From NCBI GenBank assembly GCA_963678705.1, contig OY783203.1, positions 7,750,001 through 7,814,000 of the forward strand: a DNA stretch of 64,000 nt, read 5' to 3'. Origin of the DNA: Panorpa germanica. Lineage: Eukaryota > Arthropoda > Insecta > Mecoptera > Panorpidae. Numbering within the stretch: the first letter of the stretch is position 1; each line of letters starts with the position of its first letter. This document shows positions 1-64,000 of this stretch, one piece after another. Under the pieces are notes generated by a model. It searched no databases. It worked only from the letters and a program-made list of their open reading frames with translations, and had not been told where the DNA came from. The position numbers were made by a program, and so were the translations under genes.

Positions 1-1996
1 GCTATATAACTGTATAAACTAAGCAGCAGTGTGGTCCTCAACCTAAAATATTGCGGTTTTGTCCCAGACCCAGTATTGTAACAATTTATCCTAGATACCG
101 TAATTTAATGTAAAACGTTTTGTTACAATTTTGTAAAAGTAAAAGAACAATTTTACGGCTTTTTGAAAACAAATCTACATTTTGCCATCAACATAATTAT
201 AAAAATACTTTTTCTAACGATTATAAAATCTTGATACCACATTTTTAAGGCGTAAAGGGTTTTAAAATACCTATAAAACATAAAATACGACCCTTGAGAT
301 TAAATATTACTAGGTTTTGTTTAAGTAAGATATTAAAGATGCTAAAAACCAATTAATTAATTTTATTAAATTTTGCATCATTTTTTCAACGCAACAGTCA
401 ACATACAACCGTCATTGCGATGATATTTGGTAGATATTGTATTCCATTACTAATTAGAGTTTGTACTTTCGATTAAAATAAAAATATCACCATTTTTTAC
501 AAAAATATTTCGTTTTTCTGTTGATTTAAAACGACACCTCTTGTTGAAAGACTCCATAGCATCTGTATATGCTATACAATTCTTTCTAAAGTTTGATATT
601 GCTTTATATCAGTTAGTACAAATACATCAAATGAAATAGCGAGTATCAGTTTGCCGTTACCCGTTACCCATCGCTATCGTCTACACAAACACAAAGCCCT
701 TTTCTTAGAAATGGGACAAGTACTTTTCCATCCTATTTACTCCTATATATTCGTTAATGTTGGCTGGTTTCAGCGGTCGTTCTTGTACTTATATCATTTT
801 GATTGAAAACATAAAAATATTTGGGGAAAATATTCTTATCTATTTAAAATATTATTTCTCTCTTATTTGATGGTGTTCTTTTAATGTTTCTGAATGATAA
901 ATGACACTCAAAAGAAAATCAAACAATTTATAGGAAAATTTTCAAGTAAATCGAGAAACCCTTTGTGGATGTCTATACGCTTTCTTTTAAGTATTATAAA
1001 TATCTCAGCTTACAATGAATACTTATATATTTAAGTTAGACGTTTGTTATAACGATTTTAAAATTATTAAGGAGGAAATTTAATATCTTAAATAAATCGG
1101 TTTTTTTCTAGAAAAAAACATTTACTCTAATGTAAATAATGTAAAATAAATAAATTTATAAAATAAATGAAAATTTGTTTTAATTCATTCAACAATAAAA
1201 AATTCTATTTTGGGTATTGTAAAAGTGATAACTATCAACAACAACAATTTATGAAAATTAGTTCTTGTTTAGAAATAGTACGCATTTTTTTTTTATTGCT
1301 AGTTTTCCTGGAGTATTATACCATTTTGAAATCTTGGATAGTTGGTTCATATTTGTTTTTACACCACGATGAGTGAAAGTGGACTGAAAGTAAAAATCTT
1401 TAAAAAATTTAGACAAAAAACTAATTTGGAAAACTAAATGGGGCGCCGAGAAAATTAGGGGGCCCGGTAGGAAACTTTGAAGAAAGCTCAATTTTTGGAT
1501 TTTGTAATAATTGAATATTATATTAAAAAAAAAAATTCAAAATTTTATTTGGGGGCACGATGGCAGTTTTTACCGAGAGTAAAAAATGTGCTAGACAGTT
1601 GAAATTTTGTATATTGGCTAACTTTGGTACCTAATTTACAAATCGAAAAAAAGATTGACGAGATTTTTTTTATAGTGACGAGATTTTTCTATCGTGACGA
1701 GATTTTTTTATCGTGATTTTTCTCTGAATTTCCTGATAACCCGTATTTACAAATGGAAAAAAAATTCCAAATTTTGAAAAAAAGTTGGTCAAATAATGAA
1801 CAAAATGGAAAAAATATATTTCTTTAGCCAGTTTATATGAAAAATTATTTGCTTTTATATGTAAAATAAATATGGAACGAGTTTAATATTTCAATTTAAA
1901 AATGGAATTAAAATTTGAAATGAAATTCAATTCACACATAAAAGACAGTCGTCGCTTACAACGTGGGTCAACTCTAGTAAACTATTAATAAACTCA
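1..1996. other. AT-rich intergenic DNA, no gene seen
   Basis: I see no exon with splice signals and no conserved protein here. Short open frames (for example near 1167-1376 and 1258-1491) are low-complexity and unsupported. GC-richer blocks around 1438-1470 and 1551-1565 (runs such as GGGGGCCC) look like old transposon debris. Direct copies of a phrase ending in GACGAGATTTTT occur around 1655-1720. Confidence 0.6.
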
Positions 1997-2090
1997 GAAT
2001 AAAAACTGGCAACATAGTAAAAAGTCATCGATGATAGTATTCAGCATCGGAAAAAGGTCGACGTTAAAAAAATTAAATAATATAAATTCG
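1997..2090 (+). repeat. 3' fragment of a tRNA-derived SINE
   Basis: This stretch matches, in plus orientation, the 3' part of the SINE read on the minus strand at about 5180-5250. Both share AAAAACTG(G/C)CAACATAGTAA, then AAGTCRTCGRYGATA, then a GACGTTAAA(T/A)AAATTAAAT tail. No A or B box is present, so it is a 5'-truncated copy. Confidence 0.6.
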
Positions 2091-2099
2091 GCTCTGTAT

Positions 2100-3520
2100 C
2101 TGTAACCTTGTGCCCTATACATCCGCCGTAGTTGTATTATTTTAATTGTTTTATCGATATTATATTTAATTGATTGTAATAACTTACTTGAGTAAGATGA
2201 TTTAAATTTTATATCAAATAAATTACATAGCAATAAACACGCACGACATCGGCTTGGTTTAGTTCTAACTTCTAATACACTCTCAGTTAAAAATAAACAT
2301 GGCCATAAAAGATTGGGCGGTGGGTGGAGAGATTTTATGGACGACATATTTAATTATTAATAGAATCCATAAAATATACATATATTTATTTCTAATACTA
2401 TAGTGAATATATCGATCGTCCAGTTGATTAGTGACACATCTACGAAACATCGAATATTACATTGAGTATGCAGTTATATGTAAAATATATAACGACTAGT
2501 ATTTATCCCTGTCCTTTTATCAGTTTTTAATTTTCTAAATTTTGAAATATGTTCCATTTCAATTTGCTATCTTTTACAAAGTTATATCGCAAAAAGAGAC
2601 CACGTCACCCCAAACAGCCAAACACCCCAAAAAGAGACCAGGGCACCCCAGTTTTTTCAAAATTACGGGTTTCCAGGAAATTCAGGTAAAGTCTTAGAAT
2701 GTCTTTCCTTACGAAATAGGCAATTTTCAAAAACATTGACAAAGCCGTTTTCGAGCCACCATACAAAATTCAGTACCAAACATATAAACAAGTCAAATAC
2801 ACCCGAAATATTATACTCGTAATATAGAAACTTAGAATTAATGTAACCAAGAAAAATTGTAATACTCATAAACTTGACAAACGCAGCTAGAATACTTATA
2901 ACTCGAATATTGTTTTCGTCATTATAAGAAAACTCAATATTCGAAGATGTCTCACTAACGAACTCTAAACCTATTACTAATAATTAAAACGTAGGAGCGA
3001 AGGGAAGTGGAGAAGAAGTCACATGGAGCGGTATCAACACACTAGTTCAAGATTTAAGAGCCCTCAGACTTATGTCATTTTAGCAAAGCTGAAATTTTGA
3101 GAACAAATAGTGTAATAAGTAATCAAGAACGTATGCGTACTTGCTAGCTTGAAATCGGGATCTTTTTCACGTATTGTTAAAAACTAACATTCAGTATTTC
3201 CAGATCCATCACGCGGGTCGTAACTTCTGCCAGAAGCTTTAATGATCTTAAAAAAATTTGATAAATTTAGCTTTGGTAATATGACGTAGGTCAACTGACA
3301 CTGAAACACGACTGGTGGTTGGCAGAAAGAGTACACGAGTAAACAAACGATGTCGTTTGCATACGACTCCCTCTCCGCTTCGCTTCTTTCTCACATTCTA
3401 TTAATTAAACTGCGTGTTGCCCGCTTTCCGTGCAGAACTATGGTAATATTCGTTTTATCCAATTGATTTAAAGCTCATAATATATGCTTCGATTGTTAAA
3501 GCAGGATGCAGTCCACATTG
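2100..3520. other. intergenic DNA with repeat debris
   Basis: No gene is seen. At 2587-2656 the phrase AAAAAGAGACCA followed by CACCCCA occurs twice about 45 bases apart, suggesting a decayed repeat. The small open frames at 1994-2347 and 2663-2869 (minus) have no supporting codon or splice pattern. Confidence 0.5.
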
Positions 3521-3527
3521 TGTCTAA

Positions 3528-3703
3528 GGCTGAGTTCACACGGCATTGTACTGCACGTTTTTTACAGAATAAATATTATCGAATAAATAGTGGCGCATAC
3601 ATTTTATATAGAATTTTTTACACGACGTATGCACTGCAAAAAAACGAACACTGATATTTATACTGCAATCAAACGTGCAGTATAATGCCGTGTGAACTCA
3701 GCC
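3528..3703. mobile_element. 176-bp PIF/Harbinger-like MITE with TAA target duplication
   Basis: The element has 32-bp terminal inverted repeats (3528-3559 and 3672-3703) that differ at one position. They start GGCTGAGTTCACACGG. TAA flanks it on both sides (3525-3527, 3704-3706). A 3-bp TTA/TAA duplication is typical of the PIF/Harbinger superfamily; the assignment is inference. No coding capacity, so it is non-autonomous. Confidence 0.85.
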
Positions 3704-3706
3704 TAA

Positions 3707-5169
3707 AAGGTACATTACAGGTTGACTGGTACATAGGATCTTTGATAAAACCCCCAAATCGCGCGTATAAAACGAGATAACCTCTAAAATCCACCCAAAA
3801 AGATGAAAATCCGAACCAATCCTGCCTGTCAGTGCAAATTATATAATAACAATAGGGACGCCCTGTTTGCCACTTCTACGGACGCCCATGTACATATAGA
3901 CTTGTATATATATATATAAAAATATATTATAAATATTCAATTACAAAACTCTTACTCGGTAAGTTGACCTATTTACTATACTTCTGTACTTGCAGTACAG
4001 TGCATACTGCATACTGGATACTGCATACACTCCGCATACACTGAATGCTTGCACATAAAGTTGTTTTTTAAACACTGACTCATATTTCAATGGAGCATTT
4101 GATGCTTTGATTCAGTGTTTACTATTTAAATTTTGTTTATTTTTTCTTGTTGTAATATTATAGTACACAATCTATAATCACTATAGTACTCGTATATTTT
4201 TCTATAAAAAGTAAATAACGATTTTACATTTTGATATCTTAATATTATTAGGCAACCACGGCTTTTTTACAGATCTGGATAAGGAATCGCGGAACCTCAT
4301 GTTTGATTGAATGAATACTAAATAAAGAAACGAAATTCAATGCATTTCAAATAAAGATTATTAATTAATTCTTTACGCACATTATGGGATTATTTATTTT
4401 GTCTATGTACTAACTTTCATTCCCAGCCATTTATGATTGACTTGATTTGTGTTTTATTTTTAAAATTTACTTATCGCATATTATCATATATTTCATATTT
4501 ATAAGTGTTTACAAGCTAAAACGTCACCGCTAGAAAAAATATTTTCCATTTCAACTCAACAAGGTAATACCGTTGTAACCAAATATGTATCCAAAAATAG
4601 TCCTCTGAGCATTGACTAGAATTAAAGTGTCACTATATTGTGAGTATGAATGCAGTAGTGATCAAGGATTAAGAAGGCTCTTAGCGAAACCTAGAATTGA
4701 AGCAGTTTTATAAATACTAAATAATGGTTAATGCTATCAAATCAATTTATTACTGAATAAAAAATAATGAATTAACAAATTGCAGCCTGAACAGAAAATA
4801 AATATTTGAATAACATGTTTCATCAAGTGTTAGGCGCTTGTTGCGTCCCTACGATGTCTACGTCTGGTTCTTGAGTTTGTGCGAAGCGCGCGCTTGGATC
4901 ATCCCATTATCAGGGGCCCCCAAATATTGATTTACTATTTTCTTTAAATATTTATTTTTTCTTGAGACAACATCTGTATTTGAGGAAATGATTCACAAAA
5001 CTAAACAGAGTTTATTGTATTTAAAGTTTGTATAAGTATAACATTCTTATGTGACATATTTTATTAATATCAGAATCACAAAATTAACTTTTTCTTGTAT
5101 ACTGGAATCATAAATGTAATTTCTAAATTACTGAAATAATTTTAGGGATTAATTTAGTGATAAAATCAT
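3707..5169. other. intergenic DNA, no gene seen
   Basis: AT-rich sequence without recognisable exons. A run of TACTGCATAC-type units lies at about 3990-4045. A GC-richer patch at 4830-4925, including GCGCGCGC and CAGGGGCCCCC, looks like an element end but no partner was found. Confidence 0.5.
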
Positions 5170-5376
5170 TTAATTTATTTAACGTCGGCATATTTAGGAT
5201 GTTAAGTCTTATCGCCGACGACTTCTTACTATGTTGGCAGTTTTTATGATGCCTCAATCAATTTTAACTGTGACAACCAGCAAACTCGGAAAATATAGCG
5301 CTGATCCGGGAGTCGAACCCGTGAGTACAACAGTCTGGCGTCAAGCATAATTACTCTCCACCACTGCGCCGTCATA
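5170..5376 (-). repeat. tRNA-derived SINE
   Basis: Read on the minus strand from about 5376, it begins with a tRNA-like head. An A-box-like TGGTGGAGAGTA is followed by a perfect B box, GGTTCGACTCC, about 45 bases on. A non-tRNA body then runs to about 5170 and ends in a GTTAAATAAATTAAAT-type tail. The head does not fold as a full tRNA, so this is a SINE and not a tRNA gene. Related copies lie at 1997-2090 and 8575-8672. Confidence 0.75.
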
Positions 5377-5399
5377 TCTCAGAAATGATAAAAATAGAA

Positions 5400-8300
5400 C
5401 ATTTCAAGCAATATTAAATCTATTTTATGAATTATACTAGGTTTTATTTGAATAAATATTACATATATTTAAGATATATCCACATTATGTATCTATAGAT
5501 TTAGAATTACCAATTGAAATTTCATGGTGTGAAATTATGTGAATAATGAATTTTAAATCGTGCCGGTTGTGAAACATGAATTAACGCTGAATAAATTAAT
5601 GGTGAATCAGATTTATAAAAGCAGGCTCGTTGCCAATAATTCTTTCTTTTCTTTAAATGATTCCACATACCATTGAAAGATTTACGTGTAAAAGAGTTAA
5701 AAAAAAAGTCTCACCATAAAATAAGTCCCAGAGACATTTCTGTTATTAAAAATTAATATATTTAATAGAAAGTCTAAATTAATTATTCCTTCTAGAATAA
5801 ACTAAACTTTACTTAAAACTTTAAATTAATACTAAAACTTAGTGAGTGGAAATGGGGCTTAAACAATTGTAGTTTTGTTAATCACCGTTTCTGAGTTCAA
5901 GTTATCAGGCTCCAAACCTTGGCTCCGGCTTAAAGTGTTTTGCAATTTATACATTTGCACTAGATAAAATATAATTTAGACGGAGACAATAAAAACAGTC
6001 ACCATTTAAATATTATGCTAAGTAAAATGGGTTTCTAGAGCGAATAAAGAAAGAAGAATCATGCAACTGTTCACTATTTTAAATTGACATTGCAGCCTCT
6101 AAAGGGGCCCCACTAATAACTCTTCCCAAGGCTTCGCAAAAATTCCTGCCATCGCTACTAACTACACTTCCAACCTTACAAGAACAAAATATTTCACACG
6201 TTGCAAAAAAAATGTATAAGGTTTAATCCGTAAAATAGCAAATAAAAAAGATACACTGGGTATATTGTTATGATTACTAACATATAAGTGTCTAAACTGA
6301 CAATGTTTAATTTTTTATTTTGTTATATATATGTTGTATATTATAGTTGCAAGTATTACATTTATACAAAATGTCTATAAATAAGTAATTAATCCCGAAG
6401 TCCCTGCAAATGATTGATGAATGGGTTTATTGTACCGTTATGTTTCTTGATCACCACATTTAAGTAATAGATATTTATAGTATATATAATTTAAAAAACC
6501 CATAGAATATCAGAAATGTCAATGATTTATTTACCTGTTAAGTAATTGCAATTTCTTCATTATATTAAAATATAAAACACTTCAGTAACAATCAAAATGT
6601 TTTATTATAAGTTTTAATCACAAATTTATAACTATTCATTTCTAAACACGAAATTAAAGTTCAATACTTATATTAAATCACCTTAGGTTTTTAATCCTAA
6701 CAAATTATCTGTGATATACTATACAAAACATTTCACAAATAATAAATATATTTTCTAACCTCACTTTAGTGTCAATGTGTAGTTTACAATATGTTTATTG
6801 AATTTAAAATAAAATTATAGCACATTACTTTCAAATTATCAAATTACTTGGACACAACTCAAATATGTGACATTGTTGTTAATTGGTATTGTTTTTATTA
6901 GATATGCTGCATGAAATAAAGTAAACTAGCATGAATCTACGTAAAAGCAATGTTGTTTGTATCAAGTAGAATAGGGATTTCTGTAATAAATAAAACCAGC
7001 AGGAATTTTACTACTAGCGGTAGATAGCAGCGCGAAATTTAAAAATACTTTATTAGTTATAATTACTAGTAATGAAATATGAACATTTATATGTTCATAT
7101 TTTATTACTAGTAAAAGTAGTGAAAAGTTATTATTACCCTAAAATGAATAAAAATTTAAATCTTAGCGGTAAAGAGCGATTATTACATAAAACCGTTTAA
7201 AAAATACTTAATACTTGGTTACAATTAATAAGGCTTTTATTAACTGTGTGTTTTAATTATCCTTAATTATTTAATTATTTTTGTGTTTATTTTTAATGTT
7301 TATTTATCGCTATGTATATAGACGTTTTAGACATTTAGACAATACATAGACATTTCAATAAATTAAACATTTTTGCTTCGTAAAACTAGTTCTTTTGCCC
7401 CTGACTAAATATGTTAGGCATCATCTTTCACTTTCCTCTCTTTAGAATAGGCGCAATGGTATATTGTCTTTTCTATATATCTGTTACTTATTTCCTTTAC
7501 ATAATTAAACTATAGCATAAGGTGATTGATTACATAAAAAATGCTGTAGAATGAGATCAGATATTAACGGGTAGTTACCGTAAGCTATTATATTTCATAT
7601 GAGAAAGTAACAATAGCTTGCACAAAGACATGAATCGGATTAAATATCTTAATTATTATTTCTTTTATTAAATGCATTTTAATAATTGAAAAGTATACTT
7701 TTCTTCGGAGAAAAAATATTACTTTATAATTTATAAGCAAAATGTTTAACAAATTAGCGCCTGAGTTTCAGGCAACTACTGTTACCACCATTCTTTCCCT
7801 AATTGCCTTTTAAAATTATTAATAATTGCAGTGTTTTAATTGCAAGATTTTACATTGGTGCGGTTATAACATGCTAAGCTTTGAAGATAAGTCTTTTGCA
7901 TTTATAATTAACATTAATCATTTTTACCAAAAACATTTTTACCAAATTACTGTTGGTAATACAGAACTCTGAAACTGTCGGTATAGAAAAACTCTTTTAA
8001 AAAAAGGAATTTAGTCTTGGTTTCTTTTTTTTGATCCCCTAAAATAGTAAATATAATTTGCATTTTTGGAGGAAACAAGTAAGTACAAAGTAGACGGAAG
8101 AAGAAAGAGAAGGACAGAGCAACCGAGGAAAGGGAAAGGGAACTAGTTTCTAGCTTAGCAATAGTTAAGCTTAGAATCTATGCATCTTTTTTTAAGTATA
8201 AAAATAATGGATACAACTTATTACATTAAAATAGAGAGAGAATTGACATCAATTTACATTTAAATAATTACAATACAATATAATCTAAGAAGTTTGAAAA

Positions 8301-8570
8301 TAAGAACTTATTTAATTTTAATAAATTTAATTTAAAATGATACAAGCATTGCCATCTATATTCTTATGTTGCTTTCTATGGTTTAAATCTTTGCTACTTT
8401 AGTTTTGACTATTATTTTGAGTATGCTTGCAGTGTGCGACAGGCCTACGAGTTCTTCATAAAATACGTCTCATTTACATAACATTTTTAATACCATATGT
8501 AGAGGATGGGGTATTGGGTGCAACCTAAAAATCATAAGTTTTATGATTATGTTAATCATAAGCATAGCAA
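5400..8570. other. AT-rich intergenic DNA, no gene seen
   Basis: No open frame over 60 codons and no convincing exon was found. A near-perfect hairpin lies at 7063-7114 (listed separately). A purine-rich stretch at 8070-8145 (GGAAGAAGAAAGAGAAGGA type) is the only other clear compositional feature. Confidence 0.55.
7063..7114. repeat. 24-bp-arm near-perfect palindrome
   Basis: Arms of about 24 bp starting TTACTAGTAATGAAATATG are separated by about 4 bases and differ at one position. This could be a very small foldback element or a cruciform-forming site. No flanking duplication was identified. Confidence 0.7.
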
Positions 8571-8574
8571 AAAT

Positions 8575-8672
8575 ATTAATAACATCCAATCCCTGCAAAT
8601 ATAGCACTGGTCTGAACCCGAAGATAGGAGTCTGGCATTAAGAAAATGCTCTCGGCCAAAGTGGCGTCTAGA
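8575..8672 (-). repeat. degenerate tRNA-derived SINE copy
   Basis: On the minus strand it shows the same order as the 5.3-kb SINE: a GACGCCAC-like head, an A-box-like region, a GCCAGACTCCT-like middle and a decayed B box (GGGTTCAGACC). It is much more diverged and is called from this order only. Confidence 0.5.
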
Positions 8673-8729
8673 TATTGTGCTATTTATAATGTTACATAAG
8701 TAAACAAATATATAATTTAGAGATTACAT

Positions 8730-8735
8730 TTTATT
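8730..8735 (-). terminator. candidate poly(A) signal of the Spd-2 gene
   Basis: AATAAA on the minus strand about 150 bases past the stop codon at 8886-8888. It is the first clear hexamer in that direction that I found. AT-rich DNA makes chance hits common. Confidence 0.45.
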
Positions 8736-8885
8736 TGTAGTAGCATAGTAAATTCAATTACAAATTACATTGTACACATAACAAAATAGTTTAAAAATTA
8801 AAAATTAAGATAATAAAATTAAAACAAAAACAATAAAAAAAATTTAAAATTATATTAAGTACATTGAATCTTTTTTGTAACCTCG

Positions 8886-11800
8886 TTAATCTGAAATTAA
8901 TGTTTTTAACATAAGACTTTCATCTGGCACCATTAGAGTTAAATTTGATGCTTCTTTATTTGTAGTTCGCTCTATTGTTAAGCCGACTTCAAGCACCTGA
9001 GTAGCACTAAAAATTTCGTCCAATGCACCCTATTCAATTTGAAAATATATTAATGATGATAAAAAAAATGAACAGCTTGCACTTGTTATAATAATTATGC
9101 ATTAATCTTTGGAACTTACCTTGGATTCTTGCAATCGAGATATATTTTGGAAAGTTGGTTCATCATTAAACGTTTTACATAATGGTTTTATACGACGCCA
9201 TATTTTATCAGTCTCACGATCCTTATCGCCAAGGTACAGTTTCCTAATTCTGTGCCGAAGTCCTTCATCTCCGGTTAAAATGGATAAGGATCCTATGCTA
9301 ACAACTTCACTGGTAAGTTTATTCACCCACTCCTTTTTTGAAGCAATACTAACTGTAATTGCTTCATTCGCACCAGGCGCAATTACAACTTCCTTTGGGT
9401 GAACATTAATTTCTGGAGATTTTAGGGATATTTTTCCTATATTTTCTACACTAATAACGGCAAAGGCGCTAACTGTTCCTTTATTATGTAATTGGAAAGT
9501 TTTCGATAATAGAGAATGTATTTTTAGTTCTCCAAGAGAAAGAAATTGTGTTCCATTTGGGTGTTTAAAAACGCCATTTACTACAACTTCAGCATGTCCG
9601 CCAAACGCAGATAAAAATATTGTTCTATTAGAATATCCTTGCACACTTGAAAATGTTATCTTTCCAAACGAAACTCCGACTGAAGTCGCTTCAAATAATA
9701 TAGTAAGAGTTCTTACCTCAGAACTTTGTAACACGGTGTTTATAACTTTAGTTGTTTCCCTATCCTTAATAATCTGAAATAATAAATGAATAACAGAATA
9801 AATATTTACTAGATTTCATTCATTTAGTTTCGTTTCGATGACTAGCTTTGAACTTACCGAGAAGCCATCGCCAACGATACCTATAGTTAGCTTAAGTTTC
9901 TTAGGTGACAAATTTTTAAATAAGACTTCTTGGCACTTCTGCTTGCCCTTCTTAATAGAAGGCCAACTTAGTGCATCATGCGTTGCTCTAATTGGTAGCT
10001 TATTCAAATTGCTGCCACTAGATGAAATTTTAGTCATTTTAGTTTCAGGTCGTGGAGAAAAGGAAGTAGTGTTACTTGTTCCGCTGGTACTACCAGAAGC
10101 AGATCTATATGCGTAAGATGAATTTGTTGAAGGCACAAGAAAATTGACATTTCGTGGTGATTGAGACCTTTTCAATTTAGGAGATATTGATGATATACTT
10201 TCACCTTCTGAATTGTTAGATGGTAATAAATAATTTCTTACTGGTGACCGAGATGAAGTACGACTAGCAGCAGCTACACTTACACAATCAGTTCCAGTTG
10301 GTGATATTATATTCTTAGAATACCTACTTTGGAGATCAGGAGATATAATTTTGGCAAATAAATTTCCATGTTCTGATAACCCAGTTTTATCTTTTGTCGG
10401 TGGTGCTTCTAGATAATTATCTGGTGAGTGCATGTTGTTAAAAGATGGAATATTTTCATTTAATGATAATATCTGATCCATAGATTTCTGATTGATAGTT
10501 GAATGGCACTTCTCAATGCAATTTGGAGACTTTACATTAACCAAAACCCTACTATTTGTCATATTATCAAGCATATTTGGTGAAACAGGTGATAAAATCC
10601 TACTATGTTGTGAATGATTAGGCTCCCTATATTTTTCTGGAGTATTGTTCACCATATTGAAACTTGGTAATTGTTCATTTTTCCGAAGCCCTATTACTTG
10701 CCAAAATTCAATTGGTCTATTGTGAATTTCTTGAAAAGCCACTTCTCTAAAAATGATAATAATATATATTTATGTATATGTATTTATATATGTTTAATAT
10801 ATATATATATATATTAAAAATTACCTCTGTTCAGGTATATTCTTAACGAACGTAACATTGACAACAGCTGTTTCTCCAGGTTCTATAGTCACTGAAGTAC
10901 GATCAAGTTTAAAGATATTCTCCTCACATTCCTGTGGATTTTCGCGACTAAGAGCAATAAAAATTCTATATGATAAAGACATGTATCCAAAATTTGCTAT
11001 TTCTATTTCTCTCGTTTCACCAAATCTAAGTTGTATAGGGAACTTTTGAGCATCAAACATAATTTGTGATTTTACTACAGTTCCTGTAGTTTTTAAACAT
11101 TTTATTGTTGAATTATTTAATGCTGAGGTTAAAGATACATTAAATGTACTTCCATAAGTAATCTTCTTCAGATCGCACTTCTCAGGAATCTCAGGTGCAT
11201 TAAATCTAATTTTACAGTATGCATTGCCTTTTGATGGGACAATGAAAGAATGTGTATGGGTTGTTTTTTCCGTAGTACATTCAATAGGAGTAATAGAATC
11301 CACTACAAAAAATTCAGGATAACTCTGAAATTAATAAAAATTCAATTAAATTTACATTTCTAAAATCTACTTTTATATAGACTGTAATCAACAACTGTAA
11401 TCTTACGAATGGTTTGAAACTAGTAGAAATTTCTAAGTTCATTGGACCGTCATTAATAATATCTACTATCATGACTTTTGAGCCTTTTTCCGGTACTTCT
11501 GAGAAGTCTAAAATATCTCCTCCTGGAGACTTAACTGATATATAAGGATGACACACTTGAATAAAAAAATCATAAGAATACATTGAGGCTATATCGTGTG
11601 TTGTATTGTCAATAACATGAAATTCTAATGAAACTTTTACAGAACATATAGCCAAACCACTGACAAAGATCTAAAAAATAATAAGATGTATAGTTAGGTG
11701 CTAGAAACAAGAATTTAGTATAAAATCCAATGGTAAATTTACGAACATTTATTTTGTTTTGCTTTAACGGTTGTAGGTACACCGAATGTATAGCGTCTAT

Positions 11801-14800
11801 ATTTAATAATTTTCCAGCGTCAATTATTTTTTTCGCGTCTAATGTAGTAATTTCCTTTAACAGTATCTTAATAAGTAACTTTTGTTGTGATTTCGAAGTT
11901 AATATTAAGGGAACTTCAATTGAACAGCCAAGGGGACATAGTTGGGTATCAATTTGTGAAATTGTAAAGTAAGAGCCTGAAAAGATCCACGTAAAAGTTA
12001 GTATAATTTATCTTTTTAATAAGAAATTAACTGTGAAAGAAATAATGCATACCTTTATTTGCAGTTTTATATATCTCTCCCGCTGCACTAGTTAATGAAT
12101 CATCATAATGATATTCACTTGATGATGAATCATTGGGAACACCTGAGTCCCAATTATTTTTAATTTTATCGGAGACATTAATTAGTGGAACAGGTGTTAT
12201 AAAGTTTGACTTGTCAGACAAAACTGGTAGAGAAAGTCTTTTATCTTCAGTTATTTTTTTTGTTTTTACATCTTTTACAGTTTGCCTATTATCTTGAATA
12301 TATGGGTCTTTATTCTCTTTATTTGGAACTAAATCTAAGTTTTGAGAATTCATAGTAGATGACAAAATAGTAATTGATTCTATGTTATTTATGGAATCAT
12401 TACTTAATTCTCCGGATAATTTACCATCCTTAACTTTTATATTTCCTGCTACAATGCTTTCATTGCGTGGAACTTCATATTGACATTTATTGTTTTTCAA
12501 TAACAAATCCATCAATCTTGTAGGAGTGTTATTGTCTTCTTGATCTTAATTAATAATTTATTTATATTTAGTTAAGTTTAACATTTCATATTATTCAATA
12601 TCATATGTTATACTTACATATAATTTTCTCAATAGCGGAAATACTCAGTACACTATTAGTAAGAGTTTGGTTATTCGGTACCTTGTTTTCTGCTGGTTGA
12701 ATGTTAAATTGATCATCTATCGTGTCCGTAATATCATTTGTATCATCAGCTAAAATAAATTAAACAAGTTAACAAAGAAATCATGTAAATATCATGTGCT
12801 CCTTTTTGAAAACCCTTACAAATTGAATATTATTTATTATAGCAATATATATGAAACATAATGGTTTTTTCAACCGCTTACGCAATAATGATTATCTAAA
12901 ATCATTTCTATTCAGTATATTTACCTGTTAAATCAACCATCATTAAGCGATTCGAAGTCGAACTTTCAGATGATAAGAATTGCTTTAAGTTACCGGACCT
13001 TCCCTTAAAAAAAGTGCTCATTGAAGCAGTATTTCTGAAGAAAAATAAAATATAAGTTAGTATTTAAACAACATTAAATAATTTAGTTATTTAAAACTAA
13101 ATGAACCACAGAAATACCTTAATGAAGAATCCTGATCTGGGATGTATTCAGAAAAACATGAAAAGTTCTGCTTCGACTCTTTTTCTGGACCTGGATTTGG
13201 TGATGGTGTTGGCAAATCTAATGGTAGATCAGCACAATTACGTCTCCATGATAATTCATTGGCCATTAATCTATCAGGCACCTATTACAAAAATAAAAAA
13301 GTAAAAAAAATTCAAACTTTAACTACAATATTTTTTATAATATCACATACTTCTTCAGATGGAGTAAATGATAAATCAATTGAATCCACATACTGTTCTC
13401 CAGAAAAACTACTACTTCTCATAGTACCAAATACTCCGTTATCTGGATTCCAAATATCAATAGAACCGGTGTCATTAATACTGAGAAAAGTGAAATAAAT
13501 GACAAATTTCATCAAGCTTTTGTATCTTGTATCTTGAAGATAAACTTACCTGAAGTCATTGAAAGTATCTTGTACATCCTTTAAACAACTTGCAGCTAAT
13601 ATTTCTTGCACCGATTGGGACATATCCAAATTAGCAGAAGAATCCTTTATATAAATTATATTTTTTATAGTTTAACTGTAATATTATAAATTATGATACT
13701 ACTGTTCTCAGAACATACCAATTGATTGGATATTTCTCCGTTTAATGTATTTGAGATTTCAGGTATACAGCTGTTATTCAAGGTGTTGCCGTGCTTTGGT
13801 GCATAAGAACTTTGATCTCCTTGTAAAATTTATAATGTAATTATTATTATAGTGTAATTGTGTACCGCATACTTATATATGTAGCCACTACAAAAATATC
13901 AAATAGATAATTCGTGGTTATTGGACGTATACTACATATTAAAGAAATATAAAACTTTATTTCTTTCACAATGTGGTTGTGCTAACAATAAGTTTTCCAA
14001 TATTTTTATTATCATAATGCAATTTACTTTCCCAAAAAAAAGGTTAGAGTGATTAATTATAAAGTTATAAATTATTTACCGTTTGATTCGCTAGGGCGTA
14101 ACAGGTAAGAAATGCCCATATTGGGAACTTTCACAGTACTTTCCTGTGGTTCCTTATCAGCCATTTCGAGAGCTTTCAATGCCAAATTTCTTTGAGTCTA
14201 TAAAGAAAATAATATCAAAAATACTTTAATTAACCAATATAATAAGGAGCGTTAATAGTAATGTTGAAAATTTACCGTCAACTTGTCTGTGGGATGTGCT
14301 GCTGCTGACAAAAGAGGCTGTTCATTATTAAAGTTTAGCAAATCTAAATTAACTGGAATAATTAGAAATTTATTTAAATAGTATAGAATATAAAAAAAGG
14401 AATTATAACATTCAAACATAAAATAGTTTTTGTTGGAAAGTTCTCATTTTACAAATCATATATAGAATTAAAAATAATGAAATTAAATATCAAAAATTAT
14501 TAAGATTAATATTTAACCATTAGTGTTGTACCTTTAATACATTCAGTTACAGATCCAGGGTAATAGATACGTTATAGTATGTATATAAAGTACAAGTATC
14601 TAAATAAATTACAACAATGCTTACTACAGTCTGTTATCAATTTAAAGTTTCATAAAATGGAAATTTTGTTGATATTTGTTTTGGATAATTAATAAAAGTT
14701 AATAATTGGGTTTGTATTTAAGAGTTCAATTTATAAGATTTAAAAAAAGTAGACTTAAGCGCAATAGATTCTGTAATTACTAAACAAATATATTTAGAAG

Positions 14801-15349
14801 CAAAAAAAAAAATTCGTTTTAATGTAAAAAATACTGAGTAGCAAGTTAATTCTTAAATAACCAAAGGATATTGATAATTCAATTAAAATTAAAACAGAAA
14901 AATGGGAATTTAAACAATTATAACTACTAATTAAATTGGTTTCCGAACGACTCATATGTGTATTATAACTTTTATTTTCTATGAACTTCGACTTATGACT
15001 GAAGTTCTGGAACGGAATCTCGTAAATTTAAAATGGACTGTATTTTAATATTATTCGTAAATTAATTTACCATCATCAAGATTAAGTATTCCTAGGGAGG
15101 ATGTAGTGCTTATTCCAGACAAATCTAAAGCTTTATCCACTTTCATGTTTGATGACATGTTTAATTTCTTACTGCAATCCATTATAAACAATTATAATAA
15201 TTATATATTATGGTGTAGTTATTATTATAAAAAGAAGTAACATACCTGTGTACAGAAGTTCTGTGAACAGTAGAGCAGGCCTGAGGTAGTGGAGTATTTT
15301 GAATTGTAATATTAATACAATTTGTTTTCTGCGGTGTATCTTCATTCAT
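8886..15349 (-). CDS. Spd-2: Spd-2/CEP192 centrosomal scaffold protein (17 coding exons)
   Basis: Spd-2/CEP192 recruits pericentriolar material and Plk4/Polo/Aurora A to centrioles. My model joins 15349-15246, 15171-15071, 14352-14276, 14197-14080, 13819-13719, 13644-13550, 13480-13351, 13281-13118, 13034-12925, 12749-12618, 12544-12053, 11976-11747, 11670-11407, 11324-10825, 10746-9858, 9773-9120 and 9029-8886. That is 4305 nt (1434 aa) with frame kept at every junction. Residues 1-540 are low-complexity and acidic. About 540-870 look like beta-rich ASH/PapD-like domains. About 873-1169 carry many Ser-Pro sites (ILSPVSP, RSPVRN, KRSQSPR). The C-terminus resembles CEP192: an LSAFGG strand, an HNKGTVSAF segment, then ILTGDEGLRHRIRKL, matching human LFGGDEISRQQYRRALL in position. 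The exon 12 donor (GTTCGT) is weak, but the alternative breaks the frame. The ATG sits in an AACAATGA context. Confidence 0.85.
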
Positions 15350-15402
15350 TGTTATTATTAATGATTAATAGTAACTTATCTAATTATAATAATGATACGA
15401 TT
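15350..15402 (-). other. 5' UTR part of the first coding exon of Spd-2
   Basis: On the minus strand a polypyrimidine-poor acceptor (AAAATTTGTAG) ends at 15403, followed by 53 untranslated bases up to the ATG at 15349-15347. This implies at least one upstream noncoding exon. Confidence 0.55.
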
Positions 15403-15554
15403 CTACAAATTTTAAAACAAAAAATATGGCAGTTATAACTGATTAATAACAATGGCAGTTGTATTCTGTCATCCTTGTTTAGAAGTAAGAATTCTTTTTT
15501 ACAGTATTTAAATAACAGTATTGACTAATAATAAAACTGAATAATATTACATAC

Positions 15555-15640
15555 CTTAACAAAAACTCTTGTAAACTGTCTCAAATGTTATTGTTTAAAA
15601 CCTGCTTTTGAACGTTAACTTGCGCGATGCGCCATTTGAT
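15555..15640 (-). promoter_or_regulatory. probable noncoding first exon and promoter region of Spd-2
   Basis: A donor (TTAAG|GTATGT) lies at 15555/15554 on the minus strand and would pair with the acceptor at 15403, giving a 152-base 5' UTR intron. Just upstream is a GC-rich patch (GCGCGATGCGCC, about 15624-15635) resembling an NRF-1/Ewg-type element, plausible for a housekeeping TATA-less promoter. The transcription start was not located. Confidence 0.45.
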
Positions 15641-16465
15641 ATACAAGTTATACAATTACATGACAAAGGACTGTTCAGGACTGTTGATGTTATTTGATAT
15701 TATATTCAATTAATTTATCAACTGTAAAGAAGTGTTCGGTCGGTAAAGTAGATGCATTACTAGTATAGTAGGAATATTAGATAATAACAAAGACATATCC
15801 AGACTTATCAAATACAAGAAATGATTTTTATTATTAACAATCGGTTTTTCCAATTATACCATTATGTTATTTTATGAAATTATAATCAAATTTTCTGTAT
15901 TAATTAAATTGGTTACTATAATGCAAAACGAAGACATTTCTTTGAATAGAAAACGTCACAAGAGAACTAAATGACTATTAATATTAAGCCTATATTAATG
16001 TTAAAGCATTTCCATCCAGTCGCATATTCCACCATAGAGAACTCGCTTCATCAGAGTTTTTAAATGGTATTTAAGCTAGTAAGTCGAATGAATAGCCTGG
16101 CAAAAATAAACGTGTTTTAAACAAAGTATATCAATAGTTTATTCAGGAAGCGCATAACCGCGAGTAACTAGGTTTAATTCATAGACCTATAATACGTTAC
16201 AGTTAAATATAATCATTTTAGTAGACCTTGGCATTCGTTAGAAATATTTGTTCACACTTTATAACCTGCTTGAACATAAGGCTCTCTAACATTACAGTCT
16301 ACTACTTGCGATCCCCGACTTTTTCGGTAGGTCGAAGTCACATTAGCACACTTTATCATAAGAGGAGTTTCCACTTTAGTGTTTATCAATACACAACTGT
16401 ATCGACGAAGGGTCTATTTCATACGGACGTATTCAGAATATAGTTCATGTATATGTATATCATGA
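15641..16465. other. intergenic DNA, no gene seen
   Basis: AT-rich sequence separating Spd-2 from the repeats at 16.5 kb. The plus-strand open frame at 16228-16443 has no supporting features. Confidence 0.5.
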
Positions 16466-16467
16466 CG

Positions 16468-16560
16468 ATGCAGTGGGCGAGGCATTGATGCTTGACGCAA
16501 GTTGCAGTGTCTTTGGGTTCAATCCCTGGACAACCATCTTGAGATAAAGTTTACTAATGC
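16468..16560 (+). repeat. tRNA-derived SINE head
   Basis: A tRNA-like A-box region (GCAGTGGGCGAGGCATTG) is followed by GCTTGACGC and a B box, GGGTTCAATCCC, in the right order and spacing. The GCTTGACGC phrase is shared with the SINE at 5.3 kb, so it is probably a related family in plus orientation. Confidence 0.6.
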
Positions 16561-16803
16561 GAAATAAATGCAATACAGCATACTGAGAAAAATCGAGAAT
16601 CAAGTTGCAGTGTGAGATCACCCTAAACCACATGCACCAAAAAATAGTGGTGGGCAAAAATCATTAAGAGTATAAAGCACATTATTTATATATAGGAAAA
16701 TAATACTGAGCATCATTGCTGTGTGCCTACATTGGCGCATGTCTCAAGATGACATAAATCGCACCATGTTATTTGAGACCACCGATACAAGCGCAAGATT
16801 GCA

Positions 16804-16895
16804 ATTGAATTGTGAACTCATTTTTAGAGGCCGATTTTTTAATTATATATTGACATATTGGTTAATAACGTATATTGGCGTTTTTATTTTCTTGT
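16804..16895 (+). repeat. fragment of dispersed repeat family R2
   Basis: Resembles the left part of the R2 element at 45731-46346. Both have CTCATTTTTAG(A/T)GG-CGATTTTT, then TTGATTG/TTAATTA and a GTATTGGYGT-TTTATTT segment. It is diverged and truncated. Confidence 0.45.
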
Positions 16896-17340
16896 TCTAT
16901 CATTTAATCTTTGGATGTTCTAATTTACTTTATTATGATATAGTTAATAATATAGAATATAGTATTATAAACACTAGCCAAATGTGTGAATGAAATTTTT
17001 GTATTATCGATATTATCATCGATGTTTTTTGTTGCATTCCCACCACTAGAGCGGAGTCAGTAAGACAGGTGTACACTTATATACTTATAGAGAGATAGAT
17101 ACAATTAATGTCATTGTTGTTTATGCCAGGTCTAAAATCTTCTAATCTGCGGCATATTCCTGTCGAGGCCAGTATCGAACTGGTCATTGTGGGCCATTTT
17201 TGAAACGCATTTTTCATTTCTGAACATAATTTTTTTTTACAATTTATTTAACGTCATCTTATTTTCGAGGTAGAAATTTATACTCTCTCGCAATGTTGTG
17301 TTATAAAAATTATTACTATTCAATGGTACTTTATATTTTA

Positions 17341-17690
17341 AGCAGCGGCAGGGCGGCAGAACTTTGCGAGGCCCCGGGGTGGCAGATCTTTGCGAGACCC
17401 TTGTTATTTGTGTAATTTGTGTAAATTGAAAGTAAGTATTTTTGATAATGATTTTGTTTTAAAATTTTATATTGGATAATTTATAAAAGTTAAGAAGTAC
17501 GAAGACGACAAATATTAATAATGATAAACTAAGGTACATGAGTGCCTTAAGAGATATTCAAGTGAATTTTCTAAAACGCGAGATTCAAATACATATATTG
17601 TAATGAATTTTTCTACTTGAGTTGTTCCGCGAGAGTGCGAGGCCCCGGACGGTTGCCCTGCTTGCCACCCCCTAAGGCCGCCTCTGATTT
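17341..17690 (+). repeat. dispersed repeat family R1, copy 1
   Basis: A roughly 350-bp element with GC-rich ends (TTTGCGAGGCCCCGGGG at the left, GCGAGGCCCCGGACGG at the right) around an AT-rich core. The core contains TTTATAAAAGTTAA, GACGACAAATATTAAT and GATAAACTAAGGTAC. Copies lie at 31790-32012 (plus) and 37153-37525 (minus). The short open frames inside are not conserved between copies, so it looks non-autonomous. Confidence 0.7.
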
Positions 17691-18320
17691 TAAGACACAT
17701 ATACCTCATTTGATGGTACCTGACCAAATAAAGGCAGATACTACCTGTACTATTCTAATTTTCAAACTGAAAATAATTCTATATTTGTACGCTGAACTGA
17801 ACAGACAACTTATTCTAAATCATACTACATTTTATTCTAACTTTATAATTGACAGTTTCTATGGTACCAATGCGTTGTGAATTACCGCTGCGACAATAAA
17901 TTTATTATTGAGTATAATAATTACTTAAAGTTGATATTACAGCAATTTAATGTCAAACATCAATGTCTTGGCCACTGTGTCGTTCTTATTATAATAGTGG
18001 AATATGTGTCTTGAAAGAATAGAAATCAATAGTGAGACCTAAAGAGAAAAGGTCTTTCTTCACCTAAGAAAAACACACCTATACGAGTAATTTTGTCTGG
18101 AACCAACCAATATTTTAAGACCGGGTCGACTATTTCCCAATTTGATATAAAATAGTCACTAAAATCCGTTTGATACGATGCGTCCATTGCGTGCGGCATG
18201 GATTCGTGAACACTTTCGTGGACAATTTTTACAAATTCGGTATAATATTAAATATTCTAATAGAATAGAGAAATTTGAACCAATTTTCAGACAACCTTAA
18301 ATAAAAAATATTGGTATCAA
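17691..18320. other. intergenic DNA, no gene seen
   Basis: Unremarkable AT-rich sequence between repeat R1 and the end of the first Nse4 gene. The reading frame at 17617-17880 starts inside the R1 repeat and is not credible. Confidence 0.5.
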
Positions 18321-18332
18321 TTTATTTGAACA

Positions 18333-18338
18333 TTTATT
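18333..18338 (-). terminator. candidate poly(A) signal of Nse4 copy A
   Basis: AATAAA on the minus strand about 115 bases past the stop codon, with a second hexamer at 18321-18326. Confidence 0.5.
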
Positions 18339-18453
18339 GTTATTGTTTTAAAACTATACAACAAATACATAAATTGAATAATTAAGGAATAAGGAACTCA
18401 AAGATAATTACTTAACTTAAGAATAAACTTAAAATCAAATGAATAAGAACATC

Positions 18454-19789
18454 TTAGTCACGGTCTGGAATACGGATGATAGCAGATTCAATTTTGAAGA
18501 CCTTTATCATTTTCTCCCAGGTCTCCTTATCCAAAGTGAACAGGCTCTCGTACCCTTCACATGCGTCATGCTCTGGGGAATCTCTTTCCTCTGCTGGTAT
18601 TGGCTTTACCACAAATTGGTCATTGTCACCGGGCAACATTGTTATAAATCTGTCCTTTACAAGAGATGACACGTGGTGGATATTTTCTACTGTCATCTCG
18701 AAGCTTTGCGGATCACAAACGAGCTTGTAAAATGGTATAGCACCTCTCTTTTTGATAATGTCCAGGACTTGATCCACAGGCTAAAATAAAATATGTAGTC
18801 AAAAATAATAATTAATACTCGAAGAAGAATAAAATTAAAAAGTAAAATTTTCGTATATTCTCTTAATGATGTTTCTAGACATCTAAATATTATCGCATCT
18901 TAAAAAATAAAACATCGGAGAAAGTATTTTCAAACAAACTTAATATTTTACAAATTTAATATTTTACCTTCATGATAGTTGGTTTAGTTTCCTTCGGATC
19001 GGTAATGCTCTCATACTTTCGTCTGCAGCCTTCATTGGTCAATTCTTTGGCAATGCCGTCACTGGATTCACTTGATTCACAATCGCTAGAACTATCAATA
19101 ACGATTACTTTATTGGGATGGATTTCGTCAGTGACATCCTCTTTTCCCATGATATGTAGAGGAGTGTATACAGCGGTCAGATGAAGCGGTTTTGAAGGTG
19201 TTGGACTGCCATGTAAAGTGTCGGCTATAAAGTTATCTTCGTCGCTAAAATAAGTAGGATTTACTTCAGCAACTTCATTTGATTGAGTTTTGGCTATATT
19301 AGATGTGGATGCATCTGAGTCAATTGACTTCTGAGCAGGTGGCCTCGGCATTTGACGCGGGAGATTTCCTGGGAAGTTGGGCGGTTCTATTGGGTTTTCG
19401 CCATTCCATTTAGGTAACACAACCTTTTCAGTGAAGTAATTCACATTTACTTTATCCCAGTTTAATTGATTATTTTCATCACTTCCGAAGATATTTAATA
19501 ACGAATTAGCAAATCCTGGGGCGGAATATCCAATGATTGGCTTTGGATTTGATACATTGGCAATTGACTTGTGTAATGCTATTCCAGTCAGTTTAAGTAT
19601 TTCTAAATCAGCCATCATATCACCAGGCGACCTGATACCATCGAGAAGCCTTTCATCAAACAACTCTTCTGCGGCCGCTATTATACGGTTGGTCTCCATA
19701 ATCCTCTCTGGATCAACGAGGCTCTTTAGGGCTTTGGCTTCTTCCAGTAATTGAATATACCTTTCGTCAGTTGGAATATTTTCATCCAT
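18454..19789 (-). CDS. Nse4: Nse4, Smc5/6 complex kleisin, copy A (382 aa)
   Basis: Nse4 bridges the Smc5 and Smc6 heads in the DNA-repair Smc5/6 complex. The model joins 19789-18968 and 18780-18454 (phase 0). The N-terminal helices match the family pattern: YIQLLEEAKALK, then IIAAAEELFDE, then DLEILKLTG. The C-terminal winged helix has IPFYKLVCDPQSFEMTVENI, close to the family's FF.FV.DP.SF..TVENIF core, then a FTLDKETWEKMIKVF segment. The Asp/Ser-rich linker carries VIVIDSSSDCESS at about residues 228-240, a good SUMO-interaction motif, apt because Smc5/6 contains the SUMO ligase Nse2. An in-frame ATG at 19858 lies inside a 5' UTR intron (TTTCTTTCTTTTTAATTTGTAG acceptor), so translation starts at MDENIP. 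Copy B is a tandem paralogue 2 kb upstream. Confidence 0.85.
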
Positions 19790-19898
19790 ACTTAAATCGT
19801 ATTCGTCAACGAACAAAATTTCACTACAAATTAAAAAGAAAGAAACTATAAGGTTCATTTAGATTAGAATAATGTAATTGTAATATTTTCTAATTTAC

Positions 19899-19930
19899 CT
19901 GAACTTCTTTTTCTGAATCTCCAGATCACA
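19899..19930 (-). other. noncoding 5' exon of Nse4 copy A
   Basis: On the minus strand a TTATTTAG acceptor and a TTCAG|GTAAAT donor bound a 32-base exon. The same arrangement, with matching TTATTTAG acceptor and GTAAATTAG donor, occurs upstream of copy B (23823-23871), which supports both. Confidence 0.6.
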
Positions 19931-21790
19931 CTAAATAAGAAAACAATTAATATTAACATTTGAATAAAATGTATCCTTATCGATATAGCAGAATAAATCG
20001 ATTGCAATCGGTTTAAAATAAATGATCAAATCTTACATATTTTTATTATTAAAATTTTTCAGTTATTCAGGAAAAATTCCTAAGACACTGTAAATTATTT
20101 TAAATTTTCAAAAATAGCGGATATAAAAATAAATCGTCACAAATAGCAAGAAATAAACATACAGCCTTATGAATATTCTTTCGAATTTTACATATGGCAT
20201 AAATATTTTTTGTCTCTTTACTGGGGTAATTTACAATTCTTAATAAGAAACGATATTAAGTAAATGCTGTGCAGTAAAAATATATTTATTAATTTAATAA
20301 TCAAATAAAATACCTGGCTATTTCTTTGTTTAATGAATTTACACCACAAAAAGTAAAATTTAGATCGACTGAAACATTAATAAGATTCTAACAATATTAG
20401 AAACTAGTTGCGATCGTCTTTTTGTCTTAAAACAATTACTTATATAAATCAAAGGTTTCTTTGCAAAATATAGAGAATAGAGTATAATTTAGTAGCTAAT
20501 TGACTAGCTAATTTGCTTTAGTTTAAACGCTAAACTTTATATCAACTCAAAGTTCAGTTTCTATTAGACTGTATGATGTTTTTATAATAAAAGCTGCTAA
20601 AAGAATCAGAAAACCTAATTGTAAATTATTATAACTGTGTTCAGGCTATTTGCTTTCATAACACCAATTTTTAATTTGTTAGCTTATATGTACCCTGCAA
20701 CAAGACTATATCTCAATGGAATTTCTATATTTTGTTAATTATATGCTTAATGAGTACGCATCAAATTTCATTTTGACAAATATTGTTAAACGTATTCTCC
20801 AAATTAATTTGATTAAGATCTTTGAAAATTTAACAATAAAATTCATGTTCAAAAATTATTTTATTCTTTTAAGATTATTATTTTCTTTTTCTTATGGATA
20901 AATGACTATTAATCGAGATTACATAATATGTTGCCAATATTTCACAACTTAACTTTTTCCAGAAAGTCCAGGAAAAATTTCGGTAACGGAAAGTATCGTA
21001 AAGTAATTTATCATATAAATTGTATTTTAATTAACCGCAACCGTGTAAATATACTAAACGCATACGAGTTTACTTTATAATTTTATGTAAGACAATAAAT
21101 CAGGTATTATTTTAATAATCAAGTGAAATAAATACCTGGTTAATTTCGTGCTCAATCTTCAATACAGCTTTCACGATCTATAAATATAACTAACAATCAA
21201 ATAAAACATGAGAAAGTTGCGATTTACATTAGGTACTAGATGTGATCTTTGATCCTAAAACAATTACGAAAACCATTGAAGAATAACTTAAATGCGAAAG
21301 ATAAAACAACTTTAAAATATTATTTTATGAAAATGTTTCATTTGTTTGTAATCAAGTGAGTTTTTGAAGGAATCATAACTTCGTTAATAAGACACAAATT
21401 TTATGTTAAATATTCTACGTTTACCCAAAACTATCCGTTTACCTTACATAAAGTGAAAAATAAGGCATATATCTTGAAGAGGGTATAAGTAGCCTAATTT
21501 AGAAAATATATGCATTTGAAAAATCGCATAAAGTTAATAGAGGACACTAAAAACTTACAAAATAGAAGATTTCCTGTTTTTGAATTTGACTCAAAAAAAT
21601 TTGAGCTATCTTCCAAACTGCCGGTCTAATATAACTTCAAAATTTACAAGAAAATAATATAATTCATTTATATTTATTTAAATATTTATTTGAAATTCAT
21701 ATCCAAATAAAATACAAATTTCATTTTTCACTGGGATTAAAAAATATTGAGAAATAAGGAAGAACTTAAAAATAGTTAAACTGTGCATAA
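19931..21790. other. spacer between the Nse4 copies, with diverged duplicate upstream segments
   Basis: No coding exon is seen. Two segments, about 20290-20470 and 21100-21270, are diverged copies. Both have a donor-like CAG|GTATTTNATTT on the minus strand (at about 20313 and 21135) and, further on, CCTAAAACAATTAC-like phrases. They may be alternative or relic first exons of copy A. The open frame at 20716-20901 is AT-rich noise. Confidence 0.45.
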
Positions 21791-21797
21791 GAACATC

Positions 21798-23719
21798 TTA
21801 GTCTCGGTCTGGTATACGGATGATAGCGGATTCAATTTTAAAAATCTTCATAATTTTCTTCCAGGTCTTCTTGTCCAAAGTGAACGCGCTCTCGTACCCT
21901 TCACGTAAAGCATACTGTGGGGAATCTTTTTCCTCTGCTGGTATTGGCTGTATCATAAATTGCTCATTGTCGTTGGACAACATTGCAATTTGTCTGCTCT
22001 TTAGTAAAGATGCCACGTGGGCGATATTGTCTACTGTCATCTCGAAGCTTTGCGGGTCACAAACGAGCTCATAAAAAGGTATAGCACCTCGCCTTTCATA
22101 TTCCTTTTTTATAATGTCCAGGACTTGATCCGCAGGCTAAAATAAAATATGTAGTCAAAAATAATAATTAATACTCGTACTCAAGAAGGTAATAAAGGAG
22201 AATAAAATTAAGAAGTAAATAAGAAAACTAGTCAAAAATGGAAAACTAGTACGGAACAAAATAAATAAGAAGTAATTAAGGAACAGTCGTTATGGTATTG
22301 ATACTTAAGAAATGATAAAATATAGTACGACAATGCATCACTGATACAAGTAAGGAAGATTGTATATATAGGAAACAATTAACTGAATTGGTTAGTTGAT
22401 CTAACAAATTGCAGAGATGCAAATTGTTTTTAAAATCGAATATTAATACTTCATGACAGAACATTGAAACTACAGTGAATTATTTTAAGCAGCTTAATGC
22501 TGCTATGAGAAGAAACACTTTGGAACATATAGAAACGTAACATCTAACAATATGGGATAAATTAATATGTTACCTTGAAGTCAACTTGTGTCAAGATTTC
22601 TTGAGTAGAGAAGCTTTCCTTATTTAAATCTTTGCTAAGGACATTATTGTCAATGAAATCTTTGACAAAAGAGTACTCGTCAGGTTTTCCAGCAACAGAT
22701 TTTTCTTGATTGACAAATTCAAGGATGATATTTTCGTCAGTAACATGTTCACGAGTAAAATCTTCTGAAAGTGTAGGACTAACAGATGGAGTTCTGTAGT
22801 TAGAGAAGTCATCGTCGCTACATATTTTGGGTGAAAGCAAGGGAGGCAGAGTGTTCACTGTACTGACTTCCGTTGTTCTATCTTGGGTTGTTCTAGATGG
22901 GGAAGTAACAGAAGTCACGTCTTTATCTGCAGTATCTTCGGCCTCGGTTGTTTTAGTTGAAGAAATGAAAGATTCAACAGAGGAAAGATTCAAGTTTCTG
23001 AAAGATGCATTCAAGTTATTTACGTCTTCATCTGAAGCGTCTTCTGGTGGAGGCAAGGAAGTGATGTTATTCCCGTTACTGTCTACCATTATTATTTCGT
23101 GGGTTGTTCTAGATGGAGAAATAACAGATGCGGAATGCAAGTTAGCCTTGTCTTCATCTGAAGAGTCTGAATCACTTGAATCAGTGTTCTTTTCACTTGC
23201 CACATCATTATCAAGGTTGAGTTCCCTATCAAATAATGTGGCTAAGTCAGTCAAGATTTCATCACTTAAGGTATTATCTCTAACAGAAAAGTTATCGCTA
23301 GTGTCATGATCTGTTTTTTCTTCCGAATTATCCAACTTATTTGGTACAGGCAATACAGTGTTACTATTTAACAACTCTTGGCTTAAACTATCCCAATCAA
23401 ATTCAAATTGATCATTAGTTTCCATGTAACTAAACATGCTATCACTAAATTCTGTTGAAGTGTAACCCCCTGATGGTGCCAATGCGGCAAGAGACTCGTT
23501 AAAAGCTTCTCCAGCTAGATTCATGATTTCTAAATCAGCCGTTATACGCTCCATATTTATTGTCACGCCATCAAAGGTTTCCGTGTCGAATAAATCTTCA
23601 GCTTCCTGTACAATGCGTCTAGCCTCCGTAATTCTTTCCATTCCTGTGAGGTTCTTTAGGTTTCGTGCATCTTCTAGCAACCTAACATATATTGCATCAA
23701 TTCGATTTTGCTCAGACAT
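21798..23719 (-). CDS. Nse4: Nse4, Smc5/6 complex kleisin, copy B (494 aa)
   Basis: A paralogue of copy A with the same gene structure: exons 23719-22574 and 22136-21798, phase 0. Start MSEQNR; the upstream ATG at 23773 lies in the 5' UTR intron (CCTTGTAG acceptor). N-terminal helices are YVRLLEDARNLK and RIVQEAEDLFD. The C-terminal winged helix has IPFYELVCDPQSFEMTVDNI and FTLDKKTWKKIMKIF, nearly identical to copy A, including the IESAIIRIPDRD end. The linker is about 110 residues longer, rich in Ser/Thr/Asp, with two SPSRTT modules. The SUMO-interaction motif of copy A is reduced to IIMVDSNGN without the acidic tail. Exon 2 encodes an extra EYER near its start. The intron is 437 bases against 187 in copy A, sharing its first 40 or so bases next to exon 2. 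The order of duplication and any division of labour are unknown. Confidence 0.83.
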
Positions 23720-23822
23720 ATTCGAAGATATTAAGCGAAATTTTACTACAAGGAAAAAAATAACTATATTCATTCATTTCGATTATTATAATGTAATTAA
23801 AAATGTAATGTTTCTAATTTAC

Positions 23823-23871
23823 CTGATACCGTATGTTTTATATAAATCTCTGTCGCAGATACCAGCACACT
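23823..23871 (-). other. noncoding 5' exon of Nse4 copy B
   Basis: A 49-base exon between a TTATTTAG acceptor and a TCAG|GTAAATTAG donor on the minus strand, matching the counterpart upstream of copy A in position and flanks. Confidence 0.6.
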
Positions 23872-23879
23872 CTAAATAA

Positions 23880-25210
23880 GAAAAAAATTGACATTAATTG
23901 TTGAATAAAAATTCGTTAAAGAAATAATAGAATAAATCGAAGACGACTGTCACAAGATTACTGAGACTGGATTCGGTTGCTGAATCAGTAGTATACCCTC
24001 TGGTTTGCTAGGTTTATTAGGCAGAGGTTCACTTAAATGGGACCACGACACCATATCTCTGGCAATATAGTTAGATGTAGACACAGGTTAAAGTGATACA
24101 CATTGGAAACAGACTAATGAAAAGACTAAAAAAATGACTACGACGATGACTAGTTTGCATAATATACCACAAATTTAAATTGAAATTAATATTTTTTGAA
24201 ATAAGTTAAGGTAGTTTGGCCGTAAATCCACGTTTCTTAAGAATTTCATAAAAAATTAAATATAGGTTAATTAGGTATATTTAATTTGTCAAAAAAAAAA
24301 ATGAATATTTTCCATCGATTGTGAAGCGAAATATTTATAATTAAAATGCACTTAATTAACATGCAACGGGCCGATAAAATAATAAAAAAAAACCATAAAG
24401 GCAGAGTTTCGTGTATATATGAAAAACCGTTTTTAGAAATGCTCTAAAAGACTAATATTTAATAAAACAAAGAATTGAGAAAATTTAAAAATGAAAATCA
24501 TTTTTATCAATTTGTTGAAAACATATAAATATTTTAAGTTAAAATTTAATAGCAGTGTAGTGAGAGACAAACCCCACAATTTGGCAACTAGTGACTAATA
24601 CTATGGTCTGATATATAGTCTAATACTATATAAGAGCCTGTGGTCGGCAGACTAGAACCGCAGGCGGAACTAACGAATGCCCATTCTATTTACGGCAAGA
24701 TAAGAGAGTAAATAGCTACATATATATAGTACTTCTATATGGTGTTGCTGCATTCATTTTCATTAAAAGTGTGATTGTATTAGTGTGCGTCTGCATATAA
24801 AAGTTTCTATGTATCGAGTACAGTCTCCGACAAAATTAAATTAGTCTGTCATTAAGTAATTTAAAGTTTTCGTATTGACTGTCGGACTATACCTTTGTCT
24901 CCAATTGTCACGACCAAACTACCTTAATTTGCATTGTAGACCAATCTTAATATCAACGTTGTTTAGCTCTTTATCAGTTTTCTATTACAAAAACTGCTAA
25001 ATATGACTAATAAAGTAGCAATTTATTTTATTTTATTAATTATATATAATTGTATATATGTATATATAAGAATATATTCTATTTCAAATATTTTGTGACG
25101 TAATTTTCAACTGTACCAGCATTCTGATTTCAATTTGATATTGAGTCACTCGTATATATATAAATAAACATGATTTGAAACCTATGTATAAGGTTACTCA
25201 TATAAATATG
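23880..25210. other. intergenic DNA upstream of Nse4 copy B
   Basis: About the first 100 bases remain alignable to the region upstream of copy A (AGAATAAATCGA). The rest is AT-rich without exons. No TATA or other core promoter motif stands out. Confidence 0.45.
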
Positions 25211-25213
25211 TAA

Positions 25214-25618
25214 GGGGGCGTCCATAAATTACGTGAGGTGTTTTTTTAAATTTTCTGTCACTCCCTCCCCCCCTGGTGAGATGTCGTGAGATTTTATTCA
25301 ACCCCCTCCCCCATCCCCCAATCTCACGTGAGATTTTTCAAAATGTGGGTTTCCTACGTAAACGCGTTGGATTGTTATTGTAAAAAGAAAAAAAAAATTT
25401 GCTTCGTGCTTTTATTTACGACAATGCATGTATACATGATAAAGCATGTACAATCTAGATTAAATGGACCAAAATAGTATAATTTTTTTTTGTTTCAATC
25501 AGAAAAAAAATTGCGTGATATTTGCCGAGACCCCCCCTCTCTCCAACGGAAGATTAGATGAGATTTGACTCGACCCCCTCCCCCCCTTAAACATCTCACG
25601 TAATTTATGGACGCCCCC
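25214..25618. mobile_element. 405-bp MITE with GGGGGCGTCCATAAATTACG ends
   Basis: Terminal inverted repeats of about 24 bp (GGGGGCGTCCATAAATTACG... at 25214, reverse complement ending 25618) flank a C-rich interior (CCCCCTCCCCC). TAA is present on both sides (25211-25213, 25619-25621). The 3-bp TAA duplication points to a PIF/Harbinger or ISL2EU-type family, which is inference. ATCTCACGT recurs inside, making sub-terminal inverted repeats. Confidence 0.8.
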
Positions 25619-25621
25619 TAA

Positions 25622-25929
25622 GCAATTATTATTATAACTAGCTCTTCGCCCCATTGCCTAGCAATGGGTGTATATTATACGTTTGTTATAGAAATCTTAT
25701 TTCTTAGTTGTCCCATTTTTAATAGAGAAATATCCGCTACACGTTAAATTGATAAACTAATGTTCTGGCTTTTTGTAATCTTTTCTATATTTATAGGCTT
25801 TTTCCTAAAATAAGATTCTATTTGTTTTTCAAGGTTTGATGCAACTGCTTTATTACACTTTAAACAACAATGCTTTTTAGGTTTCTATGCGACCTTTTTT
25901 AAATTCATGGACATTTTTTTCTAGAGAAA
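25622..25929. other. spacer before the satellite, with weak satellite-like traces
   Basis: Mostly AT-rich. From about 25830, phrases such as GATGCAACTGCTTT and TTCATGGACATTTTTTT resemble decayed satellite units, so the array edge is gradual. Confidence 0.45.
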
Positions 25930-26073
25930 ATGTAGGATCTTTGAAAACTTTTAATACAGTTATATCCACTAAACTTTAAGAAGACGAACTGTGTTAAAAA
26001 ATTTGAAATATCTTAAATACTTTAGATTTTATAAGGGGTTCTAAAATTTCATGGACTTTTTTTCCTGATTTTC

Positions 26074-26143
26074 AACGCCTGATCTACGTGCAACTATATA
26101 TACACAAATAAAAGTATATATGGTTGCATATTGATCAGACGTT
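26074..26143. repeat. 70-bp palindromic insert inside the satellite (left arm)
   Basis: An imperfect palindrome whose arms start AACGCCTGATC and end GATCAGACGTT. It sits in the extra 103-base block that stretches one satellite period to 250 bases. Reverse-complement copies lie at 28514-28584 and 29058-29127 in the right arm. Confidence 0.8.
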
Positions 26144-28513
26144 ATAATTTAAAATATAATATAATTTCAAAAAGAAAAATTATTGATTTCTTAATATCTT
26201 TTGATGCAGTTATATGCTTTGGGCTTTAAGAAGACGAACTGTCTCAATAAATTTAAAATATCTCAACATTTGTGGATTTTATAAGGGTTTCTAAAAATTC
26301 ATGGACTTTTTTTTCAAAAAAAATAATTATTGATTTCTTAATATCTTTTGATGCAGTTATATCCATTTATGTTTAAGAAGACGAACTGCATTAAAAAATT
26401 TGAAATATCGTAACTATTTTGGATTTTATAAGGGTTTCTAAAAATTCACGGACTTTTTTTTTAAAAAGAAAAATTATTGATTTCTTAATATCTTTTGATG
26501 CAGTTATATGCTTTGGGCTTTAAGAAGACGAACTGCGTCAATAAATTTAAAATATCTCAACATTTGTGGATTTTATAAGGGTTTCTAAAAATTCATGGAC
26601 TTTTTTTTCAAAAAAAATAATTATTGATTTCTTAATATCTGTTAATGCAGTTATATGCTTTGGGCTTTAAGAAGACGAACTGTGTCAATAAATTTAAAAT
26701 ATCTCAACATTTGTGGATTTTATAAGGGTTTCTAAAAATTCATGGACTTTTTTTTCAAAAAAAATAATTATTGATTTCTTAATATCTGTTAATGCAGTTA
26801 TATGCTTTGGGCTTTAAGAAGACGAACTGTGTCAATAAATTTAAAATATCTCAACATTTGTGGATTTTATAAGGGTTTCTAAAAATTCATGGACTTTTTT
26901 TTCAAAAAAAATAAAATATTGATTTCTTAATATCTTTTGATGCAGTTATATGCTTTGGGCTTTAAGAAGACGAACTGTGTTAATAAATTTAAAATATCTC
27001 AACATTTGTGGATTTTATAAGGGTTTCTAAATATTCATGGACTTTTTTTTCAAAAAAAATAATTATCGATTTCTTAATATCTTTTGATGCAGTTATATCC
27101 ATTTATGTTTAAGAAGACGAACTGCATTAAAAAATTTGAAATACCGTAACTATTTTGGATTTTATCAGTGTTTCTAAAAATTCATGGACTTTTTTTTTCA
27201 AATTTTTTTTATCGATTTCTTAATATTTTTGGATGCAGTTATATTCGTTAAGGTTTAAGAAGGCGAACTGTTTTAACGGATTTGAAATATCTACAGTTTT
27301 GTGGATTTTAGAAGGGTTTTATAAAAAATATTTTTACATTTTAAAAATCTTATAAAATCCACAAAAGTTGAGATATTTTAAATTTATTGACACAGTTCGT
27401 TTTCTTAAATCTTAAAGCAAATAACTGTATCAAAAAATATTAAGAAATCATTAATTTTTTTTTTTGAAAAAAAGTCCATGAATTTTTAGAAACCCTTGTA
27501 AAATCTAAAGTATTTAAGATATTTCAAATTTTTTAATGCAGTTCGTCTTCTTAAATATAAATGGATATAACTGCATCAAAAAATATTAAGAAATCAATAA
27601 TTTTTTTTTTGAAAAAAAGTCCATGAATTTTTAGAAACCCTTATAAAATCCATAAATGTTGAGATATAATAAATTTATTGACACAGTTCGTCTTCTTAAA
27701 GCCAAAAGCATATAACTGCATCAACAGATATTAAGAAATCATTATTTTTTTTTTTTTAAAAAAAGTCCATGAATTTTTAGAAACCTTATAAAATCCACAA
27801 ATGTTGAGATATTTTAAATTTATTGACACAGTTCATCTTCTTAAAGCCCAAAGCATATAACTGCATCAAAAGATATTAAGAAATCAATAATTTTTCTTTT
27901 TAAAAAAAAAGTCCGTGAATTTTTAGAAACCCTTATAAAATCCAAAATAGTTACGATATTTCAAATTTTTTAATGCAGTTCGTCTTCTTAAACATAAATG
28001 GATATAACTGCATCAAAAGATATTAAGAAATCAATAATTATTTTTTTGAAAAAAAAAGTCCATAAATTTTTAGAAACCCTTATAAAATCCACAAATGTTG
28101 AGATATTTTAAATTTATTGGCACAGTTCGTCTTCTTAAAGCCCAAAGCATATAACTGCATCAAAAGATATTAAGAAATCAATAATTTTTCTTTTTTAAAA
28201 AAAAGTCCGTGAATTTTTAGAAACCCTTGTAAAATCTAAAGTATTTAAGATATTTCAAATTTTTTAATGCAGTTCGTCTTCTTAAACATAAATTGATATA
28301 ACTGTATCAAAAAATATTAGGAAATCAATAATTTTTATTTTTGAAAAGAAAGTCCATGAATTTTTAGAATCCCTTATAAAATCCAAAATAGTTACGATAT
28401 TTCAAATTTTTTAATGCAGTTCGTCTTCTTAAACTCAAATGGATATAACTGCATCAAAAAATATAAAGAAATCAATAATTTTTCTTTTTGAAATTATATT
28501 ATATTATAAATTA

Positions 28514-28584
28514 TAACGTCTGATCAATATGCAACCATATATACTTTTATTTGTGTATATATAGTTGCACGTAGATCAGGCGTT
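28514..28584. repeat. 70-bp palindromic insert in the satellite (right arm, copy 1)
   Basis: Reverse-complement copy of the insert at 26074-26143, again at a 249-base unit spacing. The flanking ATTATATTATAAATTATAA segment is shared with the other copies. Confidence 0.8.
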
Positions 28585-29057
28585 GGAAATCAGGAAAAAA
28601 GTCCATGAACTTTTAGAACCCCTTATAAAATCTAAAGTATTTAAAATATTTCAAATTTTTTAATGCAGTTCGCCTTCTTAAACATAAATGAGTATAACTG
28701 CATCAAAAAATATTAAGAAATCAATAATTTTTCTTTTTGAAAAAAAAGTCCATGAATTTTTAGAATCTCTTATAAAATCCAAAATAGTTACGATATTTCA
28801 AATTTTTTAGCACAGTTCGTCTTCTCAATTACAAATGAATATAACTGCATCAAAAAATATTAAGTAATCAATAATTTTTCTTTTTGAAAAAAAAGTCCAT
28901 GAATTTTTAGAATCACTTATAAAATCCAAAATAGTTACGATATTTCAAATTTTTTAATGCAGTTCGTCTTCTTAAACTTAAATGGATATAACTGCATCAA
29001 AAAATATTAAGAAATCAATAATTTTTCTTTTTGAAATTATATTATATTATAAATTAT

Positions 29058-29127
29058 AACGTCTGATCAATATGCAACCATATATACTTTTATTTGTGTA
29101 TATATAGTTGCACGTAGATCAGGCGTT
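29058..29127. repeat. 70-bp palindromic insert in the satellite (right arm, copy 2)
   Basis: Nearly identical to 28514-28584, including flanks. It probably spread with a multi-unit satellite block of about 544 bases and not by independent insertion. Confidence 0.8.
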
Positions 29128-29529
29128 GAAAATCAGGAAAAAAAGTCCATGAATTTTTAGAACCCCTTATAAAATCTAAAGTATTTAAGATAGTTCAAAT
29201 TTTTTAATGCAGTTCGTCTTCTTAAACATAAATGGATATAACTGCATCAAAAAATATTAAGAAATCAATAATTTTTCTTTTTCAAAAAAAAGTCTATGAA
29301 TTTTTAGAATCTCTTGTAAAATCCAAAATAATTACGATATTTCAAATTTTTTTGCACAGTTCGTCTTCCCAATTACAAATGAATATAATTGCATCAAAAA
29401 ATATTAAGAAATCAATAATTTTTCTTTTTGAAAAAAAAGTCCATGAATTTTTAGAATCCCTTATAAAATCCAAAATAGTTACGATATTTCAATTTTTTTA
29501 ATGCAGTTCGTTTTCTTAAACTTCCACAT

Positions 29530-30665
29530 TATACATATTTATTGGTATTACAATTTTCTTATCTAGCTAAATATTTAAGTAAGACACTGTAAAAACTAAA
29601 AATATTATTTTTAATCATACATAAAATTATTTTGAAATTTGTAATTAATTCATGCAAAATCGTGTAAAGATAGAGTTGGATGTACATAAGCACACCAATT
29701 ATGGGCATCAAAGGCCTCAAATTGTCACTGGATTATATTTAATAAAGTTGAATATGGACGGGGGAACAAAACATACAAAAAGTTTTTTAGAATAGAACTC
29801 AGTAGTAAAATCATTGTCTAACTTCTAGTGCACTGAGAAACTATATTTTGAATAGGGACCTATGATATTTATCACAATGGGGTCCCGCCTCTGGTTATCA
29901 CCTGCAAGATTAAAAAGTGTTACTGAAATTTGTGACTCCATTTAATGGCTAAGGGCTACCTATCAACTATAGTACGAGGCCCAAAAAAGCCTCCTTTACA
30001 TAAATTCGGCACTGTAATGCGGCTAATATAGTAAGAAAATCGATTTTAATATAGACCCCGTATATTATTCTGGGTCGATTTGACGTAGAATTTTTCACAT
30101 GTATTGTAATTAAAAAGTATGTTAGAAATGTCAGGTATCAAATTATTATAAAAGGAGTTACCCATTGCGTGTGTAAGCTGTAAATATAAATGTGTGGGTG
30201 GTGGTGGGTGGTTTGAGTGGGTTGTAATGGCATTTACAGCTATGGTTGTCCGAATGACATGCGAAAACAAACACAGGGCGAAGCATTAACTATTCCCTAG
30301 ACGCAATAAATATTATTAAATAGTAGTGACATTTTTTATTACTTTAATCATATTACTTTAGTCAGTATTTCTCTAGTTATGTTTTTCTCATTGTATAACA
30401 CAAGTCACCGGTCTTCCATGAATCATTTTTTTGCTATTTAATTAAATATCGATAAACACAGTTACGTGTGTTTAATGTTTACTTAACACACAAAAGTATA
30501 TTTTACATAATATATATATTTATGTATTATATATCCATTTTATTGATATTAGAAATAAAATTGCATTGTTTGTATTTCTATAATCATAAATATTCCAGAA
30601 ACAGTCAGGCTTTTGGAATGCTATAAATTGAATAAACAATATGGGAATAAAATATGTTGTTTATA
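29530..30665. other. intergenic DNA, no gene seen
   Basis: AT-rich, no exons. A G-rich patch (GTGGGTGGTGGTGGGTGG, about 30194-30212) has only three GGG runs and is a weak quadruplex candidate. Confidence 0.45.
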
Positions 30666-30670
30666 ATTCA

Positions 30671-30740
30671 AATTACGAGAGCTCGACGATAATTTTTCTA
30701 AAAGAGGTTATATATAAATCACCGTCGAACTCTCGTAATT
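30671..30740. repeat. short inverted repeat (18-bp arms, 33-base loop)
   Basis: AATTACGAGAGCTCGACG at the left pairs with CGTCGAACTCTCGTAATT at the right with one mismatch. This could be a tiny MITE or a hairpin. A phrase ACACCCTGTATAATACGG at about 30866 nearby resembles an insect transposon end, but no partner was found. Confidence 0.6.
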
Positions 30741-31326
30741 AGAACTACAGTAGTTATACCAAATAACCAGTGGCATATACCGAAACCAATAGGACCTGTG
30801 AATCATTTTATCTCTCTTTTTCCTCGCTCCTTTTATTTTTGGATTCGATGCGCCTCTGCAAACAACACCCTGTATAATACGGAGTGTGTGTATGTCCTTC
30901 ATTACAGGTAACGGATGACTCGCAATTTAAGCTGTTTTGTGTTTGTGATTACATTAATTCGCTAAATATCGTTTATCAGCTATCATTATGTGTTTTGGTT
31001 AAACGTAAATACTCGTAAAATACTTAAAGCTTGTGGTTTAACTGATATCATAGGCTTTATCACATAGACAGTGTTGAGCAACCTTTAGTAAAATACAAGA
31101 ATTATTTCGTTCTGTATTAAAACTTATTTACCCGATAAACACAAAACAGCATGTAGCATCTTATTCTAAGAAGGATCAAATTTTGCATAAATATTTAGAT
31201 AAATGACATATGTTGGCAAATCTATTGTTATTTGCAAATATTAATTCAGTGGAGGAGTACCTTTTGCTAATATTAGTTAGAATGTAATAACAATGCCTTT
31301 TTGATAATTACGCAACTTTATACCTC

Positions 31327-31618
31327 GTACCCTACAAACAATTTGTCGTATCAGAGAGCGGTCAGACAGTAGTCAAACAGTGTTCGGGAGAACATATCTG
31401 GTAGTACTAGGTAGTAGCACGACTTGCACCTCAGTAAACCTCGTTTGGAAAGTATTGGGAAGGCAATCAGAGGGGGTACGGAGCGTTCCGGCAGGTGCAG
31501 ATATGCTGTCCAAAGCTTCATGTAATGTCTCATTAATGTCTAATAGGATTCCAATCACCATTCATAGTGATACGATTCGCATCTAATTGGATTCCGATCA
31601 AAATTGTTTGTAGGGTAC
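31327..31618. mobile_element. 292-bp MITE with perfect 18-bp terminal inverted repeats
   Basis: GTACCCTACAAACAATTT at 31327-31344 is perfectly repeated in reverse at 31601-31618. The target duplication is ambiguous because GTAC is itself palindromic (TA or GTAC). The three short open frames inside overlap each other and are unlikely to be coding. Confidence 0.75.
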
Positions 31619-31789
31619 CCATTGGTGCGACACTAATAAAAACTCTACTTATGCTAATCTTTAAAACTCTACCGAATATTTTTATTATACAGAAATGTTT
31701 CCAAAGCTTGGCGGTACACCACAATGGGCAGTGTATGTAAATTTAAAGAAGTATTTTTGATGACGGTTGACAAGTTTTAGATATAGAGT

Positions 31790-32012
31790 TGTTTTTTTCT
31801 TAAATTTTATATTGGAGGATTTATAAAAGTTAACAAGCACAAAGACGACAAATATTAATGATGATAAACTAAGGTACGTTAATGTTTTAAAAGATATAGC
31901 CATGAACAGAAGTGGGTTTTCTAAAGCGCGAGACGCAAGAGTCAAATGCATATATTGTAATGACTTTTTCTACTTGAGCGAGGTGGTTGCCCCGTTTGCC
32001 ACCTGAAGGACG
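31790..32012 (+). repeat. dispersed repeat family R1, copy 2
   Basis: Matches the core and right part of the 17341-17690 copy: TTAAATTTTATATTGGA, GACGACAAATATTAAT, GATAAACTAAGGTAC, GCGAGA, then TTGCCCCGTTTGCCACC. The GC-rich left end is missing. Confidence 0.7.
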
Positions 32013-34277
32013 AGAAGGTTCTCAGTCTCTTGTACAATCTCAGTAGTTGTACCTATTATACACAAGCAGCCGCTGCCAACAAAACATCTTCATTATCGCA
32101 CATGGTTTATGAAACTGAGTCTTCCGACATAACAAGTTTCCCTATTTAATTATTCCCTAAAAACAATTAAATATTTAAAAAATTATCTTTGTTTTGCGGT
32201 AGGTGTTCACAAAGTGACCATCATTATGAAAAGCAGCCTACGCATTGAATTTAATAAAAGAAGATACCACTGCATACTGTATAACAAACCCTATTGTTAA
32301 AGATCTAATTTTTAATACTTTTTTTTCTAAACATACAAAACTAGTTCAATGAATTCGTACGAACTATAAAAAATGATGTATTAAGTCACATAACGTGTTG
32401 TACAACTTCTTACAACAAGTACTGGATGTCGTACTTGGAGATATCGGGCGTCTAATGGTGTACAAAGACAGTAAATGCAAATATTTGCTGCCTATGACTT
32501 GTCAACAGTTTGTTTACCCTAAAGATAATTAATTATTCATTGTTTACGAATATCGCGATAAAGGTCCGCCTTACTCCATTGCTTTAGCTCTGAGATTATA
32601 ATTTATAATTAGTTTTTTGTTCAATATGTAAATAAGGGATGTAATTTCTACTTTGCCGTTTTAATCTTGTCATTTACGAATTTATTTAGAAAGACATCTT
32701 AAGTGGCTGGATTTGTAAATGAAATCCTTAATTTGCATATAACAAGAATGTATTATACATTCTAATTCTTAATGTCGAAACTAGATTTTTTATTTTCACT
32801 TGTAAATGCTACGTTACAATCTGTTACAAAGTCATGAACAATACTAAGTACCTATATTCACCCAGCTTAGGATATAGGGGGAGGGAGGAGGCAAACCAGG
32901 GTCAGGAACAAGTAACCTACCCTGTTACTTTTTTTTTATTTAATTTTTTTCATAAATGAAAAGACAAAATTTGAAAAATCGTAGATGCGCTACAGATGCT
33001 GACAATGAGTATGTCATTTTAGAAATTTGTAGTTATTTTTTTTTTCAACTAAAGAAAAAAAGAGTAAATAAAAATTTTGAAGTCCCTTTATTTTCCTCTC
33101 ATGCCAATTTCAATTATACCCAGTCATAAAGTACAGAGTTGAGGGGGAATGAAGTATTTAAAAGTAGAAAATTGTATTAATTTTAAAGCCAAAACACAGA
33201 CAATATATATAATACATTTATATGAAAACATAAAGTTTCAAAAGTCTAAGGAAACAAGCTACGTATTTGAAAATCAATAATAAGCCCACGAGTTGATTTG
33301 GAAACACTTTAAAATGTTTATAAGTTGATGTTTTTGTTGGTCTTAAATTACATCATGTAATAATAAAGTTACTATCGGGACATCAAATATCCAATTATTT
33401 TCTCTTCTTTGCCTTTGATTTTCTATTTTTGCCTCTGGCGTTATTCTAACGTTGTGAAGTACACATTAAGTATTATATTCTTAACACTTATTACACTTGA
33501 CAAACCAAAGGTTAAAAAAATATATTCTTTATCAGGTGATGCTTGCTTTTGCTGTGACGTAGGGCCTTGTTTTGACAGCTTTTCATGTTTCAAGTTCAGG
33601 CAGCTATTATATCCTTTTGTAACAAAATACCAAACCACAAGATTTTTAATAATACCACAAAAAGGAATCTTAATTTCATAGGAAAAGACCCACCCAGTAA
33701 ATAACCCAGTTGTTAAATTATCTCAGTGATGGTCGTGCAATTTGTTCATCCATTATGATCCGAAGTCTCTATGAAAATTAGAAACATAGTTGATAAAATT
33801 TAGTTGTGAAGCAAAGCTTGAATATCATTAAAATGTACTATATATTGGTAAAGTAACTCATTAGAATCTAAAATGTCTGTTTCTTAATTAGGGACAATAT
33901 TTTAGTGGATATTAACAATGAAAATAGTCATTTTTGCACCCAGAATAAGCAGAAAAATCTTCGCCAACATTTTGATTTTGGAAAGAATTAAAAACCAATT
34001 CAACATATGCCGTAATAATATGTTTGCATATAATTTAGTAAATGTTCAAAATATTCAATCAGAAAAACTTAAAAACACCCTAATTCGCATGAAAAGGAAA
34101 AAGATCTTATGCTTATGATATAAGGCTCATTTAGATTAATATATGTTTCACTTCAAATAAGAACGCTTGAAATTACAAGTCTAAATTACACCCATATTTA
34201 GACGTTGTAATTTTTGTAGAACCCTTCTATATCTGACCGAATTTAAGAACGCATTAGTCGGCTGCAACAACTATTAA
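32013..34277. other. intergenic DNA, no gene seen
   Basis: AT-rich. The open frames at 33409-33681 and 33918-34118 lack splice or domain support. A purine-rich GGGGGAGGGAGGAGG patch lies at about 32878-32891. Confidence 0.45.
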
Positions 34278-34285
34278 CTGCAAAG

Positions 34286-34592
34286 CAGTAAAGTAGCATG
34301 CCTTAGACGGGCACCGTATCAAAATTTATTAAGGGGGCCCAAGTGATGGGTAAAGATTTTTCACAAAAGGAACAAAGACCCTCGCATTGAATTAAAATAA
34401 TTATACTCGTATATTGATTATACGTTATTACTTACAATTAATAATCCTAAGAACTAAGCTAAGTACGGCCTCAGAGTTTAAGTGAGATTGTGGATAACAT
34501 TTTTCGAATTTTTGCTTACACACGTTTGGGGCCCTTATAGTCCGGGGGCCCGTATCATTGATACGGCAGATACGGCGGTAGCTACGACACTG
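34286..34592. mobile_element. 307-bp hAT-like non-autonomous element with 8-bp target duplication
   Basis: Ends are CAGTAAAGTAGC at the left and GCTACGACACTG at the right. Reading inwards, both ends carry a GTAGC core, an ACCGTATC/GCCGTATC segment and a GGGGGCCC block. The flanks CTGCAAAG (34278-34285) and CTGCTAAG (34593-34600) form an 8-bp duplication with one mismatch, which is the hAT hallmark. No transposase remains. Confidence 0.7.
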
Positions 34593-34824
34593 CTGCTAAG
34601 GATTAGTAAGACAATCTAAAGAACGAAATAACTTACAACGTAACAGATCTAGCTCCTTGTGATTAAACAAACTGCTTCTCCTTAACTCCAGAATAAATTT
34701 CAGCGGGGTTGGAAAGAGCTCTTCTGCTGCACGCCTGCAGAACGTAAAAAAATAAATAAAAATGTTTCAACTAGAGAACAAAATGTAGTTCCATTTTAGA
34801 TTACGAAAACACAACAAAAGAGTT

Positions 34825-35051
34825 CCCATTAAACAATTTAGTGAAATGTCCTGTTTTGTGACGTTTCTATCACTATTAAACTTCATTTGTATTCCGACTG
34901 ATGGAGTGGTTCCGCCATTTGTAGCAGATAAAATAGACATTTCATATGAACGCGATTGTGAGAAACTAAACTGTAAATGAAGTCTTTCATGACAAAAAAA
35001 TCATACGTATCTTCAATATGATGGCAAAGTGACTGCAAAATGTTTACTGGG
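34825..35051. mobile_element. small element of the CCCAGTAAAC-ended family
   Basis: The left end CCCATTAAACAATTTAGTG and right end AAAATGTTTACTGGG match the termini of the larger element at 44158-44997. It is 227 bp long with no coding capacity. No clear target duplication was found. Confidence 0.55.
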
Positions 35052-36400
35052 TTATGTTTTACATCATTTACACATAAGAAATATGAAGTGTCAACATTAG
35101 CATCTATTTGCCAACATATCTAAGAAGGATCTGGAAATATTTCCAATATATTTTGGTAAGAAACAACTAAAATTTTAACTTTACGTATAAGAATAAAAAT
35201 GTCTTTGACATTTTCTAATAACATGTAACATGAAAATTGGATGTCTAAATTGTCATCGATATTTTTTGCGTAGTGCACTTTGTTATAATACTAATTGGAA
35301 TTATTTCGTTACCTTAATAAAGCAAAGAATATTTCCTGTAATCACACTTCTACGTTATTAGTCAAAGATTTTTTTCTACGAAAACAACGAGTCATATGAT
35401 CTTATTGTGCTTCTTATTTAATGGCCACTGTAAGCTTTACATTACAATCATCGGATGTGGAAATTACCAGAAATGTGTTAATTCATTAGTGTTGCCGCAT
35501 CAGTAAAATAAATATATTTATAAATAGTTTCGAATAAAACGAATTAACTTAAATACCAAAATAATTATAAAAATATAGTTCCATTAATTTATAATTTAGT
35601 TTACAAATAATTTTCTAAATGTCTGTGTACTAATTTAATTTTGTTTTTATTTTGCTTAAAAAATAGGTACTGCATTGACTAAAACAGTACTGAGAAAACA
35701 GTACTACCCATTTTAATAAAACCGCGTTCTTACGGGGATGGGGAGAGTTCAGTTCAACATGGTAATGAACGTATTGATGTATTTGAAGAAACACATGACT
35801 TGAATGTGTTCATATATTTGAACAAGTAACTAATTAACAATTCGCCGATAGTAGAAATTTGTTTATTATAACCTAAATATAAATGTCAGATAATAATTTG
35901 AATGAAATATTTATTTATGGCCCAAATTGCCTAAACATATTCCTATGCTTTCGGCAAGATCAGTTTCTTATTAAAATGTGTTAACATCAACTCGTTCAAG
36001 TTATCTTCTTCTTTCCATGAATCATTATCGTTCAACTCAACGCACCCCGTGTAAACGCCAAAAGTTAAGAGCGGTATTAAACGATATGTTCAAATTATAA
36101 AATGGGCCGACATACAAGTATACCGCATAAAGAATAAAATAATTTTGACGTTGACTTGATACATAAACATAACCTATCTTTGTTATATTCTTATTTTTTT
36201 AAATTTCGCATGAAATGGTAATTAATCTTAGAAAATGAAAGATAAGTATACCGTTTTTTCGTCTATTCGTACATTTTATTTCTCAATTTTAGTAATTTTT
36301 TATCGCATTTTTTACAGATACTTAGTTTTCCCATGTATGGAAATCTATTTGAATCTGCAGACAAAAATTCTATATCAAATGTATCAGGTTTGTTCGATAT
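35052..36400. other. intergenic DNA, no gene seen
   Basis: AT-rich, no exons with splice support. The frame at 36235-36456 runs into the mariner end and is not real. Confidence 0.45.
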
Positions 36401-36401
36401 A

Positions 36402-37002
36402 CGAGGCGTCTTTTTTAAGTAGGTACCGTTTTGGAATTAAAAAAAGACGTGCTTAGAAAAGATAGAAAAAGATATCGCAATAATTTTATTTTTACATGAA
36501 AGCCTGTACCTTAATCTACTTTTCTACAGCCATTACAGTCTGATTCTTCATTGTATACGTTGTTTACTGAGTGTTTAAGATGCCTCCGACAATCGTGAGT
36601 CCCGCCGCTTGTGAAGTACGGGCTGTTATACGATTTCTTAGTGCTAAAGGCCTAAACCGATCGATATTCATCGTGAGATCTGTGAAGTTTACGGACAAAA
36701 CATTATGAGTGATGGAATGGTAAGGAAATGGGAGAGAGCATTTAAAGATGGCCGCACAAATGTGCATGATGAAAAAACTCAAAACAGTTGTGATACAGTG
36801 GTTAACAAGTCAGGCGGCAGAATTTTATGAGGAGGGTATTCAAAAACTGGTGCAACGTTATGACAAGTGCCTCAATATTCACGGAAATTATGTAGAAAAG
36901 TAGATTAAGGTACAGGCTTTCATGTATAAATAAAATTATTGCGATATCTTTCCACGTCTTTTTTTAATTCCAAAACGGTACTCACTTAAAAAACACGCCT
37001 CG
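36402..37002 (+). mobile_element. internally deleted mariner element (601 bp)
   Basis: Long terminal inverted repeats start CGAGGCGTCTTTTTTAAGTA (left) and match in reverse at the right end. They extend through a shared TACCGTTTTGGAATTAAAAA segment, about 50 bp in all. TA flanks both sides (36400-36401, 37003-37004), as expected for Tc1/mariner. Full-length mariners are about 1.3 kb, so more than half is missing. The remaining coding parts are described at 36580-36903. Confidence 0.9.
36580..36903 (+). pseudogene. mariner transposase remnant
   Basis: The N-terminal part starts at ATG 36580 (MPPTIVSPAACEVRAVIRF), the helix-turn-helix end of a mariner transposase. A single-base loss after about 23 codons, in GGCCTAAACCG, shifts the frame. 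The continuation, with MSDGMVRKWERAFKDGRTN, is then readable in another frame. The DDD catalytic core is deleted and the sequence jumps to the family's C-terminal end (FYEEGIQKLVQRYDKCLN) before TAG at 36901-36903. It cannot make a functional transposase. Confidence 0.88.
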
Positions 37003-37152
37003 TACTTTAATAATTTAGGTGGTACTAACTTGTTATCATCAGTAATATAGGTGGTAACAATTTTGGCATATTTCATTGAATGCTTTGAGATTAATGGCAT
37101 TATTTTGTACTTTTTATCGGCATAGGGAACATTGGCTGGTCTTTAACTGACT

Positions 37153-37525
37153 CTCCGCCCTTTGGGGGTGGCAAGCAAAGCCTCGCTCTTGTAGGGGCCT
37201 CGCATTCTCGCGCAACAACCTAAGTACAAAAATTCATTACTATATATGTATTTGAATCTCGCGCCTCGTTCTTTAGAAATCTTTAAAGGCATTCATGTGC
37301 CTTAGTTTATCATCATTAATATTTGTCGTCTTTGTGCTTGTTAACTTTTATAGAACTTCCAATATAAAATTTTATTTCTCGTCAATTATCATCAAAAATA
37401 CTTACTTACAACTTACATAAATTATACAAAGAACAAGTGCCTCGCAAAGATGTGCCGCCCCGGTGCCTCGCAAATATCTGCTACCCCAGGGCCTCGCAAA
37501 GATCTGCTGCCCGGGGCCTCGCGAT
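37153..37525 (-). repeat. dispersed repeat family R1, copy 3
   Basis: Reverse-complement copy of the 17341-17690 element, with GC-rich ends (GGGGTGGCAAGCAAAGCCTCG; GGGCCTCGCAAAGATCTG) and the conserved core GATTAATATTTGTCGTC-like segment. The GCCTCGCAAAGAT-type phrase is repeated three times near its right side (about 37440-37510), suggesting an end-amplified tail. Confidence 0.7.
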
Positions 37526-38164
37526 GGCTAAGGCCGGTCTTGGTCTTTAAATAATAAAATGGGGATTATAGTTTTAAAAATAATAAAACCCTTTACTTAT
37601 AATACTTTTTTACATTAAATTTTATTCAGCTAATAAAATGTTATAGAGATTTAAGGTAATACCTATATTTTATGTTTAGCGGGTTTGGTGTTTATAAAAA
37701 TTACACATGTACTCGTACAATTGATTCAATGAAGGTACTGTTAAAATAAAATGGTAGTTGTCACATTATAAATAGATTAAATAATGATATAGGTCAAAGG
37801 ATTGCCTTAGCTTGCCTTAGTTCGCCCACGCTTGTCGACCTTTCCTGCCTGGCAAGCATTGAAACGGCTTTAAACTTTAAAGTATGGATTATCCATATCC
37901 TGCTACAGTGTTTCTGTAACTTAGACTCCTTCCATTTTATCGTTGTGTAATATACGTATTTTTGATAAAGATTATCTCGTCGTACGGGCTAAATTATATT
38001 ATGTGTCTAGCAATACGTTCGAATGATAATTCAGTGACTTTTTGAATTTCCCGCACACCTTCCGTTAACTGCTATCTACTAATAGACTACTGTCAAGCTG
38101 CGTTATTTAGTTTGTGTTGGATGCCGCGATTGCGATTGAGGCTACGAGTTGCTACTCAGTAATA
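37526..38164. other. intergenic DNA, no gene seen
   Basis: AT-rich sequence between two repeats; a GCCTTAGCTTGCCTTAG direct repeat lies at about 37803-37820. Confidence 0.45.
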
Positions 38165-38167
38165 TTA

Positions 38168-38561
38168 GGCCCTCCGTAGACGAGTCGACAGATTGCAAAC
38201 TAGTCGAGCCGTGTTTCGTCACTCTATAGAACTTTTAACTATAGCATAACAGGGGATTTTATTGTGTCGTATTTGTATGTATGTATGTATTTAAATACTT
38301 TTGAATAGTGTTTGTGCACATCTCTATTCATGATGTCACCATCAAAAGCATGCAACCACATGCAACCAAGCATGACCCTGCGACCGAGAAACAGAGACGC
38401 TGAAAACATACTTCAAACCAGTTTAGTTTCGTTCGTGCCGTGTGTTTTCTCTCACTCGTGTATACGTTCATTTTGTCACTAACAACACAGTTCCATTCTC
38501 ATTCGGTTCGGGCAGATTCGGGGCTAAGGTTTGCAATCAATCGCCTCATGAGCGGACGCCC
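38168..38561. mobile_element. 394-bp PIF/Harbinger-like MITE, copy 1
   Basis: Imperfect terminal inverted repeats of about 35 bp (left GGCCCTCCGTAGACGAGTCG; right ends GAGCGGACGCCC) share an inner GATTGCAAAC. TTA flanks both sides (38165-38167, 38562-38564). The interior includes a (GTAT)n stretch. An inverted relative lies at 43180-43559. Confidence 0.8.
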
Positions 38562-38639
38562 TTAACCTTAAAACAACATTCAAACTTGAAATAGATGTAT
38601 ATCCATCAATGTTTGGATAGTTAATCAAACAAAAAGGCC

Positions 38640-39070
38640 AAAATATATAAATGAACCAATATTTCAGTAAAGAAAAAAAAATTCGACTCTTAAAGTAAAT
38701 TTTAATATATGTATATGGGCGTTTTATTTTTTTTAAATATTGAAAAGTTTGCGGAGGTATAACTATATCAAATTTGAATTTTAGTTGCATGATTTTGCTA
38801 TGACGTCACACAAGAAATAAGTAACTAGTAACAAGTAGTAACCGAGATTATTTTCATTTTTCGCAGATCGTCGGATGTGATGTACCATGCATTGGGATTT
38901 TCTATAACGTTATATCCGTTTAATAATTAAAAAGATGAAAATGCCTTTTTTTAAATTGTTAATATCTTCTAGAATTCTGGTAGTAAAAGGTTCTGGTAGT
39001 CAATTTTATCAATATATACATAGTTCCGTTTTATAGAAACTAAGTTATGGCTCATTCATGAAGTTTACTG
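38640..39070 (+). repeat. dispersed repeat family R2, diverged copy
   Basis: Aligns by eye with 45731-46346. Shared segments are the GGCGTTTTATTTT...AATATTGA run, the GGAGGTATA/GGAGATATA segment, GACGTCA/GACGTGA, then CCGAGATT, AACGTTATATCCGTTTAATAATTAAA and TTTATCAATATATA. Ends are not preserved. Confidence 0.55.
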
Positions 39071-39513
39071 GATTGCTCGTCTACTCCAACACACGACACA
39101 TACCTTGAGATAAAATTTTCTTGAGTATACTAAGCAACAGATATTAATAGTAGCGATATTCATCACATTAGCGACTTAACAATCAGAATTATTTATATTT
39201 TGTGCTGGCATACGTTACGTGTATCTAACGTTGAATCATTGACATTCGACTAAATATTGTGTGTGTGTCCCAATATAAACAATATTACAAACTTGTTATA
39301 TGCAAGTACATCATTTCATGATTACAAATATATCCACAGTCCAAGGTAGAGGACGATGTCGTGCAAATATTTTTGTTTCGCTAGTGAAAATAAATAATAT
39401 TTCATTGCAGAACGATATAATACTTGGATAATTATTCGATATAGCTACACCTTTTGTTTTGAATCTTATAAAAAAAAACTATTGCAGTTTCGTATATTTT
39501 ATGATGCTTTTAT

Positions 39514-39766
39514 TATAGTGAAAACATGTACAAATCACACGTAATATACCTTATACAATTTTTCTATTAAAAAATAGACAGAATTTATGCATAAAGTTGA
39601 CTAATAAATGTGAAATATGACGCCATTTTTACTAATATATGGAACATTGTCATTTTTTTTCTTACCTCAAATTTGAAAATTTAACTTTAACCATTAGTAT
39701 AGTGTATTTCTAAATAAAAAGAGGTATAAGGTATATTACGTAGTGATTTGTGCATGTTTTTAGTAT
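39514..39766. mobile_element. about 250-bp MITE with 41-bp terminal inverted repeats
   Basis: Left TAGTGAAAACATGTACAAAT... and right ...ATTTGTGCATGTTTTTAGTA are inverted copies that continue into ACGTAATATACCTTATAC. TA at each edge would suit a Tc1/mariner-type duplication, which is inference. Confidence 0.75.
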
Positions 39767-40292
39767 ACAACAAACGCCATAAAACATACAAAAATACAGT
39801 TGTTTTTTAATGAGATTTAAAACAAAAGGTCTAGCTATCTCGAATAATTACCAATACTTCCAATTTGGGAAGTCAAACATTTTCAAATACACTACAAAAT
39901 ACATATTTGAAAAAAGTGTGAAAATGCTATATAAAAGTTGTACTAAGTCAGGAACGAGCATTAGGTTTACGTTTAAGTTTACTGATCTGAGGATCCGATT
40001 GAGCAATTTTATCCTTATCAATATATTGCACAGTTTTATAGATATTAAGATATGGTTCACAAGCCTATTGAGTATCCCGGACAGATTCCCCAGCCTCGAC
40101 GACCTCCACAAATCGTAAACCGAGTCTGTCCGTAGCATTTGTTATCAGATGTTATTTGATTATCGTGTTGTTCGAACGATAACAATTAATTATCCATTGT
40201 TTGCCACTTCAACCGAGTATTTATATAGATAGTGCAACAATTTTACAATGTAGAGGCGAAACATTTTATTTTATAGAGGACATAACATGCTT

Positions 40293-40465
40293 CCCAGTAA
40301 ACATTTTGGAGTAAATTCTACTTAATTTCTATTACATTTCATGAGTTTTTTGTCTGGAACGTGTTCGTTTTGGCCTATTTATGAGCTACAGACATTGCAA
40401 CGACGGTTCACTGGTGAATTAAAAGCGGAGTCGGTTTATGATTTATGACCGGAGTTATAAATTAT
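40293..40465 (+). repeat. fragment of the CCCAGTAAAC-ended family
   Basis: Starts CCCAGTAAACATTTTGGAG and is the near-exact reverse complement of 44815-44997, including TTGCAACGACGGTTCACTG and AAAGCGGAGTCGGTTTATGA. No matching right end was found. Confidence 0.75.
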
Positions 40466-40501
40466 AATTTATGCCCTGCTGTGATTGGACAGAGAAATTA
40501 C

Positions 40502-40640
40502 ATTAAAATTAACCGGGAAGTTTAAAAAGGAAATTTTAATTTGAAAAATAGGCGGTAATAATTATATTAAAATTAAGCGGGAAATTTAAAAAGAAAATTT
40601 AATATTGAAAAATAGGCGGTAAAAATTATATTAAAATTAG
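40502..40640 (+). repeat. about 64-bp tandem repeat, two units plus a remnant
   Basis: Each unit reads ATTAAAATTAA(C/G)CGGGAA, then TTTAAAAAG and GAAAAATAGGCGGTAA. Two units differ at several positions and a partial third starts at about 40630. Confidence 0.75.
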
Positions 40641-40823
40641 GCTAAATTAATTAATAATTTATATATATTTAGATATTTTTTTTTAATAAAAGATAACGTA
40701 GTTTGCATATTTCATTAATATTCATAGTTTATTTCATTAATATTCAAACAGTAACAATAAAACAGTAATAATAGTAAGATATAGCAGTAATAATAAACGT
40801 AACTAAAATATCTTTATTTCTTA

Positions 40824-40952
40824 TTATATGGATTTCTTAATTCTATCTTTTGTATAATGTAGCCATCGCTTAATTGTTGATTCTATATTATCGTTGGTGG
40901 TTCCACTATATGCGGCAGATACTGTGTCTGAAAAAATATAATTATATTTATA

Positions 40953-41038
<86 letters not shown>

Positions 41039-41702
41039 TAAACATTAAGAAAACTATACAGCACCTATTATCAGCGACATAATTCTGTATTCCTTTACAG
41101 GTTTATTTTTTTTAAACTCTTTCCAAGCTGCTGTTTGTAAAGAGGGTTTTCATTACTTTCCTGGTGCATGTTTGAAAATCTCTCCCTCCAATAGACGCAA
41201 CTTTCCTTGTCTAAAATAACGATAAAGATTACAACAATGCTATTGTTTTAATACAGAGAATCAAAATAAAAAATAAATTACAAATTGAGCAGCAACACTT
41301 TCATTTAGTTTACAATCGCTCTCCAGCTGTTCCAATTGTTCATTATTTAATAGAGGGAACTCTGGAAGGAGATTGTAAGTTTCCTTTTGTTGCTCTGGGT
41401 GGTTCTTTAGAGAGTACAAATCTTGGCGCAACCCAGATACAGTTGCACAGAGCACTGACAATGTATGCTGGATAGAATCTAAACAGAGAGATTATTACTA
41501 AATGTTTAATAATTATAATATTATATAAAGAAAAAATTACCTGTTTCTTTTGTTTTGGCTGCCAATGCCTTCTGTAGAGAATCTAAACAGAGAGATTATT
41601 ACTGAATGTATAATTATAATATTATATAAAGCGTGTTGCTATAGAAAAAATTACCATATTTTCTTGCGCAAGTCTCTGAGCAATTATCAATTGTTTGGGA
41701 AC
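40824..41702 (-). pseudogene. DUF4806-like gene, 5'-truncated and frame-broken
   Basis: Five exon pieces with good splice sites: 41702-41655, 41582-41541, 41478-41282, 41210-41065 and 40927-40824. The first three splice in frame (phases 1, 1, 0) into a charged helix with SLQKALAAKTKETD. Then come FPLLNNEQLEQLESDCKLNE and VASIGGRDFQTCTRKVMKTLFTN. This is the pattern I know from DUF4806, a domain of unknown function expanded in some insects: a Leu-rich helix, IGG, then LFTN. The frame stops after NSSLERV. A +1 frame resumes with AAWKEFKKNKPVKEYRI and continues into the last exon (SGTTNDNIESTIKRWL, then the stop). A small deletion after LFTN, where a Trp-Gly stretch is expected, explains this. 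No start exon was found upstream. An unusual read-through is less likely. Confidence 0.6.
40959..41034. repeat. (AT)n microsatellite, about 38 units
   Basis: An uninterrupted AT dinucleotide run in the last intron of the DUF4806-like gene. It produces a meaningless Ile-Tyr open frame. Confidence 0.95.
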
Positions 41703-43131
41703 CTAAAAAACGAACGATAAAATGATTTATACAAATTCTTTAAATATGTAGTATAACAATAGCTGAAATTTTGAGCTTAAAGCTACTACTTGCTAGTTTA
41801 AAAGCGTAGCCACATTAAGGGGAGGAGAGGGGGGGGGGGGTTTAATGTTTCAATTTTTTTTTAAATTCACATATATTAATGTAGAACGTATTAAGTTTAT
41901 TGTGTGAAAATTTGAAGTCGATTGGAGTAAAACTGTCGGAGATATAGAGTCTTCACCTCTGGTCTGGTTTCGTCTTTCTTTGAAACTTTTAAACGCGTTT
42001 TTCTAGGTGTTCACTCTAGCTCAAAATCTACTGCACCGAACCTTTCGAAATATTGAACACTCTTTCTTTACATAAATGCCGAGGCTGCCGAGTTTTTTTT
42101 TTTAATTTTAAAGTATTTCAAAATAACAAAGTTTCTGATTTTTTTCATGAAAAATCGATATTTTCACTTCTAAGTGCTGTAAAAAATTGAAAAATCAATT
42201 TAAATAAAACTCGACAGGGTTACCTGCAAAAACTTATCAACTAATGAAATCTTTTTGGTTTTTTTAATTCAAATAATCCAGTGATGAGTTATGAAGGACA
42301 CTGCAACGAAACTATTTTTTTGTGACTATTTTTGCTATTTATTTATGAAAATTTCACAAAGTATTCTCTAAATGTTATTTTATCATGTAGTAATTATAGA
42401 AATAATTATATATTACCTGGGTCGTCAAAAAACATCATCGAAAATATGCTTTTTTTGTATCGATTTTATATATATTACTTAGGGTACTATTTCAAGACCT
42501 CTACCTAGACCAAGACCTCTACCAAGACTTCTACCTCTATAAAAATGACGTAGGTCTGGGGGCTCTGGAATCTTGGACTATAAGTTTGCATTTATAATTC
42601 GTTCGACTGATCACTCAACGAAGAAAACATTTTGTGCGTTTCTGACTACACCTCTTATTCAGTTTGTTATCATTTCACTACCACATTATAATCAAACACT
42701 TTCAAGGCTACATCCCTGTATGTAGGTATTGTACTAGTATGTTGAATATGTTACACAACACGTAATTTCTTAACTTGTTTAATTAGCGCCTAAAATTAAA
42801 ACAAGAAAACAAAAGACATTACAGGTATAGAATGTGAGACAGGTGTTCGTTATACAATGTCAAACGATAATAATAATTTCCCGTAAGAGAACAAACAAAG
42901 AAAATAATATAGTCCCACAAATCAGGTTGAAACTTGTTTAAGGTATAATGGCTTTCTACTACATTTTCTGAAAAATATTTGTTTTGCTTAAATAATTTTA
43001 CTTCTTGTTTAGAACGACCTTTTTTGTTCTCATGCCAAATTAAATTTTTCGTAGTTGCAATTTACGCGTATAGTCTAATATCGGACATTCAACCTAGTCA
43101 GTCTTAAGCGTAATCATTTAAGAAATTAAGA
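41703..43131. other. intergenic DNA with transposon debris
   Basis: A 12-base G run follows GGGGAGGAGAG at about 41819-41840. The next 600 bases look like a decayed element without recognised ends. CCTCTACC/AAGAC phrases recur at 42500-42540. GACGTAGGTCTGGGGGCTCTGG at about 42547 recurs near 48275. No gene is seen. Confidence 0.45.
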
Positions 43132-43176
43132 TTCGGGGCTAAGGTTTGCAACCAGTCGCGTCGTGTGCGGAGGGTC
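43132..43176 (+). repeat. solo end of the PIF-like MITE
   Basis: GGGGCTAAGGTTTGCAACCAGTCG...GCGGAGGGTC matches the right terminus of the 38168-38561 element and abuts the TAA next to the full copy at 43180. It may be the remains of an older copy into whose edge the second inserted. Confidence 0.6.
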
Positions 43177-43179
43177 TAA

Positions 43180-43559
43180 GGCCCACACGAGGCGACTGAT
43201 TACAAACCTTAGTCCCAAATCTGCCCGAATCGAATGAGAATAGAACTGTGTTGTTAGTGAGAGAACAAACATGTATACGAGTGAGAGAAAACATACGGCA
43301 CGAACGGAACTAAACTGGTTTGGAGTACGTTTTTAGCGACTCTGTTTCTTGGTCGCAGAGTCAAGCTTGGTTGCATTCTTTTAGTGGTGATATCATGAAT
43401 AGAGATATACACAAATACTATTCAAAAGTATTTAAATACATACATACATAAAAATACGACACAATAAAATCTCCTGTTATGCTATTGTTAAAAGTTGTAT
43501 AAAGTCACGAAACACGGCTCGACTAGTTTGTAATCAGTCGACTCGTTTGCGGAGAGCCT
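43180..43559. mobile_element. about 380-bp PIF/Harbinger-like MITE, copy 2 (inverted)
   Basis: Reverse-complement relative of 38168-38561 over its whole length, including CGTGCCGT-type, CACTCGTGTATAC and ATTTAAATACATACATACAT segments. The left end is GGCCCACACGAGGCGACTGATT, flanked by TAA (43177-43179). At the right end TAA lies at 43560-43562. Confidence 0.75.
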
Positions 43560-43562
43560 TAA

Positions 43563-44157
43563 TATCATATACAGCGTAGGAAACTAGATATCACAAATAA
43601 ACGATTTTTGTGACCTTTGACATTTGAAAAACACGACTTGCGTGAACGAGATACTATTATTACTTATAACATACCAAAACAAAGATTTGTACAAGGTTTT
43701 AGCTTATTACCTTTTATTCGGAGATAAAATCCTTATTTAATTGAGCTACTAGGAGTTCATTGAAGGCTAAACATAGCTGCACCATACGTAAATTCTTTTA
43801 CATAATATATAACTTGTTACGACGTATACCATTAAACAATTTGAATTCTAATCAAAATTATATTCATTAAAATTTATGAGTTTTTCTCAAAAAAGAGTTA
43901 GCTTACATATCAGTCTCCCCACTGTCCCCATCAGGCTACAAATGGCGAAACAATTTCACCTGTCGAAATCCAAGCGACGAGAAAGTTGATACGAACTACA
44001 ATTGAAGCGCAATAGTTGCAAAAACTTCATAAAGTTTGACATTTCACCAAGTTTTTTTTACTGTGAATTGAGTTATTTTTTTCGGTTTACATCAGAACAC
44101 CTTTTCCGAGATTATAAAGTAGGATTATAGGAGAGGAGAGTAGGATACCCAGTAAAC
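43563..44157. other. intergenic DNA, no gene seen
   Basis: No exons or clear repeats apart from AT-rich low complexity. Confidence 0.4.
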
Positions 44158-44997
44158 AATTTGGTGAAGTGCCCTATTTGGTGAAGTTCGAGTCACTTGT
44201 ACAATTCTATTCTAACGCTTTACAAGTTCTCTACCTGTCACAGATTTTGTGTTAGTTTTTCATAATAATATTCTTTCTTTTTCTAACATCATTCATTAAG
44301 TATTTCTGTTTCTTTCCCACATGGATATATTTTTTTTAAATTCACTTTCATCTCATTTATTCCAAAGTGAGAGAGAAACGAGATGCGTTAGACAAGTAAA
44401 ATATATTTTTCACCGTTACACTTGTATACTTGTATAATATTTCGTTCAGTACAGGTGTTTAAAGTATATGCTATCCTTTTTCAACAAATATTTCTTTAAT
44501 GGTAATAGACAGACGCTATCTCCCTCAATCCCCGAATAGAATGTATATAAACGAAGATAGTACCTAGCGATGGTAAGACAGAGGTTTTAAACCTAACGCA
44601 GACCTGCCGATCGTGGATTTTTGAATCACCAAAACAATGTAAAACACTAATATAACGAGTATTGTTGAAGATGAATAATATTCATTAAAAAAATCACGAT
44701 CCATACTAAAGATTACATCTATTTATTTCTTCATTTAAATATTTATATTTTGCAGACTCTAAAAAGTAGAATTCAATTAAGTTTTATACCCCTGCTAGTT
44801 TCAAGTTTATAACTCCGGTCATAAATCATAAACCGACTCCGCTTTTAATTCAGCAGTGAACCGTCGTTGCAATGTCTGTAGCTCATAAAAAGGACCTTTC
44901 CTATGAACGACTGAATAAAAAATGAACACGTTCCAGACAAAAAATTCATGATATGTAATAGAAATTAAGTAGAATTTACTCCAAAATGTTTACTGGG
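44158..44997. mobile_element. 840-bp element with CCCAGTAAAC ends
   Basis: Begins CCCAGTAAACAATTTGGTGAAG and ends CCAAAATGTTTACTGGG, giving terminal inverted repeats of about 17 bp. The flanks (TAGGATA and TAGGAGA) may be a 7-bp duplication. The left 340 bases are present inverted at 46347-46854, and the right 180 bases inverted at 40293-40465. No transposase frame is visible. Confidence 0.65.
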
Positions 44998-45730
44998 TAG
45001 GAGATTATAAAGTATCTAGGACTCATAATGTAAGACAATTTTAGGCAAAATTAGAACCTTTTTATATTAAATATTATTAGGTTTCATAAATATTCAGTAA
45101 AATGTAACATGTATATGAGGTAATATACATTTTTGTGTAAACTTGTGTAGGATTTGTTACTTTTGAGCCGATATATTGGATATGCCAAGTATTAAATTTC
45201 ATATTAATACGCAAATACATATCGAAGTTAATTAAAAAGCTTCGCAGAAGTAATTCAAAGTAACTAATTTATTGTATAGTCTCTTCCCCAACCACTTCCC
45301 TATCCCTTTCCTCATTTACTAGCACCTACCTACCTCACTGGGTCATTTTGCTCCTTCGTTCAATAATGAATTAATTTGTTATAAAATAGACATTAACATT
45401 TTTAAAGAAATTCAGAACAAAAGTCATTTTAGAATAGAACATAAAAATATGTATACCGAAAGATAAGAACAAATAATGCATAATTTGGGAAGTACTTATT
45501 TCTGAATGGAAGACGCCAATATTGACATCTATTATTTTCATTGGGATTTCACTTTCTATCGCAGTGTCTCTTTAAATCGCACTTTTAATTTTGCCCAATT
45601 TATAAAAGAAATGAAACAAAGTCCTATTTTAAAAATTACATAGTCATGTTAATATTATGTTTCAGAAGCGAATAAAATGGGCCCACAATGTTAGAAAATG
45701 TCAATCAGAAAATCAATTATGACTGGATAC
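44998..45730. other. intergenic DNA, no gene seen
   Basis: AT-rich sequence between repeats with no exon-like structure. Confidence 0.4.
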
Positions 45731-46346
45731 AATGGGCTTGTGTCCTCATTTTTTAGTGGTCGATTTTTCAATTGTTGATTGAAATTGATGTTAATAAATG
45801 TGTATTGGTGTGTCTATTTTATTAAATATTTAAATATTGACGGAGATATAGCAATTAAAAGTTTGAATTGTAGTTTTAGCGCTAGAAATGGTCGGCCATA
45901 TTTTTATGACGTGAAATGCATTTTAACGTCAGTTATTTGTTGAGTAGGTCAGAGCTGTGGTAATGTTCTGTAGCTGTTGGTAGTCAAATAATCAAATCAA
46001 ATCAAAGAATAATAAGTTTTTATTTTATTTAACCCTGCTAAGGCAGACAGAATATTGGAATTTGATTGTTCCTTGAAATAGCTATAAATAATATTTGATA
46101 TTTTGATATTTTGATATATAAATACATATAGCCGAGATTTATGAGCTGTGTCACATGCACTTGGAATGTGTACAACGTTGTATCCCTTTAATAATTAAAG
46201 AGACAAAATGACTTTTTTAATTTTTAATATCTCTTAACATATAAGGAGTTATTAAAAAATAATTGAACATTTGAGGTTCTAGTAACCCACTTTATCAATA
46301 TATAGTACACTTTTGTAGAAATTAAGACATAGGAGACAAGCCCATT
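45731..46346. mobile_element. 616-bp R2 element with 16-bp terminal inverted repeats
   Basis: AATGGGCTTGTGTCCT at 45731-45746 is repeated in reverse at 46331-46346 with one mismatch. Internal segments are shared with 38640-39070, 16804-16895, 39990-40060 and 48700-48800, so this is the best-preserved family member here. No coding frame is visible. Confidence 0.6.
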
Positions 46347-46854
46347 TGAAATATTTGTTGAAAAAGGATAGCATATACTGTAAACATACTGTCCTGAACG
46401 AAATACTTTACAAGTATACAAGTGTAACGGTGAAAAATATATTTTACTTGTCTAACCACATCTCGTTTCTCTCTCACTTTGGAATAAATGAGATGAAAGT
46501 GAACTTAAAAAAAATATATCCATGTCTAAAAGAAACAGAAATACTTAATGAATGATGTTGGAAAAAGAAAAAATATTATTATGAAAAAATTCTAACACTA
46601 ACACAAAATCTGTGACAGATAGAGAATGAATTTGAACTAAAAGCGACTTTTGTGTACCACTTTTGAACTATTAACGAACTTGCTAAGACTACATATATCA
46701 GATTTTATTTCACAAAATCTTGACAGGTAGGGAATAAATTTGAACTAAAATTGGTTTCTGTGTTGTTGCTTCGAACTTGTAAAGCGTTAGAATAGAATTG
46801 TACGAGTGACTCGAACTTCAACAAATAGGGCACTTCACCAAATTGTTTACTGGG
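46347..46854 (-). repeat. inverted copy of the left part of the CCCAGTAAAC element
   Basis: Reverse complement of about 44158-44490, from GAAATATTTGTTGAAAAAGG to the terminal CACCAAATTGTTTACTGGG. It has an extra insertion of about 170 bases that itself repeats the ACAAAATCT(G)TGACAG(A/G)TAG-GAAT phrase. It abuts the R2 element directly. Confidence 0.7.
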
Positions 46855-49115
46855 ATGATGCGCCACTGGTATGTTTAAAACCTATATGCTTTCTATCTCA
46901 AAATGTTTAACCTTCAAAAACTTTTCATTTGGCAAATGAACGCACTTTATTGCTTATCGTACTATCTATAATACGAATATACCTCCACACTGCTTCGCAC
47001 AGGTGTTATGACAGAGGCATGACATTTTTGTGGTTTGACATTCTCTACAGTCGGAGAGTATGGTATTTAGATCGTTTGGAGAATGTATTTAGCTGCTGCT
47101 GCTATCTTGGCTATAATTTTTGTAAAGTGTTCGTTTGGTTTTCCCCGATGCATTGAAGAATTCATAAAATATTATTATCAACTATTCGGAAAAATAGAAT
47201 CGTAATATATTACGATTAAATAATTAGGTACAAATGAATTTTATAAAATACAAAAAATAATAATAAATGATTTGATATATAAAAATAATAATTAAATCCT
47301 TTTATTTATGTTATGTAAAAACTATATCATATTATTCAGTATTATTTTCATTCCAGTTTATTTATAATAATTCTTCGAGGTCTTAATTTTGGATACTAAG
47401 ACTTACCTAGCACACACTGCGTATAAATTCATCTCAGTTTCTATGCAGTACTTTACTTCGCCAAAAAATTGTTGTATTTATATATCTTGGTAATCTTGTC
47501 CAAAGAGATACGCCGACAACAGCATATGAGTGTCTTCATTCAACTATATGTTCTACAAAAAAAAATAACGAAAACAAATCTCTGTGCCACAGTGAATTTT
47601 GTAGAAATCTATAGATTTGTTTTTGCGTAGAATTAAAACCTTTGGTGTGTTCATGTTCAATTTACTATGTCTCTTTGCAATATGTAGATAAAAGATGAAA
47701 TATCTCCTTTGTAGTTTTAAACTTGTCATGAACGAATTAGTTAAAAAGAATTTCTTACTAGATAGACCCGGGCATGGTTCGTTGTAGATTACTCTGATAT
47801 GAAATGAATGGGAAAATAAATAAAAGACACACATGCAAACACAGACGAAAACGCAGACGACGATTAACTGAAAAGAAACGAAAGACGCGCGTGTTCGAAT
47901 GCAACGTTGTGTCAAAATTTCAAGACAATCGACCGACTACTTGTAGAGTTTTGCGAGCTCAAACATATGTATACCGAATTTTTATATATAAAGTTAAACA
48001 TCGGAGATGGCAGTACACAAATAGAGAGCCTCGACTAAGTAATGTTATGACTTTATAAATGCTTAAAAAGTTTCCTTTATAATTACAAGAACCCACATGT
48101 GAATAAGTCCTTTTATGATTTTAATAGCAATAAAATAGGCCACGTGTTAATAAAATGTGCCTTTTGCACCGATTACCTGTAAAAAAATACCCCGCTGTCA
48201 AGCTAGCAAGTAGTTATACGTTCTTAACTACATACCATACTATTTATTCTCGAAATATCAGATTTGTTAAAACGGCGTAGGTCTGGGGCTCTGGGATCTT
48301 AATCTAACAGTAGCGATCAACGGTAACAACCTGATCATTACCATGATTACTAATTTACAACCTGACTGTGACATGAGCCGTAAGCCATGAGCCTGTTTCG
48401 TTTTCTTCTGACGTATAAACACACCTCCAGAGCGTGCCGCCTACGCCGCAGGTTTGAATAAATAAAGTTATATTTAAAAAACTAGAGCTAAACTATTGAA
48501 TAAATATGTACAAGTAAATGCTTATAGAATGTGAAAAAAGAACTCGATGACCTTGCAGTAGTGCAATTACACAATTTCAAATTTATAATCCTGCTCACAA
48601 GTAACTAAGAATTAATTTGTATTACTTGAAATTGGTAGTTATATTGTAAGAAACAACAACTAAAATAATTATCCTGATAGCCGATAGATCTTCAATGAGC
48701 TTGTGCCTTTTGAAATCATTTTTTGAATATTTGAGGATCTGATAGCCAACTTTATCAATATACATATAGTACAGTTTTATATAAATCAAAACCATTAAAT
48801 ATTTATTGCTTTACTTTTTTACAAAATCAAGATCTTAATGAATATTACAATTAGAAATATTTTTATCACACAATAATTATGTCTGTAATTTCAAATTCCT
48901 TAAAAAAATCTGCCAATTAATACTTTCAATTAATTTTAGAGCAAGTGCATCTCATGACAAAGTTTGAAGGGGAAAGTAAAGAAGGGCGCGCCATTACGTT
49001 GCATTCCGTTCAATATGAATGTGTGCCCGACATCTGATAGCACTAAAATTAGATCGAAGGTCAATATTAGCGAATTGAGAATTCAGAGGTCCCCGTCGTA
49101 AGAGTCCGAAAGTAA
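46855..49115. other. intergenic DNA upstream of the cuticle gene
   Basis: No coding exon is seen. The opposite-strand frames at 47553-47915 and 47804-48058 overlap over low-complexity ACACA/AAACG-rich DNA. A fragment of R2 lies at about 48700-48800. The 1 kb nearest the gene has no recognisable hormone-response element. Confidence 0.45.
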
Positions 49116-49122
49116 CAGTTTG

Positions 49123-49157
49123 TGTATATATAGTGAAACCCAATTCTAAATCATTAC
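49123..49157 (+). promoter_or_regulatory. TATA box and initiator of the cuticular protein gene
   Basis: TGTATATATAGT at 49123-49134 is followed about 28 bases downstream by an initiator-like ATCATTAC (49150-49157). This predicts a 5' leader of about 75 bases. TATA promoters are typical of strongly expressed cuticle genes. Confidence 0.65.
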
Positions 49158-49226
49158 AATTCACTAACAGCTCACAGCAAGCGAGTACTGGAACTCCAGC
49201 AGCGCTAAAACAGAACAAATACCACC

Positions 49227-50144
49227 ATGAAGTTATTCGTAGTTCTCTCCGTCCTCGTCGCTGGTGCTGTCGCGTACCCCGGATACCTGGGATACGGACA
49301 CGGACATGGTGTTCCCCAACAAGTTGCCGACACCCATGAGGTAGCTGCCGCCAAGGCACAACACTTCGCAGCTGTTGCCGCCGCACAAGCACACTCTGGT
49401 GCCGGTGCAGGACACTACGCCGTCGCTGGACATGAAGACGATGGCCAATACCGTGGTGAAGGTGCCCATTACGATGGACATTATGCTGGACACTACGATG
49501 ATGGTCAATACCGTGGAGAAGGCAGCCACTACGCCGGACAATACGCTCATGGAGCAGTTGCCGTTCTTGCTCCAGGACAAGACACCCATGAAGTAGCCGC
49601 CGCTAAAGCACAACACTTTGCCGCCGTCGCCGAAGCCAAAGGCCAACAATCCGCCCTAGGACACTATGGTGGTCACGATGATGGGCACTACGCTGGACAA
49701 TACGACGATGGTCAATACCGTGGAGAAGGCGCTCAGTATGCTGGACAATACGCTGGACATTATGCTCATGGAGCCGTTGCCGTTCTTGCCCCAGGACAAG
49801 ATACCCATGAAGTAGCTGCCGCTAAAGCTCAACACTTTGCCGCTGTCGCTGCCGCACAATCTGCTGCCGGTGCAGGACACTACGCCGTCGTAGGACATGA
49901 AGATGATGGTCAATACCGTGGAGAAGGTGCCCATTACGATGGACATTATGCTGGACAATACTCCGGACATGAAGACGATGGTCAATACCGTGGAGAAGGT
50001 GCTCACTACGCCGGACACTACGCTCATGGACCCGTTGTCGTTCTTGCTCCAGGACAAGACACCCACGAAGTTGCTGTAGCTAGAGCACAACACCTCGCTG
50101 CCCACGCCGCTGCTCTTCATGGAGCAGTAGGACACCATTATTAG
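49227..50144 (+). CDS. repeat-rich cuticular protein (305 aa, secreted)
   Basis: A structural protein predicted to be secreted into the cuticle. A signal peptide (MKLFVVLSVLVAGAVA, cleavage before about residue 17) precedes two interleaved repeats. DTHEVAAAKAQHFAAVA starts at about 35, 119, 192 and 278, the last degenerate (EVAVARAQHLAAHA). DDGQYRGEG starts at about 71, 91, 160, 236 and 250. Tyr/His/Gly-rich AGHY/AGQY spacers lie between. The alanine-rich motif resembles the DTPEVAAA(K/R)AAH motif of insect pupal/adult cuticle proteins (Cuticle_3-like), with Thr-His in place of Thr-Pro. There is no chitin-binding R&R consensus. The coding region is one exon and much more GC-rich than its surroundings, with an ACCACCATGA start context. 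Tyr and His could be used in sclerotisation, which is inference. The tandem DNA repeats also give long spurious frames on the other strand. Confidence 0.9.
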   Translation: MKLFVVLSVLVAGAVAYPGYLGYGHGHGVPQQVADTHEVAAAKAQHFAAVAAAQAHSGAGAGHYAVAGHEDDGQYRGEGAHYDGHYAGHYDDGQYRGEGSHYAGQYAHGAVAVLAPGQDTHEVAAAKAQHFAAVAEAKGQQSALGHYGGHDDGHYAGQYDDGQYRGEGAQYAGQYAGHYAHGAVAVLAPGQDTHEVAAAKAQHFAAVAAAQSAAGAGHYAVVGHEDDGQYRGEGAHYDGHYAGQYSGHEDDGQYRGEGAHYAGHYAHGPVVVLAPGQDTHEVAVARAQHLAAHAAALHGAVGHHY

Positions 50145-50192
50145 ATTTGAAATTTGCTTTTCCCTGATTTTCTCTAGTGTACATATAGAATT

Positions 50193-50198
50193 AATAAA
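50193..50198 (+). terminator. poly(A) signal of the cuticular protein gene
   Basis: AATAAA 49 bases after the TAG stop at 50142-50144, the first hexamer downstream. Confidence 0.75.
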
Positions 50199-50199
50199 A

Positions 50200-50634
50200 T
50201 AACATCTTTGAATATAAACATCTGTTTTCTTTAATGTTCTTCGTCCATAAATTTCAACAGAAATAAAAATAAATATGGTATTCATTAGAAAAATATTAAA
50301 GAATTATCATTGACTTATAACTAATTGACTCTTTTTATTTTTACATCCTACGCTAATATTTATAATATTGTTAATAACTATCGTAGAATTATATCAAATT
50401 TATTTATATTTCTATGTATAGTTTCATTCATTTACGAATTTTCTACTCGTTCGTAAATTTGAATATGAGAGTATCAAGCCAAAGTAAATGTCCATTTTAT
50501 AATATGTAAAATTATAATTTGTTTTATATATCTATAATTAGATGTTATTCTTATATGGTAATCAATGCTGTTGATTTTTTATTTCTTTTAAATTAAAAAT
50601 ATTTTATTTACTATATTTAGAACAAAAATACTCA
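50200..50634. other. AT-rich spacer, no gene seen
   Basis: Nothing recognisable between the cuticle gene and the start of the tandem segmental duplication. Confidence 0.5.
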
Positions 50635-53463
50635 GTAATGAACTTTAGTTTCGATTTCTGAAGTACATTGTTAAATAAACACCGTTATAATAAGTAATTA
50701 CAAAAAGTGTTTGATAATATTATTGTAAATTAAAGTATATTTTTAGTATAAAAGAAAAGTTTAGCTAAAACTTAAATAAGTTAATGATATTGAGATCTAA
50801 AATGACTGTATAATGTTCTCCTAATTATTACTTTGTAATATACAAATAAATATCATGAATGTTTGAACTAGAATAATGATTGAAATTAAAATTTAATTAT
50901 GTATATGTTTATTAACTTCTATATTAATAAAATAAAATTTACATAAAAAATAAATGTTTTATAAGATCCTTATTTTATCGTTTATATATAAATTCAATTT
51001 ATTAAGTTAAGAAAATTGTTTTTTATTATACCTGTAACAATATTTGCTTATATAAAATTTGAAGATTTTGTTGCAACTAAAAATGGAAGTTTAGACTCTA
51101 TTCATTCATTTTAATAAATATGAAATATTTTCTTATCAGAATTTACTTTGAATATATTGATATCCACTCTCTAAATTTAGTGTCACAATTTGGATTCAGT
51201 AAAATATTCTTTATTGTATTATTATTTCTACTTGTTACATAGATTGTAATCTGAAATCTATCTGGCTGATTGTGGCTCCACAGCTGTAATTAATATAAGA
51301 GATTTCAATTATTAAACAATGATTTATCAAATATATTATGTATATGTCATACCTTTGCATAATTCACGTGCAAACCAATGTATCTGTTTAAAATCTCGCA
51401 TCAACCAAATTACGTGGTTTAGAAGAAGAATTATGTCTAAAAGTAAGATAAAATACAATCATAAACTTTTTCGAATAAAATAAATACAGTTAAGACTAAG
51501 AGTTTATAGTTAATTAAATATAAGAAATTAACCCTTTTTATATTTCAAATATTTTTAAAATGGGCGCCACGTTTCTAACAATGTCATCCATATTGAATTT
51601 AAAATTTGAACTCGCAGAGTAAGCATTATTGAATTTTGAAATATATTTTGTGTAAACAAAAGGGATTGCTAAATTGTAAAAAGTGGTTGTGTTTATAATT
51701 AACAGTTTAAAGTTTTATTTAAGATATTAATTAAGTAGTAAAACGTATTTTTTATGATAATAAATGTGTATAAATGACAACGTACAATGACAGCAACAGG
51801 TGAGAATAAACTATCTTTTCTACATAATAATACAACCAAAATATTATTGCAAGCCCAAAAATGTAATCCTAGACATAAATAAATAGTTAATGAGCTATTT
51901 TGAGCATATACTTAAAATATGCTATTATGAACTATAACCTCAGATCTGGAACTGAAAATGTTAGTCTCCGCCATTTTAGTTTTTATATTTCAAATCGTTA
52001 GCTGCCCCATTTTATAATTCGTCTGCCATTTGAAAGTTGGGTGTCTCCTACGCAAGTTTCTTAGAATTTCAAATATATTATTGTGTTAGAAAATGTGCTT
52101 TTTAAAACGTAAAATGTAGTTGAATTTATAAATAAGAATCTAAAGATTTATTTAAGATATTAATATTTCATAAACCGTGTTTCTTATAAACAATAAATGT
52201 GTGTGAATGACAATCTACTATCTCATGCAACAGGTATGCTAATGTTTTCCTTTTTACATAATAATTCATCATGCATCACAACAAAACATAATCAAAACAT
52301 TCTTGTAAGCCCAGAAATGTAATTGTAGATATAAATTAATAAGTAATAATCCATTTTGACCTATTATGAATTATAACCTCACAGCTGAAAACCGTTGACC
52401 TGATTCAGTTTAAATTTATAATTAACGCTGTGACACGTACAATAGCTTAGTTTTCTTTTAAAATCGAAAAGCAAAACAATTGTAAACGTAATAGGAATCT
52501 AAAGTTTTATTTTAAAAATGTACTTATACTCCAAACATTTTTCGGGACAATAAATTATGTATATGACAAATGATGTTCGGCATTTGAATTTGCGCAATAA
52601 AAAAATAACATTGAATAGTAAAGCTGCAGTTTACAATAGAAAAGTATAACAAATAAATCTTTGATGTACCTGTTATAAAATAATAAGATCCGTTTTTAAA
52701 GAAAATTTAGACCTATCTAGATTACAATCTATCTTTACTAGGTTTTAATTAAATACATGACTTACTTTTGCTTCTGTGAATGAATGAAATTTAAGTGGTG
52801 TAATTTATGAGCTTCTTAGTAAAATATATTGTCCAGTTTTTAATTTGCTGTCGATTTCAAAAGATAGTTTCACAGCATCTCCTCGTTGAGTAATTGCCTA
52901 AAAACATAATTAATATTAAAATAATAAATAAGTATTATATTTTTCACGCTATTGAATTTATTTATTTACTTGCTTAGGGATTATAGTACCACATTTTCCA
53001 TTACATTTCAATACAGTCTACTGCGCTAATAAATAATACCTGCGGTGGCTAAATCCAACCCTAAAATATAAAGTAGAATATATCTTACTTAGCAATTAGT
53101 TTTCTTCACTCCATATATACCGAAAGACTACTATTATATCAGTCATTGATCAGAGTTAATTAAACTATCTATAAATATTCATGCATTTAACAAACCTTTT
53201 TCACTTCACTTTTTTATAAGGATACATATGTATCCTTATATCTTGATCATATGATCAGCAATAGATAAATTATGTTCACAGTATAACTAATCAAAGAATC
53301 CCGACATTACTAACTAGGTGAACCGCAAAACCCATGTCCACTGAGACGAGTCAGAAACCTCTGAAAGATCATAAACATTAAAACATCTCAACTTCCATAA
53401 ACAAAATTATGAATAAAATCACTTGTATCATCGATTTCATATTTAACTAATTCGCTTCATATG
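50635..53463. repeat. tandem segmental duplication, unit 1 (about 2.83 kb)
   Basis: Begins GTAATGAACTTTAGTTTCG, a phrase that recurs at 53464, where the second unit starts directly. It ends with TAATTCGCTTCATATG. Compared with unit 2 it has about 95 extra bases near 50790-50880 and 75 near 53165-53240. It lacks about 29 bases (GTGTTGTACATGAAACAAAC...) found at about 53808. Otherwise only scattered substitutions separate the units. Three diverged subrepeats lie inside (51630-51957, 52066-52395, 52440-52600). Confidence 0.93.
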
Positions 53464-56116
53464 GTAATGAACTTTAGTTTCGATTTCTGAAGTACATTGT
53501 TAAATAAACACCGTTATAATAAGTAATTACAAAAAGTGTTTGATAATATTATTGTAAATTAAAGTATATTTTTAGTATAAAAGAAAAGTTCAGCTAAAAC
53601 TTAAATAAGTTAATGATGAAATTAAAATTTAATTATGTATATGTTTATTAACTTCTATATTAATAAAATAAATGTTTTATAAGATCCTTATTTTATCGTT
53701 TATATATAAATTCAATTTATTAAGTTAAGAAAATTGTTTTTTATTATACCTGTAACAATATTTGCTTATATAAAATTTGAAGATTTTGTTGCAACTAAAA
53801 ATGGAAGTGTTGTACATGAAACAAACCAAATTTATTTAGACTCGATTCATTCATTTTAATAAATATGAAATATTTTCTTATCAGAATTTACTTTGAATAT
53901 ATTGATATCCACTCTCTGAATTTAGTGTCACAATTTGGATTCAGTAAAATATTCTTTATTGTATTATTATTTCTACTTGTTTCATAGATTGTAATCTGAA
54001 ATCTATCTGGCTGATTGTGGCTCCACAGCTGTAATTAATATAAGAGATTTCAATTATTAAACAATGATTTATCAAATATATTATGTATATGTCATACCTT
54101 TGCATAATTCACGTGCAAACCAATGTATCTGTTTAAAATCTCGCATCAACCAAATTACGTGGTTTAGAAGAAGAATTATGTCTAAAAGTAAGATAAAATA
54201 CAATCATAAACTTTTTCGAATAAAATAAATACAGTTAAGACTAAGAGTTTATAGTTAATTAAATATAAGAAATTAACCCTTTTTATATTTCAAATATTTT
54301 TAAAATGGGCGCCACGTTTCTAACAATGTCATCCATATTGAATTTAAAATTTGAACTCGCAGAGTAAGCATTATTGAATTTTGAAATATATTTTGTGTTA
54401 ACAAAAGGGATTTCTAAATTGTAAAAAGTGGTTGTGTTTATAATTAACAGTTTAAAGTTTTATTTAAGATATTAATTAAGTAGTAAAACGTATTTTTTAT
54501 GATAATAAATGTGTATAAATGACAACGTACAATGACAGCAACAGGTGAGAATAAACTATCTTTTCTACATAAAAATCCAACCAAAATATTATTGTAAGCC
54601 CAAAAATGTAATCCTAGACATAAATAAATAGTTAATGAGCTATTTTGAGCATATACATAAAATATGCTATTATGAACTATAACCTCAGATCTGGAACTGA
54701 AAATGTTAGTGTCCGCCATTTTAGTTTTTATATTTCAAATCGTTAGCTGCCCCATTTTATAATTCGTCTGCCATTTAAAAGTTGGGTGTGTCCTACGCAA
54801 GTTTCTTAGAATTTCAAATATATTATTGTGTTAGAAAATGTGCTTTTTAAAACGTAAAATGTAGTTGAATTTATAAATAAGAATCTAAAGATTTATTTAA
54901 GATATTAATATTTCATAAACCGTGTTTCTTATAAACAATAAATGTGTGTGAATGACAATCTACTATCTCATGCAACAGGTATGCTAATGTTTTCCTTTTT
55001 ACATAATAATTCATCATGCATCACAACAAAACATAATCAAAACATTCTTGTAAGCCCAGAAATGTAATTGTAGATATAAATTAATAAGTAATAATCCATT
55101 TTGACCTATTATGAATTATAACCTCACAGCTGAAAACCGTTAACCTGATTCAGTTTAAATTTATAATTAACGCTGTGACACGTACAATAGCTTAGTTTTC
55201 TTTTAAAATCGAAAAGCAAAACAATTGTAAACGTAATAGGAAGCTAGTTTTATTTTAAAAATGTACTTATACTCAAAACATTTTTCGGGACAATAAATTA
55301 TGTACATATATGACAAATGATGTTCGACATTTGAATTTGCGCAATAAAAAAATAACATTGAATAGTAAAGCTGCAGTTTACAATAGAAAAGTATAACAAA
55401 TAAATCTTTGATGTACCTGTTATAAAATAATAAGATCCGTTTTTAAAGAAAATTTAGACCTATCTAGATTACTATCTATCTTTACTAGGTTTTAATTAAA
55501 TACATGACTTACTTTTGCTTCTGTGAATGAATGAAATTTAAGTGGTGTAATTTATGAGCTTCTTAGTAAAATATATTGTCCAGTTTTTAATTTGCTGTCG
55601 ATTTCAAAAGATAGTTTCACAGCATCTCCTCGTTGAGTAATTGCCTAAAAACATAATTAATATTAAAATAATAAATAAGTATTATATTTTTCACGCTATT
55701 GAATTTATTTATTTACTTGCTTAGGGATTATAGTACCACATTTTCCATTACATTTCAATACAGTCTACTGCGCTAATAAATAATACCTGCGGTGGCTAAA
55801 TCCAACCCTAAAATATAAAGTAGAATATATCTTACTTAGCAATTAGTTTTCTTCACTCCATATATACCGAAAGACTACTATTATATCAGATCAGCTGATC
55901 ATATGATCAGCAATAGATAAATTATGTTCACAGTATAACTAATCAAAGAATCCCGACATTACTAACTAGGTGAACCGCCAAACCCATGTACACTCAGACG
56001 AGTCAGAAACCTCTGAAAGATCATAAACATTAAAACATCTCAACTTCCATAAACAAAATTATGAATAAAATCACTTGTATCATCGATTTCATATTTAACT
56101 AATTCGCTTCATATGG
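53464..56116. repeat. tandem segmental duplication, unit 2 (about 2.65 kb)
   Basis: Second copy of the segment at 50635-53463, in direct orientation and abutting it. The junction occurs at CATATG|GTAATGAAC. The exon-like pieces noted for unit 1 are conserved base for base here, which reflects recent duplication and not selection. Confidence 0.93.
55551..55644 (-). other. possible terminal coding exon (duplicated at about 52795-52890)
   Basis: On the minus strand a TATGTTTTTAG acceptor is followed by a 30-codon frame, AITQRGDAVKLSFEI...LLRSS, then TAA. It looks protein-like in composition. I could not connect it in frame to upstream pieces: a 21-base mini-exon at about 55788-55808 has good splice sites but gives a stop. 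It is a weak candidate and the family is not recognised. Confidence 0.25.
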
Positions 56117-56200
56117 TGAATAGCTAATTTAGTACATTAACAGTATAAAAAAAATCTCAATGAAATATGTAGGTCTTTTTAATATCAAAAATAATCTTAC

Positions 56201-56445
56201 CTGTCTTTGATACGTTGCGCAATTTAGTTCGTTTTGTTTATAGATATAAACCTTTGCAAAATTAATCGCAATTGATGAGGTTTTTGATGTCAGTTAATAG
56301 GCAATATTTAATTAAATTATTTGAAATAAAAATATATATTCTGCAGTCTGAACTCTTAAGTATTAGGTTGACTATTTACATTTTTATTATAACCATGTTT
56401 ACCTGTTGCTATATGATTATATTTTTAAAGCGCATGCGCAAAAGT
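56201..56445 (-). promoter_or_regulatory. candidate promoter and noncoding first exon (NRF-1/Ewg-like site)
   Basis: GCGCATGCGC at 56430-56439 is a perfect NRF-1/Ewg-type palindrome in otherwise AT-rich DNA. About 230 bases away on the minus strand is a strong donor, AAGACAG|GTAAGAT (exon end 56201), which would pair with acceptors in the duplicated segment. The motif is symmetric, so it could equally serve a plus-strand transcript entering the exon array from 57.2 kb. No start codon was found in this exon. Confidence 0.35.
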
Positions 56446-57166
56446 ATTTCAGTTACGATTTATTTCTCTAGGCCTAACACGCCCTGCGAAGAAATATCAC
56501 TCAGAAAAAAATTCGCAATATTTCTATTGTTCATATGATTAAATATGTTACAGGATTTGTGATTTTCTCGCCGTTTTTTTATGCAGTCGGGATAGGCCTC
56601 AGATTTTTTATTTTTATGTGTTCTTTTATCCAATGATCGGTCTTTGGGCAAGGATACAAATATCTTTCATCCCTTTTGTTCGATGTACTACATTGTACAC
56701 ACACACACAGAGGACACATACACCGTTCTATTCAACTTACGTGTATGCATTAGCTAAACAATCATGCGATTCATATTTAGAAACATCGTATTATATGTAA
56801 CTTTTTAAATTAGCATAGTCTGACCTTGATTTTAAATTTTTGAAGTATTTTACTTAGGAAAAATGTAATAATATTTAATTTAAAAAAGTATAAGTAAGAG
56901 AGGTATTTAGATTTTGTTGTACTTAAAAAGGTCTACTTAAAAAGTTTTATGATTATGTTAATGGTCAAAAGATAATATTAAAAAAAGATATATAATAGCT
57001 ATAAACCTTAAGTCGATGAAATGCGTTTACTGTGATATATTATAAAAATAAATAACAGTCAAAATAAATAAAAGTAAATATACCATTTAATTTTTTATTA
57101 TTGCGATTTATAATTGAATTTATATTCGTTAATATTTTAATTTTATGAAACTTTTTATTTATAACA
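56446..57166. other. AT-rich spacer before the exon array
   Basis: No coding leader exon was found for the array downstream. A (CA)n stretch lies at 56698-56709. The open frames at 56272-56538 and 56618-56800 look like chance. Confidence 0.4.
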
Positions 57167-57167
57167 G

Positions 57168-57279
57168 ATTTTTCTATCAGGGTTTTGGTCCATTGCTACA
57201 GCTGTAAACGAATTTCCGGACACTTGGATCGGACTACCTACTTATGAGGAGTTATATTGATTTACTTTTTTTAAATAAA
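57168..57279 (+). other. E1 cassette: terminal-exon-like unit (copies at 58487, 60808, 62362)
   Basis: After TTTATAACAG, frame 1 is open for 30 codons (GFWSIATAVNEFPDTWIGLP...) to TGA at 57258-57260, and AATAAA follows at 57274-57279. All four E1 copies keep this frame despite amino-acid changes (N/K, T/S, P/L). That is the layout of a 3'-terminal coding exon in phase 0. No upstream partner with a start codon is identified. The protein is not recognised. Confidence 0.45.
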
Positions 57280-57367
57280 TGTAAATGTAATTTTATTATT
57301 GCTATTTATAAAGGTTAATTTATATTTGATAATATTTTAATTTCAATATGGTTTTTCTTTATTACAG

Positions 57368-57557
57368 ATTTTTTTTATTAGGGTTCTGCTGCATTGCTGC
57401 TGTAACGAATTTCCGAATTTTTGGAGCAGCCTGGATTCTGATTATTTGTGTAGTACAGTGTTTAGTGATAGTGCAGTGTGAATTATTTAAATCAGGAAGG
57501 ATTAATGCAGTTCCTGACCTCGCAGAAGACATCGTGCACTAGGACGTAATTATAGAG
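57368..57557 (+). other. E2 cassette: diverged relative of E1 fused to an internal-exon tail
   Basis: Frame 1 after TTATTACAG reads CCCNEFPNFWSSL..., alignable with E1's NEFPDTWIGLP, so E1 and E2 share an ancestor. E2b and E2c (58687, 59453) keep the E1-like end (SSLPAYGDAF, SSLLAHGESF) before a stop, but E2a diverges. E2a continues past its stop to an AGAG|GTAACC donor at 57557. The 64-codon frame from ATG 57348 starts in the intron and uses another frame. It is present again at 60988. Confidence 0.4.
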
Positions 57558-57793
57558 GTAACCATCAAATTAACAAATTCTTTCTTTTCCTTTTCCATTT
57601 CAATAGACTTGTAAAATATCTTAACGAATTATCTTTTGTTCCAGACTTAAAATGAACAATTAAATTGGACATGTGCAAGTGTCGCGTTGCATAGACTTTG
57701 TGTAGTACAGTGTTTAGTGCAAGTGCAGTGTGAATTATTTAAATCAGGAAGGATTAATGCAGTTCCTGACTTCGCAGAAGACACCGGAAACGT

Positions 57794-58154
57794 ATGGAGG
57801 CATCCGGCTTTAGGAAAATTAAAAAAAGGTAATATTCTAAATTAAAATCATATATCGAGTATAGAAATTTAATCTATTTTAATATAAGTAAACTTATTGT
57901 AATCTTAACGATTTCTTTCTCTTGTTTTAGGCTCACATCAGGTTCCACAACTGTAACAATGAGTCCTAAGTAAGTGGAACTTATTTCTAAGCATGGCCCC
58001 ACCGCACTAACTTTAAAAATTACTTTACAGGGTCTTGACAATGTTTATTATGGAAATCATTATTAATCTTAAGAGATATTGGAGTCTGTTTCAGATAAGT
58101 CCCGTAGATTCAAGGCTTCTTCAAGATGGATTTCTGTTTGATGTTGCCGCCTAA
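57794..58154 (+). CDS. candidate 65-aa protein spliced from E3-E4-E5 (unrecognised)
   Basis: Joining 57794-57828, 57931-57969 and 58031-58154 gives 198 bases with an unbroken frame. It runs from ATG (MEASGFRKIKK) through TVTMSPKVL and INLKRYWSLFQISP to LQDGFLFDVAA and TAA. Junctions use AAAAAAAG|GTAATA, TTGTTTTAG|G, CCTAA|GTAAGT and CTTTACAG|G. The same join is intact at 61669-62029. At 60088 onward, E5 carries a net one-base difference before the second ATG that breaks the frame. A basic N-terminus and a hydrophobic middle are visible, but no known domain. A noncoding transcript is at least as likely. Confidence 0.3.
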
Positions 58155-60087
58155 GATTTTAAAAGATAATTGGGAGTATCCTAGGTGATTAAAGAAGGAT
58201 TGAGATTAAAATAAAGGTAATAATACGTTGTAGTTTTTCATCTAATTATTGATTAGTTTTAATTTCATGTTTTCTGTAAATGTAATGCTCTTTCTTTCTT
58301 TCTATCTTACAGATTGAAGAAAAATAGCCGGACTCTTGGATCAGCCTACCTACTTATGAGTAGTTACTTGGATTTCCTTCTTTTAAATAAAAGTAAATAT
58401 ACCATTTAATTTTTTATTATTGTGAATAATAATTGAATTTATATTCGTTAATATTTTAATTTTATGAAACTTTTTATTTATAACAGATTTTTCTATCAGG
58501 GTTTTGGTCCATTGCTACAGCTGTAAAAGAATTTCCGGACTCTTGGATCGGACTACCTACTTATGAGGAGTTATATTGATTTACTTTTTTTAAATAAATG
58601 TAAATGTAATTTTATTATTGCTATTTATAAAATTTAATTTATATTTGATAATATTTTAATTTCAATATGGTTTTTCTTTATTACAGATTTTTTTTATTAG
58701 GGTTCTGCTGCATTGCTGTTGTAACGAATTTCCGAATATTTGGAGCAGCCTACCTGCCTATGGGGATGCATTCTGATTATTTGTGTAGTACAGTGTTTAG
58801 TGAAAGTGCAGTGTGAATTATTTAAATCAGGAAGGATTAATGCAGTTCCTGACCTCGCAGAAGACATCGTGCACTAGGACGTAATTAGAGAGGTAGCCAT
58901 CTGATTAACAAATTCTTTCTTTTCCATTTCAATAGACTTGTAAATGATTTTAACGAATTATCTTTTGTTGCAGACTTAAAACCAACAATTAAATTTGGAC
59001 ACGTGCAATCGTCGCGTTTGCACAGACTTTGTGTAGTGCTCAAGGTTCCTCCAAGATGGATTTCTTTTTGATGTTGCTGTTTAATATTTAAAAAGACTGA
59101 GGAAGGAATGAGATTAAAATAAAGGTATGAATTTGTTGTACTATTTCATCTGATCACTGACAGTTTTATTTGTTCTTTGATTAAATTGGTTAAACTATAA
59201 TTTCCACATATTGATTTTAGTTTTAATTTCATGTTTTCTATAAATATAATGCTCTTTATTTCTTACAGATTTTTTTTAGGGGTTACTGGAGTGTTTACTC
59301 TATTGAAGAACAATAGCCGGACCTACTTATGAGGAGTTATTTTCATTTCTTTTTTTTAAATAAATGTAAATTTAATTTTATTATTGCTATTTATAAAGGT
59401 TAATTTATATTTGATAATATTTGAATTTCAATATGGTTTTTCTTTATTACAGATTTTTTTTATCAGGGTTCAGTTGCATTGCTGTTGTAACGAATTTCGG
59501 AACTTTTGGAGCAGCCTACTTGCCCATGGGGAGTCATTTTGATTTTCTTTTTCAAAATAAATGTAAATATTAATTATCATATTTTGTGATTGAGTTTTTT
59601 TTTTGTTATTATTATAATTTTAAAATGATTTTCCTTCTTACAGATTTTTTTCAGGATCCTGCTGCATTGCTGTTGTAACGAATTTCCTAACTTTTGAAGC
59701 AACCTACCTGCCTATGGGGGGGAATTCTGATGCTTTCTGTAGTGCAGTGCAGTGATTAGTGAAAATGTATTGTGAATTATTTAAATCAGGAAGGATTAAT
59801 GCAGTTCCTGACTTCGCAGAAGACATCGTGCGCTAGGACGTAATTAGAGAGGTAATCATCTAATTAACAAATTCTTTCTTTTCCTTTTCCATTTCAATAG
59901 ACTTGTAAAATATCTTAACGAATTATCTTTTGTTCCAGACTTAAAATGAACAATTAAATTGGACATGTGCAAGTGTCACGTTGCATAGACTTTGTGTAGT
60001 GCAGTGTTTAGTGCAAGTGCAGTGTGAATTATTTAAATCAGGAAGGATTAATGCAGTTCCTGACTTCGCAGAAGAAACCGGAAACGT

Positions 60088-60448
60088 ATGGAGGCATCCG
60101 GCTTTAGGAAAATTAAAAAAAGGTAATATTCTAAATTAAAATCATATATCGAGTATAGAAATTTAATCTATTTTAATATAAGTAAACTTATTGTAATCTT
60201 AACGATTTCTTTCTCTTGTTTTAGGCTCACATCAGGTTCCACAACTGTAACAATGAGTCCTAAGTAAGTGGAACTTATTTCTAAGCATGGCCCCGCCACA
60301 CTAAATGAAAAATTACTTTGCAGAGTCAGAGTCAATGTTTATTATGGAAATGATTATTAATCTTAAGAGATGTTGGAGTCTGTTTCAGATAAGTGCCGGA
60401 GATTCAAGGCTTCTTCAAGATGGATTTCTGTTTGATGTTGCCGCCTAA
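60088..60448 (+). pseudogene. frame-broken copy of the E3-E4-E5 cassette
   Basis: E3 (ATG 60088, exon end 60122) and E4 (60225-60263) match the intact copies. E5 starts AGTCAGAGTCAATG where the others have GGTCTTGACAATG, one base more. The joined frame therefore ends early. Alternative nearby AG acceptors do not restore it. Confidence 0.4.
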
Positions 60449-60807
60449 GATTTTAAAAGATAATTGGGAGTGCCCTAGGTGACTAAAGAAGGATTGAGAT
60501 TAAAATAAAGGTAATAATACGTTGTACTTTTTCATCTAATTATTGATTAGTTTTAATTTCATGTTTTCTGTAAATGTAATGCTCTTTCTTTCTTTCTTAC
60601 AGATTTTTTAGGGGTTACTAGACAGTTTGCTCCGTTGAAGAAAAATAGCCGGACTCTTGGATCAGCCTACCTACTTATGAGTAGTTACTTGGATTTCCTT
60701 CTTTTAAATAAAAGTAAATATACCATTTAATTTTTTATTATTGTGAATAATAATTGAATTTATATTCGTTAATATTTTAATTTTATGAAACTTTTTATTT
60801 ATAACAG

Positions 60808-63800
60808 ATTTTTCTATCAGGGTTTTGGTCCATTGCTACAGCTGTAAACGAATTCCCGGACTCTTGGATCGGACTACTTACTTATGAGGAGTTATATTGA
60901 TTTACTTTTTTTAAATAAATGTAAATGTAATTTTATTATTGCTATTTATAAAGGTTAATTTATATTTGATAATATTTTAATTTCAATATGGTTTTTCTTT
61001 ATTACAGATTTTTTTTATTAGGGTTCTGCTGCATTGCTGTTGTAACGAATTTCCGAATTTTTGGAGCAGCCTGGATTCTGATTATTTGTGTAGTACAGTG
61101 TTTAGTGATAGTGCAGTGTGAATTATTTAAATCAGGAAGGATTAATGCAGTTCCTGACCTCGCAGAAGACATCGTGTACTAGGACGTAATTATAGAGGTA
61201 ACCATCTAATTAACAAATTCTTTCTTTTCCTTTTCCATTTCAATGGACTTGTAAAATATCTTAACGAATTATCTTTTGTTCCAGACTTAAAATGAACAAT
61301 TAATTTGAACATGTGCAAGTGTCGCGGTTGCATAGACTTTATGTAGTGCAGTGTGAATTATTTAAATCAGGAAGGATTAATGCAGTTCCTGACTTCGCAG
61401 AAGACATCGTGCGCTAGGACGTAATTAGAGAGGTAATCATCTAATTAACAAATTCTTTCTTTTCCTTTTCCATTTCAATAGACTTGTAAAATATCTTAAC
61501 GAATTATCTTTTATTCCAGACTTAAAATGAACAATTAAATTGGACATGTGCAAGTGTCGCGTTGCATAGACTTTGTGTAGTGCAGTGTTTAGTGCAAGTG
61601 CAGTGTGAATTATTTAAATCAGGAAGGATTAATGCAGTTCCTGACTTCGCAGAAGACACCGGAAACGTATGGAGGCATCCGGCTTTAGGAAAATTAAAAA
61701 AAGGTAATATTCTAAATTAAAATCATATATCGAGTATAGAAATTTAATCTATTTTAATATAAGTAAACTTATTGTAATCTTAACGATTTCTTTCTCTTGT
61801 TTTAGGCTCACATCAGGTTCCACAACTGTAACAATGAGTCCTAAGTAAGTGGAACTTATTTCTAAGCATGGCCCCACCGCACTAACTTTAAAAATTACTT
61901 TACAGGGTCTTGACAATGTTTATTATGGAAATCATTATTAATCTTAAGAGATATTGGAGTCTGTTTCAGATAAGTCCCGTAGATTCAAGGCTTCTTCAAG
62001 ATGGATTTCTGTTTGATGTTGCCGCCTAAGATTTTAAAAGATAATTGGGAGTATCCTAGGTGATTAAAGAAGGATTGAGATTAAAATAAAGGTAATAATA
62101 CGTTGTAGTTTTTCATCTAATTATTGATTAGTTTTAATTTCATGTTTTCTGTAAATGTAATGCTCTTTCTTTCTTTCTATCTTACAGATTGAAGAAAAAT
62201 AGCCGGACTCTTGGATCAGCCTACCTACTTATGAGTAGTTACTTGGATTTCCTTCTTTTAAATAAAAGTAAATATACCATTTAATTTTTTATTATTGCGA
62301 TTTATAATTGAATTTATATTCGTTAATATTTTAATTTTATGAAACTTTTTATTTATAACAGATTTTTCTATCAGGGTTTTGGTCCATTGCTACAGCTGTA
62401 AAAGAATTTCCGGACTCTTGGATCGGACTACCTACTTATGAGGAGTTATATTGATTTACTTTTTTTAAATAAATGTAAATGTAATTTTATTATTGCTATT
62501 TATAAAATTTAATTTATATTTGATAATATTTTAATTTCAATATGGTTTTTCTTTATTACAGATTTTTTTTATTAGGGTTCTGCTGCATTGCTGTTGTAAC
62601 GAATTTCCGAATATTTGGAGCAGCCTACCTGCCTATGGGGATGCATTCTGATTATTTGTGTAGTACAGTGTTTAGTGAAAGTGCAGTGTGAATTATTTAA
62701 ATCAGGAAGGATTAATGCAGTTCCTGACCTCGCAGAAGACATCGTGCACTAGGACGTAATTAGAGAGGTAGCCATCTGATTAACAAATTCTTTCTTTTCC
62801 ATTTCAATAGACTTGTAAATGATTTTAACGAATTATCTTTTGTTGCAGACTTAAAACCAACAATTAAATTTGGACACGTGCAATCGTCGCGTTTGCACAG
62901 ACTTTGTGTAGTGCTCAAGGTTCCTCCAAGATGGATTTCTTTTTGATGTTGCTGTTTAATATTTAAAAAGACTGAGGAAGGAATGAGATTAAAATAAAGG
63001 TATGAATTTGTTGTACTATTTCATCTGATCACTGACAGTTTTATTTGTTCTTTGATTAAATTGGTTAAACTATAATTTCCACATATTGATTTTAGTTTTA
63101 ATTTCATGTTTTCTATAAATATAATGCTCTTTATTTCTTACAGATTTTTTTTAGGGGTTACTGGAGTGTTTACTCTATTGAAGAACAATAGCCGGACCTA
63201 CTTATGAGGAGTTATTTTCATTTCTTTTTTTTAAATAAATGTAAATTTAATTTTATTATTGCTATTTATAAAGGTTAATTTATATTTGATAATATTTGAA
63301 TTTCAATATGGTTTTTCTTTATTACAGATTTTTTTTATCAGGGTTCAGTTGCATTGCTGTTGTAACGAATTTCGGAACTTTTGGAGCAGCCTACTTGCCT
63401 ATGGGGAGTCATTTTGATTTTCTTTTTCAAAATAAATGTAAATATTAATTATCATATTTTGTGATTGAGTTTTTTTTTTGTTATTATTATAATTTTAAAA
63501 TGATTTTCCTTCTTACAGATTTTTTTCAGGATCCTGCTGCATTGCTGTTGTAACGAATTTCCTAACTTTTGAAGCAACCTACCTGCCTATGGGGGGGAAT
63601 TCTGATGCTTTCTGTAGTGCAGTGCAGTGATTAGTGAAAATGTATTGTGAATTATTTAAATCAGGAAGGATTAATGCAGTTCCTGACTTCGCAGAAGACA
63701 TCGTGCGCTAGGACGTAATTAGAGAGGTAATCATCTAATTAACAAATTCTTTCTTTTCCTTTTCCATTTCAATAGACTTGTAAAATATCTTAACGAATTA

Positions 63801-64000
63801 TCTTTTGTTCCAGACTTAAAATGAACAATTAAATTGGACATGTGCAAGTGTCACGTTGCATAGACTTTGTGTAGTGCAGTGTTTAGTGCAAGTGCAGTGT
63901 GAATTATTTAAATCAGGAAGGATTAATGCAGTTCCTGACTTCGCAGAAGACACCGGAAACGTATGGAGGCATCCGGCTTTAGGAAAATTAAAAAAAGGTA
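60808..64000 (+). repeat. higher-order repeat unit 2 (runs off the window)
   Basis: Repeats unit 1 with E1 60808, E2a 61008, an extra 235-bp E3/E2-like block at 61284-61519, E3 61520, E4 61806, E5 61906, E6 62188, E1 62362, E2b about 62562, the hybrid about 62849, E6 about 63144, E2c about 63328, E2d about 63519 and E3 about 63814. After the extra block the offset to unit 1 becomes about 3875. Identity to unit 1 is very high by eye, so the duplication is recent. Confidence 0.9.
61669..62029 (+). CDS. second intact copy of the E3-E4-E5 65-aa frame
   Basis: Exons 61669-61703, 61806-61844 and 61906-62029 reproduce the 57794-58154 model without a change I could find. Because the surrounding introns are equally conserved, this shows recent duplication and does not by itself show selection on protein. 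Confidence 0.3.

Follow-up and report, generated by a model that had tools for sequence, protein, structure and literature searches.

The question raised by the end of the 64,000-nucleotide stretch of DNA analysed here (the window; contig OY783203.1, X:7,750,001-7,814,000) is whether its ordered, exon-like cassettes belong to a gene, with or without a protein product, or are copies of a dispersed repeat. Landmark mapping resolved positions 57168-63997 of the window, on the X chromosome of Panorpa germanica (Mecoptera), into 30 complete cassettes (Table 1), every one bounded by both an acceptor and a donor. From 57167 to 63997 the 30 acceptors and 30 donors alternate strictly, though the landmark patterns are family-specific and were composed after the sequence had been read, so that this alternation is in itself no statistical test. 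The array extends beyond the window, with the final landmark near X:7,823,889 and an end at about X:7,823,900, and it displays a higher-order spacing of 3,875 bp (2,321 + 1,554), plus repeats. The preliminary description had reported ordered cassettes with good splice signals, which landmark mapping and the conservation between copies bear out; its count of at least 26 pointed to a real array, but the number is 30 complete cassettes.

Table 1. Features of the array and of the upstream region, in window coordinates
Feature	Position	Strand	Basis
Unit a, candidate first exon with promoter; donor after 51799 (GCAACAG/GTGAGA)	51600..51930	+	homologous units; putative role
Unit b, candidate first exon with promoter; donor after 52233 (GCAACAG/GTATGC)	52030..52380	+	profile, by eye
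Candidate unit a, copy 2; donor after 54544	54345..54675	+	profile, by eye
Candidate unit b, copy 2; donor after 54978	54775..55125	+	profile, by eye
E1 exon, AATAAA at end	57168..57280	+	landmark mapping
E2 composite exon: 5' part E1-like, 3' part E3-like with hairpin	57368..57557	+	landmark mapping, hairpin matches
E3 exon	57645..57828	+	landmark mapping, alignment of copies
Hairpin H1 (in E3), stem 57744-57750 with 57763-57769	57744..57769	+	hairpin alignment
Hairpin H2 (E4 plus the final intron base, 57930), outer stem 57930-57935 with 57960-57965	57930..57965	+	covariation check
E4 exon, best-conserved part	57931..57969	+	landmark mapping, copy conservation
Intron E4-E6, 61 nt, conservation nearly that of E4	57970..58030	+	copy conservation
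E6 exon	58031..58216	+	landmark mapping, alignment of copies
E1-type exon	58313..58392	+	landmark mapping
E1-type exon	58487..58599	+	landmark mapping
E2 composite exon	58687..58892	+	landmark mapping
Hybrid exon, E3 5' part and E6 3' part fused	58974..59124	+	profile matches, landmark mapping
E1-type exon	59269..59365	+	landmark mapping
E1-type exon	59453..59562	+	landmark mapping
E2 composite exon	59644..59851	+	landmark mapping
E3 exon	59939..60122	+	landmark mapping
E4 exon	60225..60263	+	landmark mapping
E6 exon	60324..60510	+	landmark mapping
E1-type exon	60603..60713	+	landmark mapping
E1-type exon	60808..60920	+	landmark mapping
E2 composite exon	61008..61197	+	landmark mapping
Additional E3-like exon, donor of E2 type	61285..61432	+	landmark mapping
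E3 exon	61520..61703	+	landmark mapping
E4 exon	61806..61844	+	landmark mapping
E6 exon	61906..62091	+	landmark mapping
E1-type exon	62188..62267	+	landmark mapping
E1-type exon	62362..62474	+	landmark mapping
E2 composite exon	62562..62767	+	landmark mapping
Hybrid exon E3/E6, copy 2	62849..62999	+	profile matches, landmark mapping
E1-type exon	63144..63240	+	landmark mapping
E1-type exon	63328..63437	+	landmark mapping
E2 composite exon	63519..63726	+	landmark mapping
E3 exon; array goes on from X:7,814,001 (L009)	63814..63997	+	landmark mapping

The relationships among the cassette types were partly as first described. E1 and E2 are homologous at the nucleotide level, which upholds the common origin proposed from a shared NEFP..W motif, but the peptide is a by-product, with the three frames evolving alike. 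The cassette at 58974 is indeed a hybrid, with E3 and E6 rather than E3 and E5 as partners: a 5' piece of E3 (59003-59040) is joined to a 3' piece of E6 (59039-59137), and the arrangement recurs once. Donors occur in the internal types, as had been stated, but E1, E2 and E6 types carry them too. E6 had been taken for an end with a stop and AATAAA; in the dispersed E6 ends with a donor AATAAA is kept in 14/22, against 22/22 for the donor, and for this reason E6 is better read as an internal exon. Of the 17 dispersed E1-like matches of at least 80 nt, 11 have AATAAA directly at the 3' end; the remaining six belong to two different E1-like exons found in the chromosome-end subfamily (L044-L046), and these matches stop at 86-94 nt. 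The suggestion that the locus multiplies its E1-type ends is supported.

Chance is excluded as the source of the splice signals by their conservation between copies. A total of 123 profile matches was reduced to the 45 that cover nearly the whole profile (start <= 97, end >= 530) and, at 95% identity, to 30 diverged representatives, subsets of which served the coding test of E6 (26), the segment identities (25) and the unit alignment (25). The five splice dinucleotides were kept in 147 of 148 cases (don1 30/30, acc1 30/30, don2 30/30, acc2 29/30, don3 28/28), while 48 other consensus GT/AG dinucleotides showed a mean retention of 0.798 (about 80%), and random sets of five of these matched the splice retention in 126 of 100,000 draws. 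As the near-full-length filter favours copies that reach the third donor, the count was repeated without any length filter in 61 core matches, giving 60/60 readable for acc1, 60/60 for don2 and 57/59 for acc2. The dispersed E3 acceptor was present in 14/14 aligned segments. Pairwise identity was 0.92 in E4 and 0.72 in the middle of intron 1, with segment borders 1-3 bases off the final exon borders. On balance, we consider that the array probably belongs to a family of spliced RNA polymerase II genes in Panorpa germanica that is lineage-specific and noncoding; among the options initially listed, spliced noncoding RNA is now favoured by this retention and by the lack of protein-level constraint described below.

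The family is widespread in the genome. A 30-base exon/donor signature was detected at 92 sites, and its reversed-pattern control at none; the sites fall into 47 loci on 17 of the 21 chromosomes, with the donor GT unchanged in 92/92 and the signature sites on one strand per locus at all 21 multi-site loci. Only 4/47 loci but 24/92 sites are found on the X, because two arrays sit there, and no X enrichment by locus was observed (4 loci, with 5.0 expected of 46). A Kolmogorov-Smirnov test, in which positions were typed by hand and loci are not independent, suggests that the loci lie nearer chromosome ends than uniform expectation (p 0.0009 with all 46 loci, and 0.03 with the 37 that remain when the young subfamily is left out). 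The preliminary description had considered that the unit might be a known transposon or satellite dispersed genome-wide; dispersed it is, but the RNA and protein family searches made found no known family. Rfam at gathering score gave no match in the window and at best 12.6 bits, against a cut-off of 50, at three dispersed loci; viral contigs gave no exact match, and a literature search with limited wordings returned no paper containing both 'scorpionfly' and 'long noncoding RNA'.

Such dispersal could also reflect a mobile-element family, and we regard this as rather unlikely. A non-autonomous element with introns would then have the unit as its body; it would have spread in an old burst, tandem amplification would have followed, and some copies may have been domesticated. 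Like such transposons, the copies are scattered over the chromosomes and form a star-like tree with long terminal branches, and a chromosome 6 copy (L045) is an insert of about 3.3 kb between 80-bp direct repeats (98.75% identical). A young subfamily (93-96% identity) at nine loci, eight of which lie less than 1 Mb from a chromosome end, also speaks for this reading. Nevertheless, neutral decay at the average rate of the other GT/AG dinucleotides predicts that about a fifth of the splice dinucleotides would be broken, whereas the 24 dispersed rows alone keep 117/118; the older copies have no common insertion boundary that we could find, the array loci L013, L014 and L015 contain no open reading frame of at least 90 aa, and no coding remnant was found. 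The chromosome-end spread would equally fit segmental exchange, as between chr4:25.34M and chr4:9.22M, which have at least 4.3 kb in common at 96%. The star shape of the tree is what an old transposition burst would be expected to leave, and we count it against the noncoding-gene reading. With higher-order periods of 3,875 bp here and, judged by spacing, of about 4,660 bp at X:41.3M, and with homogenised copies, the family resembles tandem satellite or higher-order repeat arrays; to our knowledge, satellites do not retain paired splice sites in diverged dispersed copies, as the Panorpa family does. Dispersal does not make the unit a decayed repeat, because the dispersed copies have retained their splice sites.

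A quite unlikely reading is that of a small-RNA (piRNA or siRNA) precursor, whereby spliced array transcripts would be cut to silence the dispersed relatives or another target. Mouse Pirmy reportedly has many splice variants. Pirmy and Pirmy-like RNAs are reported as multicopy noncoding transcripts of the mouse Y with related sequences elsewhere (PMC8428117), and the tandem Panorpa arrays with their relatives recall them: both are multicopy sex-chromosome sequences with relatives elsewhere, noncoding in Pirmy and probably so in Panorpa. The likeness, drawn from description, ends where Pirmy belongs to a mammalian Y and the Panorpa arrays to the X and autosomes, with modules that are tandem cassette exons whose splice sites are conserved at dispersed loci. 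A precursor destined for cutting has no obvious need of such strict sites, and no inverted repeat of at least 40 nt (14-nt seed) was detected in 56900-64000, so that a hairpin-RNA (hpRNA) locus was rejected at that setting.

It is very unlikely that the cassettes are alternative untranslated exons of neighbouring protein-coding genes, such as the LRR-Ig receptor gene that lies downstream of the X:7.8 array at a distance of 2.4 kb and has a coding exon in L010, on the same strand, at X:7,826,305. By eye, no recurring neighbour gene accompanied the fetched family loci, which have unrelated genes nearby or none seen; at chr1:26.3M an inverted cuticle-protein copy lies downstream.

Highly improbable, and already largely refuted, are lineage-specific short proteins encoded across E3-E4-E6 or by E1. 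A 65-aa frame is open across the three exons in array copies, and the E6 frame from ATG 58041 has 4 stops in 876 codons against 46/852 and 80/855 in the other frames, with 59/63 tblastn matches free of stops; but in this frame pN/pS is 1.01 across the full E6 stretch and 1.3 within the first 66 nt, indels that are not multiples of three prevail (E3 18/19, E6 21/36), E4 itself changes by one base, the longest ATG frames of dispersed copies vary, with lengths starting at 22 residues, and all three frames of E1/E2 behave equally (pN/pS 0.73-0.78; 35/106 matches used). Protein searches found neither a homologue nor a Pfam match. An origin from DCAF1 was rejected: all phmmer matches of the 65-aa frame were DCAF1/VPRBP chains, none better than E 0.55, and the diverged copies resembled DCAF1 less. 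The exons are without protein-level constraint, though one E6 frame has few stops, and the short-protein family of the preliminary description is not supported. The rarity of stops in that frame and the stop-free tblastn matches are as coding would predict, and are counted against the noncoding reading.

Under the favoured reading of a spliced noncoding gene family, which is probably transcribed, the basic gene would be compact, leading from an upstream first exon through internal E3, E4 and E6 to an E1-type last exon ending in AATAAA. The upstream units listed in Table 1, whose promoter reading was made by eye, are the putative first exons. Homologues of unit a occur at X:41.34M, chr1:26.29M, chr1:29.54M and chr19:0.602M; four arrays have first-exon-like units upstream, and so does a fifth, on chromosome 19, where the units are independently diverged (71-76%), on the same strand and about 11-13 kb away. 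A profile of the four window units, searched against the fetched dispersed loci, matched array loci only, besides weak partial matches (E 0.1-0.35). Short matches were also seen at eight other loci, none of which has a signature site closer than 0.4 Mb, and by eye the CAACAG/GT donor is absent in 7/8 of them. In the chromosome-end subfamily, a 142-bp cassette with a TATA-like element and a donor occurs 14 times. That first-exon units are missing from the fetched dispersed loci, and that short matches to them lie far from signature sites, counts against our reading.

The block E1-E2-E3-E4-E6 has been multiplied in tandem at 7.8 and 41.3 Mb on the X and at 26.3 and 29.55 Mb on chromosome 1, and because of this multiplication one transcript could hold many hairpin-bearing modules and terminate at one or another of its E1-type exons. 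With a donor next to AATAAA, each E1 would be able to splice onward or serve as an end, so that splicing and polyadenylation may compete there. The hairpin alignment comprised 37 of 64 distinct hairpin matches (106 in all), chosen by hand in a way that favours pairing and leaving out near-identical array copies and truncated hairpins such as L021:4754, L027:6593, L020:5843, L019:4987 and L025:6060. H1 has one doubly changed pair, confined to one subfamily, which is thin support; H2 has eight one-sided changes and no double change, and a shuffle control gives it no support. The intron-2 fold and the E6 folds contain no doubly compensated pair. This thin hairpin support is likewise counted against the noncoding-gene reading.

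Judging from the DNA, the RNA would most likely work as a long noncoding RNA that is structured and modular, and might for instance bind a protein through its repeated hairpins. Long noncoding RNAs of the roX and Xist type are modular, with small hairpin modules repeated in noncoding RNA, and by description the Panorpa family would be like them. Panorpa cognata reportedly has no Y and exhibits dosage compensation in somatic tissue (PMC10715201). A dosage-compensation RNA of the roX type was rejected here, the Panorpa family, unlike roX, being not X-enriched by locus and giving no sign of X targeting. A more far-reaching and rather doubtful proposal is that of a new RNA family of about fifty trans-dispersed, compact, spliced lncRNA genes, in which tandem amplification at the X-linked, chromosome 1 and chromosome-end arrays would have raised the number of hairpin E3/E4 modules to give multi-module transcripts, and splice-or-terminate exons would set transcript length; the site of action of such RNAs could be the chromosomes or the germ line.

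If transcribed, this would be a rare large lncRNA family in which the constraint on splicing can be measured within one genome, no other species being needed because the diverged paralogues are the replicates. It would also open the questions of how the family functions, how it spread to chromosome ends, and what effect the number of modules in the arrays may have.

The published assembly of Panorpa germanica (GCA_963678705.1), whose report gives a total of 464,228,243 bp in 254 scaffolds and names its longest scaffold, a 47.99-Mb molecule, X (PMC11464959), was searched as 464,208,970 bases in 249 contigs, slightly below that total. Landmark mapping of 57167-63997 showed 30 acceptors strictly alternating with 30 donors, and hence 30 complete exons. 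Blocks of 1,554 bp and 2,321 bp alternate to give a period of 3,875 bp, and the array extends beyond the window, in the adjoining downstream stretch L009, up to about X:7,823,889.

Exon types of the array and other features of the window and its neighbourhood
Feature	Position	Description
Window	G000:C21:7750001-7814000 (X)	placement
X scaffold		47,989,005 bp
E1 exon type		AATAAA at donor marks its end
E2 exon type		E1-like start, E3-like end
E3, E6		further exon types of the array
E4 exon type		39 nt
E3/E6 hybrid exon	58974-59124; 62849-62999	
Cep192/Spd-2-like centrosomal protein	9105-11330, minus strand	exons; Pfam Cep192_D5, 1.2e-14, at 9105-9815
Neighbouring related proteins	18959-19858; 22565-23773, minus strand	33% identical across 150 aa (E 2e-22); neither matches Pfam at E 0.01
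Tandem satellite	26165-29521	147 bp, several blocks
Repeat	45729-46347	about 620 bp; probably a transposon, with 37 or more copies (91-94%) spread over many chromosomes
LRR-Ig receptor coding exon	L010:2305-4056 (X:7,826,305)	on the array's strand, about 2.4 kb beyond its downstream end

The first two satellite blocks (26165-27327 and 27349-28493) have consensus units that by eye are mutual reverse complements, making the satellite palindromic around 27.34 kb.

The stretch 57168-58328 found at least 126 matches in the genome. Three other dense arrays were observed, at X:41.32-41.34 Mb, chr1:26.29-26.30 Mb and chr1:29.55-29.56 Mb, and the remaining copies, 73-84% identical, are dispersed singly or as clusters of two or three units. 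A signature of 30 bases spanning the E4 end and its donor, with up to three mismatches allowed, occurred at 92 sites genome-wide against none for the reversed-pattern control. Merging at 25 kb places these sites in 47 loci across 17 chromosomes: 26 have a single site, 21 have several, and none mixes strands. A BLAST-based list of 46 loci overlaps this one without being identical. A young subfamily (93-96% identity) comprises nine loci, eight of them less than 1 Mb from a chromosome end. One match of this chromosome-end subfamily (G000:C12:16625739-16625943) extends to the final base of the chromosome 12 scaffold, and its chromosome 6 copy is an insert of about 3.3 kb (chr6:0.411-0.4145 Mb) flanked by 80-bp direct repeats that are 98.75% identical (L045:561-640 and 3960-4039); for a transposon, such a duplication would be unusually long. 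A tree built from 51 copies has a star-like shape and long terminal branches, and same-locus copies cluster in 4 of 14 multi-copy loci. This pattern is consistent with a family that spread long ago, whose copies then survived independently for a long time under constraint, and with arrays on X and chromosome 1 that exchanged sequence recently.

The splice dinucleotides of the E3-E4-E6 core are strongly retained among 30 representatives, in order 30/30, 30/30, 30/30, 29/30 and 28/28 from the first donor to the third. Mean retention of 48 other consensus GT/AG dinucleotides was 0.798, and 17 of these also reach 0.96 because the splice sites sit in the midst of conserved sequence; of 100,000 random draws of five such dinucleotides, 126 reached the observed splice-site mean. 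Splice dinucleotides were intact in 117 of 118 cases across 24 dispersed rows, and 61 core hits taken from the fetched loci with no length filter kept 60/60, 60/60 and 57/59 readable sites. An acceptor precedes dispersed E3 in all 14 aligned segments, with similarity fading upstream of it, although in five loci it persists for about another 200 bp before doing so. Identity across copies peaks in E4 (0.92), followed by the 61-nt intron 3' of it (0.887), and falls to a minimum of 0.723 in the central part of intron 1.

An origin from DCAF1 was discarded, its likeness (E 0.55) fading in older copies. A protein-coding reading would draw on a 65-aa frame spanning E3-E4-E6 in array copies, on one E6 frame with stops in 4 of 876 codons against 46/852 and 80/855 in the other two, and on 59 of 63 tblastn matches being free of stops. 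We rejected it, as that E6 frame has a pN/pS of 1.01 (0.54 and 1.07 in the remaining two), distinct indels are not multiples of three in 18/19 (E3), 1/1 (E4) and 21/36 (E6) cases, and the E1/E2 frames are alike in pN/pS (0.73, 0.74, 0.78) and stops (18, 18, 20). Pfam gave no match, and no homologue was found among the predicted proteins searched.

The copies have conserved their splice signals and two small stems, and this pattern points to a structured noncoding RNA. The E3 hairpin has a 7-bp stem (an extra outer pair is unformed in 19 of 37 sequences) with 91.6% of cells paired; two-sided change affects one pair in five sequences, all of the chromosome-end subfamily, and its covariation score was equalled in 1 of 500 shuffles and in no slid version. 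In the E4 hairpin the outer six pairs form in all 25 sequences with eight one-sided G-U changes and no double change, which makes the shuffle control uninformative. Rfam gave no match at gathering score in the window and, across three dispersed loci, a single match at chance level. AATAAA ends 11 of 17 dispersed E1-like hits and 14 of 22 dispersed E6 exons; as the hexamer adjoins the donor in E1 and E6, it suggests a choice between splicing onward and ending.

Upstream, the arrays at X:41.3M and chr1:26.3M share 50157-57057 with the window (about 89-98%), and chr1:29.55M shares it in patches. The copied block as a whole (47224-57057) matches chr1:26.287-26.294 Mb at about 89-97% and, from 48337, X:41.34-41.35 Mb at 97-98%; starting at about 47.2 kb and 48.3 kb, respectively, it includes a cuticle-protein-like gene (49209-50144), of which an inverted copy lies at L016:3559-4497, in another of the fetched stretches. 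Short minus-strand exon-like stretches at 52672-53415 and 55419-56270 have chr1:29.55M counterparts at 78-90%; one (56270-56187) reads AINFAKVYIYKQNELNCATYQRQ, then donor CAG|GTAAGA. Pfam gave nothing above cut-off for them, and they may belong to a gene or be a further set of noncoding exons.

Two related units ending GCAACAG|GT each occur twice in the block (51799, 52233, 54544, 54978; chance expectation 0 in 100 shuffles), with homologues at X:41.34M, chr1:26.29M, chr1:29.54M (three) and chr19:0.602M. The chromosome 19 locus has two E3-E4-E6-E1 units on the same strand as its upstream-type unit and 11-13 kb downstream of it, which links both at a diverged locus; contrary to this link, short unit matches occur at eight more loci without signature sites nearby, and the dispersed loci fetched contained no upstream units. 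The chromosome-end subfamily carries a different 142-bp cassette (TATAAATAAACC ... ACAG|GTATGCG) at 14 places, with unrelated flanks at the two positions compared. We read these units and this cassette as candidate TATA promoters and first exons.

The most likely transcript would run from a candidate first exon through internal E3, E4 and E6 to an E1-type end. Since arrays repeat modules many times in series, splicing could vary both length and module number, and protein binding via repeated hairpins would be the simplest guess for the RNA's role. The nearest published likeness that we met is mouse Pirmy (PMC8428117). The family holds four loci and 24 signature sites on X and is not X-enriched when counted by locus. 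For Panorpa cognata, the account in PMC10715201 reports no Y chromosome and describes somatic dosage compensation, which makes an X-linked candidate lncRNA array of interest.
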